From the NCBI RefSeq assembly GCF_016283395.1, contig NZ_JAEEMU010000040.1:62001-126000 (forward strand): 64,000 nucleotides of DNA, written 5' to 3'. Positions 1-64,000 of this stretch are shown piece after piece. Positions within the stretch are counted from its first letter, which is position 1; each line of letters starts with the position of its first letter. Source of the DNA: Ruminococcus sp. Lineage in GTDB: Bacteria; Bacillota_A; Clostridia; Oscillospirales; Ruminococcaceae. The notes beneath the pieces are model-generated. The model had not been told where the DNA came from. It ran no database searches and worked only from the letters and a program-made list of their open reading frames with translations. The position numbers were made by a program, and so were the translations under genes.

Positions 1-56
1 TTTCAGCCCCCTTATGAACGGTGATTTTGTTCGGGACTGAAAGGAGGTCATATTTT

Positions 57-542
57 TTGAACAGAAACACTAAAGCAAAACTCAATATCTTCTGCTGTAA
101 CTATGTTACACTGGGCAATGCGGAGGAAGCTGCCGTAAAAGCAGGCTTTCCACGTGAAAATGCACTCACCGCAGGCATTGAGCTCCTCAAAACCAAAGAA
201 TGTCAGGATACTATCGCAAGGGTCAGGGATATCCTCTCCGACAGCGGCAGCATTATATCAGGTCTGAAAAGGCTTGCTTTCGGTAGCTGCGCCGATGCGG
301 TATATCTTGTGTTCGCTGAGGAACTGCCGCCTGCTGATACTGTCGGAAAGCTTGATCTTTTCAACATTTCCGAAATAAAACGTGTAAAAGGAGGCGGCGT
401 AGAAGTAAAGTTTTTCGACAGAATGAAAGCTCTCGAAAAGCTGTTCGAGCTTGAAAATGCCTACAGTGACCGCGACAAGGCAGAAAGTCTCATAAGAGCG
501 ATGACCGCACAAGAGGAGTGTGAGAGCTTTGAAGATAACTAA
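57..542 (+). CDS. Phage terminase small subunit
   Basis: DNA-recognition subunit of a phage packaging motor, about 161 residues. The N-terminus (AKLNIFCCNYVTLGNAEEAA, followed by VKAGF) is the usual helix-turn-helix start of clostridial small terminases. The frame is open from GTG 21, but AAGGAGG at 41-47 lies inside that extension, so TTG 57 with a 9-base spacer is the likelier start. It overlaps the large terminase gene by 14 bases, and the gene order terS-terL-portal-capsid supports the call. The terminase family is known; this assignment rests on N-terminal pattern and position, because small terminases are poorly conserved. Confidence 0.75.
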   Translation: MNRNTKAKLNIFCCNYVTLGNAEEAAVKAGFPRENALTAGIELLKTKECQDTIARVRDILSDSGSIISGLKRLAFGSCADAVYLVFAEELPPADTVGKLDLFNISEIKRVKGGGVEVKFFDRMKALEKLFELENAYSDRDKAESLIRAMTAQEECESFEDN

Positions 543-1776
543 ACTCTCACTTAAACAAAAGATAGCCATGAGGTGGTGGCTCTCCCAGAAGTTCAGCGGC
601 TATGACGCTATAATATGCGACGGTGCTGTGCGAAGCGGCAAGACTCTTTCAATGTCGCTGGGGTTCGTATTCTGGGCAAGTCAGCGATTTAACGGCGGAG
701 CTTTCGCCATGTGCGGAAAGACTATAACCTCGCTCCGCAGAAACGTTATAACACCAATGCTGCCTGTACTGAAAGAACAGGGGTTCATCATAAGCGAAAA
801 GGTCAGCGGAAATTACTTCGATATGACCTTTAACGGCTGTACCAACAGAGTATACCTTTTCGGCGGCAAGGACGAAAGCTCCGCTGCTCTCATACAGGGT
901 ATGACTCTTTCGGGAGTGTTCTTCGACGAGGTGGCACTCATGCCCCGTTCATTCGTTGAACAGGCTCTGGCAAGATGCTCGGTGAACGGCTCGAAAATGT
1001 GGTTCAACTGCAATCCCGATAATCCGTCACACTGGTTCTACAACGAGTGGATAAAGAAGCGCAAAGAGAAAAACGCTTTGTATCTGCACTTCACTATGGC
1101 GGATAATCCTTCACTTTCAAAAAGCGTCAGAAAACGCTATGAGCGTATGTACTCGGGCACTTTCTACGACCGTTTCATACTGGGCAAATGGACGGCTTCA
1201 CAGGGAGTCGTATATCCTATGTTCAGCGAAAGCGAACACGTTTTCAGCGGCGATATACAGTGTGAAAAATACGTCATATCCTGCGATTACGGCACTGTCA
1301 ATCCCTCGTCCTTCGGGCTGTGGGGACTCAGCGGCGGCATATGGTACAGGCTCAGCGAATACTACTATGACTCCCGCCGTGAGGGCTTGTCACGTACCGA
1401 TGAGGAACACTATGCAGCACTTGAAGAGCTTGCAGGCTCGCGGCATATCGAAAAGGTCATCGTTGACCCGTCCGCAGCAAGCTTTATCGAATGTATCCGC
1501 AGACACGGGAAATATCCCGTAGTCAAAGCCGATAACGATGTTATTTCGGGCATAAGACAGGTAAGCTCTGCACTTAAACAGGGCAGGCTGAAATTTCATT
1601 CATCGTGCAGGGATATACTGAGGGAGTTCACGCTGTACAGCTGGAACGAAAAGGCAGGCACAGATGCTCCCATAAAGGAAAACGACCACGCTATGGACGA
1701 TATGCGCTATTTTGTGGCGGATATGCTAAATTCTCAGAACAGCGGCGACTTTTTCGCACTGTCCGTTACCCGATAA
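529..1776 (+). CDS. Phage terminase large subunit (TerL)
   Basis: Motor ATPase and nuclease that packages DNA into the phage head, 415 residues and full length. Visible motifs are a Walker A (GAVRSGKT, about residue 32), a Walker B with catalytic glutamate (VFFDE, about 133), and C-terminal RNase H-like acidic residues at CDYG (about 253), VIVDPS (about 313) and DDMRYF (about 390). TTG 529 is preferred because AGAGGAG at 512-518 is 10 bases upstream, whereas GTG 520 nearly touches it. Both ATPase and nuclease residues are intact, so this gene could still be functional although the next gene is broken. Confidence 0.92.
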   Translation: MKITKLSLKQKIAMRWWLSQKFSGYDAIICDGAVRSGKTLSMSLGFVFWASQRFNGGAFAMCGKTITSLRRNVITPMLPVLKEQGFIISEKVSGNYFDMTFNGCTNRVYLFGGKDESSAALIQGMTLSGVFFDEVALMPRSFVEQALARCSVNGSKMWFNCNPDNPSHWFYNEWIKKRKEKNALYLHFTMADNPSLSKSVRKRYERMYSGTFYDRFILGKWTASQGVVYPMFSESEHVFSGDIQCEKYVISCDYGTVNPSSFGLWGLSGGIWYRLSEYYYDSRREGLSRTDEEHYAALEELAGSRHIEKVIVDPSAASFIECIRRHGKYPVVKADNDVISGIRQVSSALKQGRLKFHSSCRDILREFTLYSWNEKAGTDAPIKENDHAMDDMRYFVADMLNSQNSGDFFALSVTR

Positions 1777-1810
1777 AACTACCGTTCAATAACTAAATAC
1801 AGGAGGAATC

Positions 1811-2948
1811 ATGAAGCTTTTTCAGAAGAAAAACACTCCGAAAACTGCTCCCGGGCTTATAAGCACACAGCGTTCATGCTGTGAGAAATTCGCTCTCCCT
1901 GCGGCAGTTCAGCCTTGTGAAAAGAAACTTTACGACAGACTGCGTTATGCCGTGCCTGTCATTGATGCGGCTATTATGAAAATTATCAGGCTTACAGGCG
2001 GCTTCCGTGTTATATCCTCGGACGAGAGATATCAGCAGGAGCTTGACGACTTCCTTGCAAACGTTCCCGTAGGTCTTACAGGACGCTCAATAGGCTGCTT
2101 TGCGGATAACTTTCTCGACAGTCTCATCACCTACGGAAGTGCCGCAGGCGAGATAGTTCCCGACAGTGAGGAACAGCGCATTGCAGGGCTTTGGAACGGC
2201 GATGTTTCACGCATAAGGCTGTCCGCAGGAGCTGACCCATTCAGCAGGAGCTATACTGTCATCGCTCTCGACGGCAGTTCCCGCAAATTAACTCACCCCG
2301 AGCGCATACTCTATGCTTCTCTCACAGGGGGCAACTCCCTGCTCAGAGGGCTTCCGTCACTCAGCGGTATCCTTATGAGGATATACGAATGTATCGGTCA
2401 GAATTTCGACCGCGCAGGAAATGTCCGCTATGCTGTGACCTACAAGCCCTCGGGACAGGCAGGAGATACGATGAGTTCCCGTGAACGGGCTCAGCAGATA
2501 GCCCATGAGTGGGCAGACGGCATGAACTCCGCCAAATACGGTCAGGTAAAGGACTTTGTTGCTGTTGGAGATGTAGATATCAAGGTCATAGGTGCTGAAA
2601 AATCAACTCTTTGACACAAATGTCCCTGTGAGACAGATACTCGAACAGCTCATTGCAAAGCTCTCAATACCGCCGTTTCTGCTTGGTCTCTCGTGGAGTT
2701 CTACTGAGAGAATGTCATCTCAGCAGGCAGATATACTCACATCGGAGCTTGAATACTACCGCAGACTTCTCACGCCTGTCATATGCGATGTGGGCAATTC
2801 ATTCCTTGCTTCCATAGGTGCGGAAGCTTCATGCTCTGTAGAGTGGGACAATATCAATCTACAGGACGAAACAGCTCTTGCAGAAGCAAGGCTGAAAAAC
2901 GCTCAGGCGCGAGAAATTGAGCTCCGCCTTGAAAAAAATGAAGAATAA
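1811..2948 (+). pseudogene. Phage portal protein, split by a +1 frameshift
   Basis: Portal protein forms the ring through which DNA enters the head. Reading starts at ATG 1811 behind AGGAGG and runs 267 residues to a stop at 2614. The matching C-terminal part (from NQLFDTNVPVRQILEQLIAK on) continues in the next frame to 2948. Removing one A from the A5 run near 2598-2603 (GCTGAAAAATC) restores one reading frame of about 378 residues through the break. The joined length and the SWSSTERMSSQQAD segment suit a short clostridial portal. It may be a genuine disabling mutation or a homopolymer sequencing error; A5 is short for programmed slippage. Confidence 0.75.
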
Positions 2949-2961
2949 CGGAGGTAAATAT

Positions 2962-3927
2962 ATGTATAACGATATCAAACTTGAAAAGGGTCTTTACAAT
3001 CTCAGCGGAAAGTCATTCACAGCTGCTCTTGAGGAGCTTGACCCATCCTCGGCATACGCAGGTACTCCCCTTGAAAAGCTTGACGCTTTCGAGAGACAGC
3101 TCAAACGCTTCAATATCAGGATAAACGGTCAGGACTGCGACTGCGTTGAGAAGTTCTTCTCGACTACGGAAACAGCCGTACTCTTCCCCGAATTCGTTAC
3201 ACGCTGCATAAGAAAGGGCTTCGATGAAACTGTTCTCCGATCTGTTTGTGCTGCCAAGACAGTATGTGCAAGCGGTCAGTACCTGGGCTGCGTACTCGAT
3301 GACACCGAGACATACACAACTACAGCTCAGACAGAAACTCTCCCCGAGGCTAAGGTCACAGAAAGCACTACAGCTACTGTGCTTGAAAAGTTCGGCAGAC
3401 TCATCAGTGCTTCCTATGAGGCTATCCGTCAGCAGAGACTCGATGTTTTCGGTGTTATGCTCAGAAGCGTGGGTGCAAGACTTGCTGTGTCGGTGGTAAA
3501 AAAGGCTGTTGCCGTACTTGAAGCAGATACTACTCCTATCACTACTTCCGCACTCACATACGATGACCTTGCTGCACTTTACGGCGAATTCGACTGCTTC
3601 GACATGACTACTGTCATTGCTTCTCCTGCTGTAGCTTCAAAGATAGCTGCTATGGATCAGCTCAAGGAGTGCTCTGCAAATGCAGACGGCAAGCTCATTC
3701 TCCCATTCGGCTCGGAACTGGTCAAGACTTCGGCTGCCGACAATGATACTATCATAGGTATCGACCGCAATTTCGCACTTGAATTCATCACAAGCACAGA
3801 CCTTATCATGGAGACCGACAAGCTCATCGACCGTCAGCTCGATCAGATGACAGTTTCTATCACCTGCGGTTTCAGAAAGATAACTCCCGATGCAGTTAAG
3901 GTGCTTACTATCACGACCGAAACTTAA
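2962..3927 (+). CDS. Phage major capsid protein, HK97-fold type
   Basis: Probable main head protein, 321 residues. It starts at ATG 2962 behind GGAGGT at 2951-2955; an upstream extension to 2917 overlaps the portal and is not needed. The sequence has features of short capsid proteins of clostridial phages: a charged N-terminal arm, a central helix with LEKFGRLISASYEAIRQQR, an A-domain region predicting a fixed site (TTVIASPAVASKIAAM), and a C-terminal strand set ending VSITCGFRKITPDAV. It sits directly between the portal and protease genes. No separate scaffold gene is seen. The call rests on pattern and position rather than on catalytic residues. Confidence 0.7.
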   Translation: MYNDIKLEKGLYNLSGKSFTAALEELDPSSAYAGTPLEKLDAFERQLKRFNIRINGQDCDCVEKFFSTTETAVLFPEFVTRCIRKGFDETVLRSVCAAKTVCASGQYLGCVLDDTETYTTTAQTETLPEAKVTESTTATVLEKFGRLISASYEAIRQQRLDVFGVMLRSVGARLAVSVVKKAVAVLEADTTPITTSALTYDDLAALYGEFDCFDMTTVIASPAVASKIAAMDQLKECSANADGKLILPFGSELVKTSAADNDTIIGIDRNFALEFITSTDLIMETDKLIDRQLDQMTVSITCGFRKITPDAVKVLTITTET

Positions 3928-3954
3928 TGCGGCATATTCAAAAGATGAAAAGTA

Positions 3955-4058
3955 GGGGCTGATGCCTACATCAGCCCGTAATTATAATGTTCGGGGCGAT
4001 GTAAGCATCGCCCCCTACAAAATCATTATGTTGAGGGCGAGCGGAACTCGTCCCTACA
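3955..4058. repeat. Three small GC-rich hairpins between capsid and protease genes
   Basis: Three separate stem-loops fill the 152-base gap: GGGCTGATG with CATCAGCCC, GGGGCGATG with CATCGCCCC, and GGGCGAG with CTCGTCCC, the last two followed by CTACA or CCTACA. They belong to the dispersed hairpin family seen at many other gene borders in this window. Here they interrupt what would otherwise be a continuous phage operon, which suggests insertion into a cassette that has been resident for a long time. Confidence 0.75.
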
Positions 4059-4079
4059 AATAAACCGAAAGGAGATAAT

Positions 4080-4910
4080 ATGGACAAGTCTATTCTCGAT
4101 AAGATCAATAAATTCACACGCCGTCCCCTTTCTGAGGACGAGTTATACGTATTCTCGGTCATACTCTGCGATAACGATATTGACCGCGACTGTGAACGCT
4201 TCTCGGAAAATGCTCTCGCTACTCTCAGAGAAAAGTTCATCGGCAAGACAGGTATCTTCGACCATGACGCCTCCACAGCCAATCAGAATGCGCGTATCTT
4301 CGATACGGAACTTGTCACCGATGATACACGGCTCACACAGTTCGGCAAGCCATACGTCTGCCTCAAAGCTATGGCGTACATGGTGAGGACTGACGAAAAC
4401 AAGAACCTCATTGCCGAAATTGACGGCGGTATCAAAAAGGAAGTCAGCATTTCCTGCTCCGCAGCAAAGAGGATATGCTCTGTCTGCGGCAATGACAAGA
4501 ATATCTCATCCTGCAATCACGTTAAGGGGAAAAAATACGGCGGCAATATATGCCACACTGTCCTTGATGATATCACGGACGCTTACGAATGGAGCTTCGT
4601 TGCCGTACCTGCTCAGGTAAACGCAGGAGTTACGAAAAAATACAGCGAATCTGATGCCCTAAAGTCGCAGGCTAAGGATATACAGCTCTGCGATGCGGAG
4701 CTTCGCCGCGATATCCGCAAGGCTGCCTTTTTTGCAGGCGGCAGGGCTGCGGCTGATATAGCTTCCGTATCGGCTGCAAATATGAATACTCAGCAGCTTA
4801 TCGCGCTTCGCAGATCATTTGAGCTGCAGTGCAGAAAAACAAAAACTGAGGTACAGCTTGAATTCGGTGCAGAGTCGGACGATACCGCAGACAGCTTTAC
4901 CATGAGATAA
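4080..4910 (+). CDS. Probable phage prohead protease (U35/HK97 type)
   Basis: Likely maturation protease of the phage head, 276 residues. The N-terminal half has the family plan: a DRDCERFSENALATL segment, a histidine in GIFDHDAS (about residue 60) and a serine in KKEVSISCSA (about 123), which would match the catalytic His and Ser. A cysteine/histidine cluster follows (CSVCG, SSCNH, GGNICH, about residues 130-160), as in several clostridial phage proteases, then AYEWSFVAVPAQ. The C-terminal 80 residues are helical and may serve as scaffold. The gene follows rather than precedes the capsid gene, which is less usual. It starts at ATG 4080 behind AAAGGAG. Confidence 0.65.
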   Translation: MDKSILDKINKFTRRPLSEDELYVFSVILCDNDIDRDCERFSENALATLREKFIGKTGIFDHDASTANQNARIFDTELVTDDTRLTQFGKPYVCLKAMAYMVRTDENKNLIAEIDGGIKKEVSISCSAAKRICSVCGNDKNISSCNHVKGKKYGGNICHTVLDDITDAYEWSFVAVPAQVNAGVTKKYSESDALKSQAKDIQLCDAELRRDIRKAAFFAGGRAAADIASVSAANMNTQQLIALRRSFELQCRKTKTEVQLEFGAESDDTADSFTMR

Positions 4911-4919
4911 GGAGAAAGT

Positions 4920-5288
4920 ATGGATATTCAGAAAATAACCGAGATATTCGAGCTTATGACAGGTGAGGAAAACAGCACCGAATACATGAAGCTCATATAT
5001 CTTTCCATGCGTGAGGTGGACGATATCCTCAGACCAAATGCGGATATAAGCGACCTGAGACTTTGCTTTCTCTGCGCTGCACTGGCTTTTTACAGGCTAC
5101 AGCAGATACTTGCTGCAAGAGAAAGAGCAGATGTTACCTATGCAGGAAAGGTGCTGAAGGAGTCGCAGAATACTGCCTGCGAGTACGCAAAGCAGCTCCT
5201 TAAAGACTACTTGCAGATGTGTAAGAGCCTTATCACTGTGGAGACTTTCGTTTTCGGCAGCTTTTCAAGCGGAGAGGAGATGTTATAA
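4920..5288 (+). CDS. Phage head-tail connector-like protein
   Basis: Small helical protein of 122 residues with no recognisable motif. Size, helical content and position directly after capsid and protease fit a head-completion or connector protein. ATG 4920 follows GGAGAAAG, and the stop overlaps the next ATG by one base (TAATG), so the two are translationally coupled. The function is inferred from position only. Confidence 0.45.
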   Translation: MDIQKITEIFELMTGEENSTEYMKLIYLSMREVDDILRPNADISDLRLCFLCAALAFYRLQQILAARERADVTYAGKVLKESQNTACEYAKQLLKDYLQMCKSLITVETFVFGSFSSGEEML

Positions 5289-5698
5289 TGCTGCGTGAGA
5301 TAATGAATGATATAATAGACAAGCTTACAGACAGCGGCGTTACAGCCGTTTACAGTGCCTTTGATGCAGTGGATATCGCCAAAAAGGAAAAGGGTATATT
5401 TACCATTGTGGGCATAGACGGTTTTGAGTCCTACTCACCTGTATATTCACAGTTCTATGTTTATATCCCGTTCAGAGCCGATATAGAGATGTGCATTACC
5501 GCTCCAAAGGGAACTTCATCAGATGATATATACCTGTTTTATGATGAAAAAATCGAGCCTGTACTTGCAGATATGTGCGGACTTACCTGCTCGCTGTCGA
5601 AAATGAGTATCAAATTCGACTCGAATATACAGCGGCTCGTCCTCACCGCAAAGCTCTCGGCAAGCGGCATAACAAAAATAGAAAGGAGCAGCCCATGA
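5288..5698 (+). CDS. Phage tail-completion-like protein
   Basis: Protein of 136 residues with an alternating helix and strand pattern (LREIMNDIIDKLTDSGVTAV, then VYIPFRADIEMCITAP). Tail terminator proteins have this size and place, but no diagnostic motif is visible. The start is coupled to the preceding stop and the end overlaps the next start by ATGA. The role is inferred from gene order. Confidence 0.45.
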   Translation: MLREIMNDIIDKLTDSGVTAVYSAFDAVDIAKKEKGIFTIVGIDGFESYSPVYSQFYVYIPFRADIEMCITAPKGTSSDDIYLFYDEKIEPVLADMCGLTCSLSKMSIKFDSNIQRLVLTAKLSASGITKIERSSP

Positions 5699-6084
5699 GT
5701 ATCACGGAACTTACAAAGCATGAAGCTGTACCCGTAAATATAGCCTCAGCCGTTGTCTACTGCGACGGCTTCAAGGCTGTATCCGCAAGAAGCATAAACG
5801 AAGAGTCAACGGCTGACGGCGGAAGCGTGTTCACCAACAATGCAAGCCGCAGTACAAAGCTTACCTTTTCGGGAAGGATATTCGCGGACTATTCCGCAGA
5901 TTTCATCTACAGCTTCAATGCTCTTGTGAAAAGCTCCGCTGCATTTAATGTGGAGTATATGGGGCTTTGTTTCAGAAGCTGTCATCTGCTCTCATACACC
6001 TTTGACAATAAAAAAGGCGACTGGGCAGATGTAACGGTAACGCTAGTAACTGCCGATAATATTATAAGGAGCGATGATACTTGA
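5695..6084 (+). CDS. Phage tail-associated protein, unknown
   Basis: Protein of 129 residues rich in beta strands (KLTFSGRIFADYSADFIYSF, later DWADVTVTLVTADNI). ATG 5695 has AAAGGAG upstream and overlaps the previous stop by four bases; a longer frame back to 5575 is only a shadow. It could be a small tail-tube or baseplate component, since tube proteins are beta-rich and lie near this position, but I do not recognise the family. Confidence 0.45.
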   Translation: MSITELTKHEAVPVNIASAVVYCDGFKAVSARSINEESTADGGSVFTNNASRSTKLTFSGRIFADYSADFIYSFNALVKSSAAFNVEYMGLCFRSCHLLSYTFDNKKGDWADVTVTLVTADNIIRSDDT

Positions 6085-7004
6085 CAGCTGTTCTCAGTAT
6101 AAAAAACAAGGACGGAACTCTCCTCGCCGAGGAGAATATACTTGCGTTCAGTTTCAGAAAGGATATATATACTCCTTACACTTCACTGTCTGCAAGAGTC
6201 CGTACTGCACGAACCAACTTCGATAACGCAGCAGAGGTGCTTCTTGCACTTGACAATACTCTAATTCATCACGGTCTTATTGACAGTCTGAAAATAGAAA
6301 AATCAGGGGGAGAATACTTCCTGAATGTCACGTCAAGAAGCTTTACTTCCCTGCTTTGTCAAAACCAGATAGAGCCCGGACTTAAAATGAACATATCATT
6401 CAATATGCTCATGGACAATTTCTATACCCTGCCCTATGTCACTCACGAAAACAATGCCGATGACAGCAGTTATATCTACGTAAGACCTAATACCTCAATG
6501 TGGGACGCTGCCTCAAATCTTTCGTACAAGCTCCTGGGTACTTATCCTTATATAAGAGCTACAAATACAGTAATGATAAGTGCTTTCCCTGCACCTGCGG
6601 TGTTCGACTTAACGAATACCGATCTGCTCACTTACGGTACCGAGCTTGCCTGCGCACATATCGCCAGTGATTACCATATGGCTGATATCAACGGAAATTA
6701 CGGTACTTTCGACCTTACCGACAGCGATGCGGCTGCACTTAAAATAGTGCGTAATAAATTCTTTGAACTTGATATGCGATTTCTCTATGATCCGCAGCAG
6801 GCTCTGTTATTCCGTGATAAGTATGACTTCCGCGGACAGAAAAGGATATTCTGCTCCTACAGCGGCTATCAGGGCGAGGACCTGTACGACATAGTAAGCT
6901 TCGGAACTGTTTCCGCACAGCGTATAGGCTCTGTCACTATAAAAGGCAGCAGCAAGGGTATTTTTACAGAGGTGGGAGTTTACGTTGATAAATTTCCGCA
7001 CTGA
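6081..7004 (+). CDS. Phage baseplate hub-like (gpD-type) protein
   Basis: Protein of 307 residues that begins with TTG 6081, with AAGGAG 12 bases upstream, overlapping the previous stop. The pattern resembles gpD/gp27-type hub proteins: a short strand-rich start, an FSFRKDIYTPYTSLSARVRT segment, a middle section with SMWDAASNLSYKLLGTYPYI (the usual NMWDVI-like site of hub proteins), and a strand-rich end (GSVTIKGSSKGIFTEVGVYV). If right, it is the last recognisable phage gene, and sheath, tube, tape-measure and lysis genes are missing between or after. Hub assignment is inference from fold-like pattern. Confidence 0.5.
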   Translation: MTAVLSIKNKDGTLLAEENILAFSFRKDIYTPYTSLSARVRTARTNFDNAAEVLLALDNTLIHHGLIDSLKIEKSGGEYFLNVTSRSFTSLLCQNQIEPGLKMNISFNMLMDNFYTLPYVTHENNADDSSYIYVRPNTSMWDAASNLSYKLLGTYPYIRATNTVMISAFPAPAVFDLTNTDLLTYGTELACAHIASDYHMADINGNYGTFDLTDSDAAALKIVRNKFFELDMRFLYDPQQALLFRDKYDFRGQKRIFCSYSGYQGEDLYDIVSFGTVSAQRIGSVTIKGSSKGIFTEVGVYVDKFPH

Positions 7005-7048
7005 TAACGTGAAACGGCTTTCCTTTAGCCGCATTACTCTTATATATG

Positions 7049-7291
7049 CTTTTATGCTGATTATTGAGAGAACCCCTTTTGAAAAAGGGGCTTCTCTCAA
7101 ACTCTCTCCCGAAAACTTCTGTTTTTATTTTTTCCCAGATAGAGCGCGACCTGTAGACTTACAGGTCTTTTTTATTATATACGCGCCCTATCTGGGAAAA
7201 AATCAGATAAAAGTCTTTGGAAAGGGGTTCGGGGGATAACCTTTCCTCAGAAAGGTTTCCCCCGATAAATCAATATAAACTTCTATATAAG
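7049..7291. repeat. 243-base structured repeat, copy 1
   Basis: This stretch is about 90 percent identical to 14796-15039. It is built of nested inverted repeats: AACCCCTTTT/AAAAAGGGG near 7071-7090, a central hairpin GACCTGTA/TACAGGTC, an outer stem CCCAGATAG (7134-7142) with CTATCTGGG (7188-7196), and complementary tails (CTCTCCCGAAAACTT against AAGGGGTTCGGGGG). The outer stem changes in step between copies, so pairing seems to be kept. It fills the border between the phage cassette and the GH74 gene and has no credible protein; the frame at 6985-7239 is only the repeat read through. It may be a MITE-like element or a structured RNA. Confidence 0.8.
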
Positions 7292-7323
7292 TACTGCGGC
7301 TACACGGAAGCCGTTTTGCGTTA

Positions 7324-10119
7324 TTATTTGATAGGCAGCTCTGTCACAAGCTTGAGAAGATACTTCTGTATTGCCTGTGCATCGCCTGTTGTCATGCCGT
7401 CATTGCCTGTAACATCGGCATTTTCAATGCCCTGCTTTGTGATGTGTGTCTTTTCTGTACCGCTCTCGCCGTACTTGTTCGGATTTGCAAGTGCCTGCAT
7501 GATGAGTACTGCATCTGAAAGGTCTACATCACCGTCACAGTTTGCATCGCCTGCTTTGTAATCCTTGCTTGTTGTCTTTGGAGTGGATACAGTCGTAGTT
7601 GCGACCTTAGTTGTAGTAGTAGTTACCTTTGTTGTGGTGGTTGTTGCCTTCTTGGTAGTTGTAGTAGTTGACGGAGTTGAAGGAGCACTGCCCTTTATCT
7701 GTCCGTAAACTATACCACAGCCTACTGTGGACATATACACCTTGCCGAACTCGTCCATATCGCCTACAAGGTAGTTGCCGTTGCCTGTACCGCCGTAGAG
7801 GTGGTCTGTATTGATACATACCCATGTCTTGCCTGCGTCTGTTGAACGGTAGATGCCCTCCTTATCGTCCTTATCGGGCTTGCCGTAGATGAAGAGTGTA
7901 TTCACATCGCCCTTCTTCTCAGGTGCGCCGTAACCGATACACTTTGCGTATGCTACATTTTCAAGATGTTCAACTGTCTTGCCCTTGTCGGAGATGAGAT
8001 ATACGCCGTGATTTGCGCCTGCAAGAGCTACTGTGCCCTTACCCACATATGCGAGGTCGCCTGTGTGCTCGAACTTCCATGTAAGCTCCCAGTTATATGG
8101 GCAGATACGTGTCTCTGTGAATGTTGCGCCGTAATCCTCGCTGACGAAGTAAGAATAGTGAGCTTCGTCATATGTAGGCTCTTTCTTGGACATATCAGAT
8201 GACCAGTACTCATTGTACTGAGCGCCTACAGCGTAAACTATCTTCGGATCTTCGGGATCAACGAGAGAATAAACACCCTTTGTTGCTTTTATGCCTGCGC
8301 AGTCCTTCCATGTTGCGCCCCAGTCGTCGGAGTAGGAAGCTCCGCCCTTGGCACTTGTATTTATAACTCTGTACTTGCCCTTTGAAAGCTCTGTGATAGC
8401 GAGCTTACCGCCTGTGCAGGCAGGCTTGAAGGTCTTCCATGTCTTGCCGCGGTCTAAAGTATAGTAGCCGCTGCCTGTATTATTTCCGTCACCGTTTGCG
8501 GTTCTTGCCCATACGTCTGTATTCTGCGGGCATACTGTGATAGCAGATGTAGAGCCCATATTCGGCTTATACTGTTCAGGTATGCCGTTTACTGTAGTGT
8601 GAACGAAGCCGTCATAGTCGCCGATAGCTGAAAGGTCGAGACCGTCAGCTGTGCTGTAGAAGTCAAGGCTTACGCACTCCTCAACGCCGTCAGGCTGGAA
8701 GTAGAACTGTATGTCTTTTTCGGCCCATGCATTGTCGCAGGCAAATACGCCGTTGCCTGATGTGAGGAGGAGTCTGTCTCCCTCAGCATCTCTTGGGTCG
8801 ATAACGATACTGCTGCCCCAGTGGCAAGCCTTGCCGTATATCCAGTCATAGCCGTTGGTATCAAGCGGAAGTGAAATGAAGCTCTTTACGCCTTTGCCTG
8901 TTGAATAGTCTGTAGGACCTTCACCCGGAGTGATATTCTCCCATGTCTTGCCGCCGTCAGATGAACGGAAGAAGTAATCGCCCCATGCGATAGTACCCTC
9001 ATTCTCAGGTGTGGACGGGTCGTCCTGGACCCACTCTGTTCCGCACCACTGTGCTGACCATATACCGCAGGTACGTGCAAACATCTTGTTAGGGTCGTTC
9101 TTGTCAACCTCGATCATACCGATAGAATTGTCGGAAACAGAAAGCTTTTCAGCTTTTCCCGAAGCGATGTTGTACTTGTATGCACCGCCTGATGCACCTG
9201 CAAATGCAAGTCCGCCGATGTATGTGAAGAAAAGGTTTCCGTTATGGTCACTTGTTATGGAGAGAGGATAGTTTTCGTTAGGAAGTGCCTTTATAGCCTC
9301 GAACTTGTCGTCCTTAACGCTTGCAACATGGATATTAGCCTTTCCTGTTACGGAAGTTCCTACATATACCTTGCCGCCTTCGATATAAACACAGCCGATA
9401 CCGTTCTGCTCGTTGTAGAGCTTAGCAGGCTCTGTACCTCTTACCATATGGTCTGTCCATGACGGATATTTAAGCTCACCTGTGAAAAGTCCGAGAGCGT
9501 CATAGCCCTCAACAGGCTTCCATGACTTACCGCCGTCTGTTGACTTGATAAGTGCCGATTTGCCTGCGGTAACATCGCCGCCTGCATAGATAGTGTCGGG
9601 GTTATCGGGATCAACTGCGATAGGCTCGATACACTCACGTCCGTCGCCGTTTCCGTGTACCTGAATATGCTCTGTAACGTCAACACCTGTAAAGGTCTTG
9701 CCGCCGTCTGTAGTCTTGTATATAACTGTCTTTGCGTTTGAGAAGTATGCACAGCCGCAGAGGAAATAAGCTGTCATATCGTCTTTGGGATCAATAGCGA
9801 TACCCTTACAGCTGAGAAGTCCTCTGTCGTCCTCATTGATGAAACCGAAGAGCTGTACCCATCTCTTCTTGTCATAGTCGTATCTGTACGCACCGCCTAC
9901 GTCCGTACGGAGATACATTTCCTTCTGTCCTGCAACGATGCCGGAAACGAATCCAGCACCGCCCATTTTAAGTGTGTCCCACTCCATTGTCGAAGAGATG
10001 TCTTTTGATGCTGCTGCCTCAGCTGTTCTGCCATATTCCGATGTGCCTAATACGGAAAGGCTTGCTGTACTTATACAAACAGCACAAAGACCTGCCAAAG
10101 TCTTTTTCATTGCTTTCAT
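7324..10119 (-). CDS. GH74 xyloglucanase with C-terminal type I dockerin
   Basis: Exported endo-acting xyloglucan hydrolase of 931 residues. ATG 10119 follows AAAGGAAAG and opens a Sec signal peptide (MKAMKKTLAGLCAVC, hydrophobic core, AEAAA). The GH74 two-propeller region covers about residues 40-800 and shows many Asp-box-like turns (STDGGKSW, SSDGGKTW, STDAGKTW). The catalytic-type aspartates are likely in YLRTDVGGAYRYD (about 73) and in GDYDGFVH. A threonine-rich linker follows, then a dockerin with two calcium-loop repeats (DANCDGDVDLSDAV and ADVTGNDGMTTGDA). The dockerin implies attachment to a cohesin scaffold on the cell surface. It is a single-gene unit with its own promoter. Confidence 0.95.
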   Translation of the reverse strand: MKAMKKTLAGLCAVCISTASLSVLGTSEYGRTAEAAASKDISSTMEWDTLKMGGAGFVSGIVAGQKEMYLRTDVGGAYRYDYDKKRWVQLFGFINEDDRGLLSCKGIAIDPKDDMTAYFLCGCAYFSNAKTVIYKTTDGGKTFTGVDVTEHIQVHGNGDGRECIEPIAVDPDNPDTIYAGGDVTAGKSALIKSTDGGKSWKPVEGYDALGLFTGELKYPSWTDHMVRGTEPAKLYNEQNGIGCVYIEGGKVYVGTSVTGKANIHVASVKDDKFEAIKALPNENYPLSITSDHNGNLFFTYIGGLAFAGASGGAYKYNIASGKAEKLSVSDNSIGMIEVDKNDPNKMFARTCGIWSAQWCGTEWVQDDPSTPENEGTIAWGDYFFRSSDGGKTWENITPGEGPTDYSTGKGVKSFISLPLDTNGYDWIYGKACHWGSSIVIDPRDAEGDRLLLTSGNGVFACDNAWAEKDIQFYFQPDGVEECVSLDFYSTADGLDLSAIGDYDGFVHTTVNGIPEQYKPNMGSTSAITVCPQNTDVWARTANGDGNNTGSGYYTLDRGKTWKTFKPACTGGKLAITELSKGKYRVINTSAKGGASYSDDWGATWKDCAGIKATKGVYSLVDPEDPKIVYAVGAQYNEYWSSDMSKKEPTYDEAHYSYFVSEDYGATFTETRICPYNWELTWKFEHTGDLAYVGKGTVALAGANHGVYLISDKGKTVEHLENVAYAKCIGYGAPEKKGDVNTLFIYGKPDKDDKEGIYRSTDAGKTWVCINTDHLYGGTGNGNYLVGDMDEFGKVYMSTVGCGIVYGQIKGSAPSTPSTTTTTKKATTTTTKVTTTTTKVATTTVSTPKTTSKDYKAGDANCDGDVDLSDAVLIMQALANPNKYGESGTEKTHITKQGIENADVTGNDGMTTGDAQAIQKYLLKLVTELPIK

Positions 10120-10180
10120 TTGTTTTCTTTCCTTTCTGTTTATGTATTGAAAATCTTTTTCACGTTTACTTTTCGACTTC

Positions 10181-10209
10181 ATTTTATCATTTCAAAGCCT
10201 CAGTGTCAA
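10181..10209 (-). promoter_or_regulatory. Sigma-A promoter of the GH74 gene
   Basis: On the minus strand TTGACA and TAAAAT stand 17 bases apart, about 60 bases before the start codon at 10119. Only the fourth position of the -10 hexamer is off consensus. Confidence 0.7.
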
Positions 10210-10376
10210 TGGATTTACCACGTTATGACACTATCGGATATAATGAGAATACGATTGTACAGAACCCCGTTTTTTTACTATTTTAATAACTTATATCAAA
10301 CAACAAATTGGCACTTGTTATTTGTCTGTACGTGTAAAACAGACCTATTCAAATGTATCCTCACAGCGTTCGGAAC

Positions 10377-10643
10377 AAAAAAAGTGCGCAGCCACAATGA
10401 CTGCGCATGGAAAATATTGAACAATGAAGGTATAGTTTTACCTTGTAAAACAAATTATCAGTGAACCCCTTCCGCTTTTCACGGAAACCATCGGATGATC
10501 TTAACTTGATTAATAACGTAGGAGAAGAGACACCGCAGCCCGCTTCGGCAGGTAATTACACCCTCCGCAACTGTTTCCCCCCAGTTTTACTACCAACCGC
10601 AGCGTCTGAACCCTACTACCACAATATATGTATATCATATCCC
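10377..10643 (-). ncRNA. Structured non-coding RNA of about 267 nt, unassigned
   Basis: A transcript can be delimited on the minus strand: an extended -10 promoter upstream and, at the end, the hairpin TGCGCAG/CTGCGCA followed by seven T. No reading frame with a ribosome site lies between. Internal helices are visible: AACTG/CAGTT around a G-rich loop, CCTGC-CGAA-GCGGG, TTCCG/CGGAA and AAGGTA/TACCTT. The block GGAGGGTGTAATTACCTGC looks like a conserved core. It is not tmRNA, RNase P or SRP RNA as far as their signature bases can be checked. A raiA-type or other large clostridial ncRNA is possible, but I cannot confirm a family. It lies between the GH74 promoter and the promoter of the two-component system. 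Confidence 0.65.
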
Positions 10644-10649
10644 ACCATT

Positions 10650-10680
10650 ATTATATCATAACGTGTTCCACACGGTTCAA
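10650..10680 (-). promoter_or_regulatory. Extended -10 promoter of the non-coding RNA
   Basis: Minus strand TGATATAAT carries the TGn extension and a perfect -10. A TTGAAC element sits 19 bases further upstream, wide for a -35, which is tolerable with an extended -10. Predicted start is about 10643. Confidence 0.6.
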
Positions 10681-10813
10681 CAAAAAAAGCGGTTTTTATG
10701 CAATTTTAAGAATTTTTCGCAAATTCGTCATTTCAACGATTTTGTGCTTTGAAAATTACTGCTGAACAGTCATTTTGTATGAATAAACCGTACAAAAAGC
10801 GGCATTACGTTCC

Positions 10814-10842
10814 TTTACAAACAGTGCATAATGTGTTATAAT
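10814..10842 (+). promoter_or_regulatory. Sigma-A promoter of the two-component operon
   Basis: TTTACA and TATAAT are separated by 17 bases, about 57 bases before ATG 10899, which has AAGGAG upstream. Confidence 0.7.
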
Positions 10843-10898
10843 AGCATTATATGGTCGAAAAAGTTATTGCTGTATCATAAATCACAAGGAGAACCGTT

Positions 10899-12215
10899 AT
10901 GGAATTGATCTCGTACCTTATCAGCTATAATTTTGTCTCTGTTGCTCTTATTATCGGTATAATCGTCCTGCTCATCGAAAACCGCAAGGATCGTCCTCAC
11001 GGTACCGAGCATATTGCCGTGATCGTTATACTCCTCACCATTATAGTCGCAAACACCTTCTTCAGGGAGCTCTTTATGAAAAAGCTCTACAATGAAGATT
11101 TTGATTACCGCGGCGATCCTGCAATGTACTTTATGTATTTCCGCGCAACGATAGAGCATATCCTCTTCCCCATGATCGCTTATGTAGAGCTGCTGCTCAT
11201 TACGCCAAACGTAAAGCGGTATCTGCTGTTTATTCCCGAAGGCATACTTATCGTGGGAGAGATAGTCAACCTTTTCGGTCCGAAGATAATTTTCAGCTTT
11301 GACAGTCACCTGAACTATGAGGACAGGATATTCTTCCTTTCCCCGTATTTCGCAGGCATGATATATATGCTGCTATTGCTGAGATACTCTATCCGCTTTT
11401 TCAAATCAAAGGATCGAACCAAGGGTGCGACCGTTATATTCATCGTTTTCCTGACCATATTCGAGTGCTATCTTGAAGCTGCCTATATCGTTGTAGACCT
11501 TATGGACGAGATCGTGGCACTTGACGTTATAATCTTCTATTTCTACCTTATATCCATATATCAGCGCGAAATGGAAACAAAACTGCGAACAAGCGAGCTT
11601 GAGCTTGAAAAAAGCCGAAGGGTGCTGGCTCTTTCTCAGATACAGCCCCATTTTATGTACAATTCTCTCACTTCTATAATCTATCTGTGCGATAAGGACT
11701 CTCAGAAAACCAAGGACGCTCTTATCGACTTCTCCAAATACCTGAGACAAAACCTTGACGCAATGAGCAGAAACTGCCTTGTGAGCATCAAGGAAGAGCT
11801 TGAACATACAAAGATATACCTGTCTCTGGAAAAACTCAGGTTTGATGACGATCTCGATATCGAATTCGATATAAAAGATGAAATGTTCATGCTGCCTGTA
11901 CTTACCGTACAGCCTATGGTGGAAAATGCCGTCAAGCACGGTATAAACAACTCGGAAAGCGGCTGCGGAACTGTCCGCATATCCACTGATGAGACCGAAA
12001 CTCACCACAGGATAACCATTAAGGACAACGGTGCAGGCTTTGATACCTCTGCCATTGAAGCTCTCGATGAGACTCATATCGGTATAAACAATGTCCGCAA
12101 GCGTCTTGAGGACGAATGCGGCGGTGAACTTATCATAAAAAGTGTTCCCGATGAAGGAACAGAATGCGTTATTCTTATTCCAAAGGAGAAAGATGATGAA
12201 AATTCTGGCAATTGA
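10899..12215 (+). CDS. LytS/YehU-type membrane sensor histidine kinase
   Basis: Sensor kinase of 438 residues. The N-terminal 220 residues form about six membrane segments with no large extracellular domain. A short coiled region (LRTSELELEKSRRVLALSQ) leads to the His_kinase box QIQPHFMYNSL with the phosphorylated histidine near residue 251. The ATP-binding part has an N-box (VENAVKHGI, about 345) and a G-box (DNGAGFD, about 388). The gene overlaps the response regulator by 20 bases, so they are a cognate pair. The stimulus cannot be read from the sequence; the neighbouring AzlCD exporter might be a target but that is a guess. Confidence 0.93.
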   Translation: MELISYLISYNFVSVALIIGIIVLLIENRKDRPHGTEHIAVIVILLTIIVANTFFRELFMKKLYNEDFDYRGDPAMYFMYFRATIEHILFPMIAYVELLLITPNVKRYLLFIPEGILIVGEIVNLFGPKIIFSFDSHLNYEDRIFFLSPYFAGMIYMLLLLRYSIRFFKSKDRTKGATVIFIVFLTIFECYLEAAYIVVDLMDEIVALDVIIFYFYLISIYQREMETKLRTSELELEKSRRVLALSQIQPHFMYNSLTSIIYLCDKDSQKTKDALIDFSKYLRQNLDAMSRNCLVSIKEELEHTKIYLSLEKLRFDDDLDIEFDIKDEMFMLPVLTVQPMVENAVKHGINNSESGCGTVRISTDETETHHRITIKDNGAGFDTSAIEALDETHIGINNVRKRLEDECGGELIIKSVPDEGTECVILIPKEKDDENSGN

Positions 12216-12999
12216 TGATGAAAAATATGCACTACAGCTTCTCGTTGACACTATCCGCAAGGTAAAACCCGATGCCGAAGTCGTTCCTTTCAGACGTGCG
12301 GCTCAGTTTCTCGAATATGAGGACAAGCAGTCCTTTGACGCGGCTTTTCTCGATATCCGCATAGGAAAAATGTCGGGTATACAAGTAGCTATAGAACTGA
12401 AAAAGTATTCACCTATGTGCAATATAGTTTTCGTTACGAGCTACTCCGAATACGCCTTTGCCGCTATACAGATGCGCCCCAGCGGATACATAATGAAGCC
12501 GTATACCGAGGACGATATACGCAATGAATTCGATAATTTCAGATACACAGCCACTCCCGAGCAAAAGGACGACAACAGGCTGAAAATACGCACATTCGGT
12601 AATTTCCGCGTCTTTGGCAGGGATAATGTGCCTATAAAATTTTCGCGTACTATTTCCAAGGAAATATTCGCATACCTCATAGACCAGTGCGGCTATCCTG
12701 TAACAAGCAAGGAGATAGCTGCCGATGTTCTTGAAGTCGAGGACTTCGACAGACCTACTTCAAAAAAGGTCTCGCAGTATGTCTCTGACCTTATCAAGGA
12801 CATAGAAGCCGCAGGCTTCCACAATGTTATCATAAAACAGAACCGCCAGATACAGATAAACAAGGAAGCTGTCAACTGCGACCTGTATGACCTGTTTTCG
12901 GGCGATACATCTGCCCTCAAATCCTATCACGGCGAATACATGATAGACTATTCATGGGCAGAGATAAGCGATTCTGCCGAAAGGATAAAATCGCTGTAA
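12196..12999 (+). CDS. Response regulator with SARP-type winged-helix output
   Basis: Response regulator of 267 residues. The receiver domain starts MKILAIDDEKYA and has the acidic pair, the phospho-acceptor aspartate in FDAAFLDIRIG (about residue 54), a threonine/serine in IVFVTSYSEYAF and the lysine in YIMKPYTEDD. The C-terminal half (RTFGNFRVFGRDNVPIKFS onward) resembles SARP/BTAD winged helices rather than LytTR, which is unusual for a partner of a LytS-type kinase but common in Lachnospiraceae and Ruminococcaceae. Of two adjacent ATG codons, the second (12196) is better spaced from AAGGAGA. The kinase gene overlaps its start. Confidence 0.9.
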   Translation: MKILAIDDEKYALQLLVDTIRKVKPDAEVVPFRRAAQFLEYEDKQSFDAAFLDIRIGKMSGIQVAIELKKYSPMCNIVFVTSYSEYAFAAIQMRPSGYIMKPYTEDDIRNEFDNFRYTATPEQKDDNRLKIRTFGNFRVFGRDNVPIKFSRTISKEIFAYLIDQCGYPVTSKEIAADVLEVEDFDRPTSKKVSQYVSDLIKDIEAAGFHNVIIKQNRQIQINKEAVNCDLYDLFSGDTSALKSYHGEYMIDYSWAEISDSAERIKSL

Positions 13000-13022
13000 C
13001 TACATATTCTCGGAGGATAAAT

Positions 13023-13061
13023 ATGTCTATTATCTCAGGATTGCGGGTGCAGTCATTATGA
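13023..13061 (+). CDS. Possible 12-codon leader peptide in front of azlC
   Basis: ATG 13023 is preceded by CGGAGGA at 13010-13016 and encodes MSIISGLRVQSL. Its TGA overlaps the azlC ATG (ATGA), and azlC has no ribosome site of its own, so translation of azlC probably depends on this frame. Five of twelve residues are Ile, Leu or Val, the class of substrate expected for AzlCD. It could be a real leader or just a coupling device. Confidence 0.4.
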   Translation: MSIISGLRVQSL

Positions 13062-13762
13062 AAAACAACTTTCTTCGCGGAATGTCACACGGTATCCCTA
13101 TCTTTCTGGGATACCTCTCTGTGTCTTTCGGTCTGGGCATCTTCGCCGTTAGCAAAGCAGGTCTTTCCGTTTTTCAGGCATCTGCCATATCTGCTTCCTG
13201 CCTTACTTCCGCAGGTCAGAAAGCAGGCATAGATGTCATTGCCGCTGGAGGTACTCTAATTGAAATGATACTCCTGCAGCTCACTATCAATATCCGCTAT
13301 TCGCTTATGGCTCTTTCGCTTTCTCAGAAGCTTGACAAGAGCTTTACTACGCCTCACAGGCTCCTTGCTTCATTCGGTATTACCGATGAGATATTCGGAG
13401 TATGCTCCGCGCAGAAAAAGCCTCTTACCCCTGCATATATGTACGGTATGATATTCATTGCCGCTGTGGGGTGGGTAGCAGGCACTGCTCTCGGTGCGGC
13501 GGCAGGAGAGCTTCTTCCTGCTTCGGTAAATACGGCTATGGAGATAGTGCTGTACGGTATGTTCATAGCTATTATCATCCCCCCTGCAAAAAAGCAGCAC
13601 AGCGTACTCTTCGTGGTAATAATGTCAGCTGCTATAAGCGTTGTATTCAAGTACTGTATACCGTTCATAAGTGAGGGCTTCGCTGTTATCATATCGGCAA
13701 TAACTGCTTCTGTTGCAGCTGCGCTTATCTTCCCTGTAAAAGATGAGGAGGAGACAGAATGA
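13058..13762 (+). CDS. azlC: AzlC-type branched-chain amino acid exporter, large subunit
   Basis: Membrane protein of 234 residues with about eight hydrophobic segments. The N-terminal signature GMSHGIPIFLGYLSVSFGLG followed by SAGQKAGIDVIAAG and the NIRYSLMALSLSQKL segment are characteristic of AzlC. With AzlD it forms an exporter for branched-chain amino acids or related compounds. The last bases overlap azlD (ATGA), and the start overlaps a short leader frame. Full length for the family. Confidence 0.92.
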   Translation: MKNNFLRGMSHGIPIFLGYLSVSFGLGIFAVSKAGLSVFQASAISASCLTSAGQKAGIDVIAAGGTLIEMILLQLTINIRYSLMALSLSQKLDKSFTTPHRLLASFGITDEIFGVCSAQKKPLTPAYMYGMIFIAAVGWVAGTALGAAAGELLPASVNTAMEIVLYGMFIAIIIPPAKKQHSVLFVVIMSAAISVVFKYCIPFISEGFAVIISAITASVAAALIFPVKDEEETE

Positions 13763-14058
13763 CCGTTGCTGTGTATATTATCGTAATGGCAGGCGTGACA
13801 TACCTCATTCGTATGCTGCCGTTCACTTTCTTCCGTAAGAAGATAAAGTCGCGCTTTTTCAGGAGCTTCCTGTACTACATTCCCTATGCTGTGCTCAGTG
13901 CTATGACTATACCTGCTATCTTCTATACTACCCACAACATCTATACCGCTATTGCAGGTACAGCTGTTGCAATAGTGCTGGCTTTTCTGGAAATGCCCCT
14001 TATCGTTGTGGCTCTTGCCGCTACGGGAAGTGCTTTCCTTATAGGATTGTTTTTATAA
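13759..14058 (+). CDS. azlD: AzlD-type branched-chain amino acid transport small subunit
   Basis: Small membrane protein of 99 residues with four hydrophobic segments, containing the family's YLIRMLPFTFFRKKI and SRFFRSFLYYIPYAVLSAMT. It pairs with AzlC, whose stop overlaps this start by four bases. No terminator is obvious immediately downstream; the next gene has its own promoter. Confidence 0.92.
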   Translation: MTVAVYIIVMAGVTYLIRMLPFTFFRKKIKSRFFRSFLYYIPYAVLSAMTIPAIFYTTHNIYTAIAGTAVAIVLAFLEMPLIVVALAATGSAFLIGLFL

Positions 14059-14140
14059 GCAACCATAGTTTTTACCTATATAGCGGCATATGTAACACTT
14101 TCGGCAAATTTGAGTTTGCAAAGTTTGTTTATCTTTTCTA

Positions 14141-14169
14141 TTGCAAAAACGTATGTATAGTGTTATAAT
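14141..14169 (+). promoter_or_regulatory. Sigma-A promoter of the ECF S-component gene
   Basis: TTGCAA and TATAAT with 17 bases between, about 48 bases before ATG 14218. No riboswitch-like aptamer is evident in the short leader. Confidence 0.75.
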
Positions 14170-14217
14170 AAGCTAAACTAAAACATATAGGATTAGTAGT
14201 TTTAAGGAGGCGTTGTT

Positions 14218-14748
14218 ATGACAAGAACAGCTCAAACAGACAAGATCAAAAAAATGGTGGTAACGAGTCTTTTTGCTGCGCTGATATTCGTATTTACCGC
14301 CTATATCCATGTGCCTACAGGTGCAGGTTATACTCACGCAGGTGACGGACTCATCTACCTCGCCGCAAGTGTGCTCCCACTTCCGTATGCAGTAGCTGCC
14401 GGAGTTATCGGCGGTGCTCTCGCTGACGGACTTTCGGGATTTCCTATCTGGATACCTGCTACTATCGTCATAAAAGCAATTACAGCTCTGTTCTTTACCA
14501 ATAAATCGGATAAGATAATCACAAAGCGCAATCTTCTCGGCATTATCCCGTCACTTATCGTATGTGTGGTCGGATACAGCCTTTATGAAGGCGTCGTAAT
14601 TACAAAGGGCTTCTCTACAGCCGCTATTATTGCCGCTTTCGGTCAGACTCCCGCTTATTGCATACAGATCGCTGCAAGCACTGTACTGTATATCGTTACA
14701 GGTCTTGCTCTTGACAGATCAGGTCTTAAAAAGTCACATCTTATATAA
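14218..14748 (+). CDS. ECF transporter S component (substrate-binding membrane subunit)
   Basis: Membrane protein of 176 residues with about five to six hydrophobic segments. The start MVVTSLFAALIFVFTAYIHV and the HAGDGLIYLAASVLPLPYA and GALADGLSGFPIWIPAT segments are typical of a small-molecule (vitamin) S component of energy-coupling factor transporters. No ATPase or T subunit is adjacent, so it would share the common ECF module encoded elsewhere. The substrate is not clear; the absence of an upstream TPP, FMN or cobalamin riboswitch gives no hint. It has its own promoter and GGAGG ribosome site and is followed by repeat copy 2. Confidence 0.85.
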   Translation: MTRTAQTDKIKKMVVTSLFAALIFVFTAYIHVPTGAGYTHAGDGLIYLAASVLPLPYAVAAGVIGGALADGLSGFPIWIPATIVIKAITALFFTNKSDKIITKRNLLGIIPSLIVCVVGYSLYEGVVITKGFSTAAIIAAFGQTPAYCIQIAASTVLYIVTGLALDRSGLKKSHLI

Positions 14749-14795
14749 TACACGAGCAATAAAAAAGGACTGCATAACTGTGGTATATATAGGAA

Positions 14796-15039
14796 CTTTT
14801 ATGCTTATTATTGAGAGAACCCCTTTTGAAAAAGGGGCTTCTCTCAAACTCTCTCCCGAAAACTTTCGTTTTTATTTTTTTCCGGATAGTGCGCGACCTG
14901 TATACTTGCAGGTCTTTTTTATTATCATACGCGCCCTATCCGGAAAAAAATCAGATAAAAGTCTTTGGAAAGGGGTTCGGGGGATAACCTTTCCTCAGAA
15001 AGGGTTCCCCCGATAATTAACTATAAACTTCTATATAAG
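14796..15039. repeat. 243-base structured repeat, copy 2
   Basis: Second copy of the element at 7049-7291, same orientation, about 90 percent identical. The outer stem reads TCCGGATAG (14881-14889) with CTATCCGGA (14936-14944), so both changed positions are compensated relative to copy 1; the central hairpin keeps pairing through a G-T wobble. As with copy 1 it follows the last gene of a plus-strand unit. The frame across 14630-15016 reads the same peptide as copy 1 and is not a gene. Confidence 0.8.
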
Positions 15040-15060
15040 CATCACTGCTATGCAGTTCTT

Positions 15061-15789
15061 TTATATCGCTTCGATGGCTTTTTCAAGTATCGTATGGTCG
15101 AAGCCTGCTTCGCCCTGTGAATTTATGACCAGTACGAAATCATCATCTATCTTTCTTGCATAGTATACCAGCTCCAAGCTAAGCTGCTCAAGAACTATTG
15201 TCTCTTTTGTGTATTCCATGCCGCTGATAGTTATTTTTTCGGGAGCTGATACTTTTATATCTTCCGTTTCATTAAATTCTATCCGATCTTCCATGAACTC
15301 CTCTACAGTGACATTTTCCTTTTCGGGATACATGAGCTTTGTGTTACTGTACTGAAAAACATAGGTAGTATCTGTACTGTTGGCTACAAGATCGGTAATG
15401 TGCATTCCCTGCTCCTGCTTTGAACGTTCGTCAAGAGTTGACCACATTTTTTTGAGTTCTTTTTCATTTTCAGCTCTGTCATTCAGTGCTGTATCTTCGG
15501 GAAATGTTACCTTAAAGCCTGCGTATTCGGAAGTGTAGACCTTACCGTTTACAGTTCCGCTTTTGAAGTTAGTCCCCTCGCCTGCGTCCGCAAACTCGGT
15601 AGCTTCTTCTGTAACAGCTTCGGTAGTAGTTACAGTTATCGGCTCAGTCTCTATGGGTTTATAATCATCTACCGTATGAGCTTCCTCTGCGGTAATCTCT
15701 ATCGGCTCGATAGTAGCGGTCTTGTTGCCGCATGATACTGCCGACGCTAACGCGAAAATCACGGTCATGGTCAATGCTGCCTTTTTCAT
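15061..15789 (-). CDS. Lipoprotein, divergent member of the TSEYAGFK family
   Basis: Exported lipoprotein of 242 residues. The signal peptide ends in lipobox SAVSC (Cys about 20), followed by a Thr/Glu-rich spacer and a folded domain from about residue 75. That domain shares GTxFKxGxxNGKVYTSEYAG, the YxxTKLxYPE segment and a C-terminal VLVINSQGEA strand with the lipoprotein at 16682-17689 and with the anti-sigma ectodomain at 32225-33349, but at much lower identity. Function is unknown; the family looks like a surface sensor or binding domain. A sigma-A promoter precedes it. Confidence 0.75.
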   Translation of the reverse strand: MKKAALTMTVIFALASAVSCGNKTATIEPIEITAEEAHTVDDYKPIETEPITVTTTEAVTEEATEFADAGEGTNFKSGTVNGKVYTSEYAGFKVTFPEDTALNDRAENEKELKKMWSTLDERSKQEQGMHITDLVANSTDTTYVFQYSNTKLMYPEKENVTVEEFMEDRIEFNETEDIKVSAPEKITISGMEYTKETIVLEQLSLELVYYARKIDDDFVLVINSQGEAGFDHTILEKAIEAI

Positions 15790-15818
15790 TGTGATCCCCC
15801 CCGATCAAAATTTTGATT

Positions 15819-15847
15819 ATTGTAACATATTTAATGGGTTTTGTCAA
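15819..15847 (-). promoter_or_regulatory. Sigma-A promoter of the divergent TSEYAGFK lipoprotein
   Basis: Minus-strand TTGACA and TACAAT are 17 bases apart, 30 bases before the start codon at 15789. Unlike its relatives, this gene therefore looks constitutively promoted. Confidence 0.7.
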
Positions 15848-15898
15848 GCGGCACTGTAAGTTCCGCCACTGACAGATAATTTGTTTTTAAAACATATA

Positions 15899-15928
15899 TT
15901 GACATAATATACGTAAATATGTTATACT
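15899..15928 (+). promoter_or_regulatory. Promoter of the zinc-ribbon membrane protein gene
   Basis: TTGACA and TATACT with 18 bases between them, about 31 bases before ATG 15960. Confidence 0.6.
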
Positions 15929-15959
15929 TGCAATATACTATTCTGACAGGAGTGATCTT

Positions 15960-16580
15960 ATGTATTGCCCAAACTGCAACAGCAACCTTATGGACGGCAC
16001 AAGGAAATGCCCGTTCTGCGGCACAGAATTCAACAACGATCCCAACAGCGCACCTCAGCAGAACTACAACTCACCACAGTCCAACTACAATATGCGTCAG
16101 CAAAATTCCTTTAATTATAATAACTACAATAACTATGCACCAACAAATCCGCCAAGAGTGAATTTCAGATCAAAGCCTAACACCTTGGGTATATTAGCTT
16201 CGATAGCTATTATCATAGCAGTATTCTTGCCGTTCTTTTCGATAACACTTATCATAACAGTAAGCGGTTCGCTGTTTGACGGAAAAGACTGGATATTATT
16301 TATCCCCGTTGGAATACTCGGTTTGATTTTCTCTGCTATGAAAATGAACAAAGCCGTTCTTACTGTAGGAGTTATCGCTGTTGTGTTAACAATTGGTGAG
16401 GCTATTCTTGCATCGGAACAAAGGCTGAAATCAAAATTAGGCGAATATTGGGATGAGATTTCCGATTATGTAGAATTAAGCTATGACTACGGTTTTTATG
16501 TAATGATAGCTGCTTCAGTACTGTTATTGATTGCAGGTATATACGGAGTATCACAGGACAGCAAATTCCGTAGTTTCTGA
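15960..16580 (+). CDS. Zinc-ribbon membrane protein, unknown function
   Basis: Protein of 206 residues. The first 25 residues form a zinc ribbon (CPNCNSNL and CPFCGTEF), residues 28-65 are an Asn/Gln/Tyr-rich low-complexity tether, and the rest has four hydrophobic segments. This plan (cytoplasmic ribbon, flexible arm, small membrane domain) is common in clostridia without a known role. ATG 15960 follows AGGAGTG. Two hairpins downstream probably end the transcript. It lies between two lipoprotein genes of one family but on the opposite strand. Confidence 0.8.
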   Translation: MYCPNCNSNLMDGTRKCPFCGTEFNNDPNSAPQQNYNSPQSNYNMRQQNSFNYNNYNNYAPTNPPRVNFRSKPNTLGILASIAIIIAVFLPFFSITLIITVSGSLFDGKDWILFIPVGILGLIFSAMKMNKAVLTVGVIAVVLTIGEAILASEQRLKSKLGEYWDEISDYVELSYDYGFYVMIAASVLLLIAGIYGVSQDSKFRSF

Positions 16581-16618
16581 TTGGCAAACGATCTGAGCTT
16601 ATACATAATATCAAAAGT

Positions 16619-16671
16619 GGGACGATGCTTACATCGTCCCATTACTTTTCGGGGCGGATATTATCCGCCCC
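16619..16671. terminator. Paired hairpins between convergent genes
   Basis: GGGACGATG/CATCGTCCC (16619-16640) and GGGGCGGAT/ATCCGCCCC (16651-16671) lie between two genes transcribed toward each other, with T-rich flanks on both sides. The second hairpin and its flank are nearly identical to the one at 32196-32216 after the paralogous anti-sigma gene. Confidence 0.6.
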
Positions 16672-16681
16672 TTTATTTTTA

Positions 16682-17689
16682 TCATACTGCTTCAAATCTG
16701 CCTGCGAAGTCATTCTCGTCAGCAACTGCGCTGCCGCTTGCTAAGATCTCTACCATAAAGTTTTCGTCTACTCTTCTTACATATACATTTTTGAGGTAGC
16801 CGTTGCTCTCGGTCCTCATCATATAATAGTCCTTGCCGCCAAGTGTTACTATCTCGGGGCCGCTTACATATGTATATACAGTGCCTGCGAGACCGCTTTC
16901 GAGGTAGTCGTTGAGGAAGCTCTCCTCGGACATATTAGGTGTATCAGGATATCTGAGCTTTGTATTGATAAACTTTACTTCTACTCTGCCCTCTGCGTTG
17001 GCATATGTTCCCACAGCATCTGAAATGCCTGTGAAATATACCTTTTTCTCTTCATCTGTCATAACTCTTGCAGGCATATAGTAATAAGTGTAGAGGTCAT
17101 CTTCGTTAAGGAAAGATGTGTCTGCTGGTGCTGTGAACTTAAAGCCTGCATACTCAGATGTATAGACATTGCCGTTTGAAACGCCCTTTCTGAAAGCTGT
17201 TCCCTCTGCTGCGGCTGCGTCAAGTCTGCCGCTTTCGATAGTTCCGACAGCAGCGGTAGTAGTGGTTGTAGTCTGCGGCTTTGCTGTTGTCTTGACAGTA
17301 GTCTGTGTCTGCTTTGCAGTAGTCTTTGAAGTTGCAGCTACAGTCTTTGCTGTGGTTTTTACTGTGGTCTTTGCAGGCTGAGGCTTCTTGGCAGCGGTCG
17401 TAACTGCCACTCTTACTGCTGTTGTATCAACGCTGTTCACCTTTACAGCGGCTGCTGTTACTGCACTTTCGGTCTTAAATGTCTCTGTGGACTTTTCAGT
17501 ATCGCTCTTTTTCGCAGTTGTCACCTTTTCACTTGCTTTATCAGCTGTTTTTTCAGATGAGGTTATCTCGTAAGATACAGCCTTTATCTCATCAGGCTGC
17601 GATGCCTGATATGTCGTAACGCTTCTTCCGCATGATGTGAGTGCGCAAAGTGAAGCTGCTATTGTTATCATTAAAGTTGACTTTTTCAT
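16682..17689 (-). CDS. Lipoprotein with Thr-rich linker and anti-sigma-type ectodomain
   Basis: Exported lipoprotein of 335 residues. A lipobox (CALTSC, Cys 20) is followed by about 130 residues of Thr/Lys/Ala-rich linker, then a domain from about residue 160 to the end. That domain matches the C-terminal ectodomain of the anti-sigma factor at 32225-33349 nearly residue for residue, including GVSNGNVYTSE, TSFLNEDDLYT, INTKLRYPDTPN, VTLGGKDYYM and ADENDFA. Roughly three quarters of positions are identical by eye. A candidate ECF-type promoter upstream resembles that of the sigma gene. It may be a decoy, a shed form or a partner of the sensor; no enzyme motif is visible. Confidence 0.8.
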   Translation of the reverse strand: MKKSTLMITIAASLCALTSCGRSVTTYQASQPDEIKAVSYEITSSEKTADKASEKVTTAKKSDTEKSTETFKTESAVTAAAVKVNSVDTTAVRVAVTTAAKKPQPAKTTVKTTAKTVAATSKTTAKQTQTTVKTTAKPQTTTTTTAAVGTIESGRLDAAAAEGTAFRKGVSNGNVYTSEYAGFKFTAPADTSFLNEDDLYTYYYMPARVMTDEEKKVYFTGISDAVGTYANAEGRVEVKFINTKLRYPDTPNMSEESFLNDYLESGLAGTVYTYVSGPEIVTLGGKDYYMMRTESNGYLKNVYVRRVDENFMVEILASGSAVADENDFAGRFEAV

Positions 17690-17753
17690 TTTGAATTCTC
17701 CTTTTTTATTTATAAATGTTTGGTTGTCTTATTTTTTAAACGTACGTTTTGTG

Positions 17754-17795
17754 CTTTCATCTATAACTATCGTATGTCAAAACGAAAGTGTTACA
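17754..17795 (-). promoter_or_regulatory. Candidate ECF sigma promoter of the TSEYAGFK lipoprotein
   Basis: On the minus strand TGTAAC (17790-17795) is followed after 17 bases by CGA (17770-17772). The 42-base block matches that before the ECF sigma gene (33965-34006) at 28 positions without gaps, ending in a shared ATGAAAG. No sigma-A consensus is seen at the same place. Inference from two sequences only. Confidence 0.45.
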
Positions 17796-17854
17796 TATTT
17801 TTTGAAAAAATTAAAAATAGAATTATTAGGATATGGGAATGGGGATATGAAAAA

Positions 17855-17933
17855 GGGCGCGCGGAACGCGCCCCTACATTTTGTCATTTGAAGTTTACAT
17901 AATTTAACGGGCTGCCACAGGCAGCCCCTACAT
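17855..17933. repeat. Dispersed hairpins upstream of the lipoprotein gene
   Basis: GGGCGCG/CGCGCCC with loop CGGAA and GGGCTGCC/GGCAGCCC with loop ACA, both followed by CCTACA. They belong to the family seen at other gene borders. From here to 18024 only low-complexity sequence and a further small inverted repeat (GCAGCG/CGCTGC) are seen. Confidence 0.7.
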
Positions 17934-18024
17934 ATTATTCTGTAAGCGATGTACGATCATCGTTTTTATTAAGAGTGAGCGAGTTCACGAGCGACAACGT
18001 GGCAAGGGTGCAGCGTCACGCTGC

Positions 18025-18055
18025 AAAAAAGGCGGACATATTGTCCGCCTTTTTT
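18025..18055 (-). terminator. Rho-independent terminator of the cellobiose phosphorylase gene
   Basis: AAGGCGGACA/TGTCCGCCTT stem flanked by A6 and T6, directly after the stop at 18062 on the minus strand. Confidence 0.85.
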
Positions 18056-18061
18056 ATGAGC

Positions 18062-20548
18062 TTAGCCCATTACTATTTCAACTTCGTGTGTGCCGCCATT
18101 GCATACAGGAATTACGCATCCCTCTACTGCCTTGCCGTCAACTGTCATTGTCTTTACGCCCTTGCATACGTGTGCAGGATTCTTGACTGTGATGTTGAAT
18201 GTTGCTCCTCTGAACTTACGAACTGCTGTGAAGCCGTCCCACTCGTGAGGAATGGAAGGATCTACCTTGAGTCCGTCAAATACAGGCTGTACACCAAGAA
18301 TGTACTGGGAAATAGCTACCATGTTCCATGCAGCTGTACCTGTGAGCCATGAGTTCTTGCCCTGACCGAAGTTCTTTGCGTCCTTACCGCCGATCATCTG
18401 TCCGTATACATATGGTTCTGTCTTGTGGATATCAGATGTCTCTTCAGTGAAAGCAGGAGCTATCTTGCTGTAGTACTCAAATGCCTTGTCACCTCTGCCT
18501 GCGTATGCTTCAGCACAGATGATCCATGCATTGTTGTGTGTGAAGATACCTGCGTTCTCCTTGTATCCGCCCGGATATGTGGAAATTTCACCGTACTGTA
18601 CATAGTACTTTGTGAATGCAGGATTGTTGAGAACAAGACCGAACTCGCAATTGAGGTACTTATCAATGGAGTTGAGTGTCTTGATATCTGCGCCCTGATC
18701 CTTACCGATCTCGGACATAACTGCGAAGCCCTGTGGTTCGATGAAGATCTTGCCTTCCTCGCACTCCTTGGAGCCCATCTTCTCGCCGTTAGCGTCGTAA
18801 GCTCTGATGAACCAGTCGCCGTCGAATGCAGATTCCATAACGTTCTTCTTCATCTTGTCGATCTCAGCCTGAGCCTTTGCAGCTTCGTCCTTCTTGCCGA
18901 GATGCTCTAAGATGCCTACGAATGCAGGACCTGTGTATGTGAAGAGTGCTGCAACAAATGCAGACTCTGCTATCTTTGAGTAGCCGCCCTCAGCCTTGAA
19001 CTTAGGATTTGTATAAGTCTGGAAGCTCTCACCAGGTGTGTCTGAGAAGCATGAAAGGTTGATACAGTCGTTCCAGTCAGCTCTCATTGCAAGCGGGAGA
19101 CCGTGAGGTCCGAGGTTGTTTACGATGTGATAGAATGAAACATTGAGGTGCTCGAGCATTGTGTGCTTGCCGTTCGGATCATCGTCGAAAGGAACGTTTG
19201 CATCAAGAATTCCCCAGTCGCCTGTTTCCTTGATATAAGCTGCAACAGAAAGGATCATCCAGAGCGGATCGTCTGAGAAGTCGCCGCCGATATCAGCGTT
19301 GCCCTTCTTTGTAAGAGGCTGGTACTGGTGATAGCAGCCGCCGTCTGAAAGCTGTGTTGAAGCGATGTCGATCAGTCTCTCTCTTGCACGCTCAGGTATC
19401 TGGTGTACAAAGCCGAGGATATCCTGGTTGGAGTCACGGAAGCCCATTCCACGACCGATACCGCTCTCGAAGTAAGAAGCAGAACGTGAAAGGTTGAATG
19501 TTACCATACACTGATACTGGTTCCAGATATTTACCATACGGTTTACCTTGTCATCAGGTGTATTAACGTTGAAGATAGAAAGGAGATCCTCCCATGTGCT
19601 GCGGAGCTCTGCAAGACCTGCTGCTACCTTTTCAGGTGTGTTGTACTTCTCGATCATTGCATAAGCCTTTTCCTTGTTGAGTACCCATGTCTCTCTTGTA
19701 AGGAGGTTAGCAGGCTTTTCAGCAGCAAACTTCTTGTCCTGTGGGTTCTCAGCATAGCCGAGGATATAGATGAGAGTCTTTGACTCGCCGGGAGCAAGAG
19801 TTACCTTCTTGTAGTGTGAAGCTACAGGTGACCAGCCGTCTGCGAATGAGTTTGAAGGCTTGTCAGCCTTTACTGTCTCAGGGTTGTCCCAGCCGTTGTA
19901 GATGCTTCCGAGGAATGAGTCACGGTCTGTATCATAGCCGTCGATCTCATCGTTTACTGTATAGAAAGCGTAGTGGTTACGTCTGTCTCTGTACTCTGTT
20001 ACGTGGTAGATAGTTGAGCCTTCGATCTCCACACGACCTGTTGAGAAGTTTCTCTGGAAGTTTGTACAGTCGTCCTGAGCGTCCCAGAGACACCATTCAG
20101 CAATTGAGAAGATAGAGAAGCTCTTAGCTTCATTGCTCTCGTTTGTGAGAACTACCTGCTGTACTTCTCCGTCGTAGTTCTGCGGAACGAAGAATGTAAC
20201 CTCAGCCTTGAGTCCGTTCTTCTTACCTGTGATAACTGTATAGCCCATACCGTGACGGCACTCGTACTCGTCGAGTTCTGTCTTTACAGGTGCCCAGCCC
20301 GGGTTCCAGATTGTTCCGTTGTCGTTGATATAGAAATAACGTCCGCCCATATCGATCGGTACGTTGTTGTAGCGATAACGTGTGATACGTCTGAGGCGAG
20401 CGTCCTTATAGAAGCAGTAGCCGCCTGCTGTATTGGAAATAAGCGAGAAAAATCCCTGATTTCCGAGATAGTTTATCCACGGATAGGGAGTCTTAGGGGA
20501 ATTGATAACATATTCCTTTTTAGCGTCGTCAAAAAATCCGAACTTCAT
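18062..20548 (-). CDS. Cellobiose phosphorylase (GH94)
   Basis: Cytoplasmic enzyme of 828 residues that splits cellobiose with phosphate into glucose 1-phosphate and glucose, saving one ATP per cellobiose. The start [15 protein letters not shown] and the GH94 landmarks are present: [20 protein letters not shown], the catalytic aspartate in [12 protein letters not shown], the phosphate-binding region around [19 protein letters not shown] and the end [17 protein letters not shown]. The length equals characterised cellobiose phosphorylases, shorter than cellodextrin phosphorylases. It is monocistronic, with promoter and terminator visible, and suits a cell that imports cellobiose made by the GH9/GH74 enzymes in this window. 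Confidence 0.96.
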
Positions 20549-20604
20549 AATAATACTCCTTTATTTTTGGTGACAAAGGCGGTCAAAACAACCGCATTTG
20601 ATTT

Positions 20605-20633
20605 ATTATACCATATATTTGCATATAATACAA
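20605..20633 (-). promoter_or_regulatory. Sigma-A promoter of the cellobiose phosphorylase gene
   Basis: Minus-strand TTGTAT and TATAAT, 17 bases apart, about 57 bases before ATG 20548; AAGGAG precedes the start. Confidence 0.65.
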
Positions 20634-20696
20634 TAGATTTATCAAAAATTGCGTTGTATTTTTTTATGGGCGTTTTTTGTGCACATTGCCTTACGC

Positions 20697-20900
20697 TCAT
20701 TCCTCAAAGGAAAAGAGTTCCTCGACTGTTGTGCCGAATACTTTCGCAATATCCATTGCAAGCTTCAGGGACGGATTGTACAGTCCCTTTTCAAGTCGGA
20801 TTATGGTCTCGCGGCGGACTCCCACAAGGTCTGCAAGCTCTCCCTGCTTCATGTCGTGCTTTGCACGATATTCTTTAAGTTTTGTTTTTAGCTCGGACAT
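20697..20900 (-). CDS. XRE-family repressor of the membrane-protein operon
   Basis: Small Cro/CI-type DNA-binding protein of 67 residues, a single helix-turn-helix domain ([20 protein letters not shown], then [20 protein letters not shown]). This subtype is commonly encoded beside small multi-span membrane proteins. It is the last gene of a five-gene unit; ATG 20900 lies inside the end of the preceding gene, 5 bases after GGAGGA. The three palindromic sites at 22587-22670 around the operon promoter are its likely operators, which would make the unit self-repressed. Confidence 0.88.
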
Positions 20901-21321
20901 CATCTTCCTCCATATCTTTTGCAGACGGTGCGTCAAAGCACGTAAACAGAAAGCTTCTGAGTGCTATTGCTCCCATGACTGTTATCCAGCAGAAATCCGA
21001 GCATATTAGTCCTTTGTATAGGTAGTCGTTTGCAAAAACTGCTGCAAACAGCACTGTAAGCACAAGGAAAAGCGTAATCTTGTTGGCTCTTGCAAGGTTA
21101 TACTGAACCATTTCGTCCTTTTTCTCCAGCTTGTAGAAGCGTGACTGTACGAAAAGCTGCACTGCCGCAAACAACGCCATGCCTATGAGTATCGAAAGCT
21201 TGTCACCGTATGCCTTGCCCTTTATATAACTGAATACATACAGGATTATCGGTGTGAGTGCTATGACCATTACGATAGTATGAAAATTATAGTACGAAAA
21301 TTTATTATTCTTGTTTTTCAT
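20875..21321 (-). CDS. Four-span membrane protein, DUF2178-like, paralog 4
   Basis: Protein of 148 residues with four hydrophobic segments arranged in two pairs. Between the pairs is the family motif [18 protein letters not shown], and after the last segment [11 protein letters not shown]. The tail differs from its relatives because the gene end overlaps the XRE gene by 26 bases. It is the fourth in a row of four related genes. The function is unknown; such proteins next to XRE regulators are frequent in Firmicutes. Confidence 0.75.
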
Positions 21322-21323
21322 TA

Positions 21324-21713
21324 TTATTCCTCCTCAGCCTTTGGTGTTCTGTCAAAGAACAGGAACAGAATACTTCTCAATAGTATTGCAGACAGCGCAG
21401 CAAATACATATACATCGCCTGCAAACAGCGCTTTGTTTGCGGAATTCTGACCAACAATGCTTAGCACAAACAAGGCAGCTATGACAGCAATAAGAGTTAT
21501 CCCGTTAGCCCTGCCGAGGTTTAGCCTTGTAAGTTCATCTTTCTTTTCATATGGTCCGCCAAACTTGCCCACAAGGGTTATATCAGCTAAAGCTATAACA
21601 ATTGTGACCCACTTTTTATTCGGGAAAAAATCACACGCAAAATAAGCCAGCATTACACCTAATGTAACTATGATAGTGATTATATGGGAGTTGCGGTAAT
21701 TATTCTTTTTCAT
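21324..21713 (-). CDS. Four-span membrane protein, DUF2178-like, paralog 3
   Basis: Protein of 129 residues starting MKKNNYRNSHIITII at ATG 21713, one base after the previous stop. It has four membrane segments with KKDELTRLNLGRANGITL between the pairs and the conserved ending LLRSILFLFFDRTPKAEEE. It is closest to paralog 4. A frame extending to 21908 is a shadow of the preceding gene. Confidence 0.75.
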   Translation of the reverse strand: MKKNNYRNSHIITIIVTLGVMLAYFACDFFPNKKWVTIVIALADITLVGKFGGPYEKKDELTRLNLGRANGITLIAVIAALFVLSIVGQNSANKALFAGDVYVFAALSAILLRSILFLFFDRTPKAEEE

Positions 21714-21714
21714 A

Positions 21715-22170
21715 TCATTCTTCCTCCTCAGCCTTTGGTGTTCTGTCCAGCCAGAGAAAAACAATATTCTTTGCTGCAAAAAATACTCCGCACAAAAAGA
21801 CAGCAAACATACACACATCACTGCCCTCGATGCTGTAATATTCAAAATGCCTGTGATTTCCGTGCAAATGCATGAAAATGCCGACAAGCACTGCTGCGCA
21901 AAGCTCAACTTTTACTGCGATATCTGTGGCTTTCAGCATAAGTTCACGGGAAAGCTCATCACTTGGCTGCTTTTTGTACTTCGCTGACATAACGCAAAGT
22001 AAAACTATTACGACGATAACAAGCGGAGACAGCACGTTGATAATATAATGAAATACTCTCGTGTGGTATATCTTTTCAAGCATTCCGCAGATAAACATTA
22101 TTATCATCACCAGAGACGATACGAATTCTGATACAGCCTGCGCTTTCTGGCTCAATACTCTTTTTTTCAT
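21715..22170 (-). CDS. Four-span membrane protein, DUF2178-like, paralog 2
   Basis: Protein of 151 residues and the most divergent of the four. The middle motif is reduced to SDELSRELMLKATDIAVK, and the ending is NIVFLWLDRTPKAEEEE. The region around residues 95-110 has a His-rich loop (MHLHGNHRHFEYY), absent from the others, that might bind metal. The stop is one base from the next start, indicating coupled translation. Confidence 0.72.
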   Translation of the reverse strand: MKKRVLSQKAQAVSEFVSSLVMIIMFICGMLEKIYHTRVFHYIINVLSPLVIVVIVLLCVMSAKYKKQPSDELSRELMLKATDIAVKVELCAAVLVGIFMHLHGNHRHFEYYSIEGSDVCMFAVFLCGVFFAAKNIVFLWLDRTPKAEEEE

Positions 22171-22185
22171 ATTAATTTTCCCTTT

Positions 22186-22569
22186 TTATTCTTCCTCTGC
22201 TGCTTTAGGTGTCATATCAAATATAAGGAAAAGCAGACTTCTGAGTGCGACAGCTCCTAATATCACAACAAGGAACGCTGTTGCGGATATAGCGTGATAA
22301 CGGGCTTTAAGTCCGAAATATACAAGTGCGCCTATGAGTGCCCAGAATGAGAATTTTGTCGCCTTTGCCATGTTTTCCTTTACAAGCTCGTCCTCTTTCT
22401 CGGACTGTCCGTCACATATCAGCGTGAATGCGATACATACCCACATTATCCACTCTGACCAGCCGCCGAGTATAAGTCCGCCCGCTATAATGACAACTGC
22501 TGCGATGACGGTTGCTATATGTGTGGTTCTGAGTGTAACGATTTTCTTTTTGTTAGTTTTAGTGTTCAT
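22186..22569 (-). CDS. Four-span membrane protein, DUF2178-like, paralog 1 (first gene of operon)
   Basis: Protein of 127 residues. ATG 22569 follows AAGGAGGAA. Four membrane segments, the motif KEDELVKENMAKATKFSFW between the pairs, and the ending ALRSLLFLIFDMTPKAAEEE. It is preceded by a consensus sigma-A promoter embedded in three palindromes. The four proteins share layout and both motifs but are otherwise well diverged, so the duplications are old. Possible roles are membrane stress response or bacteriocin immunity; neither is shown. Confidence 0.75.
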   Translation of the reverse strand: MNTKTNKKKIVTLRTTHIATVIAAVVIIAGGLILGGWSEWIMWVCIAFTLICDGQSEKEDELVKENMAKATKFSFWALIGALVYFGLKARYHAISATAFLVVILGAVALRSLLFLIFDMTPKAAEEE

Positions 22570-22586
22570 AGTAATTCCTCCTTGGT

Positions 22587-22670
22587 GTGATGTGTTTGTC
22601 ACTTTCTGTGATAATTATATCACTCGTATATACGGTTGTCAATAGAAAAAGTGATAAATTTATCACTTTT
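22587..22670. promoter_or_regulatory. Three phased operator palindromes (GTGATA-N4-TATCAC)
   Basis: Site A 22651-22666 is GTGATA-AATT-TATCAC within a perfect 24-base palindrome (22647-22670). Site B 22608-22623 is GTGATA-ATTA-TATCAC. Site C 22587-22602 is GTGATG-TGTT-TGTCAC, a weaker version. Starts are 21 and 43 bases apart, that is close to two and four helical turns, so all face the same side. A sits just upstream of -35, B covers -10, C is downstream. The encoded XRE protein is the likely ligand. Confidence 0.75.
22614..22642 (-). promoter_or_regulatory. Consensus sigma-A promoter of the membrane-protein/XRE operon
   Basis: Minus-strand TTGACA and TATAAT, both perfect, with exactly 17 bases between. 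The -10 lies inside the middle operator, so repressor binding would block polymerase directly. Confidence 0.85.
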
Positions 22671-22772
22671 GGAAGAATATACAATTAAGGGGCGGATTTT
22701 TAGTACGATGTGATGCATTTGTAACATGGAATAGTGATTAGTTATTAGAAAGGAACGCCGAATAGCATCCCT

Positions 22773-22951
22773 TGTAGGGGCGCGTTCCGCGCGCCCGTGC
22801 CTTATCAATTTGTGGGACGTCGAGGACGCCGTCCCCTACAATCATTACCGCGCACATAACAGTTATGTGTCAAACGTACTGCCAAAGGCAGCCCCTACAG
22901 TGGGTTCATGTTCAATATCTTGTCGAACACGGGCGGCGTTCAGCCGCCCTG
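22773..22951. repeat. Cluster of dispersed hairpins upstream of the membrane operon
   Basis: Four units are visible: GGGGCGCG/CGCGCCC, GGGACGTC...GACGCCGTCCC with CTACA, CTGCC-AAA-GGCAGCCCCTACA, and GGGCGGC/GCCGCCC. Between 22671 and 22772 I see no gene or clear signal. Confidence 0.7.
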
Positions 22952-22981
22952 CCAACCACTAAGCACTATCCACTAATCACT

Positions 22982-23010
22982 AAAAAAAGCGGACATAAAG
23001 TCCGCTTTTT
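22982..23010 (-). terminator. Terminator of the aldose epimerase gene
   Basis: AAAGCGGAC/GTCCGCTTT stem with A and T runs on both sides, just after the stop at 23012. Confidence 0.85.
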
Positions 23011-23011
23011 A

Positions 23012-24025
23012 TCATAACTTTGTGAAAAATCTTTCGTGTGTCTCGAATGTATCGCCGGGCTTTACCTCGCGGTAGCCTGTTACATCAGCAGGCAGGCTCA
23101 GGTTCGGAGCATCTATCATTGCTGTCATCGGCTCTGGACAGAAATAATGATTGAAGCCGCGGTCGTTCCAGATTATCCAGAAGCCGTACTCCTCGGATAC
23201 CTCGTAGCAGAGCTTCTTGCCGCTTGCGATATCCTCTGCGATAACGCCGTGGAACTTATCGCCGTCAATGTCGATATACTCGCCGAAATACATCTCGTTG
23301 TCGACTACCTGCAATACGGGCTTCTTTACACCGTTCTTGTACTCAAGATCGTGCATTGTGGGAGCTTTCATCTGCTCTGTCGGCAGACAGCGTTCATTGA
23401 GCTCGCATCTCTTGCCTATCGGCACTGTAAGGCGGATATCCTCTTCCTTTCCGCCGTCAACGAACGGCGAGCTGATAGCTGTATGTGAAGCCAGAGACAT
23501 AGGAAGTACCTTTTCTCCGTCTGTATTTATAAAGCGGATATTCTGCTCAAGTCCCTGTGCAGACAGTGTGAATGTGTACTCGGCTGTAAATCTTACAGGA
23601 AGATACTGGAAAAACTCGTCCTTTTCATCGTATACATAACGAGTCTTTACCCATGCACAGTTGTCGTCAGCCTTGTATTCAACGACCTCATGCTTCCTTC
23701 TGTGGATAAAACCGTGAATATGATTGTTATAAGGAGCTTTTTCGTTTACGGGAAGATGATATACTGCGTCAGATGTTTTGAGTATACCGTCTGCGAAACG
23801 GTTAGGCAGGTAAAGTGTAGGGAGTCCCCATACCTCTGCGGACTGCTTTATAGTATCGGCTGTATTGTCATCGCTGAAACGGAAAAATTCCAGTCCGTTT
23901 GCATTGTCGCGGAGACGTATAACGTTTGAGCCTATCTCATTAGCCACCCATGCTTCATAACCGCCTGCACTGAGTTTTACGCAGGTAGTTCCCTTCCATT
24001 CAAATAATTCTGCTGTGTTTGCCAT
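23012..24025 (-). CDS. Aldose 1-epimerase family protein
   Basis: Predicted cytoplasmic sugar mutarotase, 337 residues. Family landmarks are the substrate-site histidines in NNHIHGFIHRR (about residue 100), LASHTAISSPF (about 180, usually the catalytic His) and the C-terminal CPEPMTAMIDAPNLSLP, before which lies the region expected to carry the catalytic Glu. It interconverts anomers of free sugars, for example glucose or galactose released by phosphorolysis. It is monocistronic with a terminator; the exact sugar cannot be told. Confidence 0.85.
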   Translation of the reverse strand: MANTAELFEWKGTTCVKLSAGGYEAWVANEIGSNVIRLRDNANGLEFFRFSDDNTADTIKQSAEVWGLPTLYLPNRFADGILKTSDAVYHLPVNEKAPYNNHIHGFIHRRKHEVVEYKADDNCAWVKTRYVYDEKDEFFQYLPVRFTAEYTFTLSAQGLEQNIRFINTDGEKVLPMSLASHTAISSPFVDGGKEEDIRLTVPIGKRCELNERCLPTEQMKAPTMHDLEYKNGVKKPVLQVVDNEMYFGEYIDIDGDKFHGVIAEDIASGKKLCYEVSEEYGFWIIWNDRGFNHYFCPEPMTAMIDAPNLSLPADVTGYREVKPGDTFETHERFFTKL

Positions 24026-24087
24026 TTTTAATCACATTCCTTTTTTATGTTTTATCGAAAGCCGTCGATATAAACGGCATATCCTCA

Positions 24088-24528
24088 TCATTTATCGTTT
24101 TTGTTCCTTCGTGCCCAGTGAACTATCGCAGCTGCTACGCGGAAGATAACTGCCCAGATAAATCCGCCCACCAGTACCATACATACCAGCGCAAATCCTA
24201 TCCCGCGCAAAAATCCCCCCGGAAACAGCTTGTCGGCAAGATCTATATCCTCAATTATCATCTGTATTATCAGTGCGGTCAAAGTAGCTGCTGCATATCC
24301 GCACAGGAACATTACCGAAGAACGCTTCAGGGCTGTGCCTTTTGGAGTATTCTTTTCCTTGCCAAGCATTATTATGGGAAGTATAAAAAGTGCTATGCCT
24401 TCAAGCACGACCAGCCCAATGACCCCGTATTCCTCAAGGAGTATATCAATAAGGTCAAATATCAGAAATATTGACAGTGGTATGAAATAGCCCATAAGGA
24501 AAAATCTTAAAAGATGCCTTTTCTTCAT
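24088..24528 (-). CDS. Membrane protein of unknown function downstream of gltA
   Basis: Protein of 146 residues with four hydrophobic segments and a basic tail (HWARRNKNDK). It begins 8 bases after the citrate synthase stop, so the two are probably co-transcribed. I do not recognise a family; a link to citrate metabolism is not implied by any motif. Confidence 0.65.
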   Translation of the reverse strand: MKKRHLLRFFLMGYFIPLSIFLIFDLIDILLEEYGVIGLVVLEGIALFILPIIMLGKEKNTPKGTALKRSSVMFLCGYAAATLTALIIQMIIEDIDLADKLFPGGFLRGIGFALVCMVLVGGFIWAVIFRVAAAIVHWARRNKNDK

Positions 24529-24536
24529 ATACTTAG

Positions 24537-25904
24537 TCAGTCTATGCGGTTCTCCATGTCGGTATACTCGCGCATAGGTGATATAGCTTTATATGCGGGA
24601 CGTATTATCTTGTTGGAGTTGATGAGCTCTTCTATTCTGTGTGCAGACCAGCCCGATATTCTTGCCGTTGCAAAAAGAGGTGTGAACAACTCGTCGGGTA
24701 TGCCTAACATTCTGTATACAAAGCCGCTGTAGAAGTCCACATTTGCACAGACTCCCTTATATATGCGGCGTTCCTCTGCTATTACCTCGGGCGCAAGACG
24801 CTCTACCAGTGAATACAGTGCAAACTCTTCGTGTCTGCCCTTTTCCGAGCTGAGCTTTTCTACAAAGCCCTTGAACACCTTTGCTCTCGGGTCTGACTGT
24901 GAGTAGACAGCGTGTCCCATACCGTAGATAAGTCCTGCATGGTCAAAGGCTTCCTTATGGAGAAGCTTGCGGAGATAGACCTTTATCTCCTCCTCGTCTG
25001 TCCAGTCCTTGACATTCTGCTTCATATCATCCAACATCATAGCTACCTTAATATTCGCGCCGCCGTGCTTAGGTCCTTTCAGCGAACCAAGTGCAGCAGC
25101 TATTGCGGAATAGGTATCAGTACCCGATGATGATACAACATGAACGGTAAATGTGGAGTTGTTTCCGCCGCCATGCTCTGCGTGGAGCACAAGCGCAAGG
25201 TCGAGTATACGGGCTTCAAGTTCGGTATACTTTCTGTCTTCACGGAGCATATACAACAGATTCTCAGCTATGGAAAGCTCGGGCTGAGGGCTGTGTATGA
25301 ACAGGCTTCCGCCAAGCCTTGCGTATTTATATGCGTGATAAGCGTAAACTGATATGACAGGGAAAAGAGTTATAAGCTCTATGCTCTGTCTCAGTACGTT
25401 TGGTATAGATATATCGTTAGCCCTGTTATCGTAGGAATACAGTGCGAGAACGCTCTTTGCAAGAGTATTCATCATGTTGTCCGTAGGAGCTTTCATTATG
25501 ACATCTCTCATAAAATTAGACGGCAGCTCACGGAATTCCGCAAGTATCTTCTTAAACTCTGCAAGCTCTGTCTCTGAGGGCATTTTTCCGAAAAGGAGAA
25601 GATACACGGTCTCTTCAAAGCCAAAACGCTTTTCTTTTATAAATCCTTCTACTATATCTTCTACATCTATTCCTCTGTAGTATAATTTTCCGTCGCCGTG
25701 ATTTGGCATACCGTCGCCCATATCAAGGACTTTTATCGTACTTATATTTGTAAGTCCTGCTACTACACCATTGCCGTTTATGTCACGGAGACCGCGTTTT
25801 ACATCATACTGAGTGTATAACTCGGGGTCTATCCTGTAGCCGTCAAGTGACATATCTGCAAGGCGGACTATTTCCGGAGTAAGTTCTGAAAATTTGTATC
25901 TCAT
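24537..25904 (-). CDS. gltA: Citrate synthase
   Basis: Condenses oxaloacetate with acetyl-CoA, 455 residues. Catalytic-type residues are visible: His in LALVLHAEHGGGNNSTF (about residue 250), His in GPKHGGANIKV (about 290), the IYGMGHAVYSQSDPRA block with the third His (about 340), and Asp in CANVDFYSGFVYRMLG (about 390). The length is slightly over the usual 430 because of the extended N-terminus common in Clostridia. It would feed an incomplete oxidative branch to 2-oxoglutarate and glutamate. A near-perfect promoter precedes it. Confidence 0.93.
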   Translation of the reverse strand: MRYKFSELTPEIVRLADMSLDGYRIDPELYTQYDVKRGLRDINGNGVVAGLTNISTIKVLDMGDGMPNHGDGKLYYRGIDVEDIVEGFIKEKRFGFEETVYLLLFGKMPSETELAEFKKILAEFRELPSNFMRDVIMKAPTDNMMNTLAKSVLALYSYDNRANDISIPNVLRQSIELITLFPVISVYAYHAYKYARLGGSLFIHSPQPELSIAENLLYMLREDRKYTELEARILDLALVLHAEHGGGNNSTFTVHVVSSSGTDTYSAIAAALGSLKGPKHGGANIKVAMMLDDMKQNVKDWTDEEEIKVYLRKLLHKEAFDHAGLIYGMGHAVYSQSDPRAKVFKGFVEKLSSEKGRHEEFALYSLVERLAPEVIAEERRIYKGVCANVDFYSGFVYRMLGIPDELFTPLFATARISGWSAHRIEELINSNKIIRPAYKAISPMREYTDMENRID

Positions 25905-25957
25905 GTATCGTCATCCCTTTCTTTTTGCGATTATTAGTAACAAATATAGATATTATA

Positions 25958-25986
25958 ATTATATTGGATTTTAAGAATTTTGTCAA
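25958..25986 (-). promoter_or_regulatory. Sigma-A promoter of gltA
   Basis: Minus-strand TTGACA, 17 bases, TATAAT: both hexamers match the consensus. Leader about 50 bases. Confidence 0.85.
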
Positions 25987-26057
25987 GGCTCTACAAAATG
26001 TTATTTGTGTTTACAAACTAAAATATTTATTTTGTCATCATTTTTCACCCTTTTCTC

Positions 26058-26086
26058 TTGAAAAACGACACATATTATGGTAAAAT
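26058..26086 (+). promoter_or_regulatory. Promoter of the zinc-ribbon/TPM operon
   Basis: TTGAAA and TAAAAT with 17 bases between, about 45 bases before TTG 26131. Confidence 0.6.
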
Positions 26087-26130
26087 ATATTTATCGGTCA
26101 CTGACCGTTTCGGATAAAGGAGATGATCAT

Positions 26131-27186
26131 TTGGAAGCTGTAGAATACAAATGTCCCAATTGTAACGCGGACCTGAAATTTAACCCTCAGACTCAGAAGC
26201 TCGACTGTGAATACTGTCTCAGTTCTTTCACTGTCGATGAGATAAAACAGATCTGTGCAAATACAGAAAACAGTATCCCTCCAGAGGCTGTTCAGCTGAA
26301 AGAGGATTTTGAAAATAACACTCATCTTTACCGCTGCAAGAGCTGCGGTGCGGAGATAATGGCTGACAGCGAGCAGACTGCTCTCTTCTGCTATTACTGC
26401 CATAATCCTGTTATCCTTTCGGGTAAAATGGGCGGCGAATTCAAGCCCGATAAGGTCATCGGCTTCAAGCTCACAAAGGAAAATGCCATAGCAAGCTTCA
26501 AAAAATGGGTAGGCAAACGCTGGTTCGTACCCTCAGACTTCAAATCAGTGCAGCAGATAGAAAAGCTCACAGGTCTTTATGTACCGTTCTGGCTGGCTGA
26601 CTGCCATGTAAATGCGGACTATCGCGCTATCGGCAAGCAGGTGCGCAGCTGGACCTCGGGAAGCTACAGATATACGGAGACTAAGGAATACCGCATAGTT
26701 CGTCAGGGAAAACTGGTCACAAAGGGCATACCTGCCGACGGTGAGACTAAGATAGAGGATCTCCTCATGGAGGCTATCGAGCCTTTTGATTACCGCGAGC
26801 TCAAGGACTTTTCAATGTCCTACCTCAGCGGTTTCTATGCAGATAAATACGATGTGGATAAGGCTGCGGTGTTCCCGCGTATACGTGTGCGCTCAACGCA
26901 GGCCTGCACTTCACTCATAAACAGCACCATAAGCGGCTATGCTTCCGTTATCCCGTCTGTTCAGCAGTACAACATAACAAATACAGACTGGCATTATACC
27001 ATGCTGCCCGTATGGTTCTTATCCTACAAATACAATGGCAAGATCTACGAATTTGCAATAAACGGTCAGACTGGAAAACTTGCAGGTACTCCGCCTCTTT
27101 CAAAAGGAAAACTTGCCCTCTTCTGCGCAGGTCTCGGACTTGCGGTGGCAGGTATACTTACTGCTATAGGAGGTGCTATCCTATGA
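26131..27186 (+). CDS. TFIIB-type zinc-ribbon protein with C-terminal membrane anchor
   Basis: Protein of 351 residues. Two zinc ribbons open the protein (CPNCNADL with CEYCL; CKSCGAEI with CYYCHNPVIL), followed by a 200-residue soluble domain (GLYVPFWLADCHVNADYRAI, VFPRIRVRSTQACTSL) and one or two C-terminal hydrophobic segments. The family is widespread in clostridia and usually pairs with a TPM-domain protein, as here. TTG 26131 with AAAGGAG upstream is preferred over the longer frame at 26077, whose extension covers the promoter. The stop overlaps the next ATG. Confidence 0.82.
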   Translation: MEAVEYKCPNCNADLKFNPQTQKLDCEYCLSSFTVDEIKQICANTENSIPPEAVQLKEDFENNTHLYRCKSCGAEIMADSEQTALFCYYCHNPVILSGKMGGEFKPDKVIGFKLTKENAIASFKKWVGKRWFVPSDFKSVQQIEKLTGLYVPFWLADCHVNADYRAIGKQVRSWTSGSYRYTETKEYRIVRQGKLVTKGIPADGETKIEDLLMEAIEPFDYRELKDFSMSYLSGFYADKYDVDKAAVFPRIRVRSTQACTSLINSTISGYASVIPSVQQYNITNTDWHYTMLPVWFLSYKYNGKIYEFAINGQTGKLAGTPPLSKGKLALFCAGLGLAVAGILTAIGGAIL

Positions 27187-28130
27187 TGAAAAGACTTTTT
27201 TCTCTTATAGCTGCCTGCGTGATCTGTATGTGTCTGCTGCCTTTTACGATGCTCGATGCTCACGCTTCAAACAACGATTATCAGGGCTGGGACGGCAACT
27301 GGAGAGCTTCAAAGCTCGTAGACAATGAATACGGCGGTTCGGGACTGTTTTCAAATGAGAACAAAAAAGCTCTCGAAGAAAAGATACAAACATACGCCAA
27401 AGACCTTGAAATGAATATCCTCATATACATAGGCGGCAATGCTTTTTACAGCGATGACGCGGTTCAGAGCTTCTGCAATGACACCTATGACATGACCTTC
27501 GGAAATGATACCGACGGCATACTCTATTATATCGACCTCTCAGGCAATTCCCCTGCAAGAGACTGTATCTCTACTGCTGGAAAGGCTCTCCTGCTTTACG
27601 AGAAAAACAAGAACGAGATCTTCGATCACCTCGACAATTACCTGCCTTCTTCAGGTCAGGCGATACACGAACAGGATATATACGATGCTGTAAATTCTTT
27701 CCTGTCTCAGCTGAGCTACTACTCGGAATACAGACCTTCTTCCTTTTCTTATTATCACGACAAGAATACAGGCAGATATATCTACTACAAAGACGGCGAG
27801 CTCATGATAACTGACAAAAAGCCATTCCTGCTCTGGATGTACATATTGCTTGTATGTCTGGCTATAGGCGGTCTTGTTGGTATAATCACCTACTTTGTTG
27901 CAAAGAGCAATTACAAATTCAAGTCCAAGACAAATCCGAGCGTATATCTGGCTAACAACGATGTCAATTTCACGGAAAGGTCGGATACGCTTATCCGCTC
28001 ATACGTGACAAAACATAAGATCGAGACCAGCAGCGGCGGCGGCGGTTCACGCGGCGGCGGCGGTTCACGCGGCGGCGGTGGCGGCGGATTCCACGGCGGA
28101 AGCCACGGCGGCGGTGTTCATCACAGATAA
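27183..28130 (+). CDS. TPM-domain (YgcG-like) membrane protein with Gly-rich tail
   Basis: Exported protein of 315 residues: signal peptide (MMKRLFSLIAACVICMCLL, cleavage after DAHA), a TPM domain at about residues 50-190 (GLFSNENKKALEEKIQTYA, NDTDGILYYIDL), one membrane segment near 225-245 and a cytoplasmic tail ending in Gly/Ser/Arg and Gly/His repeats. TPM proteins are often linked to membrane protein quality control, but the role in bacteria is open. ATG 27183 overlaps the preceding stop, and the pair forms a two-gene operon ended by a strong terminator. Confidence 0.85.
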   Translation: MMKRLFSLIAACVICMCLLPFTMLDAHASNNDYQGWDGNWRASKLVDNEYGGSGLFSNENKKALEEKIQTYAKDLEMNILIYIGGNAFYSDDAVQSFCNDTYDMTFGNDTDGILYYIDLSGNSPARDCISTAGKALLLYEKNKNEIFDHLDNYLPSSGQAIHEQDIYDAVNSFLSQLSYYSEYRPSSFSYYHDKNTGRYIYYKDGELMITDKKPFLLWMYILLVCLAIGGLVGIITYFVAKSNYKFKSKTNPSVYLANNDVNFTERSDTLIRSYVTKHKIETSSGGGGSRGGGGSRGGGGGGFHGGSHGGGVHHR

Positions 28131-28153
28131 AGTGCTGCATGAATATGCACAAA

Positions 28154-28186
28154 AACCCGAAAGTACAATTGCTTTCGGGTTCTTTT
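28154..28186 (+). terminator. Terminator of the zinc-ribbon/TPM operon
   Basis: AACCCGAAAG/CTTTCGGGTT stem followed by CTTTT, 24 bases after the stop. Confidence 0.85.
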
Positions 28187-28250
28187 ACTAAGCAATGCGT
28201 AACGCCGAGGGTGACTCGCTGCATTTCCATGTTTCGCTGTGAGCAAGGTG

Positions 28251-28395
28251 CGGACTGCCAAAGGCAGCCCCTACAATATATTCATATTATTTGCATCATA
28301 GGCTCGGACGACCAATGGTCGTCCCTGCATTTTTACGGCTATTCTCTCGGGCGAGCAGGACTCGCCCCTACAGGCTAACGGCTAATGGCTAATGG
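28251..28395. repeat. Dispersed hairpins and GGCTAA repeats between convergent genes
   Basis: Units are CTGCC-AAA-GGCAGCCCCTACA, GGACGACC-AAT-GGTCGTCC and GGGCGAG-CAGGA-CTCGCCCCTACA, followed by three copies of the heptamer-like GCTAATG (GGCTAACGGCTAATGGCTAA). The same two repeat types occur together at 59330-59408. Confidence 0.7.
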
Positions 28396-28397
28396 CT

Positions 28398-28430
28398 AAA
28401 AAAGGCTATCGGTTAAACCGATAGCCTTTT
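28398..28430 (-). terminator. Terminator of the 2-oxoacid:ferredoxin oxidoreductase operon
   Basis: AAAAGGCTATCGGT/ACCGATAGCCTTTT stem, followed on the minus strand by a T-rich run, directly after the stop at 28434. Confidence 0.85.
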
Positions 28431-28433
28431 GAA

Positions 28434-28967
28434 TTATGCGTTCATACCAAGTTCGATAGCCTTGAAGTTGTTAGGGATAAGTGCTGCCTTTTTAGGCGGA
28501 ACTACCTTTTCAATAGCCTTCTGCATTGTCTCAAGTGAGCAGATATTTGTCTCCTTGAGGAGCTTGCCGAGAAGGATAATGTTTGAACCGCCCTTGAGCT
28601 CGTTATCATCAGCCATCTGCTGTGACGGGATACCGTGAAGCTCGATGTCTGTTCTGTCTGTATCAGGCTCGATCATTGTGCTGTCGAAGAATACCTTACC
28701 GCCTGGGCGTACACAGCTTACAAACTTGTCGAATGAAGGCTGGTTCATAGCGATGAGGAGATGTGGTGTGAGTACGAGTGGTGAACCGATAGGATCATCG
28801 GAGATAGTAACTGAACAGTTACAAGTACCGCCTCTCATCTCAGGACCGTATGAAGGGAGCCATGAAAGCTCCTTATTGTCCATAAGTCCGCAGTATGCAA
28901 GTATCTTTCCTGCGAAAAGGATACCCTGTCCGCCGAAGCCTGCAAGAAGGATCTCTGTAGTAGCCAT
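28434..28967 (-). CDS. 2-oxoacid:ferredoxin oxidoreductase, gamma subunit
   Basis: Gamma subunit of 177 residues, with the family start TEILLAGFGGQGILFAGKIL and the substrate-contact region GPEMRGGTCNCSVTIS. The last gene of a four-gene unit in the order delta-alpha-beta-gamma; its start overlaps the beta stop. The complex oxidatively decarboxylates a 2-oxoacid to the acyl-CoA and reduces ferredoxin, or runs in reverse. Whether the substrate is 2-oxoglutarate or a branched-chain 2-oxoacid is not decided by sequence reading. Confidence 0.9.
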   Translation of the reverse strand: MATTEILLAGFGGQGILFAGKILAYCGLMDNKELSWLPSYGPEMRGGTCNCSVTISDDPIGSPLVLTPHLLIAMNQPSFDKFVSCVRPGGKVFFDSTMIEPDTDRTDIELHGIPSQQMADDNELKGGSNIILLGKLLKETNICSLETMQKAIEKVVPPKKAALIPNNFKAIELGMNA

Positions 28968-29740
28968 TACTCGTTACCTCCTTCTGTCTTTGGGAATACT
29001 CCCTCTTCAACGTCCTTGTATACGCCGAGAGGATAGTATGGGATCATTTCGTCCTGAAGTCTCTTGATAGCGTCAAGAGGAGCAAGTCCCCAGTTTGTAG
29101 GACAAGTTGAAAGTACCTCTACGATAGAGAAGCCCTTTCCTGCCTTCTGGTTCTCGAATGCCTTGCGGATAGCCTTCTTTGCAGCCTTGATGTGTGGTAC
29201 GCTGTCAACTGCAACACGCTCAGCATATGCTGTACCTGTAAGTGTTGAGAGCATCTCACATACCTTTACAGGATAGCCTGCAAGCTCAGGGCTTCTTCCG
29301 AAAGGTGTTGTCTGTGTTATCTGTCCAGGAAGTGTTGTAGGAGCCATCTGACCGCCTGTCATTCCGTAGATAGTGTTGTTGATGAAGATAACGACGATGT
29401 TCTCGCCTCTTGTTGCAACGTGAACTGTCTCAGCAGTACCGATAGCAGCAAGGTCGCCGTCGCCCTGATATGTAAATACGAACTTATCAGGATTTGTACG
29501 CTTTACGCCTGTAGCTACAGCAGGAGCACGTCCGTGTGCAGCCTCGATCATATCACAGTTAAAATAATCATATGCCATTACAGAGCAGCCAACAGGACAT
29601 ACTCCGATAGTATCGCCCTCGATGCCCATTTCGTCGATGACTTCACAGAGTATTCTGTGAACTATACCATGTGTACAGCCAGGGCAGTAATGTGTAGGAA
29701 TGTCGATAAGTGACTTTGGTCTTTCAAATACTACAGCCAT
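28967..29740 (-). CDS. 2-oxoacid:ferredoxin oxidoreductase, beta (TPP-binding) subunit
   Basis: Beta subunit of 257 residues that binds thiamine diphosphate. The motif GDGDLAAIGTAE with NNTIYGMTGGQMAPTT is the cofactor and Mg2+ site (GDG...N), and the cysteine in HYCPGCTHGIVHRI is family-typical. Both ends overlap neighbouring genes by one base, which suggests tight co-translation of the complex. Confidence 0.92.
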   Translation of the reverse strand: MAVVFERPKSLIDIPTHYCPGCTHGIVHRILCEVIDEMGIEGDTIGVCPVGCSVMAYDYFNCDMIEAAHGRAPAVATGVKRTNPDKFVFTYQGDGDLAAIGTAETVHVATRGENIVVIFINNTIYGMTGGQMAPTTLPGQITQTTPFGRSPELAGYPVKVCEMLSTLTGTAYAERVAVDSVPHIKAAKKAIRKAFENQKAGKGFSIVEVLSTCPTNWGLAPLDAIKRLQDEMIPYYPLGVYKDVEEGVFPKTEGGNE

Positions 29741-30798
29741 CAGAGAGCACCTCCCATTCTCTTGATCTCGCCCAGCACCTCAGCAGGTGAAGGGATTACG
29801 CCGCCTGTTCTTCCGAAGAACTCTACAGGCTTTGAGCAGTTGATAGCAAGCTTGATATCCTCTATCATCTGTCCCATTGACATTTCTACGCTGAGAAGCT
29901 TCTTAGCGTTCTTAGCAGCCTCGTTTATCTCCTTTACAGGGAATGGCCACAGTGTCTTAGGACGGAAGAGACCAGCCTTGATGCCCTGTGCTCTTGCATC
30001 GTTTACAGCAGACTTTGCAACTCTTGCTGTTGCACCGAATGCGCATACGAGTATATCACAGTCCTCTGTGAGGTAAAGCTCTGCTTCTGTCTCTGTCTCC
30101 TTGATTATCTCGTATCTCTTGTAACGGTCAAGGATAGAATTTTCAAGCTCGTCAGGCTTAAGATAGAGTGAGTTGATGATGTGATGCTCTCTCTTCATCT
30201 TATGTCCGTTTGCAGCCCAGCTGCTCTTGTCGTAAGCTTCGGGGTTGATCTCTGGGAATGTAACAGGCTCCATCATCTGTCCGAGAAGTCCGTCTGCAAG
30301 GATCATTGCAGGCATACGGTACTTGTCAGCACGGTCGAAAGCCTTTACAACGTAGTCTACCATTTCCTGTACTGATGCAGGAGCATATACGAGAAGCTGG
30401 AAGTCGCCGTGACCGAGAGCCTTTGTAGCCTGCCAGTAGTCAGCCTGTGATGGCTGGATACCGCCGAGACCAGGGCCGCCTCTCTCTACGTTGATGATTA
30501 CAGCAGGAAGATCTGAACCTGCGATATATGATACACCTTCACTCTTGAGCGAAATTCCGGGTGAAGATGATGATGTCATTGCACGAACACCTGTTGATGC
30601 TGCGCCGAGAACCATGTTGATAGCAGCGATCTCGGACTCTGCCTGTAAGAATACGCCGCCTGCCTTATGCATACGCTTTGCCATATAAGCGGCAAGCTCT
30701 GTCTGAGGAGTGATCGGGTAGCCGAAGAAGCATTTACAGCCTGCTCTGATAGCAGCCTCTGCCAGTGCCTCGTTACCCTTCATAAGATTTCTTTCCAA
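29740..30798 (-). CDS. 2-oxoacid:ferredoxin oxidoreductase, alpha subunit (VorB/KorA type)
   Basis: Alpha subunit of 352 residues with the TPP-catalysis site GCKCFFGYPITPQTELAAYM, the SSPGISLKSEGVSYIAGSDL region and a C-terminal transketolase-like domain (LVCAFGATARVAKSAV, LFRPKTLWPFPVKEI). It resembles entries labelled VorB in Firmicutes; the linked citrate synthase upstream makes 2-oxoglutarate an equally good substrate. TTG 30798 has AAAGGAG 10 bases upstream; ATG 30783 is an alternative. Confidence 0.9.
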   Translation of the reverse strand: MERNLMKGNEALAEAAIRAGCKCFFGYPITPQTELAAYMAKRMHKAGGVFLQAESEIAAINMVLGAASTGVRAMTSSSSPGISLKSEGVSYIAGSDLPAVIINVERGGPGLGGIQPSQADYWQATKALGHGDFQLLVYAPASVQEMVDYVVKAFDRADKYRMPAMILADGLLGQMMEPVTFPEINPEAYDKSSWAANGHKMKREHHIINSLYLKPDELENSILDRYKRYEIIKETETEAELYLTEDCDILVCAFGATARVAKSAVNDARAQGIKAGLFRPKTLWPFPVKEINEAAKNAKKLLSVEMSMGQMIEDIKLAINCSKPVEFFGRTGGVIPSPAEVLGEIKRMGGAL

Positions 30799-30828
30799 AG
30801 CTAAACAGCTCCTTTCAACGAATATAGA

Positions 30829-31035
30829 TTATTTTTGAATAACGATAGCACAGTCAGGACACATTGTTGCGCACATTGCACAGCTTATGCAAGCTGACTG
30901 GTCGGTACACTCTGCATAGAAATAGCCCTTCTTGTTACGGTGCTCCTTCTGAAGAACAACGATCTTCTTAGGACAGGCAGCTGTACACAGTCCGCAGCCT
31001 TTGCAGCGTTCAGTTATTACTGTCATTTTTTCCAT
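30829..31035 (-). CDS. 2-oxoacid:ferredoxin oxidoreductase, delta (ferredoxin) subunit
   Basis: Small 2[4Fe-4S] ferredoxin of 68 residues with two clusters of cysteines: CKGCGLCTAACP and CISCAMCATMCP. It carries electrons from the TPP site to free ferredoxin. First gene of the unit; ATG 31035 follows AAAGGAG at a long spacing, and ATG 31026 is an alternative. Confidence 0.9.
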   Translation of the reverse strand: MEKMTVITERCKGCGLCTAACPKKIVVLQKEHRNKKGYFYAECTDQSACISCAMCATMCPDCAIVIQK

Positions 31036-31055
31036 ACACCTTTCGCTCCTTTCAA

Positions 31056-31162
31056 TCAATTCATAATTCACAATTCATAATTCATAATTTATGCGTCTTG
31101 TGAACTGATCGGCATTTCCGAACATATTCCAACAATTATGCATTATGCATTATGAATTATGC
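31056..31162. repeat. AT-rich inverted repeat (TTCATAA/TTATGAA units)
   Basis: Direct repeats of TCATAATTCA on one side and TATGCATTA units on the other form a large AT-rich stem upstream of the oxidoreductase operon. This type of repeat is frequent in Firmicutes; here it separates the operon from the P-loop gene. Confidence 0.6.
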
Positions 31163-31172
31163 GTTTTAAAGA

Positions 31173-31829
31173 TCAGCCCCAGACGGGCTTTACATATATC
31201 TTAGCCGAAAAAACATCGGGCTTGTCTGAAAGCTTGGCGATGTCCTCGGGATATACCGTATACTTCACGGGAAGTCCTGTGAGCCTTGAAGTCTCTTCAG
31301 CAAAGCTTCGTGACTGTTCTATTATCTCAAGACTTGTCTCGCATCCGAGATTGGTATTGTTGATGATAGCGGTATGCTTCATACGTGCAGCCGCCTCTAT
31401 CTCATACATCAGCTTTGTTACCTCTTCCGCTGTATTGGTAAGGTATCTGCGCTGATTTATGACGTAATACATCTCGATACTGTCCTTGAACTGCTCAAGA
31501 TCATCGGCATAGCGTCCAAGTGCAACAGCACCTGCGTCGTCGCCGCCTACGTCTATTATAAGGCAGTCCTCGTCCATAGCAAGCTCAACTACATCAAACT
31601 GTATCGACGGGATATCGAGATTGCTCCTTGCAAAATCGGGAGCGATGAGCCTTATGCCCTTTTCCTCGAAAAGATCGCGGAAATCCGCTGTTCGGAAATA
31701 AGGATTTACTATGTCAAGATCGACTATGGCAGCAGTTTTGCCCTCAGCTGCGGCTTTAACCGCAAGATTTACCGAGAAATTGGTCTTTCCGCTTCCGTAG
31801 TGACCTGTGATTATCTTAATATTCTTCAT
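31173..31829 (-). CDS. ParA/MinD-like P-loop ATPase, unknown function
   Basis: Protein of 218 residues with a GHYGSGKTNFSVNLA P-loop (residues 8-22), the deviant lysine absent, and switch motifs VDLDIVNPYFRTAD and LIIDVGGDDAGA. It resembles small SIMIBI-class ATPases annotated near 2-oxoacid oxidoreductase operons, where a role in Fe-S or cofactor assembly has been guessed. ATG 31829 follows AAGAGGA; the frame back to 31916 lacks a ribosome site. Confidence 0.75.
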   Translation of the reverse strand: MKNIKIITGHYGSGKTNFSVNLAVKAAAEGKTAAIVDLDIVNPYFRTADFRDLFEEKGIRLIAPDFARSNLDIPSIQFDVVELAMDEDCLIIDVGGDDAGAVALGRYADDLEQFKDSIEMYYVINQRRYLTNTAEEVTKLMYEIEAAARMKHTAIINNTNLGCETSLEIIEQSRSFAEETSRLTGLPVKYTVYPEDIAKLSDKPDVFSAKIYVKPVWG

Positions 31830-31944
31830 AAATATCCTCTTGGCTTGTTTGTGAAAAATCCTACAACCTATATTATACCACTTTAAATAATCAATTGCAA
31901 GTGGAATTTTTAACATTCAGCGATATGATTTTTGTGAAACAGGC

Positions 31945-31973
31945 AAAAAGCCCCGACTGTAAAGTCGGGGCTT
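31945..31973 (-). terminator. Strong terminator downstream of the small frame at 32018
   Basis: AAGCCCCGACT/AGTCGGGGCTT stem followed on the minus strand by TTTTTG. It lies 45 bases after the stop of the small frame at 32018-32113 and well upstream of the next minus-strand gene, so it ends a short transcript. No promoter for the gene at 31829 was clearly seen between it and 31944. Confidence 0.75.
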
Positions 31974-32017
31974 GGACTTGCCGGAATAGAAGTAAACTGA
32001 TTTACAAATACAAACTG

Positions 32018-32113
32018 TCAAACAATAATACCAAAATAAGGATAATCAAATGTCTGACCACCGTAATAGCTCGTTACCGAACCGCCTCTTACTGAAATGC
32101 TCACACCATTCAT
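32018..32113 (-). CDS. Possible 31-residue peptide gene
   Basis: Minus-strand ATG 32113 preceded by AAAGGAGGAGG (about 11 bases away) opens a frame of 31 codons, MNGVSISVRGGSVTSYYGGQ continuing with TFDYPYFGIIV. It lies between two terminators (32155-32183 and 31945-31973), so it could be a separate transcript. No signal peptide, cysteine motif or modification enzyme is near. Coding status is unproven; no clear promoter was found inside the short interval. Confidence 0.35.
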   Translation of the reverse strand: MNGVSISVRGGSVTSYYGGQTFDYPYFGIIV

Positions 32114-32154
32114 CGCAGTCAGCCCCTCCTCCTTTAACTACCATGAATACTTGA

Positions 32155-32183
32155 AAAAGTCCAGCTTTCGGCTGGACTTTTTT
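32155..32183 (-). terminator. Terminator of the ECF sigma/anti-sigma operon
   Basis: AAAGTCCAGC/GCTGGACTTT stem with A and T runs on both sides. Together with GGGGCGGAT/ATCCGCCCC (32196-32216) it follows the stop at 32225. Confidence 0.8.
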
Positions 32184-32224
32184 GACAAGCTGCGGGGCGG
32201 ATATTATCCGCCCCATTATTTTTA

Positions 32225-33349
32225 TCATACTGCTTCAAATCTTTTTGCAAAATCATTCTCGTCAGCGATCGCACTTCCGCTTGCAGAGATTTTTATGATA
32301 AAGTTTTCGTCTATCCTTCTTACATATATATTTTGGAAGTAGCCGTCGTCCTCAATCCTTATCATATAATAGTCCTTGCCGCCGAGTGTTACCAAGTCAG
32401 GGCCGCTTACATATGAATAAACAGTATCGGTAAGACCGTTTTCAATATAGTCGTTCAGATAACTTTTCTCAGATATATTTGGTGTATCAGGATATCTGAG
32501 TTTTGTATTGATAAAACTTACATCCATTCCGCCTTCTGCATTGGCGTATGTTACGACAGCATCATCAATGCTTGTGAAATAAACATTTCTTTCTTCCTCA
32601 GTCATAAATCTTGTAGGCATAACATAATGGGTGTAGAGGTCATCTTCATTAAGGAAAGATGTTCCTGTTGGAGCTGTGAACTTAAAGCCCGCAAACTCAG
32701 ATGTATAAACATTTCCGTTTGAAACGCCCCTCTTGAAAGCAGTTCCTTCTGCTGCTGCGGCTTCATCAAGTCTGCCGCTGTCTGTTTTTTGTGCAGCAGT
32801 TGTTGTAGTCTGCGGCTTGGCTGTAGTCTTTTCAGTGGTCTGTGTCTGCATTGCAGCAGCATTTGAAGATGTAGTTACTGGCTTTGCTGTGGTTTTTACT
32901 GTTGTCTTTGCAGGCTGTGTCTTCCTGGCAGCTGTAGTCACTGCAACCTTTACCGTTGTTGTTTCTGTGCTCATCTTGTCTGTTGTGACAGCTGTTACCG
33001 CCGGAGTGATTCCTCCTCCGTTGGAAAGGCTGCCGTTTTTGTTCAAAAGTAAAACGCTGCCGATGACAGCTCCTGTAACGAGAACCAGTGAAGCTGCTGT
33101 TATGAGAGGTGTGAGCCACACAGGTCTCTTTACGCGTTCAACTCCGCTGACTGAATCCGTATCGTGATCTATATTGTTATCTTTCTTTGTCCTTTCTATT
33201 TCTTCCTTTTTCATTTTGTAGTTCCTTTCGCTCACTGCGAGCAGCTTTTCAAACTGCTCATCGTCGATCTTCGGGCTCATATCCGTAAAATCTTCCATAA
33301 GCTCGTCCTCTGCATTTTCAAATGTATCAAACAGATCTATTTTTTTCAC
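32225..33349 (-). CDS. Membrane-spanning anti-sigma factor with Thr-rich linker and TSEYAGFK ectodomain
   Basis: Protein of 374 residues. The first 75 residues are acidic, helical and cytoplasmic (FENAEDELMEDFTDMSPKID), as expected for sigma binding; one membrane segment follows at about 80-102 (PLITAASLVLVTGAVIGSVL). Outside the cell come about 85 residues of Thr/Lys/Ala-rich linker and a 165-residue ectodomain almost duplicated in the lipoprotein at 16682-17689. Layout resembles RsgI-type sensors of cellulolytic clostridia but without a known carbohydrate module. GTG 33349 has AAAGGAGGAG upstream and lies 13 bases after the sigma gene. Anti-sigma role is inferred from layout and pairing. 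Confidence 0.78.
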   Translation of the reverse strand: MKKIDLFDTFENAEDELMEDFTDMSPKIDDEQFEKLLAVSERNYKMKKEEIERTKKDNNIDHDTDSVSGVERVKRPVWLTPLITAASLVLVTGAVIGSVLLLNKNGSLSNGGGITPAVTAVTTDKMSTETTTVKVAVTTAARKTQPAKTTVKTTAKPVTTSSNAAAMQTQTTEKTTAKPQTTTTAAQKTDSGRLDEAAAAEGTAFKRGVSNGNVYTSEFAGFKFTAPTGTSFLNEDDLYTHYVMPTRFMTEEERNVYFTSIDDAVVTYANAEGGMDVSFINTKLRYPDTPNISEKSYLNDYIENGLTDTVYSYVSGPDLVTLGGKDYYMIRIEDDGYFQNIYVRRIDENFIIKISASGSAIADENDFAKRFEAV

Positions 33350-33362
33350 AGCTGCTCCTCCT

Positions 33363-33929
33363 TTACTTTGTGATACCGACTTCGGCAAGCTTGACGCGAA
33401 GCTTTTCCATTGCTCTCGTACATCGCGAGCGGACGGACGATGCCGTCATTGATACTGTTTTTGCTATCTCCGATGATTTGCGGTTATAGTAGAATTTCTG
33501 TATCAGTATAGTGGTGTCAGGTTCGCCGAGTTCCTTTATCTTCTGAAGAAGGATCCTGCGGAGTTCCGAACTGTCAACGCGCTCGTCAACGCTGAAATCA
33601 GAAACAAGCTCTGCCATATCCTCTTCATCTGTATATACTTTATGGCTGTTTGCAGCGGAAAGTCTTCTGAAACGGTCTATGGCGTTGTGTTTAGCCACAG
33701 TTCCGATGTATCCCTTGATATCGTTTACGTATTTTTCGTTATACTCGAACTTTATGAATATATCCGTGAACACATCACAGAAGCACTCCTCTATATCTTC
33801 CTTAGTGCCGCAGCTCCTGAGCTTATTGAATACTATGGCATAAACATATCTGCCGTACTCTTTCATCAGCTGTCTGTGACATTCAGCAGGGGAAGTATCG
33901 AGAAGCTCTTTCAGCTCGTTCCCTGTCAT
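33363..33929 (-). CDS. ECF-type RNA polymerase sigma factor
   Basis: Sigma-70 family protein of 188 residues with region 2 (YVYAIVFNKL, CFCDVFTDIFIKFE, YIGTVAKHNAIDRFRRLSA) and region 4 (ILIQKFYYNRKSSEIAKTVS followed by MTASSVRSRCTRAMEKL). ATG 33929 lies 7 bases after AAGGAGGG; ATG 33935 touches it. It is encoded with a membrane anti-sigma factor and a candidate self-recognised promoter. Targets probably include the lipoprotein at 16682-17689, which has a like promoter. Confidence 0.93.
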   Translation of the reverse strand: MTGNELKELLDTSPAECHRQLMKEYGRYVYAIVFNKLRSCGTKEDIEECFCDVFTDIFIKFEYNEKYVNDIKGYIGTVAKHNAIDRFRRLSAANSHKVYTDEEDMAELVSDFSVDERVDSSELRRILLQKIKELGEPDTTILIQKFYYNRKSSEIAKTVSMTASSVRSRCTRAMEKLRVKLAEVGITK

Positions 33930-33964
33930 GTTCATCCCTCCTTAACTATATATTAAAGATCGAC

Positions 33965-34006
33965 CTTTCATAAACAACATTCGCAGTGAAAAATGAAAAT
34001 GCTGCA
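33965..34006 (-). promoter_or_regulatory. Candidate ECF promoter of the sigma/anti-sigma operon
   Basis: Minus-strand TGCAGC (34001-34006), 17 bases, CGA (33981-33983). It aligns without gaps with 17754-17795; common positions include TTTC-TTTT in the spacer and GTT with ATGAAAG downstream. Suggests autoregulation; to be tested. Confidence 0.45.
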
Positions 34007-34062
34007 AAATCTCAAAAAATTTTCTTCTTTTATATTACCATACTTTTTACAATGCCGCAACG

Positions 34063-34090
34063 AAAAAATCCCCCGACTTAAAGTCGGGGG
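34063..34090 (-). terminator. Terminator of the fatty-acid operon
   Basis: CCCCCGACTT/AAGTCGGGGG stem, T6 on the minus strand, 13 bases after the acpP stop. Confidence 0.9.
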
Positions 34091-34102
34091 AATATACGCT
34101 TA

Positions 34103-34339
34103 TTACTCAGCGTCTGTATTCTTTTCAATGTAGTTTACGATGTCTCCTACAGTCTTGATCTCTTCTACAGCCTCATCAGGGATAGAGATGTCAAATTCGT
34201 CCTCGATAGTTGTGATAAGATCAACAACGTCGAGTGAATCTGCGCCGAGATCGTCCTGGATATTTGAATCAAGGCTAACCTCATCTGCCTCTACGCTGAG
34301 CTGTTCTGCAATAATATCTTTGAGTTTTTCAAAAATCAT
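34103..34339 (-). CDS. acpP: Acyl carrier protein
   Basis: Small acidic protein of 78 residues that carries growing acyl chains on phosphopantetheine attached to the serine in [11 protein letters not shown] (about residue 38). ATG 34339 follows TGGAGGA; the frame up to 34444 overlaps accA and is a shadow. It is the last gene of the fatty-acid operon, directly before the terminator. Confidence 0.96.
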
Positions 34340-34382
34340 TACAAGGTCCTCCATTTTTTCTTTATTTTTCATCAAAATCGGT

Positions 34383-35189
34383 TCATTCAATGAACGCTCC
34401 GATTTTTCTAAATTTAGTATAGCGTTCTTTAAGCAAAACGTCAATATCTTTTTTACATTTTTCAGGGATTTTCTGTGACAAATATTCGTGTATATTTTCT
34501 GAAATTTTGTCTAAATCGTTATGTGCGCCTCCGAGAGGCTCTTCGATTATGGCTTCGGCAACCCCTAAACGCACCATATCCTCTGCGGTTATCTTCATTA
34601 TCTCGCTTGCTTCCTGCTCGCGTGAAGCGTCCTTCCAGAGTATACTTGCAAAGCCGCGGGGCGATAATACGGAGTATTCTGCGTTCTCGAGCATTGCAAG
34701 CTCATCGCATACGCCGAGAGCAAGTGCGCCGCCGCTTCCGCCTTCGCCGAGTACTATTGATATTATAGGTGTGCGGAGAGTCATAAACTCTGCGATATTC
34801 TTTGCGATAGCTTCACCCTGTCCGCGCTCCTCGGCTGCAACTCCGCAGAATGCACCAGGAGTATCTATGAAGCATATAACAGGTCTGTGGAATTTTTCTG
34901 CCTGACGAGCTATCCTGAGTGCCTTTCTGTAGCCCTCGGGGTGCGGCATTGCAAAGTTGCAGGCTTTATTCTCGTTGATATCCCTGCCCTTTACCTCTGC
35001 GATTATGGTAACAGGCTCACCGTCAAGTCTTGCAAGTCCGCCGATGATAGCTCTGTCATCGCCGAAAAGACGGTCGCCGTGCATTTCGTACCAGTCTGTG
35101 AATACCTGTGGTATATAGTCCTTTATCGTAGGTCTGCCCTTGGTATGAATGAGCTGAAGGCGTTCCCACGCTGTTCTCTTTTCTTCCAT
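34383..35189 (-). CDS. accA: Acetyl-CoA carboxylase carboxyltransferase, alpha subunit
   Basis: Transfers the carboxyl group from biotin to acetyl-CoA, giving malonyl-CoA; 268 residues. Signature segments are [59 protein letters not shown] and [16 protein letters not shown] (oxyanion site). ATG 35189 is spaced 7 bases from GGAGG, better than GTG 35195 which is one base away. It lacks the long N-terminal helix of E. coli AccA, as in other Firmicutes. Confidence 0.95.
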
Positions 35190-35191
35190 GC

Positions 35192-36037
35192 TCACGCCTC
35201 CTTAGGGTAAAATCCGTGGAGCTTCAGAAGATGTGAGAGTACGCTCCTCATCTTTCTGCGCTCAACTATCATATCCACAAAGCCCTTGTCGAACATGAAT
35301 TCGGCAAGCTGGAAGTCCTCGGGAAGTCTCTGCTTGATAGTTCCCTCGATAACTCTTCTGCCTGCAAATCCGATAAGTACCTTCGGCTCTGCGATGATTA
35401 TATCGCCAAGTGACGCAAAGCTGGCTGTAACGCCGCCTGTTGTAGGGTCTGTCATTACGGATATATAAAGTCCGCCTGCCTCGCTGTGGAGCTTTACAGC
35501 TCCTGATGTCTTAGCCATCTGCATGAGAGATACGATACCCTCCTGCATACGTGCTCCGCCCGAAGCCGTGAACATTACAACAGGGAGCTTATTCTCTGTT
35601 GCATACTCAAAGGCGCGTGTTATCTTTTCGCCTACGACGCTTCCCATAGAACCCATCATAAAGCGTGAGTCCATTACGCCGATAACTACAGGTGAGCCCT
35701 TGATAGTTGCCGTACCTGTAATAACTGCCTCGCTGAGGCCTGTAGTCGAACGAAGCTCTGCCTGCTTTTCGGAATAATCAGGGAAATCCAGCGGATTTGC
35801 GCTTTTCATGCCGCCGTTGAGCTCCTTGAAGCTGCCCTTGTCGACTGTTATGGCGATACGCTCGGTAGATGACAGCCTTCCGTGATAATTACACTTAGGG
35901 CATACTCTGTGAAGCTCCTCGTACTTCGACAGAGGACTCGTATCCTGACAGCGCGGGCATTTGAACATAGGCGGTTTGTATTCTTCCTCACCGTCATTGA
36001 AGCGTTTCTTTACAACATTAAAAAAATCTTCAAACAA
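35192..36037 (-). CDS. accD: Acetyl-CoA carboxylase carboxyltransferase, beta subunit
   Basis: Partner of AccA, 281 residues. The N-terminal four-cysteine zinc finger (FKCPRCQ and RVCPKCNYH, residues 24-47) is intact, followed by the crotonase-fold core with [20 protein letters not shown] and [19 protein letters not shown]. Its stop lies immediately before the accA start. Confidence 0.95.
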
Positions 36038-36058
36038 TTATTTTCTCCCCATTCACTT

Positions 36059-37411
36059 TTAGTTCTTCTTTTCGTCCATATACCTTCCAAGGAAGCCGAT
36101 ATCATACTTTCCTGCCTTGAAATCAGCGTTCCTTATCATTTCAAGCTGAAAATCTATATTTGTATCCACGCCCTCCACGATGAACTCTGAAAGTGCCCAC
36201 CTCATCTTGTTGATAGCGTCCTCGCGGTCAGAGCCGTGAGCGATGAGCTTGCTTATCATGGAATCGTAGAAAGGTGTTATGGTATAGCCCTGATATACGG
36301 CTCCGTCTATTCTTATTCCGGGACCGCCGGGCATATAAAGCGCCGTGATAGTTCCCGGTGACGGTCTGAAGCCGTGAGAAGGGTCTTCTGCGTTTATTCT
36401 GCACTCGATAGCGTGACCGCGCATCACTATATCCTCCTGCTTTACTTCAAGAGGCTTGCCGTCTGCTATCTCTATCTGTGCCTTTACTATATCAAAGCCT
36501 GTAACTTCCTCTGTTATCGGGTGTTCCACCTGTATACGGGTATTCATCTCCATGAAGTAGAAGTCATGGTTCTCGTCAACGAGAAACTCGATAGTACCTG
36601 CATTGTAGTAGCCGCACTCCTTAGCCGCAGTAACTGCTGCTGCGCCCATTTTTGCACGGAGCTCCGCGTCAACTATAGGGCTGGGGCACTCCTCTATCAT
36701 CTTCTGGTTGCGTCGCTGCATAGAGCAGTCGCGCTCGCAGAGGTGGATATAATTGCCGTGCTTGTCGGCGATTATCTGTATCTCAACGTGATGTGGATTT
36801 ATAAGGAATTTCTCGATATAAACCGCGTCATCACCGAAGAAGTTCTTAGCCTCCTGCTGTGCGGCTGTCATCTGAGCTTCAAGCTCATCTGCGCTGTCAA
36901 CACGGCGTATACCGCGTCCGCCGCCGCCTGCCGAAGCCTTTACAAGTACGGGATAGTCTGCCTTATCGGCTATCTCACGGGCTTCCTCAAGAGACTTTAC
37001 AGCTCCCTTTGAACCGGGGATAACAGGTACACCTGCTGCTGCCATAGTCTCCTTTGCAGCTGCCTTGTCGCCAAGCATTTCTATAGACTTATATGACGGA
37101 CCGATGAAAACTATTCCGTTTGCTTCACAGAGCTTTGCAAACTCTGCATTCTCCGAAAGAAATCCGAAGCCCGGGTGGATAGCATCTGCACCCGTATTCA
37201 ATGCCGCCTGTACGATAGCGTTCATATTAAGGTAGCTGTCCTTTGTTGCGGCAGGTCCTATACATACTGCCTCGTCTGCTATCTGAGCATGGAGAGAATT
37301 GCGGTCAGCAGTGGAATAAACTGCTACACAGCGTATATTAAGCTCTCTGCAGGCTCTTATTATTCGTACAGCTATCTCGCCTCTGTTGGCGATAAGTACT
37401 TTTCTGAACAT
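36059..37411 (-). CDS. accC: Biotin carboxylase subunit of acetyl-CoA carboxylase
   Basis: ATP-dependent biotin carboxylase of 450 residues. N-terminal MFRKVLIANRGEIAVRIIRA, Gly-rich ATP loop KASAGGGGRGIRRV (about 160), the ATP-grasp residues in FYFMEMNTRIQVEHPITEEV and the biotin carboxylase C-terminal domain (HAIECRINAEDPSHGFRPSP). Full length, co-transcribed with accD and fabZ. Confidence 0.97.
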   Translation of the reverse strand: MFRKVLIANRGEIAVRIIRACRELNIRCVAVYSTADRNSLHAQIADEAVCIGPAATKDSYLNMNAIVQAALNTGADAIHPGFGFLSENAEFAKLCEANGIVFIGPSYKSIEMLGDKAAAKETMAAAGVPVIPGSKGAVKSLEEAREIADKADYPVLVKASAGGGGRGIRRVDSADELEAQMTAAQQEAKNFFGDDAVYIEKFLINPHHVEIQIIADKHGNYIHLCERDCSMQRRNQKMIEECPSPIVDAELRAKMGAAAVTAAKECGYYNAGTIEFLVDENHDFYFMEMNTRIQVEHPITEEVTGFDIVKAQIEIADGKPLEVKQEDIVMRGHAIECRINAEDPSHGFRPSPGTITALYMPGGPGIRIDGAVYQGYTITPFYDSMISKLIAHGSDREDAINKMRWALSEFIVEGVDTNIDFQLEMIRNADFKAGKYDIGFLGRYMDEKKN

Positions 37412-37433
37412 TTATCCTTATCTCCTGTGTCAC

Positions 37434-37877
37434 TTATTTATTATCCGCAACAATAAATGTTATCTCGCATGATACAGCCTTTTCGCCGCCTACCGATGCA
37501 AGAGCCTTACCTGTTCCCACAGGTCCGCGCTGGCGTATCATCTCGACCTCAAGGTCAAGTACGTCCCCCGGAACTACCTGTCTGCGGAACTTTGCCTTGT
37601 CGATGCCTCCGAAAAGACCTACCTTGCCCTTGAATTCAGGCTTTGAGAGCATACATACAGCTCCTGCCTGAGCAAGCATCTCTATCATAAGTACGCCAGG
37701 GGTAACAGGATATCCAGGGAAGTGCCCCTTGAACCAGAAATCCTCTTCCTTGATGTACTTTCTTGCGTGTACCTTCACGCCTACTTCCAGTTCAACTATC
37801 TCATCTATGAGAAGGAACGGATCGCGGTGAGGGATTATTTCCATTATCTGTTCTTTATTCATAAGTATATCAGCCAT
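37434..37877 (-). CDS. fabZ: 3-hydroxyacyl-ACP dehydratase FabZ
   Basis: Hot-dog-fold dehydratase of 147 residues. Catalytic histidine in FKGHFPGYPVTPGVLMIE (about residue 54) and glutamate in the same helix; the start IMEIIPHRDPFLLIDEI is typical. Removes water from 3-hydroxyacyl-ACP. Ribosome site AAGGAGT precedes ATG 37877. No FabA/FabM is seen. Confidence 0.96.
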   Translation of the reverse strand: MADILMNKEQIMEIIPHRDPFLLIDEIVELEVGVKVHARKYIKEEDFWFKGHFPGYPVTPGVLMIEMLAQAGAVCMLSKPEFKGKVGLFGGIDKAKFRRQVVPGDVLDLEVEMIRQRGPVGTGKALASVGGEKAVSCEITFIVADNK

Positions 37878-37882
37878 TTTGT

Positions 37883-38539
37883 TTACTCCTTATTTATATC
37901 GTTATCCGCAAGCATCCCCATATCGTCCTCGGGTCTTATCCTGTACTTTGCGAATGGATCTTCAGGGACTTGTTCCGCGCTTTCAGACTGTAGTCCTGCT
38001 CCGTACACAACGCCTTCACCTACTCCGTAGACCTCGCCGTCCTTGACGAAGCTCTTGAACGAGCCTACAAGCTGTGTGAAATGGGGATATCCGATCTCGT
38101 CTCTGATACTGCTGTCTTCCTTCTCCATAAAATAGATAATAACGGCGTTGGCAGCTGCAAGAGCTATAAAAGAAACCGTCACGGGGATAAGTATGCAGCT
38201 TATGGCAAGACCTGCCTTCCAGCTGTACATCTTGCGTATACCTATAAAGTACACCAGCAGGAATATATATATTACAGCAAGCATCACACATGGAAAGAAC
38301 ATTCCGCTCGCCATGTATATCAGCGAGCCCTTCCATGCCGCAGCAGACATCACTCCTATGGGAAGAAGTATGACGTTCATCAGCCACAGCCCCCAGAAAT
38401 CACGCAGAAATCTCCAGCGTTTCTTCTGCATATCCAGCATACGCTGATTGTATTCCTTGAATTCGGTATACATCTCAGCGGAGGTGATGTTGATATGAGA
38501 CTCGTCTATATTGTCCTGTGTTATATATTTCAGTTCCAT
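37883..38539 (-). CDS. Membrane protein of unknown family within the fatty-acid operon, copy B
   Basis: Protein of 218 residues. N-terminal motif MELKYITQDNIDESHINITS with SAEMYTEFKEYN, a basic helix (MQKKRWRFLRDFWG), four hydrophobic segments, and a 70-residue cytoplasmic end that contains VGSFKSFVKDGEVYGVGEG. It shares the N-terminal motif and layout with its upstream neighbour, so the two are paralogs. It lies between accB and fabZ, with 5 bases on either side of its frame. Unknown function; could be a membrane partner of the pathway or a passenger. Confidence 0.7.
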   Translation of the reverse strand: MELKYITQDNIDESHINITSAEMYTEFKEYNQRMLDMQKKRWRFLRDFWGLWLMNVILLPIGVMSAAAWKGSLIYMASGMFFPCVMLAVIYIFLLVYFIGIRKMYSWKAGLAISCILIPVTVSFIALAAANAVIIYFMEKEDSSIRDEIGYPHFTQLVGSFKSFVKDGEVYGVGEGVVYGAGLQSESAEQVPEDPFAKYRIRPEDDMGMLADNDINKE

Positions 38540-38543
38540 AATA

Positions 38544-39119
38544 TCAAAGGAAAGTACCGTCGTGTGGGTGGTCTCTGTTAGCCTTTTCGCGTATGCTGTC
38601 GTAAGTGAGATTGGTTATGCTGTCAGCATCGCTGTTTACAGTAGTAATAAGCAGCCTCGGGAACGAGGGATAGCCAAGCTCCTTTGAAAGCTTGTTCTCA
38701 TTGTTGTTATAGTACCATGCCATTCCGAAATTCGCCACGGGGAATATCAGGAACACAAACGATACCAAAGATGCAGGAAGTGACACAAGACACAAGACAT
38801 ACCGTTCACGACAGTTCTGTATAAATACAAAATACGTAACAAGTATCACATATCCTAAAAATCCCAGTGCAGCCAAAGCTATGCGCCAGCCCGGAACAAC
38901 ATCATTTCCAAACATCGTAATGAGCCCGAACATCATGTGGATAAGCAGTACATACTGGACAATTATCCATGTATTGAATAATGCATGGACACGCCGGCGC
39001 CTGACGTTGTTTTTCATCGCTTCGATATTATAAAGACGCGCTTCGGCGAACATTTCGGGTGAAGTTATATTTCTTCCGCCCGAATCTATTACTTCCTGAG
39101 TGATGTACTTGTATTCCAT
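38544..39119 (-). CDS. Membrane protein of unknown family within the fatty-acid operon, copy A
   Basis: Protein of 191 residues that begins MEYKYITQEVIDSGGRNITS, followed by PEMFAEARLYNIEAM, a basic stretch and four hydrophobic segments. Overlaps accB by one base, so it is translated within the operon. Paralog of the gene at 37883-38539 by N-terminal motif, topology and the shared YPxFxxL segment (ELGYPSFPRLLITT here, EIGYPHFTQLVGSF there). Confidence 0.7.
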   Translation of the reverse strand: MEYKYITQEVIDSGGRNITSPEMFAEARLYNIEAMKNNVRRRRVHALFNTWIIVQYVLLIHMMFGLITMFGNDVVPGWRIALAALGFLGYVILVTYFVFIQNCRERYVLCLVSLPASLVSFVFLIFPVANFGMAWYYNNNENKLSKELGYPSFPRLLITTVNSDADSITNLTYDSIREKANRDHPHDGTFL

Positions 39120-39592
39120 TACTTTATGACCATTATAGGCTGGTCGAATTCTACTGCCTGACCGTCTGATACGAGTATCTGCTCTACAACGCCGTCATAC
39201 TCCGACTGTATCTCGTTCATGAGCTTCATTGACTCGATTATCATGATAACGTCGCCCTTCTTTACCTCGTCGCCTGTTTTTACAAAAGGCGGCTTGTCAG
39301 GTGAAGGTGATGAGTAGAATGTTCCAACGATAGGCGATTTAACTATCTTTCCGCTTACCTCCTCAGCCATTGAAGCCTCGCTTGCAGCAAGTGTGCTGTC
39401 AACGGACGGTGCTGACTGTGCAGGTGCAGATGCTATCATAGGCACAGGCATTGCGGGAACGCTCTTCTTGCCCTTGATAGTGATAGTGTTCTCACCGCTT
39501 GATATAGTAAGCTCCGAGAGCTCTTTCTTATTGATTATGTCTGCCAGTTTTTCTATTGTTTCAAGGTCAAACTGACCGTAAATTTTCTCCAT
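39119..39592 (-). CDS. accB: Biotin carboxyl carrier protein of acetyl-CoA carboxylase
   Basis: Carrier of 157 residues. The C-terminal biotinyl domain carries the lysine in IIESMKLMNEIQSEYDG (about residue 122); the N-terminal part (YGQFDLETIEKLADIINKKE) is the usual docking helix, joined by an Ala/Pro-rich linker. It sits between fabF and the two membrane protein genes. Confidence 0.95.
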   Translation of the reverse strand: MEKIYGQFDLETIEKLADIINKKELSELTISSGENTITIKGKKSVPAMPVPMIASAPAQSAPSVDSTLAASEASMAEEVSGKIVKSPIVGTFYSSPSPDKPPFVKTGDEVKKGDVIMIIESMKLMNEIQSEYDGVVEQILVSDGQAVEFDQPIMVIK

Positions 39593-39604
39593 TTAATGTC
39601 CTCC

Positions 39605-40861
39605 TCAATCTTTTACCTTCTTGAAGCAGAGGGTAGCATTGTGTCCGCCAAATCCAAGTGAATTTGAAAGTACGGCATTTACCTCCTGCTTGATATTACC
39701 GTTTCCGCAGTAATCAAGGTCGCATTCCTCGTCAGGCACCTTATAGCCGACTGTTGCGTGGATAAAGCCTTCCTCGATGCTCTTTGCGCAGACTACAGCC
39801 TCAACCGCACCTGCTGCTCCGAGAAGATGTCCTATCATTGACTTTGTGGAGCTTATCTTCACGTTCTTTGCCTCGTCGCCGAAAGCAAGCTTTATAGCGG
39901 CTGTCTCATACTTGTCGTTAAGACCTGTTGATGTGCCGTGTGCGTTTATGTAATCTATATCAGCAGGAGTAAGTCCTGCTTCCTCCATTGCAAGGCTCAT
40001 GCCCTTGCCTGCGGCTTCACCGCTGGGCATAGGTGATGTCATGTGGTAGCCGTCGCAGGTAGCTCCGTAGCCTGCCACCTCTGCGTATATCTTAGCTCCT
40101 CTTGCCTTTGCGTGTTCGTATTCTTCAAGCACCAGTACTGCGCTTCCCTCGCCGAGAACGAAGCCGCTGCGCTCCTTGTCGAAAGGTATGGAAGCTCTTG
40201 TGAGGTCCTCACTCTTTGTGAGAGCCTTCATATTGGCAAAGCCGCCGAATGTGAACTCTACTCTTGTGGACTCTGTACCGCCTGCAAGACAAGCGTCAAG
40301 GTAGCCGTCCTTTATCTTTCTGAATGCTTCACCGATAGAATGTGTACCTGATGCGCAGGCTGTAGTTACATCGAAATTAGCTCCTCTGAAGCCTGTTTTC
40401 ATTGAGATAGTGCCTGCTGCCATATTGCTTATCATCATCGGGATATAGAATGCTGACATTCTTCCCGGACCTTTTTCGAGATACTTGTTATGCTCTGTAA
40501 GTGTAAGGTCTACACCGCCGATGCCAGAACCAACAAGTACGCCCACTCTGTAGGGGTCCATGTCCTTGAAGTCTGTTCCTGCATCTGTAAGAGCCTCGTG
40601 TGCAGCAACTACTGCATACTTTGTAAAGAGGTCCATACGCTTTGCTTCTTTCTTGTCGAAGCAGCCTGCCACATCGTAGTACTGCTCTTCATCGAAATCG
40701 CGTACCATACCTGCTATCTTAACGCCTATGCGCTCTGTTTCAAACATATCTATAAAGGAGATGCCAAGCTTGTTTGCCTTTATGCCCTCCCAGAATTTAT
40801 TAACTCCTGTTCCAAGTGGAGTAACTGCTCCCATTCCTGTGATAACTACTCTTCTGCTCAT
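39605..40861 (-). CDS. fabF: 3-oxoacyl-ACP synthase II
   Basis: Condensing enzyme of 418 residues. The Cys-His-His set is visible in VTTACASGTHSIGEA (Cys about 168), NAHGTSTGLND (His about 308) and MIGHLLGAAGAVEA (His about 345). Elongates acyl-ACP with malonyl-ACP. Located 12 bases upstream of accB. Confidence 0.97.
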   Translation of the reverse strand: MSRRVVITGMGAVTPLGTGVNKFWEGIKANKLGISFIDMFETERIGVKIAGMVRDFDEEQYYDVAGCFDKKEAKRMDLFTKYAVVAAHEALTDAGTDFKDMDPYRVGVLVGSGIGGVDLTLTEHNKYLEKGPGRMSAFYIPMMISNMAAGTISMKTGFRGANFDVTTACASGTHSIGEAFRKIKDGYLDACLAGGTESTRVEFTFGGFANMKALTKSEDLTRASIPFDKERSGFVLGEGSAVLVLEEYEHAKARGAKIYAEVAGYGATCDGYHMTSPMPSGEAAGKGMSLAMEEAGLTPADIDYINAHGTSTGLNDKYETAAIKLAFGDEAKNVKISSTKSMIGHLLGAAGAVEAVVCAKSIEEGFIHATVGYKVPDEECDLDYCGNGNIKQEVNAVLSNSLGFGGHNATLCFKKVKD

Positions 40862-40937
40862 ACTTATTCCTTTCTTAAACCTCTGTATAACTTAGTGTGA
40901 TCAGAGCCTGCGCTCCATACTGCGAATATTATAGGTC

Positions 40938-41678
40938 TTACATAGCAAGTCCGCCAGATATCTCTATGACCTGACCTGTAACGTAAGAAGCGTTTTCAGA
41001 TACAAGGAAGGATACAACGGAAGCTATCTCCTCGGGCTCGCCGTAACGTCTGAGAGCAATGGCTTCGATCATCTTAGCCTTTAACTCCTCGGAAAGCACA
41101 TCTGTCATAGGAGTATGTATAAATCCAGGAGCTACTGCGTTACAGGTGATATTGCGCGAACCGAACTCCTTGGCTGTTGTCTTTGTCATACCTATGATAG
41201 CTGCCTTTGATGCAGAGTAATTCATCTGTCCCGGATTTCCGTAGAGTCCTGCAACAGAAGCCACATTTACTATCTTTCCGTGTCTCTGCTTCATCATAAC
41301 TGCTGTTACGTTCTTTGTCATATTGAAAACGCTCTTCTGGTTTACTGCGATGACTGCATCGTATTCGTCCTCGCTCATTCTTGCAAGGAGCTTATCCTTT
41401 GTTATGCCTGCGTTATTTACAAGTGCGTCTATAGTGCCGAAATCAGCCTTTATCTGCTTTACCATAGCCTCGCACTGGTCGAACTTTGATACGTCAGCCG
41501 CATAGCACTCAGCCTTTACGCCGAATGAACGGCACTCCTCAGCAACTGCAAGTGCCTTTTCCTTGTCACTGTCGCTTGGATAATGATTTATAACTACATC
41601 AAAGCCATCCTTTGCAAGTCTTTTTGCGATACAGGCACCTATGCCCTGTGATGCGCCTGTGATTACTGCTGTTGCCAT
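40938..41678 (-). CDS. fabG: 3-oxoacyl-ACP reductase
   Basis: NADPH-dependent short-chain reductase of 246 residues. Cofactor loop TGASQGIGACIAKRLAKDG, catalytic Ser-Tyr-Lys in VASVAGLYGNPGQMNYSASK with Asn in NNAG, and the end NASYVTGQVIEISGGLAM. Preceded by an internal promoter, and by a 110-base spacer separating it from the DUF4177 gene. Confidence 0.96.
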   Translation of the reverse strand: MATAVITGASQGIGACIAKRLAKDGFDVVINHYPSDSDKEKALAVAEECRSFGVKAECYAADVSKFDQCEAMVKQIKADFGTIDALVNNAGITKDKLLARMSEDEYDAVIAVNQKSVFNMTKNVTAVMMKQRHGKIVNVASVAGLYGNPGQMNYSASKAAIIGMTKTTAKEFGSRNITCNAVAPGFIHTPMTDVLSEELKAKMIEAIALRRYGEPEEIASVVSFLVSENASYVTGQVIEISGGLAM

Positions 41679-41720
41679 TATTGTATACCTCCGTTTATGG
41701 TGTTTATTTAAGATAACTGT

Positions 41721-41749
41721 ATTTTATCACTTTTTCCGTGGTTTGTTAA
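41721..41749 (-). promoter_or_regulatory. Internal promoter in front of fabG
   Basis: Minus-strand TTAACA and TAAAAT with 17 bases between, about 43 bases before ATG 41678. It would allow fabG to acpP to be expressed apart from fabH-fabK. Confidence 0.55.
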
Positions 41750-41789
41750 CGGGAAAAATGTCACTTTTTATAGTTACAAATGTAATTAT

Positions 41790-41999
41790 TTATGCCTGAG
41801 CATCTTTTTCAAATACGAGATCATAGTGTTTCAGTTTGCCGTAACCGTCCATTTCAACAGGGATATTATCAACATATTTCCATCCGTCTGCTGCCATTTC
41901 ATTTATTACATCACGATGGGAACGTTCGCCTTTTCCGTCATCAGCAACATAACTTCCAAAGGCTTTCTTACGCATACTTACAAAGACATATTTTTTCAT
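41790..41999 (-). CDS. DUF4177-like small protein
   Basis: Protein of 69 residues starting MKKYVFVSMRKKAFGSYVAD at ATG 41999 behind AGAGGT. The pattern HRDVINEMAADGWKYVDNIP and the end LKHYDLVFEKD are typical of DUF4177 proteins, small alpha/beta proteins without known function. It follows fabK by 22 bases. A longer frame to 42053 overlaps fabK. Confidence 0.75.
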   Translation of the reverse strand: MKKYVFVSMRKKAFGSYVADDGKGERSHRDVINEMAADGWKYVDNIPVEMDGYGKLKHYDLVFEKDAQA

Positions 42000-42021
42000 T
42001 ATGAGACCTCTGTATTTGTTT

Positions 42022-42948
42022 TTATCTGCCGAGAAGCTTCTCTGCGCCGTCATTTATTTCCTTGACTATCTCAGCACATGGCTTTATCTCGTTTACCATA
42101 CCCGAGATAGCTCCGCAAAGGAACGAACCGCTGTCCACATCGCCGTCTACTACAGCTCTGCGGAGTGCGCCCAGTGTAAGCTTTTCAAACTCATCGGGAG
42201 TAAGTGTACCGTCCTTTTCGCCCATAGCCAGCTTCTTTGCAAACTTTGTCTTGATATTTCTGCAAGGGTGACCTGTATATCTTCCTGTTACGATATTATC
42301 GGTGTCTTTTGCCTTTATTACGAGATCCTTGAATGTAGGGTGTATCTGACATTCCTCAGAAGCAAGGAAGCGTGTACCTATCTGAACGCCTACTGCGCCC
42401 AGCATGAAAGCTGCTGCCATTCCTCTGCCGTCTGCGATACCGCCTGCTGCGATAACAGGTATCTCAACTGCGTCTACTACTTGAGGTACGAGACACATCG
42501 TTGTATTCTCACCTATATGACCGCCCGACTCTGTTCCCTCTGCGATAACAGCGTCAGCTCCTGCCTTTTCCATTCTCTTTGCAAGAGCTACTGACGGTAC
42601 GACAGGCATTACCTTTATATCTGCTTCTTTCCATGCAGCCATGTATTTGCCGGGATTGCCTGCACCTGTTGTTATTACCTTTACGCCCTCGTCGATACAG
42701 AGCTGTGCAAGATCGTCGGCATTAGGGCTCATAAGCATGATATTTACGCCGAAAGGCTTGTTTGTCTTTTCCTTGCAGAGACGTATCTGCTCACGAAGAT
42801 AGTCGATAGGTGCGCTGCCGCCTGCGATAAGTCCGATACCGCCTGCATTTGATACTGCGGAAGCGAGTGTATGCTCGGCTACCCAAGCCATACCGCCCTG
42901 TATTATCGGGTATTCACAGCCAAGAAGTTCAGTAATGCGTGTTTTCAT
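42022..42948 (-). CDS. fabK: Enoyl-ACP reductase, FMN-dependent FabK
   Basis: Flavin-dependent enoyl-ACP reductase of 308 residues, of the nitronate monooxygenase fold. MKTRITELLGCEYPIIQGGM, the EGTESGGHIGE loop with the conserved His, VIAAGGIADGRGMAAAFMLG (phosphate-binding) and GVQIGTRFLASEEC are diagnostic. FabK replaces FabI, giving natural resistance to triclosan-like inhibitors. ATG 42948 is 7 bases from AAAGGAG; ATG 42954 is too close. Confidence 0.94.
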   Translation of the reverse strand: MKTRITELLGCEYPIIQGGMAWVAEHTLASAVSNAGGIGLIAGGSAPIDYLREQIRLCKEKTNKPFGVNIMLMSPNADDLAQLCIDEGVKVITTGAGNPGKYMAAWKEADIKVMPVVPSVALAKRMEKAGADAVIAEGTESGGHIGENTTMCLVPQVVDAVEIPVIAAGGIADGRGMAAAFMLGAVGVQIGTRFLASEECQIHPTFKDLVIKAKDTDNIVTGRYTGHPCRNIKTKFAKKLAMGEKDGTLTPDEFEKLTLGALRRAVVDGDVDSGSFLCGAISGMVNEIKPCAEIVKEINDGAEKLLGR

Positions 42949-42975
42949 ATTCATACTCCTTTGATTAGTCTATCA

Positions 42976-43050
42976 TTGTAGGGGCTGGCGTCCTCGACAG
43001 CCCGTCAGTTTTGATCATATTCGCGGGACGTCGGGACGCCGTCCCCTACA
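42976..43050. repeat. Dispersed hairpins between fabK and fabH
   Basis: GGGCTG...CAGCCC preceded by TGTAG and GGGACGTC...GACGCCGTCCCCTACA. They may attenuate or stabilise the fabH-fabK transcript; only T-poor flanks are present, so they are not classical terminators. Confidence 0.65.
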
Positions 43051-43061
43051 CATTGGTAAAA

Positions 43062-44048
43062 TCAATATTCAAGTATTATTCCGCCGTAGGTAAGACCTGC
43101 TCCGAAGCCTATGAGAGCAAGCTTCTGTCCGCGCTTGATAAGTCCCTTTTCTATACCCTCGGAAAGTGCCAGCGGTATTGACGCACTGGAGGTATTTCCG
43201 TAGTGGTCAAGGGTGATTATGAATTTATCCATGGATACGTCCAGCTTTTTTGCAGCCGTTTCGATTATCCTTATATTAGCCTGATGAGGTACAAACCAGT
43301 CTATATCGTCCTTTGTTATGCCGATCTTTTCTGCTGCGCACTCAAATGCCTTAGGAAGAGCCTGTGTCGCGAATTTGTATACCTCTTTACCGTTCTGCTG
43401 GAGCTTGTGCATAGGACCGTCAGGGATAGGATCTTCAAAATCGCTCTCTGTTGCAACTTCGGGAGCAGGTCTGAGTGCTCTTGCAAAGAGGTGCTTTGCA
43501 CCGCCGCCGTCCGAGAAAAGTGCAGATGAGAACAGCTTATCGCTTCTTTCCAGCACAGCTGCTGCCGCACCGTCACCGAAAAGTATACAGGTAGTACGGT
43601 CTGTGAAATCAAGGAAACGTGAAAGAGCTTCGTTTGCAACTACAAGCACGTATTTAAGGGAGCTGTCTGTTTCAAGGAAACGCCTTGCAGTATCCACGCC
43701 GTAAACAAATCCCGTACAGGCTGCACCGAGATCAAAGGCTGCTGCATTAACAGCTCCTATCTCGTGCTGTATCACGCTTGCCATGCTCGGAGTAAGAAAA
43801 TCGGAAGTAATAGTGCAGGATATCACCAGACCTATCTGTGAAGGATCAATGCCTGCTGCTTCTATGGCTTTGAGAGAAGCCTGCTTTCCCATATACCATG
43901 TGGGCTCCCAGCCTGCCATAGGACGCTCTGTTATGCCCGTTCTCGTTCTTATCCACTCATCGTTGGTCTCGATAAAACGGGTGAGGTCGTCATTCTTTAA
44001 TACCTGCTCGGGCACATATCTGCCCATTCCCAAAATGCTTATTCCCAT
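43062..44048 (-). CDS. fabH: 3-oxoacyl-ACP synthase III
   Basis: Initiating condensing enzyme of 328 residues. Catalytic triad: Cys in DLGAACTGFVYGVDTA (about 113), His in WFVPHQANIRIIE (about 250) and Asn in HYGNTSSASIPLAL (about 280). Starts at ATG 44048 after AAGGAG. First gene of the fatty-acid operon, divergent from fabD. Confidence 0.96.
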   Translation of the reverse strand: MGISILGMGRYVPEQVLKNDDLTRFIETNDEWIRTRTGITERPMAGWEPTWYMGKQASLKAIEAAGIDPSQIGLVISCTITSDFLTPSMASVIQHEIGAVNAAAFDLGAACTGFVYGVDTARRFLETDSSLKYVLVVANEALSRFLDFTDRTTCILFGDGAAAAVLERSDKLFSSALFSDGGGAKHLFARALRPAPEVATESDFEDPIPDGPMHKLQQNGKEVYKFATQALPKAFECAAEKIGITKDDIDWFVPHQANIRIIETAAKKLDVSMDKFIITLDHYGNTSSASIPLALSEGIEKGLIKRGQKLALIGFGAGLTYGGIILEY

Positions 44049-44182
44049 TAAAAAGCTCCTTAGAATCAATAAAAATTATGTGAACATGGTTGTAAAAACC
44101 AAAATTTTGTGTTATAGTAGTAGTGTTAGTACTTGAACATAAGGGACTATCCCCTATATGGACATAATACCACACATAATAT

Positions 44183-44211
44183 ATTGTAAAGCATTTTGAG
44201 TTTTTTTGCAA
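44183..44211 (-). promoter_or_regulatory. Promoter of the fabH operon
   Basis: Minus-strand TTGCAA and TACAAT with 17 bases between, giving a leader of about 130 bases before fabH. Confidence 0.5.
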
Positions 44212-44252
44212 CGATATTTTGTCACTTTAGCACCCCGAAATCAAAATATCGT
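44211..44252. promoter_or_regulatory. Inverted repeat in the divergent fabH-fabD control region
   Basis: ACGATATTTTG (44211-44221) and CAAAATATCGT (44242-44252) are perfect 11-base inverted copies 20 bases apart, the left arm abutting the -35 of the fabH promoter. Centres lie about three helical turns apart, so this could be a pair of operator half-sites or a hairpin. It does not match the FapR or FabT consensus as I know them. Confidence 0.45.
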
Positions 44253-44335
44253 CATTTCTCACAAATTTACAATATACCATTCGGATATTTTCACCATTGA
44301 TTTGTGTATACCACACAGAAAGGATGTTATCTATT

Positions 44336-45244
44336 ATGACAATTTCACTATTTTCAGGACAGGGCTCGCAGTATGAAGGCATGGGTAAGGATATTGCGGA
44401 AGCCATGCCTGAACTGGCGGAAGTCTACGAAACAGGCTCGGCTGTACTGGGCGTTGATCTAAAGGATATCTGCTTCAATGCTCCTCTTGACGAGCTTTCA
44501 AGAACCATCAACTCTCAGCCTGCTATCATGGCTACTTCTATCGTATGCCTTAAAGCTGCACAGGCTAAGGGCTTCACATTTGACGGCGTTGCAGGTCACT
44601 CTCTCGGCGAATACGCTGCTATGTACGCTTCGGGAATGATAACTCTTGAGGACGCTTTCCGCCTTATAAAGGCAAGAGCTGCCGCTATGGAGGAGGCTAC
44701 AACTTCAACTAAGGGTGCAATGGCTGCTATAATGAAGATAGCTCCCGAGGAAGTTGAAAGGGTATGCGGCGAGGCTAAGGAATATGTTACCGCTGTAAAC
44801 TACAATTCTCCCGTTCAGACCGTTATCGCAGGTACTCCCGAGGGCATTGCCGAGGTAAGCGATGTATTTGCCGAAATGAAGGCAAGAGTTATACCTCTCA
44901 ACGTTGCAGGTGCTTTCCATTCAAAGCTCATGCAGCCTGCTGCTGATAAATTCTATGAAACAGCAAAGACTATCACTTTCAACGCTCCGCAGGTGAAGTA
45001 TTACTCAAACCTCACAGGCGGCGAGCTCAATGACTTCTCAGATATGGCTTCAATGCTTGCAAAGCATATAGTTTCCCCTGTACGCTTCACTTCCGAGCTT
45101 GCTGCTATGCAGGAAGCAGGTGCGGACAAGTTCGTTGAATTCGGTCCGGGAAGAACTCTCACAGGACTCGTTAAAAAGACTCTCAAAGATGTGACAGCTG
45201 TAAATGTTGAAAATCTTGAAACTCTCGAAGGAGCATTATCATGA
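44336..45244 (+). CDS. fabD: Malonyl-CoA:ACP transacylase
   Basis: Loads malonyl groups on ACP, 302 residues. LFSGQGSQYEGMGKDIAEAM start, nucleophile in VAGHSLGEYAAMYASG (Ser about 88), catalytic His in LNVAGAFHSKLMQPAA (about 197). ATG 44336 follows AAAGGA. Unlike the other fab genes it heads a divergent plus-strand operon with shikimate genes; its stop overlaps aroE by four bases. Confidence 0.95.
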   Translation: MTISLFSGQGSQYEGMGKDIAEAMPELAEVYETGSAVLGVDLKDICFNAPLDELSRTINSQPAIMATSIVCLKAAQAKGFTFDGVAGHSLGEYAAMYASGMITLEDAFRLIKARAAAMEEATTSTKGAMAAIMKIAPEEVERVCGEAKEYVTAVNYNSPVQTVIAGTPEGIAEVSDVFAEMKARVIPLNVAGAFHSKLMQPAADKFYETAKTITFNAPQVKYYSNLTGGELNDFSDMASMLAKHIVSPVRFTSELAAMQEAGADKFVEFGPGRTLTGLVKKTLKDVTAVNVENLETLEGALS

Positions 45245-46077
45245 ATAAATTCGCGCTTATAGGTCACCCCCTGGGACACTCAATGTCCCCTCTTATCCAC
45301 GAAAAACTGTTCGCTCTCAGCGGACTTGACGATACTTCATACGAGCTTATCGACATAGCTCCCGAGGATATGGCAAAGAGCCGCGGACTTCTCGAAAGTC
45401 TCCGCGGACTCAACGTTACTATCCCTCACAAGCAGGCTGTTATACCGCTCCTGAACGAGCTTGCAGAAAGTGCTCTGCGCTATAATTCAGTAAACTGCAT
45501 AAGCAATAAGGACGGAAAGCTCACAGGCTACAATACCGACTGTGACGGATTCCTGCGCTCGGCAGAGAAGCTCCCTATCGGCGGAAACGTTGCTATACTT
45601 GGCTGCGGCGGTGTCGGCAGAATGATAGCTATTGAAGTCGCACGTCACGGCGGCAATATCACTCTCGCTGTTATCCCACAGGACTTCAAGAACGCTCAGC
45701 TCCTTATGGCTGAGATAATGTCAAAGTGCAGCGGTGCTTCAATAAAGATCGTGGAGATATCCGCTCTCGAAGGCAATTTCGACCTGCTCATAAATGCTAC
45801 CCCTGTTGGTATGTATCCGAAGGTAGATGCCTGCGCTGTAAGCGACAAGGTAATCGAAAACAGCGGCAGCGTATTCGATGTTATCTACAATCCTATAGAA
45901 ACACTTCTCATGAAGAAAGCCCGTGCCCTCGGCAAAACAGCTGTAGGCGGCGCGTCTATGCTGGTATATCAGGCTGTAAAGGCTCACGAGATATGGTACG
46001 GCGGCAAATTCGCAGCCGAGGACATCGCTAAGATAATCACCGATGTGGAGAATGCTGTTGAAAGCATGAACAAGTAA
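45241..46077 (+). CDS. aroE: Shikimate dehydrogenase
   Basis: Reduces 3-dehydroshikimate with NADPH, 278 residues. Substrate motif GHPLGHSMSPLIHEKL, catalytic lysine in NVTIPHKQAVIP (about 64), YNTDCDGFLRS (about 100) and the NADP loop ILGCGGVGRMIAIEVA. ATGA overlap with fabD. Pathway partner aroK lies two genes downstream in the same unit. Confidence 0.95.
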   Translation: MNKFALIGHPLGHSMSPLIHEKLFALSGLDDTSYELIDIAPEDMAKSRGLLESLRGLNVTIPHKQAVIPLLNELAESALRYNSVNCISNKDGKLTGYNTDCDGFLRSAEKLPIGGNVAILGCGGVGRMIAIEVARHGGNITLAVIPQDFKNAQLLMAEIMSKCSGASIKIVEISALEGNFDLLINATPVGMYPKVDACAVSDKVIENSGSVFDVIYNPIETLLMKKARALGKTAVGGASMLVYQAVKAHEIWYGGKFAAEDIAKIITDVENAVESMNK

Positions 46078-46078
46078 T

Positions 46079-46531
46079 ATGATAAGACCTGCTAAAGCCT
46101 GCGATGCTTCACGAATCGCTGAAATAATAATCACTAATTACCGCGTGAATTTCTATCCCTATTTCCTTAACGATGACTACTACTTCAACGAACTCAACGT
46201 AGTGGATATGGCTTCGGAATACGCTAAAGGTTCGGAAGCCCTGAGCAACTCATGGGTGTTCGATGACTGCGGCGTGGTCAAGGGCATTGTCCGCGTAAAG
46301 GGCGATGAGATAGAAAAGCTGTTTGTAGAACCTCAATTCCAGAATATGCGCATAGGTCGGACTCTTCTCGACTATGCAGTAAACGAACTAAAAGCAACAT
46401 GGCTGTGGGTACTTGAATATAATATACGCGCAAAGACATTCTATAAACACCACGGCTTCGCGCTTACAGGTGAAAAAATAATAGAAGATGACTGGGTGCC
46501 GCTTGCAAAAATGGCTCTCAGCAAAAAGTAA
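46079..46531 (+). CDS. GNAT-family N-acetyltransferase
   Basis: Protein of 150 residues with the acetyl-CoA loop VEPQFQNMRIGRTLLDYAV (about 85-103) and the terminal YNIRAKTFYKHHGFALTGE segment of GNAT enzymes. The substrate is unknown. It starts one base after the aroE stop, so it is translated with the shikimate genes. Confidence 0.88.
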   Translation: MIRPAKACDASRIAEIIITNYRVNFYPYFLNDDYYFNELNVVDMASEYAKGSEALSNSWVFDDCGVVKGIVRVKGDEIEKLFVEPQFQNMRIGRTLLDYAVNELKATWLWVLEYNIRAKTFYKHHGFALTGEKIIEDDWVPLAKMALSKK

Positions 46532-46535
46532 TATC

Positions 46536-47414
46536 ATGAAAAAGACTGCTTTCCTCTTCCTTGCCGCAATAGTCCTTTCGGGCTGCGGACAGAAAAAAGC
46601 CGAAAAGCCTCTGCTTGAAGGCATTTCCTGCACGGGAGAGAACCATTTTTCCTGCACCTTTGACGGCGTAAAGCATGATTTTATCGTGGATATGCCAGAT
46701 AATACGAAAAATGCTCCCCTTGTTGTACTGCTTCACGGCTACGGAGACTCGGCGGAGGGATTCCGAAACGGTATCCACTTTGAAGAAAAAGCAAATCCCC
46801 TCGGATATGCCGTTGTATACGTTACGGGAGCTTCTTCCGCAAGGGACAATACTTCTGCAAGCGGCTGGAATTCGCCTGCTGCACCAAATGACAACAAGGA
46901 CACGGAGTTCCTTGTATCGCTGGCTGAATATCTGCAAAAGGAGTATTCCCTCGACAAAAACAGGACATACGCCGCAGGCTTCAGCAACGGTGCGTGTATG
47001 ATGCATACCATTGCCGAAAAGGTTGACGGTACGTACTCGGCATTTGCCTGTGTTGCAGGATATATGCAGCCGAACATATGGGATAAGCGAAAAGGCTCAG
47101 ATGTGAGCTTTTTCCAGCTTACAGGCGAAAATGACGACTTTGTGCCAAAGGAAAGCGACGGCACTGCCGAGAATAATCCTGCACCGTCCATAGAAAAGGT
47201 GATAGAGTACCGAGAAAGCTCCATAAATGCTGATACATCAGGCAGCTGTGAGGTGGGCAAGGGCTCTGTGCTGAACAAGTATGAAAACTCAGAAACTCAC
47301 AGACAGGTCTGGGAGCTTACTGTAAAAGGCGGCGGTCATTCGTGGTATTCCGAGAAATACAATGGATTTGACGCCACTGAGCTGATACTTGATTTCTTTG
47401 AGACTCAAAAGTAA
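46536..47414 (+). CDS. Lipoprotein esterase of the CE1/LpqC type
   Basis: Surface lipoprotein with alpha/beta-hydrolase fold, 292 residues. Lipobox VLSGC (Cys about 16). LVVLLHGYGDSAEGFRNG supplies the oxyanion site, AAGFSNGACMMHTIAEK the nucleophile Ser (about 151), ENDDFVP the Asp and GGGHSWYSE the His. The layout matches CE1-like feruloyl or acetyl xylan esterases and the PHB-depolymerase-like LpqC family. In this organism removal of hemicellulose side groups is the likeliest task. It has no dockerin or carbohydrate-binding module. Confidence 0.85.
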   Translation: MKKTAFLFLAAIVLSGCGQKKAEKPLLEGISCTGENHFSCTFDGVKHDFIVDMPDNTKNAPLVVLLHGYGDSAEGFRNGIHFEEKANPLGYAVVYVTGASSARDNTSASGWNSPAAPNDNKDTEFLVSLAEYLQKEYSLDKNRTYAAGFSNGACMMHTIAEKVDGTYSAFACVAGYMQPNIWDKRKGSDVSFFQLTGENDDFVPKESDGTAENNPAPSIEKVIEYRESSINADTSGSCEVGKGSVLNKYENSETHRQVWELTVKGGGHSWYSEKYNGFDATELILDFFETQK

Positions 47415-47427
47415 AAAGGAGTAAAAT

Positions 47428-47925
47428 ATGACTGTATTCTTATGCGGCTTTATGGGCTGCGGAAAATCAACTATAGGCAAGCTTGCAGCTAAAAAGCTTG
47501 GCTGCGGCTTCTGCGATACCGATGACATAATCGTAAGGACTCTCGAAATGACTATCCCCGAGATATTCGAGAAAAAGGGCGAGCCTTTCTTCCGTCAGAC
47601 AGAAGCAGAGATAGTGAAGTCGCTCTGCGGCAAGACTACCGTTGCTGCCTGCGGCGGCGGTGCTATGCTCAATCCCGATACGGCAAAGGCTGCAAAGGAC
47701 GCAGGTGCGGCTGTTATCTTCCTCGATGTTCCTTTCGAGACCTGTTATCAGCGTATCAAGGACGATACTAACCGTCCTATCGTTGTAAAGTCCACAAAGG
47801 AGGAGCTTGAGGCTCTCTACAACTCGCGCAGGGACATCTACTTCAAACATTCCACCATACGACTTGAATGTACGGGAAGTCCCGTTGAAAATGCGGACAA
47901 GATCGTTGAAGCCTTGAGAAAGTGA
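47428..47925 (+). CDS. aroK: Shikimate kinase
   Basis: Phosphorylates shikimate, 165 residues. P-loop GFMGCGKSTIGKLAAK (residues 7-22), shikimate-binding DTDD motif (about 32) and ACGGGAML (about 78), and the lid around RPIVVKSTKEE. Complete, with AAAGGAG before the ATG. Confidence 0.95.
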   Translation: MTVFLCGFMGCGKSTIGKLAAKKLGCGFCDTDDIIVRTLEMTIPEIFEKKGEPFFRQTEAEIVKSLCGKTTVAACGGGAMLNPDTAKAAKDAGAAVIFLDVPFETCYQRIKDDTNRPIVVKSTKEELEALYNSRRDIYFKHSTIRLECTGSPVENADKIVEALRK

Positions 47926-47932
47926 GCAAGTC

Positions 47933-49102
47933 ATGCTTATCTATAACGCTGAGATACACACTCTTGACTCACGGGGAGTCATCGCAAACGGCTGGATAGA
48001 GACTGAAAACAGCAAGATAAAGGCCATCGGCGAGGGTGCTCCTGCGGAGATACCCGAGGGCAGCATAAACGCTCAGGGCGGTCTGCTCATGCCGGGATTT
48101 ATCGACGCTCATACTCACCTCGGCATAATCGAGGACGGTCTCGACTTTGAGGGCGATGACTGCAACGAGTCCACAGATCCGTTTACGCCTCAGATGAGAG
48201 CTATCGACGGTATCAATCCATTTGACCGCTGCTTTGAGGAAGCCCGTATGCGCGGCATAACCGCTGCGGCTTCAAGCCCGGGAAGTGCCAACCCATGCGG
48301 CGGCGAGATAGCTGCCCTAAAGACTAACGGCAGGCGCGTAGACGATATGCTCATAAAAAAGTGCGGCATCAAATTCGCTCTGGGTGAAAATCCAAAGAAT
48401 GTATATAACGGACGGGAAGAGACTCCCATAACACGTATGGCGATAACCGCCCTTATACGTGAGGGGCTTTACAAGGCTCGACGCTATGTTCACGATATGG
48501 ACAGCTACTACTCAGACAGCGAGAACTACGATCCGCCTGAGTACGATATCAAGTGCGAGGCTCTCATGCCCCTGCTGGAACGCAAGATAAAGGCTTTCTT
48601 CCACTGCCACCGCGCAGATGATATCTGCACGGCTATGCGCATAGCTTCGGAATTTGCCCTTGACCCCGTTATCATACACGGCACTGAGGGACACAAGATA
48701 GCCGATATCATAGCCGAGGAAAAAATCCCTGTGATATGCGGTCCTCTCATGTGTGACCGCTGCAAGCCCGAAATGCGCGGACTTGAACTGAAAAATGCTG
48801 CTGTGCTCCACGAAAACGGAGTAAAGATAGCTATATGCACAGACCATACAGTAACTCCTGTACAGTACCTGCCACTTTCGGCTCAGACTGCAATAAAGGG
48901 CGGTCTCAGCTTCGATGAGGCTGTAAAGACTATCACCGTCTACCCTGCCGAGATACTTGGCATAGACGATGTCACAGGCTCGCTCAGAGAGGATAAGGAC
49001 GCTGACTTGCAGCTCTACCGCAAGGGCGACAATCCACTTGACCTTATGTGCGAACCCGTTCTCGTAATGGTCAGCGGCGAGATATGCCGCAGGGAGGTAT
49101 AA
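47933..49102 (+). CDS. Amidohydrolase of the imidazolonepropionase-like group
   Basis: Metal-dependent hydrolase of 389 residues. Metal ligands are visible in FIDAHTHLGI (two His, about 60), AFFHCHRADD (about 225), VIIHGTEGHK (about 247) and ICTDHTVTP (Asp, about 305); the small beta-sandwich surrounds the barrel. The family includes imidazolonepropionase and isoaspartyl-type hydrolases; the substrate is not evident. It follows aroK by 7 bases. Confidence 0.85.
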   Translation: MLIYNAEIHTLDSRGVIANGWIETENSKIKAIGEGAPAEIPEGSINAQGGLLMPGFIDAHTHLGIIEDGLDFEGDDCNESTDPFTPQMRAIDGINPFDRCFEEARMRGITAAASSPGSANPCGGEIAALKTNGRRVDDMLIKKCGIKFALGENPKNVYNGREETPITRMAITALIREGLYKARRYVHDMDSYYSDSENYDPPEYDIKCEALMPLLERKIKAFFHCHRADDICTAMRIASEFALDPVIIHGTEGHKIADIIAEEKIPVICGPLMCDRCKPEMRGLELKNAAVLHENGVKIAICTDHTVTPVQYLPLSAQTAIKGGLSFDEAVKTITVYPAEILGIDDVTGSLREDKDADLQLYRKGDNPLDLMCEPVLVMVSGEICRREV

Positions 49103-49103
49103 A

Positions 49104-50312
49104 TTGAAAAGACTGCTGTCAATCATTGCTTCCGCTGCCCTTATCTTCACATCAGCTCCTGCAATGACTTCTTTTGCCGAAGATAAGACTAATGACTTGA
49201 AATTGCATTTTAAAATAGAAAACGGTGAAGCCTGTTTAACAGGCGAATGGAGCGACAACGTAACTGAGCTTGTAATTCCCGAAACCTACGAAGGTAAGCC
49301 TGTTACTTCTATCGACGAGAAGGCATTCACAGGCAATGAAAATATCGTTTCATGTGTTATTCCCGATACCGTAAAATCAGTAGGCGATCTGGCATTTGCC
49401 GCCTGTCCTAATCTGAAAAGCATAAGTATAGGAAGCGGTTTTTCTTCTTTAGGCAATCTTTCTTTTGCCAACTGTAACAACTTGACTTCCATTACTGTGA
49501 GCAAGGATAATCCTGATTTTACTTCGATCAACTCTTGCCTTTACAACAAAAAGGGGGATACGCTCCGCCTTTATGCAGGCGGCAGCAAGGCTGTCGTATC
49601 CGACAATACCAAAACTATCGGCAAGTGGGCTTTCTTTGAAAGATCGGATATCACCTCGGTCACTATCCCGAGTTCTGTCACTGCTATTGAAGATTCTGTC
49701 TTTTCGGGCTGTCTTTCTCTGAAAGAGATCACTATCCCCGACTCTGTGACCAAACTCGGAAAGTACTGCTTTATGAGCTGCCGTGCCTTGCAGAGCGTAA
49801 GCCTCGGCAAATCAGTGACAGAGATACCCGAAGAATGCTTTTATTGCTGCACAGCTCTGAATAATATATCTCTTTCAGACAATATCAAGTCTATAGGCGA
49901 CAGAGCCTTTTATTGCTGTGAGGATATCAGCGGTATCTATATACCAGCCGCCGTTAAATCTATCGGTGAAGATGCTGTCGGAAAGAAATACATCTCCATG
50001 GGCTCTTATTCTATAAAAATCCCGAACTTTCAGATAAAAGGCGAAAAAGGCTCGGCTGCGGAAAAATATGCCTTTGATCAGAATATATCTTTCCTTACCA
50101 ACGACTCACAGGGAGATGTGAACGGCGACGGCAAGGTGGACTCGGTCGACGCTTCCGCTGTGCTGGCTGAATATGCTCTTCTGTCGGCAGGCAAAAAGGG
50201 AAAACTTACCGAGAAGCAGTCAAAGGCTGCGGACTGGAACAGCGACGGAAATATCGATTCCGTGGACGCTTCCGCCATACTCGCGGAATACGCAAGAGTG
50301 CAGACACTTTAA
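49104..50312 (+). CDS. Secreted BspA-type leucine-rich-repeat protein with dockerin
   Basis: Exported protein of 402 residues: signal peptide (MKRLLSIIASAALIFTSAPA), about nine LRR_5 units between residues 45 and 320 (VTELVIPETYEGKPVTSIDE, later LKEITIPDSVTKLGKYCFMS) and a C-terminal type I dockerin with two nearly identical loops (GDVNGDGKVDSVDASAVLAE and ADWNSDGNIDSVDASAILAE). The repeat part suggests protein or glycan binding on a scaffold. It starts at TTG 49104, 4 bases after GGGAGGT, and is coupled to the amidohydrolase stop. The dockerin recognition positions (Ser-Val) differ from those of the GH74 dockerin. Confidence 0.9.
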   Translation: MKRLLSIIASAALIFTSAPAMTSFAEDKTNDLKLHFKIENGEACLTGEWSDNVTELVIPETYEGKPVTSIDEKAFTGNENIVSCVIPDTVKSVGDLAFAACPNLKSISIGSGFSSLGNLSFANCNNLTSITVSKDNPDFTSINSCLYNKKGDTLRLYAGGSKAVVSDNTKTIGKWAFFERSDITSVTIPSSVTAIEDSVFSGCLSLKEITIPDSVTKLGKYCFMSCRALQSVSLGKSVTEIPEECFYCCTALNNISLSDNIKSIGDRAFYCCEDISGIYIPAAVKSIGEDAVGKKYISMGSYSIKIPNFQIKGEKGSAAEKYAFDQNISFLTNDSQGDVNGDGKVDSVDASAVLAEYALLSAGKKGKLTEKQSKAADWNSDGNIDSVDASAILAEYARVQTL

Positions 50313-50376
50313 CACTTGGTTACTTTAATATATCAAATTGCTTTTTTCGCCAAAACCCGACCATATTTGACCATAA

Positions 50377-51942
<1,566 letters not shown>

Positions 51943-51945
51943 ATT

Positions 51946-51973
51946 AAAGGCGGACTTTATGTCCGCCTTTTTT
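51946..51973 (+). terminator. Terminator of guaB
   Basis: AAAGGCGGAC/GTCCGCCTTT stem followed by T run, directly after the stop. From 51974 to 52104 there are only degenerate inverted repeats (GAGCTGAGCCAGCTC) and no gene. Confidence 0.9.
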
Positions 51974-52104
51974 CGAGCTGAGCCAGCTCGACCGCTTCCA
52001 CGTTGGCGCTTGCAAGCTCGCTCACTCTTATCAAAAACCATACTCGTACATCGCTTACGGCACAGTTTGTAGCGGCTGATGCCCACATAAGTCACTACTG
52101 CAAC

Positions 52105-52132
52105 AAAAAAGGACGACCAATGGTCGTCCTTT
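52105..52132 (-). terminator. Terminator of the three-lipoprotein operon
   Basis: AAAGGACGACC/GGTCGTCCTTT with AAT loop; T6 on the minus strand. The same stem, without the T run, occurs as a dispersed hairpin at 28306-28324. Confidence 0.85.
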
Positions 52133-52139
52133 GATTTTG

Positions 52140-52817
52140 TTATGAAATTACATAAGGTTCGCCGTCTATTGTATAGACTGCTACATCGACATATTTATTG
52201 CCTCTGTGAAGCATCAATGAATAAGAACCATGTCCGCCCGGTTCGGTATACGTGCAGTTTACTTTGAGAAGCTTCTTGGCTGTGACCTTTGCATCGGGAG
52301 CTACCTGTGAAAGAACATGGTCATACTCCTCATAAGCAGACTTATCATTCTTCTCCTCGACGATATCCTCGATAAGTACATAGGTAAACTCAAAATCCTT
52401 CTCGGTGTATCCCTTGTAGATATCATACAAGTTGTTGAGCAGATCCTGTGTTGATGCCTGCTCAAGGCTTTCGAGCCTGTACTTCAGAACAGCAGGATAT
52501 ACTGCATTTTCGTGCATAGCTGCGTCTTTAGTCGATAATGAGTAGAAATAATCAACTACCTTTGCAGCTTCTTCTGCTGTCACATATCTCGGATCATAGG
52601 AAACACCTATAGGTACATCTGAAGTCTCAGGTGTATCGTCATGCTGTGTTGCTCCGTATCCAAGTTCATCAAGACTTACGTCGCCATCGACATTTACGGC
52701 GACCATATTATGATCGTCTTTTTCTTTCTTCTCTTCCTTGCTGCCGCATGATACTGCGCAGACCGAAATAGCCGCAGCTGCTATAAGAGCCGCTGCCCTT
52801 GTGATAATCCTATTCAT
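52140..52817 (-). CDS. Lipoprotein of unknown function (third of three)
   Basis: Lipoprotein of 225 residues, lipobox CAVSC (Cys about 24), then an acidic tether and a compact domain from about residue 75 (AEEAAKVVDYFYSLSTKDAA, LLKVNCTYTEPG). It resembles its upstream neighbour in layout (helical start with a YFYSL/YFLSF site, beta-rich end). No catalytic motif is visible. Confidence 0.65.
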   Translation of the reverse strand: MNRIITRAAALIAAAAISVCAVSCGSKEEKKEKDDHNMVAVNVDGDVSLDELGYGATQHDDTPETSDVPIGVSYDPRYVTAEEAAKVVDYFYSLSTKDAAMHENAVYPAVLKYRLESLEQASTQDLLNNLYDIYKGYTEKDFEFTYVLIEDIVEEKNDKSAYEEYDHVLSQVAPDAKVTAKKLLKVNCTYTEPGGHGSYSLMLHRGNKYVDVAVYTIDGEPYVIS

Positions 52818-52831
52818 TGTAAGATCGCCTC

Positions 52832-53614
52832 TTAACCAAATGTATAGTATCTGCCGTCCTTTTCGGCAAAAACGATTTTATATCCGTTAACGATAACATT
52901 CTCGTTTCCGTTTGAATCCTCGCCCATAATGTAGAAAGTTGCATCTATAAGGTAATCGCTATCGCCCTTTACCTGCTCATAGTATGACTTGCCGAAATGC
53001 TCGTCCATACCCTTGAAATACTCAGCAAGACCGTCAACGCCCTCCTGCGCCTCGGGCTTTTCAACTCTGATACGTGTTATCTTATAATCACCCTGCATTA
53101 CATTTGCAAGACTTGCACACTGCTTTGCAAAAGAAGTCTTGAAATCATAGCTGTAGTCCTTCTGGAGATATATTCCCATTTCATCAATAAAGCTCGGGAA
53201 TACACAGCTTGTATACTTAGTATAATCAGCTAACGGGAATGAAAGGAAGTACTGCTCAAGTGTGAGCATAAGATCCTTTGAAAAATCTTCATCATTAAAG
53301 TAAAGCTTTACGCCGTTGCTGCTTACACGATATTTTCCTAAATTGGCCTCAGCAGAATCCTCAGCAGGTGTAACAACATCTCCGAGAGTTCCGAGCTTAG
53401 GAGCTTCTGTTCCTACCTCGCACTTCTGGACAGTTTCCAAAACCTTATTGTAATAAGCCTCTGCATCGAATTTTTCGCCTGAAAGCTCGCTGCCGCCTAC
53501 TGAAGGAGCAGTTGTTTCAGGAACTTTGATCTCATCTTTCTTTCCGCAGCCTGCAAAACACTGGAGTGCTGCTGCAACAGCAAGAACTGCTGCTGTGAGT
53601 TTCTTAGTTTTCAT
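52832..53614 (-). CDS. Lipoprotein of unknown function (second of three)
   Basis: Lipoprotein of 260 residues with lipobox CFAGC (Cys about 22). The domain from about 95 onward alternates helices and strands (LTLEQYFLSFPLADYTKYTS, YLIDATFYIMGEDSN) and resembles NTF2-like or DUF-type lipoproteins of ruminococci. It lies 14 bases upstream of the third gene, so they are co-transcribed. Confidence 0.65.
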   Translation of the reverse strand: MKTKKLTAAVLAVAAALQCFAGCGKKDEIKVPETTAPSVGGSELSGEKFDAEAYYNKVLETVQKCEVGTEAPKLGTLGDVVTPAEDSAEANLGKYRVSSNGVKLYFNDEDFSKDLMLTLEQYFLSFPLADYTKYTSCVFPSFIDEMGIYLQKDYSYDFKTSFAKQCASLANVMQGDYKITRIRVEKPEAQEGVDGLAEYFKGMDEHFGKSYYEQVKGDSDYLIDATFYIMGEDSNGNENVIVNGYKIVFAEKDGRYYTFG

Positions 53615-53638
53615 GGTTTTCCTCCCAGTATTAATAAT

Positions 53639-54328
53639 TTAGTATATGGCGAATTTGCCCATTGCACCTGCCCATTCAGCAGCTGCCGAATCTTCGGGAG
53701 CATATATCACCAAATTCGGAAGTTCTTCCAATCCCCAGTTCTCATATTTAAGTTCGCGGCTCAGCACCGTCATTATATTTAGTGCGGTACATCCGGCAAA
53801 AACACCGTCATGTATGCTCTGTACTCCCTCAGGGATAGTAATTTCCGCAATAGATGTACAGCCTGCAAAAGCTCCTCTGTCTATTGTGGTGAGCCCTGTG
53901 GGCAGATTGATCTCTGTCAGCGAAGTGCAGTCGATAAAAGCTCCCTCTCCGATAGTCTGAACGCTTTCAGGAAGAGCTACCGAAGCAACATCCTCATTTG
54001 CTTCAAATGCATAGAAGCCTATCTCCCTGACAGGAGTCCCCTCTATCTCGGCAGGTATCTCTACTGCCTGATCCTTGCCTTTATACTTTGTTATAATGAC
54101 TCCGCCCTCGTATATCTCATAATCAAAGATATCCGATGAAACGATATTGCGGTCACGTACTGTAGCAAGCTGCTCATATGAGCCTGCTTCTGTTGTTTCT
54201 TCGGCAGAGGTCACGGAAGTCTTTTCTTTCTCTGAGGGCTTGTCAGTATCGCCCTTGACTTTGTTTCCGCAGCCTGCTGAAGTTATAAATACAGCCGCAG
54301 TCAGCGATGCCAAAACAAACTTTTTCAT
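53639..54328 (-). CDS. BspA-type leucine-rich-repeat lipoprotein (first of three)
   Basis: Lipoprotein of 229 residues: lipobox TSAGC (Cys about 20), Ser/Thr/Glu-rich spacer, and about four LRR_5 units from residue 95 (VREIGFYAFEANEDVASVAL, LTEINLPTGLTTIDRGAFAG, IAEITIPEGVQSIHDGVFAG). ATG 54328 is preferred over 54343. It lies 58 bases after typA and could be transcribed with it. Likely a surface binding protein. Confidence 0.8.
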   Translation of the reverse strand: MKKFVLASLTAAVFITSAGCGNKVKGDTDKPSEKEKTSVTSAEETTEAGSYEQLATVRDRNIVSSDIFDYEIYEGGVIITKYKGKDQAVEIPAEIEGTPVREIGFYAFEANEDVASVALPESVQTIGEGAFIDCTSLTEINLPTGLTTIDRGAFAGCTSIAEITIPEGVQSIHDGVFAGCTALNIMTVLSRELKYENWGLEELPNLVIYAPEDSAAAEWAGAMGKFAIY

Positions 54329-54386
54329 ATTATAACTCCACAATCTGCAAATTATATGGTTTATATGTGTTGATTTTGTGAAAAAA

Positions 54387-56210
54387 TCAAGCTTTTTTAC
54401 TTCTATCCTTAGCTCTCTGTGTATTGCTGAGAATTCTCTTTCTTATTCTGAGCGACTCAGGTGTTACTTCAAGGAGCTCGTCATCAGCAAGGAATTCAAG
54501 GCAATCCTCAAGGCTGAGAACTCTCGGAGGAACGAGTCTGAGTGCGTCATCGCTTCCGCTTGCACGGGTATTTGTAAGGTGCTTCTTCTTGCAGACATTT
54601 ACAACGAGGTCCTCTGTCTTTGGTGAAGCACCAACGATCATGCCCTCGTATACAGGAGTACCTGATGTGATGAAGAGCTGTCCGCGCTCCTGAGCATTGT
54701 AAAGACCGTATGTTACAGCCTCGCCTGTCTCGAAGGATACGAGAGAGCCTGTGTTTCTGCGGTCAATATCGCCCTTGTATGGCTGATAGCCGTCAAATAC
54801 GTGGCTCATGATGCCCTCGCCCTTTGTATCTGTGAGGAATTCGCTCTTATAGCCGAAAAGTCCTCTTGCAGGTATAAGGAACTCGATACGCATACGGCTT
54901 CCCTGTGGGTGCATATCCACCATATCGCCCTTACGTGCGCCTATCTTCTCCATTACAGAACCTACGCAGTCCTCGGGAACGTCGATAACAAGACGCTCGA
55001 TAGGTTCGAGTTTTCTGCCGTTCTCGTCCTGCTTGAAGAGTACGCGGGGAGTTGATACTCCGAGCTCATAGCCCTCACGGCGCATATTCTCGATAAGTAT
55101 TGAAAGGTGCATCTCACCGCGGCCTGCTACGCGGAAGGAGTCTGTAGACTCTGTTTCCTCAACACGGAGAGAAACGTCTTTGAGAAGCTCCTTGAAGAGT
55201 CTCTCACGGAGCTGACGTGAAGTAACGAACTTACCCTCGCGTCCTGCGAACGGGCTGTCGTTTACGGAGAATGTCATTTCAACTGTAGGCTCGCTGATCT
55301 TTACGAACGGGAGCGGATCAGGAGCATCTGTTGCGCATATAGTATCGCCGATAGTGATGTTCTCGATACCCGATATCCATACGATATCGCCCATCTGTGC
55401 TTCCTGTACAGGTACACGGTTGAGTCCCTGTATCTGGAGAAGTGAAACTATCTTAGCGTTGTAGTTTTTCTTTGAGCCTGTATAATCACAGACTGTTACC
55501 TGCTGGTTTACGCCTATCTTACCTCTTACGATACGTCCGATACCGATACGTCCTACGTATTCGTTATAGTCGATAGAGGAAATGAGCATCTGGAGAGGAT
55601 CGTTCTCCTCGCCCTTTGGCGGCTCGATATAGTTGATGATAGTATCGAAGAGAGGCTTTAAGTCTGTACCTGCCTCGTACTGACTGAGTGAAGCTGTACC
55701 GCTTCTGCCTGAGCAGAAAAGGAGTGGGCTTTCGAGCTGCTCCTCGTTTGCATCAAGGTCAAGAAGAAGTTCGAGAACTTCGTCGCCTATCTCGTCAAGA
55801 CGAGCGTCGGGACGGTCTATCTTGTTTACGACTACGATTATCTTATGACCCATTTCAAGAGCCTTTGAAAGTACGAAACGAGTCTGAGGCATAGGACCTT
55901 CTGCTGCGTCAACAAGCAGGAGTACGCCGTCAACCATTTCAAGTACACGCTCTACCTCGCCGCCGAAGTCAGCATGGCCAGGGGTGTCGATAATGTTGAT
56001 CTTTGTACCGTTGTACATTACTGAGGTATTCTTGGCAAGGATAGTGATACCTCTTTCCCTCTCGATGTCGTTTGAGTCCATTACACGCTCGGCAACTTCC
56101 TGATTTTCACGGAACACGCCGCCCTGCTTGAGCATTTCGTCAACGAGGGTAGTCTTACCATGGTCAACGTGAGCGATAATGGCGATGTTTCTTAAATCTT
56201 CTCTTATCAT
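54387..56210 (-). CDS. typA: Ribosome-associated GTPase TypA/BipA
   Basis: Translational GTPase of 607 residues. G1 [16 protein letters not shown]3 [13 protein letters not shown]4 [12 protein letters not shown] and G5 CSGRSG are present, followed by domains II-V and the BipA C-terminal domain ([20 protein letters not shown]). Needed for ribosome assembly and growth under stress, especially cold. Confidence 0.96.
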
Positions 56211-56277
56211 ATTTTCTTTCCTCCAAGTTAAATTTAACTTTGAACTTTCTTTATATGCAAACGGCTTTCACCGATTT

Positions 56278-56916
56278 TTACATGAGATATTCCAAACGTG
56301 AACGGAGCTGGTCTATATTCGTGAACGTCTGTGGGATATAGAGCGTTTTCTTACGTGTTGGAACTAAAGCGGAGCTCTTGTTCACAACGGTAAGCTGAGC
56401 CTTTACTGTAAGGAATTCCTTGCCCTCATTTATTGAAAATACCTTGTCTATAATGCTTCCGCTGTATTCAGCGACCCGTCTGTTGCAGACAAATTCTTCC
56501 ACATAGGAAGTTGTGGGGAGCTTCTTCATGTTTTTCATTATGCGGTTAAAACCTGCAAGGCTTCCGCCCACGAGTATGCTGTACTGCTCGCCGAAAAGCG
56601 TATCATTTGTACAGGCTTTTGCAATGTCTATCTGATACACATCGGTTTCATCAATAACATAAGCCATGAAATAGCCTGCGTTCTTTGTTTTCCTTATGAC
56701 GCGCAGAACCAGCAGAAGTACGATAAGTGCAGGTATCAGAAACAAAATGAAGCCTGTTTTCATACCGCTGTCGGAAAGAGCGACAAAACCGTATATCACC
56801 AGTCCCACAAATAATATGAGTACCGAAAGTATTATAGTAACGCCTGTTCCTGCGGACATCTTCTGCTGATATGTGGCATGAAGTCTGTCTGCGTCATCTA
56901 TCCTGCATACTGTCAT
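56278..56916 (-). CDS. Two-span membrane protein of unknown function
   Basis: Protein of 212 residues with two hydrophobic segments (about 25-75), then a soluble beta-rich domain (YFMAYVIDETDVYQIDIAKA, KVFSINEGKEFLTVKAQLTV). It starts one base after the stop of the YcxB-type gene and probably works with it. The frame up to 56988 is a shadow. Confidence 0.7.
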   Translation of the reverse strand: MTVCRIDDADRLHATYQQKMSAGTGVTIILSVLILFVGLVIYGFVALSDSGMKTGFILFLIPALIVLLLVLRVIRKTKNAGYFMAYVIDETDVYQIDIAKACTNDTLFGEQYSILVGGSLAGFNRIMKNMKKLPTTSYVEEFVCNRRVAEYSGSIIDKVFSINEGKEFLTVKAQLTVVNKSSALVPTRKKTLYIPQTFTNIDQLRSRLEYLM

Positions 56917-56917
56917 G

Positions 56918-57448
56918 TTACTTCTCCTTGAATTTAGTACCAAGCTTGCTGCGAAGCAAAGCTCTAAGCTCTTCTGCTGTGCCCTCAACTATCTCGTTCT
57001 TATCGAATACTATATATCCTGTGCCTTCCACCAATATAATGAAAAAACCGTCTTTTGCTGCCGCTCTTGCAAGGCGGACATATTTATATGTACTGTTGGT
57101 ATTTGAGAACGATGTGCTGGAATTGAGTACAATCTCTTCTTCCTCAAACGATACCTTTAACTTGTAATCCGGATTTTTTTCAGTGAATGTCCTGAAGCTG
57201 ACAGCAGGATTTGCCTTCCTTGTCCTGTAGACATATACGCCAAACACAAAAAATACAGTTGTCAGGCATATTATCATCACAGGATCGACCGTACGATCTT
57301 TAAGTGCCACCAGTATTGTGAGTAAAGCGATAAAAATGAATACCGCTCCGCATAATACAGTGAACTTCTTCATTCTGTTATACATAGGCGAATTGTTCAC
57401 AAGTGCCGAATAATGCCTGATATCAAAATCGTTTACTTCGACCTTCAT
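56918..57448 (-). CDS. YcxB-like membrane protein
   Basis: Protein of 176 residues: two membrane segments (about 30-75) and a C-terminal YcxB-type domain (YKLKVSFEEEEIVLNSSTSF, later GTGYIVFDKNEIVEGTAEEL). Starts at ATG 57448 after GGAGAAGGAG. A frame back to 57700 runs across tRNA-Tyr and is not coding. Function unknown. Confidence 0.78.
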   Translation of the reverse strand: MKVEVNDFDIRHYSALVNNSPMYNRMKKFTVLCGAVFIFIALLTILVALKDRTVDPVMIICLTTVFFVFGVYVYRTRKANPAVSFRTFTEKNPDYKLKVSFEEEEIVLNSSTSFSNTNSTYKYVRLARAAAKDGFFIILVEGTGYIVFDKNEIVEGTAEELRALLRSKLGTKFKEK

Positions 57449-57528
57449 AGCTCCTTCTCCTACATTACTTATAAAATTCTTAACATAGAAAATGCGTTTC
57501 CGTGCAATATCTCTTTTTTTTCGGGCAT

Positions 57529-57608
57529 AAAAAAGCCCTTGCAGAGGATTTGCAAGGTCAGTGTGGTGGATAGTCTGAAACAAAAACAGCCCCGAATTTT
57601 TCGGGGCG
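57529..57608 (-). terminator. Two tandem terminators after the tRNA cluster
   Basis: On the minus strand GCCCCGAA/TTCGGGGC with TGTTTTTG is followed by CCTTGCA/TGCAAGG with GGCTTTTTT. They separate the tRNA transcript from the YcxB gene. Confidence 0.8.
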
Positions 57609-57612
57609 TTTC

Positions 57613-57698
57613 TGGTGGGAGAGGATGGATTCGGACCATCGAAGCTGAAAAGCAACAGATTTACAGTCTGCCCCCTTTGGCCACTCGGGAACTCTCCC
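57613..57698 (-). tRNA. tRNA-Tyr (GTA)
   Basis: Acceptor stem GGGAGAG/CTCTCCC, anticodon loop with GTA in ACTGTAAAT, long class II variable arm, TTCGAA-like T loop (GTCCGAATCC) and encoded CCA. Third gene of the cluster in transcription order. Confidence 0.95.
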
Positions 57699-57733
57699 AT
57701 TGTATAGATTGTTTTTGCGACAAGGCAAAATAA

Positions 57734-57809
57734 TGGAGCTGGTGGACGGACTCGAACCCCCGACCTGCTGATTACAAATCAGCTGCTCTACCAACTGAGC
57801 TACACCAGC
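57734..57809 (-). tRNA. tRNA-Thr (TGT)
   Basis: Cloverleaf of 76 bases with acceptor GCTGGTG, anticodon loop TTTGTAA (TGT), T loop GTTCGAGTC and encoded CCA. Confidence 0.95.
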
Positions 57810-57884
57810 GTTTAACGCTTAATTATTATATCACATCTTTTTTGAGTTGTCAAGTACTTTTTTGAATTTTTTCAAAAAAAGTTC

Positions 57885-57961
57885 TGGTCGAGGCGACAGG
57901 ACTCGAACCTGCGGCATCTTGCTCCCAAAGCAAGCACTCTACCAAACTGAGTTACGCCTCG
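57885..57961 (-). tRNA. tRNA-Pro (TGG)
   Basis: Cloverleaf of 77 bases with acceptor CGAGGCG, anticodon loop TTTGGGA (TGG), T loop GTTCGAGTC and encoded CCA. First tRNA in transcription order; AT-rich spacer to tRNA-Thr. Confidence 0.95.
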
Positions 57962-58096
57962 AAACTCATAAGCTGTATCCTTGATAGACAGCTTTTATAT
58001 TATATCAAAGCAATGGCAAGTTGTCAATACCCAATTTCAGTTTTTGTATATCTGCACAATATTCAACATTTTTCTGCGTGTTAATTGTTCAAGCGA

Positions 58097-58120
58097 CAAA
58101 AAAGGGAGCTTTAAGCTCCC
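58097..58120 (-). terminator. Terminator of the small acidic protein gene
   Basis: Palindrome GGGAGCTTTAAGCTCCC with T6 on the minus strand, 10 bases after the stop at 58131. Confidence 0.85.
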
Positions 58121-58130
58121 TCAGAAGTCA

Positions 58131-58394
58131 TTAGTCCTTGATATCGTCTACGATATCTTCAGCAGCGTCCTTAATATCCTCTGCAACGTCCTCTGCCTTG
58201 TCCTTTATTTCCTCAGCAGCGTCATCATTGATCTCGAAGTCGATGCTCTCATCTGTATCGAAGTTATCGAAATCATCGTAATCGTCATCATCATAATCAG
58301 AACCTGAGCTCTTATCCTTGAGAGCCTGTGCTGCGACATATCCTACAGCAGCTGCTGCACTTGCAACTAAAATAGCACCTAAAAACTTATTCAT
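58131..58394 (-). CDS. Small highly acidic membrane-anchored protein
   Basis: Protein of 87 residues: one N-terminal hydrophobic helix (MNKFLGAILVASAAAAVGYV), then a stretch of Asp/Ser/Tyr and an amphipathic acidic repeat of about 11 residues (AAEEIKDKAEDVAEDIKDAA). It looks like YtxH-type or LEA-like small proteins. Role unknown; possibly envelope-associated. ATG 58394 follows AGAGGAAA. Confidence 0.7.
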   Translation of the reverse strand: MNKFLGAILVASAAAAVGYVAAQALKDKSSGSDYDDDDYDDFDNFDTDESIDFEINDDAAEEIKDKAEDVAEDIKDAAEDIVDDIKD

Positions 58395-58502
58395 TTTATT
58401 TTCCTCTTTTCTCCGCAAGAAATAGTACTTACCGAACCGCTTGCGATCGGATTACGATAATCTATAATTATTATAACATACTTTTTTTGTAATTTCAACT
58501 CT

Positions 58503-59228
58503 TTACATATTATTTGTTAAAAACATCAAAATTGAAAGGGCTGTTATTGGTGCTGTTTCACAACGCAGTATTCTCTTACCCAGCCAGACCTGTGATGCAC
58601 CGATGTTTACTGCCGATTCCGCTTCTTCCTTGTCAAAACCGCCCTCGCTGCCTATAAACAGTCCCACAGTTTTTGCTCCGTCAAGCTTTACCTCACCGAA
58701 AGAAACTCCGCCTTCTTCCTCATAAAGCAGGATATTTTTGTCAAGCTGCTTCATCATTTCAAGAGCTTCTTTAAGACTTACCATAGGAGTTACCTCGGGA
58801 ATGATACCTCTTCCCGACTGTTTTGCAGCTCCCTCGGCTATTTTGTTCAGACGGGGCAGCTTTTTCTTTGTGAAGTCCTTTTCATCGGGACGTGACACGC
58901 ATCGCCTTGTAAGCACAGGGACTATCCTCGAAACGCCAAGCTCCACGCTTTTCTGGATTATATATTCCAGCTTGTCAAGCTTTGGGACAGCCTGAAACAA
59001 GGTCACCTCGATATCGGGCTCTGCTGCGCATATCTGCTTGTCAACAAGGTCGAGATAGACCTCATCGGGGGTGATGCTCCTTATAGTGCAGTGGTGGTCT
59101 ATGCCGTTGCAGCAGACCGTCACCTCTTCGCCCACTCTCATTCGCAGCGAACGTCCGATATGGTTAGCATCGCTGCCTGTCAGTACTATATTGTTTTCAT
59201 CAAGTTCATTCGTAAAAAATCTTGGCAT
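58503..59228 (-). CDS. rsmE: 16S rRNA (uracil-1498-N3)-methyltransferase
   Basis: SPOUT-class methyltransferase of 241 residues. PRFFTNELDENNIVLTGSDA start, the SAM knot with TVGLFIGSEGGFDKEEAESA and LGKRILRCETAPITALSIL are diagnostic. Full length. Methylates U1498 of 16S rRNA. No clear promoter partner; a monocistronic unit or distal gene. Confidence 0.94.
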   Translation of the reverse strand: MPRFFTNELDENNIVLTGSDANHIGRSLRMRVGEEVTVCCNGIDHHCTIRSITPDEVYLDLVDKQICAAEPDIEVTLFQAVPKLDKLEYIIQKSVELGVSRIVPVLTRRCVSRPDEKDFTKKKLPRLNKIAEGAAKQSGRGIIPEVTPMVSLKEALEMMKQLDKNILLYEEEGGVSFGEVKLDGAKTVGLFIGSEGGFDKEEAESAVNIGASQVWLGKRILRCETAPITALSILMFLTNNM

Positions 59229-59329
59229 ACCGCACCGCCTTTATATTATGTACTCTGATTTTACCACATATCCGAGGATTAGTCAACAAATCCGTATTTT
59301 GTAAAGCAAAATTTGGATTTGAGCCGTTA

Positions 59330-59408
59330 GCTGCGCCGACCCCTACATTTCGGGCGGATGATATCCGCCCCTACAACGTGCTAACGGCTAATGGCTAACG
59401 GCTCAAAT
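59330..59408. repeat. Dispersed hairpin with flanking GCTAACGG repeats
   Basis: Flanks carry GAGCCGTTAGC and GCTAACGGCTAATGGC, with the hairpin GGGCGGAT/ATCCGCCCCTACA between them. The remainder of 59229-59439 shows no gene. Confidence 0.65.
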
Positions 59409-59439
59409 AAAATGCCCCCGTCTGCTGACAGGGGATCAA

Positions 59440-60567
59440 TTATTCTTTATATTCAGATTTGATGCCGAGATACTCCTCAAGGCACTGACCGCTGTTATAA
59501 AGCTTTGTTGCCAGCTTTGAGCCTACATATCTTATATGCCACGGTTCGTACTGATAGCCTGTATAAGCTTCCTTGCCCTGTGGATAGCGGATTATAAATC
59601 CGTACTCGTGAGCGTGTTCTGCAAGCCATGCAGATTCAGCAGTAGCTCCGAACGCGTCGTCGATAGTATTTACGTCGATAACAAGTCCTGTCTGATGCTC
59701 GGAGTAGCCCGGACGAGCCGAATAGGTATCGGCTGCTTCCTTGCCGTCCTGCTGTACATAGTTGTCGTATATCTTCTCCTGATCGCTGTATGAACGAAAT
59801 CCCGAGCCTACATATATTTTCAGTCCCTCTTTAGCGGCATCGCTCGAAAGCTTCTGGAACTGCTCATAAACAAGCGGTTCAAGGTTAGGCTCGAATGTGG
59901 GCGGAAGGCTGTAGCTCTTGTTTGCTATCAAAACTCCCTGTACATAAGTAAGCCCCTCTGTATCATAAACAGGGGGCTCAGGAGCCTCAGTCTTATTGGA
60001 CTGAGGCGAAGCTGTATCGTTGTTTGTTGTTCCGTCGCCGCGGACAGTTACCTTTATCATTACTTCCTGCTCAGGATCCTGTGCAGATCTGAGAGTAACG
60101 TAGCAGGTTCCGGGTGAAACGCCCTTGATATGGCCATAGCCGTCTACTGTTGCAACAGTAGAGTCGCCTGTTGACCAGCGTTCATCAACTTCAGATGCAC
60201 CGTTAGGATACTGCTGTACCATAGGAGTATCTGTCTCGCCGACTTCGATATATACTGAATACTTATCAAGTTTGAAATCGCTCTTATTTACGGGATCTGC
60301 CGCAGTTGTAGTAACTGCTGTGGTGGTTATGGCAGGATCAGTATTTGTAACTACCATAGTAGTTGTTGTAGTTGTTGCCTTGCCTACCTTGCCTTTTTCA
60401 TCTTTCTTCGGCTTGCTTGAACACGAATGAGCTATAAGAAGTATGAGCAGCAGCACAAGCAATGCAATGATGAAAAGTGCTGTCAGCTGTCTTCTTCTCA
60501 GAGTCTTACGGGATACTCTTTTACGGGGACGATGTGAATCGTATCTATCGTATCTGTTATTGTCCAT
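59440..60567 (-). CDS. VanY-type D-alanyl-D-alanine carboxypeptidase with Ig-like domain
   Basis: Cell-wall peptidase of 375 residues. A basic cytoplasmic start, one membrane anchor at about 28-46, Thr-rich linker (about 65-90), a Big_2-type Ig-like domain (about 98-178: VDERWSTGDSTVATVDGYGH), then the VanY catalytic domain with zinc ligands in SEHQTGLVIDVN (His and Asp, about 290) and EPWHIRYVG (His, about 345). Trims peptidoglycan stem peptides. No vancomycin resistance cluster is near, so a house-keeping role is likely. Confidence 0.9.
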   Translation of the reverse strand: MDNNRYDRYDSHRPRKRVSRKTLRRRQLTALFIIALLVLLLILLIAHSCSSKPKKDEKGKVGKATTTTTTMVVTNTDPAITTTAVTTTAADPVNKSDFKLDKYSVYIEVGETDTPMVQQYPNGASEVDERWSTGDSTVATVDGYGHIKGVSPGTCYVTLRSAQDPEQEVMIKVTVRGDGTTNNDTASPQSNKTEAPEPPVYDTEGLTYVQGVLIANKSYSLPPTFEPNLEPLVYEQFQKLSSDAAKEGLKIYVGSGFRSYSDQEKIYDNYVQQDGKEAADTYSARPGYSEHQTGLVIDVNTIDDAFGATAESAWLAEHAHEYGFIIRYPQGKEAYTGYQYEPWHIRYVGSKLATKLYNSGQCLEEYLGIKSEYKE

Positions 60568-60754
60568 ATTATAAATCCCTTCCTGTGTATATTAGCACGG
60601 ACTATCTTCATGTCCGCATAAAATTCTTATTAACATTATAACATAATACTTATGAAATGTCACGCAATTTTACTTCAATTCCGCAATTTTTTAACAACTT
60701 CACATATAACGCCGCTCATTTTTGGCATTTTTAAACAAAGGAGTCCGCAATATA

Positions 60755-60875
60755 AGCCTTTAGCCCTTAGCCGTTAGCTATTAGCCAAGGTGTCGCCTTC
60801 GGCGAATTATTTAAATAATGTGAGCGTAAGCGAACACTTTCGGCTAACAGCTAAGGGCTAAAGGCTAATGGCTAT
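60755..60875. repeat. Large inverted repeat of GCTAA/TTAGC units
   Basis: Left arm (60755-60786) consists of AGCCTTTAGCCCTTAGCCGT and similar units; the right arm (60841-60875) is its imperfect reverse complement, with a small hairpin GTCGCCTTCGGCGAA between. It sits immediately upstream of the sugar-binding protein promoter. The stretch 60568-60754 holds only AT-rich sequence. Confidence 0.7.
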
Positions 60876-60881
60876 AATGCC

Positions 60882-60910
60882 TTGACAGTTCGGCTGTGAA
60901 CGAGTATAAT
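60882..60910 (+). promoter_or_regulatory. Sigma-A promoter of the solute-binding protein gene
   Basis: TTGACA and TATAAT, both perfect, 17 bases apart; leader about 51 bases. Confidence 0.85.
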
Positions 60911-60967
60911 ATAAAGTGGTTCATACCGCATAAAAACTAAGATAGCGGTCATGAAAGGAGTAATCAC

Positions 60968-62359
60968 ATGAAAAATTCAAAACGGCTGATAGCGGCTATA
61001 TTTGCCGTCACAGCTGTAATGTCAGCTGCCGTTTCATGCAGCAAAAAGAAAGACGGCAATAAAAAGGAAAAAACTAAAGAAGCTCAGACTACCACGGAAA
61101 CAGCTGCTTCATCTGATGCGCCCGCTGAGGCAATGGAGATATACTGGCTCTCAGACTATGACCTTAACCCTGGTGAAGCCGAGGAAAAGGCTGTGGCACT
61201 TTCGCTGTTCGAGGACGTTTACGGCGGAAAAGTGACCTATCTCCCCACAACTGCCGAGGACAAGTACAATGAGCTTGCTTCACAGATAAACGCAGGTGCT
61301 GCGGTAGATATGTTCCCATACGATGCAGCAGTGTTCCCTGACGGCGTAATGAGAGATCAGTTCGATGCTCTTGACCCGTACTACGAGGAACTGGGCATGA
61401 ACGAAAGCGGTCTCTGGGACGAGATGTCGGGTGTTATAGATATGTTCGCATACAAGGGACAGCACTATGTTGTACCATATTCCATTTCCGATACGTTCCT
61501 GCTGACCTACAGCCGAAAGCTCATGCAGTCAGAGGGTATCGAAGATCCTCGCAAGCTCTGGCAGGAAGGCAAATGGGACTGGAACGCAATGAAGTCCATG
61601 ATGGAGAAATTCAAAGCCAATAACCCAAACGCTTACAGATGTGGTATAAACGGCTGGTACGGGCAGGCTGCCTTTGCGTCTACAGGTCACAGAGTAGTGG
61701 AATTTGACGGCAATACGCTGAAAAACAATATGTACGATCCCGATATAGCTAACGCCGTAAGTCTGACTAACGATATACTGCTCAACGGCTGGTACAGCAC
61801 ATACTGGCGCGATACCTTCCCTACCGATTTCAACACACTGTTCTATGCTTCAACAGACTGGACTCTGCCGTTATCCAATGCGGCAAATCCCGAGGCCGAC
61901 CTTATGATAGTGCCTTTCCCGAAAGAGCCGAATGCAGACAAGAACTACATCTCCTGCAATTTCGACGCGCGTATGCTGGTAAAAGGCTCTGACAACGGCA
62001 AAGCTGTTGCAACTTATATAAAATGCGAACGCCTTGCGGCTTCCGATGAAAAGATGAAAAAAGCCGCAAAGGAAAAGGCTACCACCGTTGTAAAGCATCA
62101 GTCAGGTGCTTACAAGAGCTTCATTACCGAAGAGCAGTATGACGCTCTTATGGAATATACCGACCTTTCAAAGATGACACCTGTTTTCGATTACGGATAC
62201 GGCATGGGCGAGACTATGACAGGCTACGGAATATACACCAACGAAACAAGAGGTGTTATGTACCGCCTTACCGATACCGAAGTCGGAAAAGACTGGGAAG
62301 CTCTCAAAAATACATTCTCCCCCGTCATCGACGAGCAGATAGCACAATACAACAAGTAA
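60968..62359 (+). CDS. Extracellular sugar-binding lipoprotein (ABC transporter, family 1)
   Basis: Lipoprotein of 463 residues, lipobox AAVSC (Cys about 24) and a charged/Thr-rich tether to about 50. The fold of family 1 solute-binding proteins is indicated by ALSLFEDVYGGKVTYLPTTA, AGAAVDMFPYDAAVF, KGQHYVVPYSISDTFLLTYS and aromatic sites (ACINGWYG-like, NPNAYRCGINGWYGQAAFAS). No permease or ATPase gene follows in the window; the next gene is a cellulase, so cello-oligosaccharides are a reasonable ligand. Terminated by its own hairpin. Confidence 0.88.
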   Translation: MKNSKRLIAAIFAVTAVMSAAVSCSKKKDGNKKEKTKEAQTTTETAASSDAPAEAMEIYWLSDYDLNPGEAEEKAVALSLFEDVYGGKVTYLPTTAEDKYNELASQINAGAAVDMFPYDAAVFPDGVMRDQFDALDPYYEELGMNESGLWDEMSGVIDMFAYKGQHYVVPYSISDTFLLTYSRKLMQSEGIEDPRKLWQEGKWDWNAMKSMMEKFKANNPNAYRCGINGWYGQAAFASTGHRVVEFDGNTLKNNMYDPDIANAVSLTNDILLNGWYSTYWRDTFPTDFNTLFYASTDWTLPLSNAANPEADLMIVPFPKEPNADKNYISCNFDARMLVKGSDNGKAVATYIKCERLAASDEKMKKAAKEKATTVVKHQSGAYKSFITEEQYDALMEYTDLSKMTPVFDYGYGMGETMTGYGIYTNETRGVMYRLTDTEVGKDWEALKNTFSPVIDEQIAQYNK

Positions 62360-62379
62360 TAGCAATATAATGATATTCG

Positions 62380-62409
62380 AGTCCCTGATTTCCTCAGGGA
62401 CTTTTTTTA
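62380..62409 (+). terminator. Terminator of the sugar-binding protein gene
   Basis: AGTCCCTGA/TCAGGGACT stem followed by T7. Confidence 0.9.
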
Positions 62410-62612
62410 TAATAGTATATACATGATATCTTATTTTTATGATAGTAAAATCACACAATAAGCAAACATCTTTTTTATCGAATTCTCCAAAGTTGCCGCT
62501 ATTTATGCAGATTTACACAAATTGTTCACAAAACCGACAGTAAAAATGTTATAATAGTAGTGAGGAAGTATGTCTTCTTTAAAAGACGTATTTATGAGAG
62601 GAGTTTTTAACA

Positions 62613-64000
62613 ATGAAGAATTTAAAGAAGTTATCCAAAAGGCTGACTGCTGCGGCAGCATCGGCTGTCATGGCTCTGACCTCCCTTGGAGTGTCCGTGC
62701 CTTCCGTAGCAAGTGCCGAGGATAAAGACTACTACAAAGCTCTGGCAATGTCGCTGTATATGTATGACGCGAACGCCTGCGGAAAGGGAATTTCCGACGG
62801 TCCGCTCACATGGAGAGGCGACTGCCACACCTACGACAGCAGCTGCGCTGTAGGAACTCTCGACGGCTCTGCAAAATCCGTCGTTGACCCTGACGGCGAC
62901 GGAAAAGTTGACCTTTCGGGCGGCTTCCACGACGCAGGTGACCACATCAAGTTCAACCTCACTATCGGTTTCGGTATATCGAGCCTTGCACTCTCGGATT
63001 ACCTTAACCCGGGAGTATATGAAAAGGCAGGCTGCAAAGACCACCTTATATACGAGCTGAAATGGGGCTCTGATTACCTAATGAAAACAACATTCCTCGA
63101 CAGTTCGGGAAATGTTGCTGCTATCGCACACGTTGTCGCAGGCGGCAATGACCACGATTTCTGGGGTCCGCCTGAGACTCAGACATATGAAAGACCTGCT
63201 TACTGGCTGACAGCAGGCAATAACAATTCCGCTGTATGCGGAGAAATGGCTGCTGCTCTGGCAGGTACTGCTTACGTTGTGAAGGAGTCCGACCCCGATT
63301 ATGCTGAGAAATGCCTGAAATACGCAAAGGCTATATATGAGTTCGGCAAGAAAAACGTTGGAAATAATACCAGCGGTCTATCCCCATTCTACGACACCGA
63401 AGCTCAGTATCAGGACGAAGAAGCATGGGCAAACGCATGGCTCTGGATAAACGATGCAGCAGACAAGCCTACCCGCGTTCCAAAGGACGCAAACTACGGC
63501 GACAACCAATACGACGGCTGGATATACTGCTGGAACAAGGTATGGCAGGGATATTCGGCACTTATGTACAAGGCTACAGGTGAACAGGCTTTCGCCGACG
63601 AGCTTCAGGTAGAGCTCAAAAAGCAGGGCGACCTTACAGTAGGCACTTACAACGCTGACGGCTGGGGTGCTTCACGTTACAACTGCGCTAAGCAGATGGA
63701 CGCTCTCATTCTTGCAAAGGGCGATCCCGAGGCAAGTTACGCAAAGGCTGCAAAGTATCAGATGGACCACATCCTCGGAGACAACAGCTTAGGCTATAGT
63801 TTCCTCCTCGGATACGGCGACAAGTGGCCTGTTCATATCCACCACCGTGCTGCTAACCCGGGTACGGACAGCACAGGTGCATCAGGAAATCCGTCCGCTA
63901 AGTACACAGCTTACGGTCTCCTCGTAGGCGGCGATGACAAGAGCGGCTATCAGGATCAGACTGATAAATACCAGTACACAGAGGGTGCTCTCGACTACAA
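62613..64000 (+). CDS. GH9 endoglucanase/cellulase (3' end outside window)
   Basis: Exported cellulase, 462 codons visible and still open at the window end. Signal peptide to about residue 35 (AVMALTSLGVSVPSVASAED). GH9 core begins YYKALAMSLYMYDANACGKG without an Ig-like domain in front. The catalytic aspartate pair is in GGFHDAGDHIKFN (about 97 and 100), the conserved His site in VHIHHRAANPGT (about 410), and the proton-donor Glu in YQYTEGALDY near the end. Carbohydrate-binding modules or a dockerin would be expected beyond 64000. ATG 62613 follows AGAGGAG; a TATAAT at 62550-62555 is the likely -10. Confidence 0.93.
   Translation, partial: MKNLKKLSKRLTAAAASAVMALTSLGVSVPSVASAEDKDYYKALAMSLYMYDANACGKGISDGPLTWRGDCHTYDSSCAVGTLDGSAKSVVDPDGDGKVDLSGGFHDAGDHIKFNLTIGFGISSLALSDYLNPGVYEKAGCKDHLIYELKWGSDYLMKTTFLDSSGNVAAIAHVVAGGNDHDFWGPPETQTYERPAYWLTAGNNNSAVCGEMAAALAGTAYVVKESDPDYAEKCLKYAKAIYEFGKKNVGNNTSGLSPFYDTEAQYQDEEAWANAWLWINDAADKPTRVPKDANYGDNQYDGWIYCWNKVWQGYSALMYKATGEQAFADELQVELKKQGDLTVGTYNADGWGASRYNCAKQMDALILAKGDPEASYAKAAKYQMDHILGDNSLGYSFLLGYGDKWPVHIHHRAANPGTDSTGASGNPSAKYTAYGLLVGGDDKSGYQDQTDKYQYTEGALDY

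Follow-up and report, generated by a model that had tools for sequence, protein, structure and literature searches.

A candidate ECF sigma/membrane anti-sigma family of Ruminococcus with exchangeable outer domains that recur on lipoproteins and secreted proteins

Several described pairs of sigma and anti-sigma factors offer points of comparison for the locus analyzed here. Zinc-type class I anti-sigma factors (ZAS) have an inner domain with a Cys/His zinc motif, and the RseA/RseB system of sigma E combines an anti-sigma with an extracytoplasmic partner protein. As far as the portion of a 2024 survey on which we draw extends (PMC11557425), Acetivibrio-type species have 7–14 RsgI factors each, and a dedicated RsgI suite is used only by the cellulosome makers of this type. 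In the corresponding portions of three further papers, SigI is described as lacking sigma4 (PMC6056542), RsgI as undergoing intramembrane cleavage (PMC12203970), and RsiV as a receptor anti-sigma of the ECF factor sigma V that is degraded through regulated intramembrane proteolysis (PMC4183432). No report of an ECF/anti-sigma family of the kind described below was found for Ruminococcus in the open-access literature, among the matches listed and at the level of titles and abstract openings, subscription papers lying outside this scope.

The window, as we call the whole stretch of 64,000 nucleotides of Ruminococcus DNA under study, carries on its minus strand a sigma gene (33363..33929) whose ATG start at 33929 is preceded at 6 nt by GGAGGG; an alternative ATG lies at 33935. 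Its product scores 70.8 bits against the sigma70-ECF superfamily model TIGR02937 (cut-off 42.9). In Pfam it lies above the cut-off for Sigma70_r4 (24.6 vs 24.1) and below it for Sigma70_r2 (20.7 vs 24), and its PDB matches are SigW, SigK and SigL. The protein is therefore what an ECF sigma factor is defined to be: small, of the sigma70 type, with regions 2 and 4 and a match to the ECF model. Separated from it by 13 nt is the gene of a membrane anti-sigma of 374 residues (32225..33349, minus strand; GTG start at 33349, stop at 32225), and the same layout is seen at the paralogs in G001, the nearest comparison genome, with which the window has 41% of sampled 31-mers in common.

The anti-sigma can be divided into four parts. 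Its inner segment (residues 1–81; 33107..33349) ends near the motif VSGVERVKRPVW, is conserved across loci and in the sibling alignment, and would bind the sigma factor; homologous inner halves adjoin sigma factors of the same family in G001. Acidic residues outnumber basic ones 13 to 4 in positions 1–40. A simple hydropathy window predicts a single membrane helix at residues 82–101 (33047..33106) and no second one. A Thr-rich linker follows (residues 108–196; 32762..33028; 27 Thr among 89 residues), at or within which DNA homology places an exchange point, and the protein closes with an outer domain (residues 197–374; 32228..32761). TIGR02937, hydropathy and residue counts thus confirm the sequence-only reading, which had placed an ECF sigma gene next to a one-helix anti-sigma with an acidic start and a Thr-rich linker. 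Its appeal to ECF/anti-sigma logic and to the analogy with RsgI is likewise supported.

This analogy has clear bounds. Like SigI/RsgI of Acetivibrio (Clostridium) thermocellum, the Ruminococcus system has many paralogous pairs per genome with differing outer modules and a putative promoter block that stands before both its sigma operon and the gene of a dockerin protein. Unlike SigI (PMC6056542, in the portion drawn on), the Ruminococcus sigma is an ECF factor with region 4 (sigma4); unlike RsgI, its anti-sigma has no Pfam-recognized RsgI inner domain, and its outer modules are not recognized carbohydrate-binding modules or hydrolases, neither being found by Pfam in the window anti-sigma or in 10 related anti-sigmas. 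In fact, a Pfam search of the anti-sigma returned zero families at E up to 1. Region 4 is present and the anti-sigma lacks a Pfam match, and we therefore regard the pair as RsgI-like yet not as a member of SigI/RsgI. Residues 1–81 contain no Cys and match no Pfam family, so the zinc motif of a ZAS is not found there. The pair resembles sigma V/RsiV of Bacillus, the lysozyme receptor, in joining an ECF sigma to an anti-sigma that we propose acts as a receptor; it differs from RsiV in its lack of a Pfam match and in its many paralogs with unlike outer domains. A likeness to RseA/RseB is limited to one sibling outer domain with a weak MucB_RseB match (E 0.0013, below the cut-off); here, unlike in RseA/RseB, the modules sit on the anti-sigma itself, and no RseA match was obtained.

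The window pair belongs to a large family. Comparison genomes were taken one per species, and by relatives we mean close species or strains. In G001 the sigma factor has 15 relatives that are about 40% or more identical to it, and 21 when the threshold is an E value of 1e-6. A 12-sequence profile of the inner half detects at least 19 copies there at E up to 1e-5, a count that refers to 19 of 50 candidates scored, and we estimate about 15–19 predicted pairs of the window type in this genome. All 23 of the G001 frames examined downstream of sigma genes have one predicted membrane helix, and in 15 of the 23 the GVE or GVD of a VxGVExYxRPxW-like motif is seen by eye just before it. Some of these frames adjoin distant sigmas, and one weak sigma match has no such frame. 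Among 10 scanned siblings, single outer parts show PASTA, SecDF_P1_head, a dockerin and the weak MucB_RseB match, and the remaining six give no match; we did not retain the name ‘LolA/RseB-like’ for sibling modules, as it would be supported by one weak match. Across the genus, at least one and up to at least 21 sigma matches per genome (E up to 1e-25) occur in 106 of 125 genomes and inner-half matches (E up to 0.01) in 98 of 125. The sigma counts, like those obtained with the inner-half profile, are lower bounds, part of the first-look candidates having been scored in large genomes. When 245 genomes drawn from the order were searched with the inner-half profile, two matched, both of this genus, and by this profile the inner half is found only in this genus.

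The outer domain recurs twice more in the window. Lipoprotein 1 (335 aa; 16682..17689, minus strand) combines a lipobox, a Thr-rich linker and a domain of the anti-sigma type, while lipoprotein 2 (242 aa; 15061..15789, minus strand) aligns as a distant copy. Both have a signal peptide with the lipobox Cys at residue 20, the lipobox reading LTSC and AVSC, respectively, at residues 17–20 by eye. The anti-sigma outer domain is 75.7% identical to lipoprotein 1 over 185 aa and, over 194 aa, 32.0% identical to lipoprotein 2 (E between 1e-18 and 2e-22 according to the filter); these identities, 76% and 32–34% for the domain, are far above chance. This agrees with the recurrence first noticed by eye, with a domain of about 178 residues in place of the 165 then given. 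The likeness between the anti-sigma gene and the lipoprotein 1 gene extends to DNA (32193..32965, minus strand): 635 of 782 bases (81%) are identical, from the Thr linker through the domain and the stop codon to a terminator hairpin, GGGGCGGATATTATCCGCCCC (32194..32214), common to both genes. The match reaches past the stop into the terminator, and the two genes therefore have a whole 3' segment in common.

AlphaFold2, given 36 sequences, yields a confident alpha/beta model of the outer domain (pLDDT 91.2, pTM 0.89), whose order of helices and strands we take to resemble the PsbP/Mog1-like hairpin-alpha-beta-alpha-beta(4)-alpha. PsbP_2 is the Pfam family most often matched, weakly, by 13 of the 36 domain relatives (best E 0.0014), with three scores of 11.6–18.5 bits under a cut-off of 27, and one relative bears the database name ‘PsbP C-terminal domain-containing’. 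Comparison with five PsbP_2 proteins by hhalign gave a short motif match alone, at a probability of 3%, and a PDB profile search gave short or repeat-driven matches and no convincing relative. We therefore do not assign the domain to a known family, there being no Pfam or NCBIfam match above cut-off, and call its fold provisionally PsbP-like. The structure prediction and profile search proposed earlier thus delivered a confident model and no known-family match, in keeping with the remark that no carbohydrate-binding or hydrolase module could be recognized here.

A genome search for further copies, also proposed then, found the domain in 53 of the 125 genomes, on lipoproteins, GH3 enzymes, serine hydrolases and anti-sigmas. 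From 124 distinct domain sequences, after removal of those below 40 bits, shorter than 150 residues or contained in another, 108 copies entered a tree, labeled by frame length or motif as 65 lipoproteins, 34 GH3, five serine hydrolases and four anti-sigmas, a few broken frames perhaps being mislabeled. Pfam, run on eight domain-bearing representatives, confirmed GH3 in four and a beta-lactamase-type hydrolase in two; in the GH3 enzymes and serine hydrolases of the genus the domain forms the end of the protein. By its predicted distribution, the outer domain is a general surface module of Ruminococcus, mostly on lipoproteins and GH3 enzymes, and not, as had been supposed, peculiar to one sensor and soluble versions of it. 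The concern that it might belong to a known enzyme or adhesin family without a regulatory link is half borne out, since the domain occurs on enzymes.

Upstream of the sigma operon lies a predicted ECF-like promoter (33956..34006, minus strand) of the form TGCAGCA-N16-CGAATGTT, then the conserved GTTTATGAAAGGTCGATCTT. An alignment of 16 sequences reveals an almost invariant block upstream of the sigma genes, with TGCAGCA, about 16 bases, CGAATGTT and then TTTATGAAAGGTCGATCTT; the −35 is TGCAGCA in most near sigma orthologs and of the AACA type in several siblings. Judged by its AAC-type −35 and T-rich stretch, the conserved block is a putative autoregulatory ECF promoter. An Rfam search of the sigma leader gave no match near the gathering score.

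A promoter of the same class is predicted before lipoprotein 1 (17754..17792, minus strand; AACACTTTCGTTTTGACATACGATAGTTATAGATGAAAG). The strict form of the class, A[ACG]CA[CT]TT-N24..26-ATGAAAG, a pattern devised after viewing the upstream region of lipoprotein 1, has two matches in the 64-kb window, before the sigma gene and at 17792 before lipoprotein 1, against 0.05 expected from 20 simulated sequences. When an untuned 50-mer of the sigma promoter was compared with 127,900 positions, the lipoprotein 1 promoter was the best non-self match, with a lead of one base (30 vs 29 of 50). These results bear out the suggested link between the sensor and lipoprotein 1. The general class alone is present there, the exact sigma block being absent before lipoprotein 1. 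Furthermore, its −10 is CGATAG, compared with CGAATG at sigma, and its GAAAGCAC start resembles the promoters of distant family sigmas (G071, G076) that are 47–50% identical to the window's. Given these differences in −10 and start, a sibling sigma may drive lipoprotein 1; in the reading proposed below, the window sigma would do so. Lipoprotein 2 was dropped as a circuit member, as no promoter of this class was found upstream of it.

Across the domain family, a strict promoter lies within 260 nt of the assumed start in six of 65 lipoproteins, in none of the 34 GH3 or five serine hydrolase genes, and in none of the four anti-sigma genes, which sit behind their sigma. Our locus set, a biased sample, contains 46 distinct strict sites, 30 before sigma genes, eight before PsbP-domain lipoproteins, seven before WKYQ-dockerin genes and a single other (L012), not counted as a promoter, which falls within a 479-residue frame. 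Three lipoproteins of 486–495 aa (G106, G016, G015) join a sibling-type module (37–59% identity) to a window-type domain (41–45%); the promoter class lies 85 nt upstream of one of these, measured from its first base, whereas for the other two the distance is 317 and 383 nt, and no forward frame of gene size intervenes. A search of the genus for the lipoprotein 1-type promoter block gave seven sites in seven of 125 genomes, compared with one match in the reversed control. One of these is lipoprotein 1 of G001 and two precede family sigmas; the other four, within or opposite long frames, look like chance and were set aside.

A search of the 125 genomes for the sigma promoter block itself, with GAATGTTNTTTATGAAAGGTCGA and up to two mismatches, found 49 sites in 31 genomes and none in the reversed control. 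Family sigma genes follow 40 of the 49 (28 by tblastn, 12 by adjacency to sigma matches), and all nine remaining sites precede homologs of one secreted protein, which has a signal peptide and a dockerin as well as one or two repeats whose start is of the GxWKYQ type. By eye the dockerin is present in eight of nine, the G021 copy being shortened, and in the one protein scanned Dockerin_1 scores 26.1 bits (cut-off 22.9). When the outer domains of 20 anti-sigmas were compared with the WKYQ repeat, three proved homologous to it, those of siblings in G001, G002 and G015 (30–57% identity, best E 4e-31), and the other 17 gave no match at E 1e-3. In G001, the sigma of the sibling pair with the WKYQ-type outer domain is 72% identical to the window's and stands behind the same block with one mismatch. 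The sibling and the dockerin gene both lie behind the block, and we therefore find a receptor and a cellulosome-type product that would have the same module and one promoter. The block precedes a dockerin-type gene, which it may control, in nine genomes, and G001 has some 15–19 predicted pairs.

These data bear on two rival explanations, both of which we hold to be unlikely. The main deflating one is that the PsbP-like domain is a generic module, reused by chance recombination in Thr-rich linkers, and that lipoprotein 1 is functionally unconnected with the sensor. The spread of the module over 53 of the 125 genomes, on lipoproteins, GH3 enzymes and serine hydrolases, is what such reuse would look like, and a repetitive linker is a likely recombination site; however, of just two strict promoter-class matches in the window one belongs to lipoprotein 1, and the match between sensor and product recurs at nine of nine non-sigma block sites in 125 genomes. 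No more probable in our view is feedback by titration, in which a lipoprotein made from the same promoter would draw ligand away from the outer domain of the anti-sigma and so end the response. The 76% identical domain, the same promoter class at sigma and lipoprotein 1, and the strict promoter at six of 65 domain-family lipoproteins fit this idea, but the product mirrored by the sibling is a secreted dockerin protein and no obvious decoy, and the promoter is absent from lipoprotein 2 and most lipoproteins. Nothing favors such ligand competition over a sensor and an effector that bind the same thing.

The locus itself indicates how receptors may be acquired. Eleven genomes retain the gene order accD-accA-acpP, sigma, anti-sigma, cooC, ferredoxin, vorB to either side of the pair; in the window its anchors are acpP upstream (34103..34444, minus strand) and a cooC-like ATPase gene downstream (31173..31916, minus strand), the latter with ferredoxin and vorB, names assigned by eye. 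We note that the G023 contig begins within accA and that the sequence of G097, a twelfth genome, breaks off ahead of the downstream side. Over the 11 syntenic loci the sigma is 78–98% identical and anti-sigma residues 1–117 are 50–87% identical; at the DNA level, identity to the window is 76–97% for sigma and 75–97% for cooC. In 10 of the 11, DNA of the window is covered to 100% in sigma, 77–100% in cooC and 0% in the outer domain, the exception being G001, and homology to the other genomes ends before or within the Thr-rich linker. The replacing outer parts comprise three other module types in four arrangements: one type common to G027 and G089 (66%), a second in G068, G097 and G012, a third followed by the second in G015, G009, G100 and G023, and the third in tandem in G002. 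The alignments thus indicate that sigma and inner half are conserved at this locus while the outer domain is exchanged between relatives.

PsbP-like domains 34% identical to the window's are found in the anti-sigmas of G043, which is syntenic, and G021, which is not syntenic in the stretch compared. In the domain tree, the neighbor of the window/G001 anti-sigma pair is lipoprotein 1 (100/100), and that of the G021/G043 pair is a lipoprotein of G089 (100/98). The four anti-sigma copies therefore occupy two places, each within lipoproteins, and the branches with good support require the anti-sigma label to have changed twice. The simplest account would be two separate captures of lipoprotein domains by this anti-sigma with the repetitive linker as the join, and from the tree we infer the direction, lipoprotein to anti-sigma. 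Between the window and G001, base differences number 2/537 in the outer domain, 18/321 in the inner half with helix and 15/573 in sigma. The low divergence of the outer domain is suggestive of recent exchange; we do not take it as proof, since acpP, at 1/342, is equally low.

The least probable alternative, in our judgment quite improbable, is a co-sensor in which the lipoprotein makes contact with the outer domain of the anti-sigma, through pairing of like domains or in RseB-RseA style, and reports the surface or envelope state: homologous domains on both proteins, and a PASTA module and the weak MucB_RseB match among sibling outer domains, would suit it, but relatives carry unrelated domains at this locus, which a fixed contact would resist unless the partners move together.

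In sum, we consider it fairly probable that this is a genus-specific family of ECF sigma and membrane anti-sigma factors for RsgI-like surface sensing, whose exchangeable receptors mirror surface proteins under the same control. Family, topology, exchange, common modules and a common promoter class are all read from sequence. In the mechanism we propose, the conserved inner half of the anti-sigma would hold the sigma factor, and the outer half would serve as an exchangeable receptor module that binds an external ligand, probably either a surface protein or a glycan of the plant wall or cell surface. The anti-sigma would then be cut in its membrane helix, as in RsgI and RsiV, and the freed sigma would transcribe its own operon together with surface or secreted proteins that carry the same modules. 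In the lineage of the window, the receptor would have been captured with linker and terminator from a lipoprotein gene.

The 2024 survey (PMC11557425), in the portion drawn on, places RsgI suites in Acetivibrio-type makers only. A genus-specific ECF family, a searchable promoter block that in nine genomes is followed by a dockerin-type gene, and receptor cassettes exchanged at a constant locus make the regulation of ruminococcal cellulosomes and surface lipoproteins testable. More tentatively, and with a little less than even confidence, we suggest that Ruminococcus evolved its own multi-receptor ECF system independently of SigI/RsgI, in which up to about twenty swapped receptors per genome would be copied from sigma-controlled surface or cellulosomal proteins, each sampling what those products bind. 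The locus offers a clear example from nature of receptors exchanged on a constant signaling chassis, and the shared outer domain together with the same promoter class suggests that what a cell's surface proteins handle is also what the cell senses.

The outer domain of the window anti-sigma and its 3' flank (window 32000-32900) are almost identical to those of L108, a locus of the nearest genome, G001, with 2 of 537 bases differing across the domain, compared with 18 of 321 across the segment made up of inner half and helix. Judged from these sequences, a recent exchange of an outer-domain cassette is possible.

The same PsbP-like domain recurs on lipoproteins of other genomes. The nearest relative of the anti-sigma outer domain of G021 and G043 is one lipoprotein of L147 (G089:C51), where four genes for PsbP-domain lipoproteins lie in tandem. 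At L151 (G010:C1:287926-289686), a family sigma/anti-sigma pair lies immediately downstream of a PsbP-domain lipoprotein gene, which itself has the promoter class. The lipoprotein 1 promoter also finds a match at L288 (G068:C51), inside a frame of 898 residues that looks secreted and includes a dockerin-like segment, and this match resembles a chance occurrence.

Past the -10 element of the sigma promoter, the first transcribed bases include a nearly invariant sequence, TATGAAAGGTCGATCTT, in the window (33956-33972) and in the G001 paralogs; this sequence is close to a palindrome (AAGGTCGATCTT). Many sibling sigma leaders repeat ATGAAAG or a near form of it.

Elsewhere in the window, four adjacent minus-strand genes (20875-22602) encode small related membrane proteins, three of which terminate in a PKAxEEE-type tail. 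Inspection of translations by eye also revealed a run of phage-like genes (terminase, portal, capsid and tail-like; 21-7004), which stops next to a secreted protein resembling a GH74 enzyme with a dockerin (7324-10182); by the same inspection, we read this boundary as a prophage edge.

Two further G001 proteins carry recognizable modules. At L231 (C11), a one-helix protein adjoining a distant ECF sigma has a type I dockerin at its C-terminus, and this anti-sigma-like protein could dock into the cellulosome. At L220 (C18), a sibling anti-sigma bears a PASTA domain, which suggests that one member of the family senses the cell wall.
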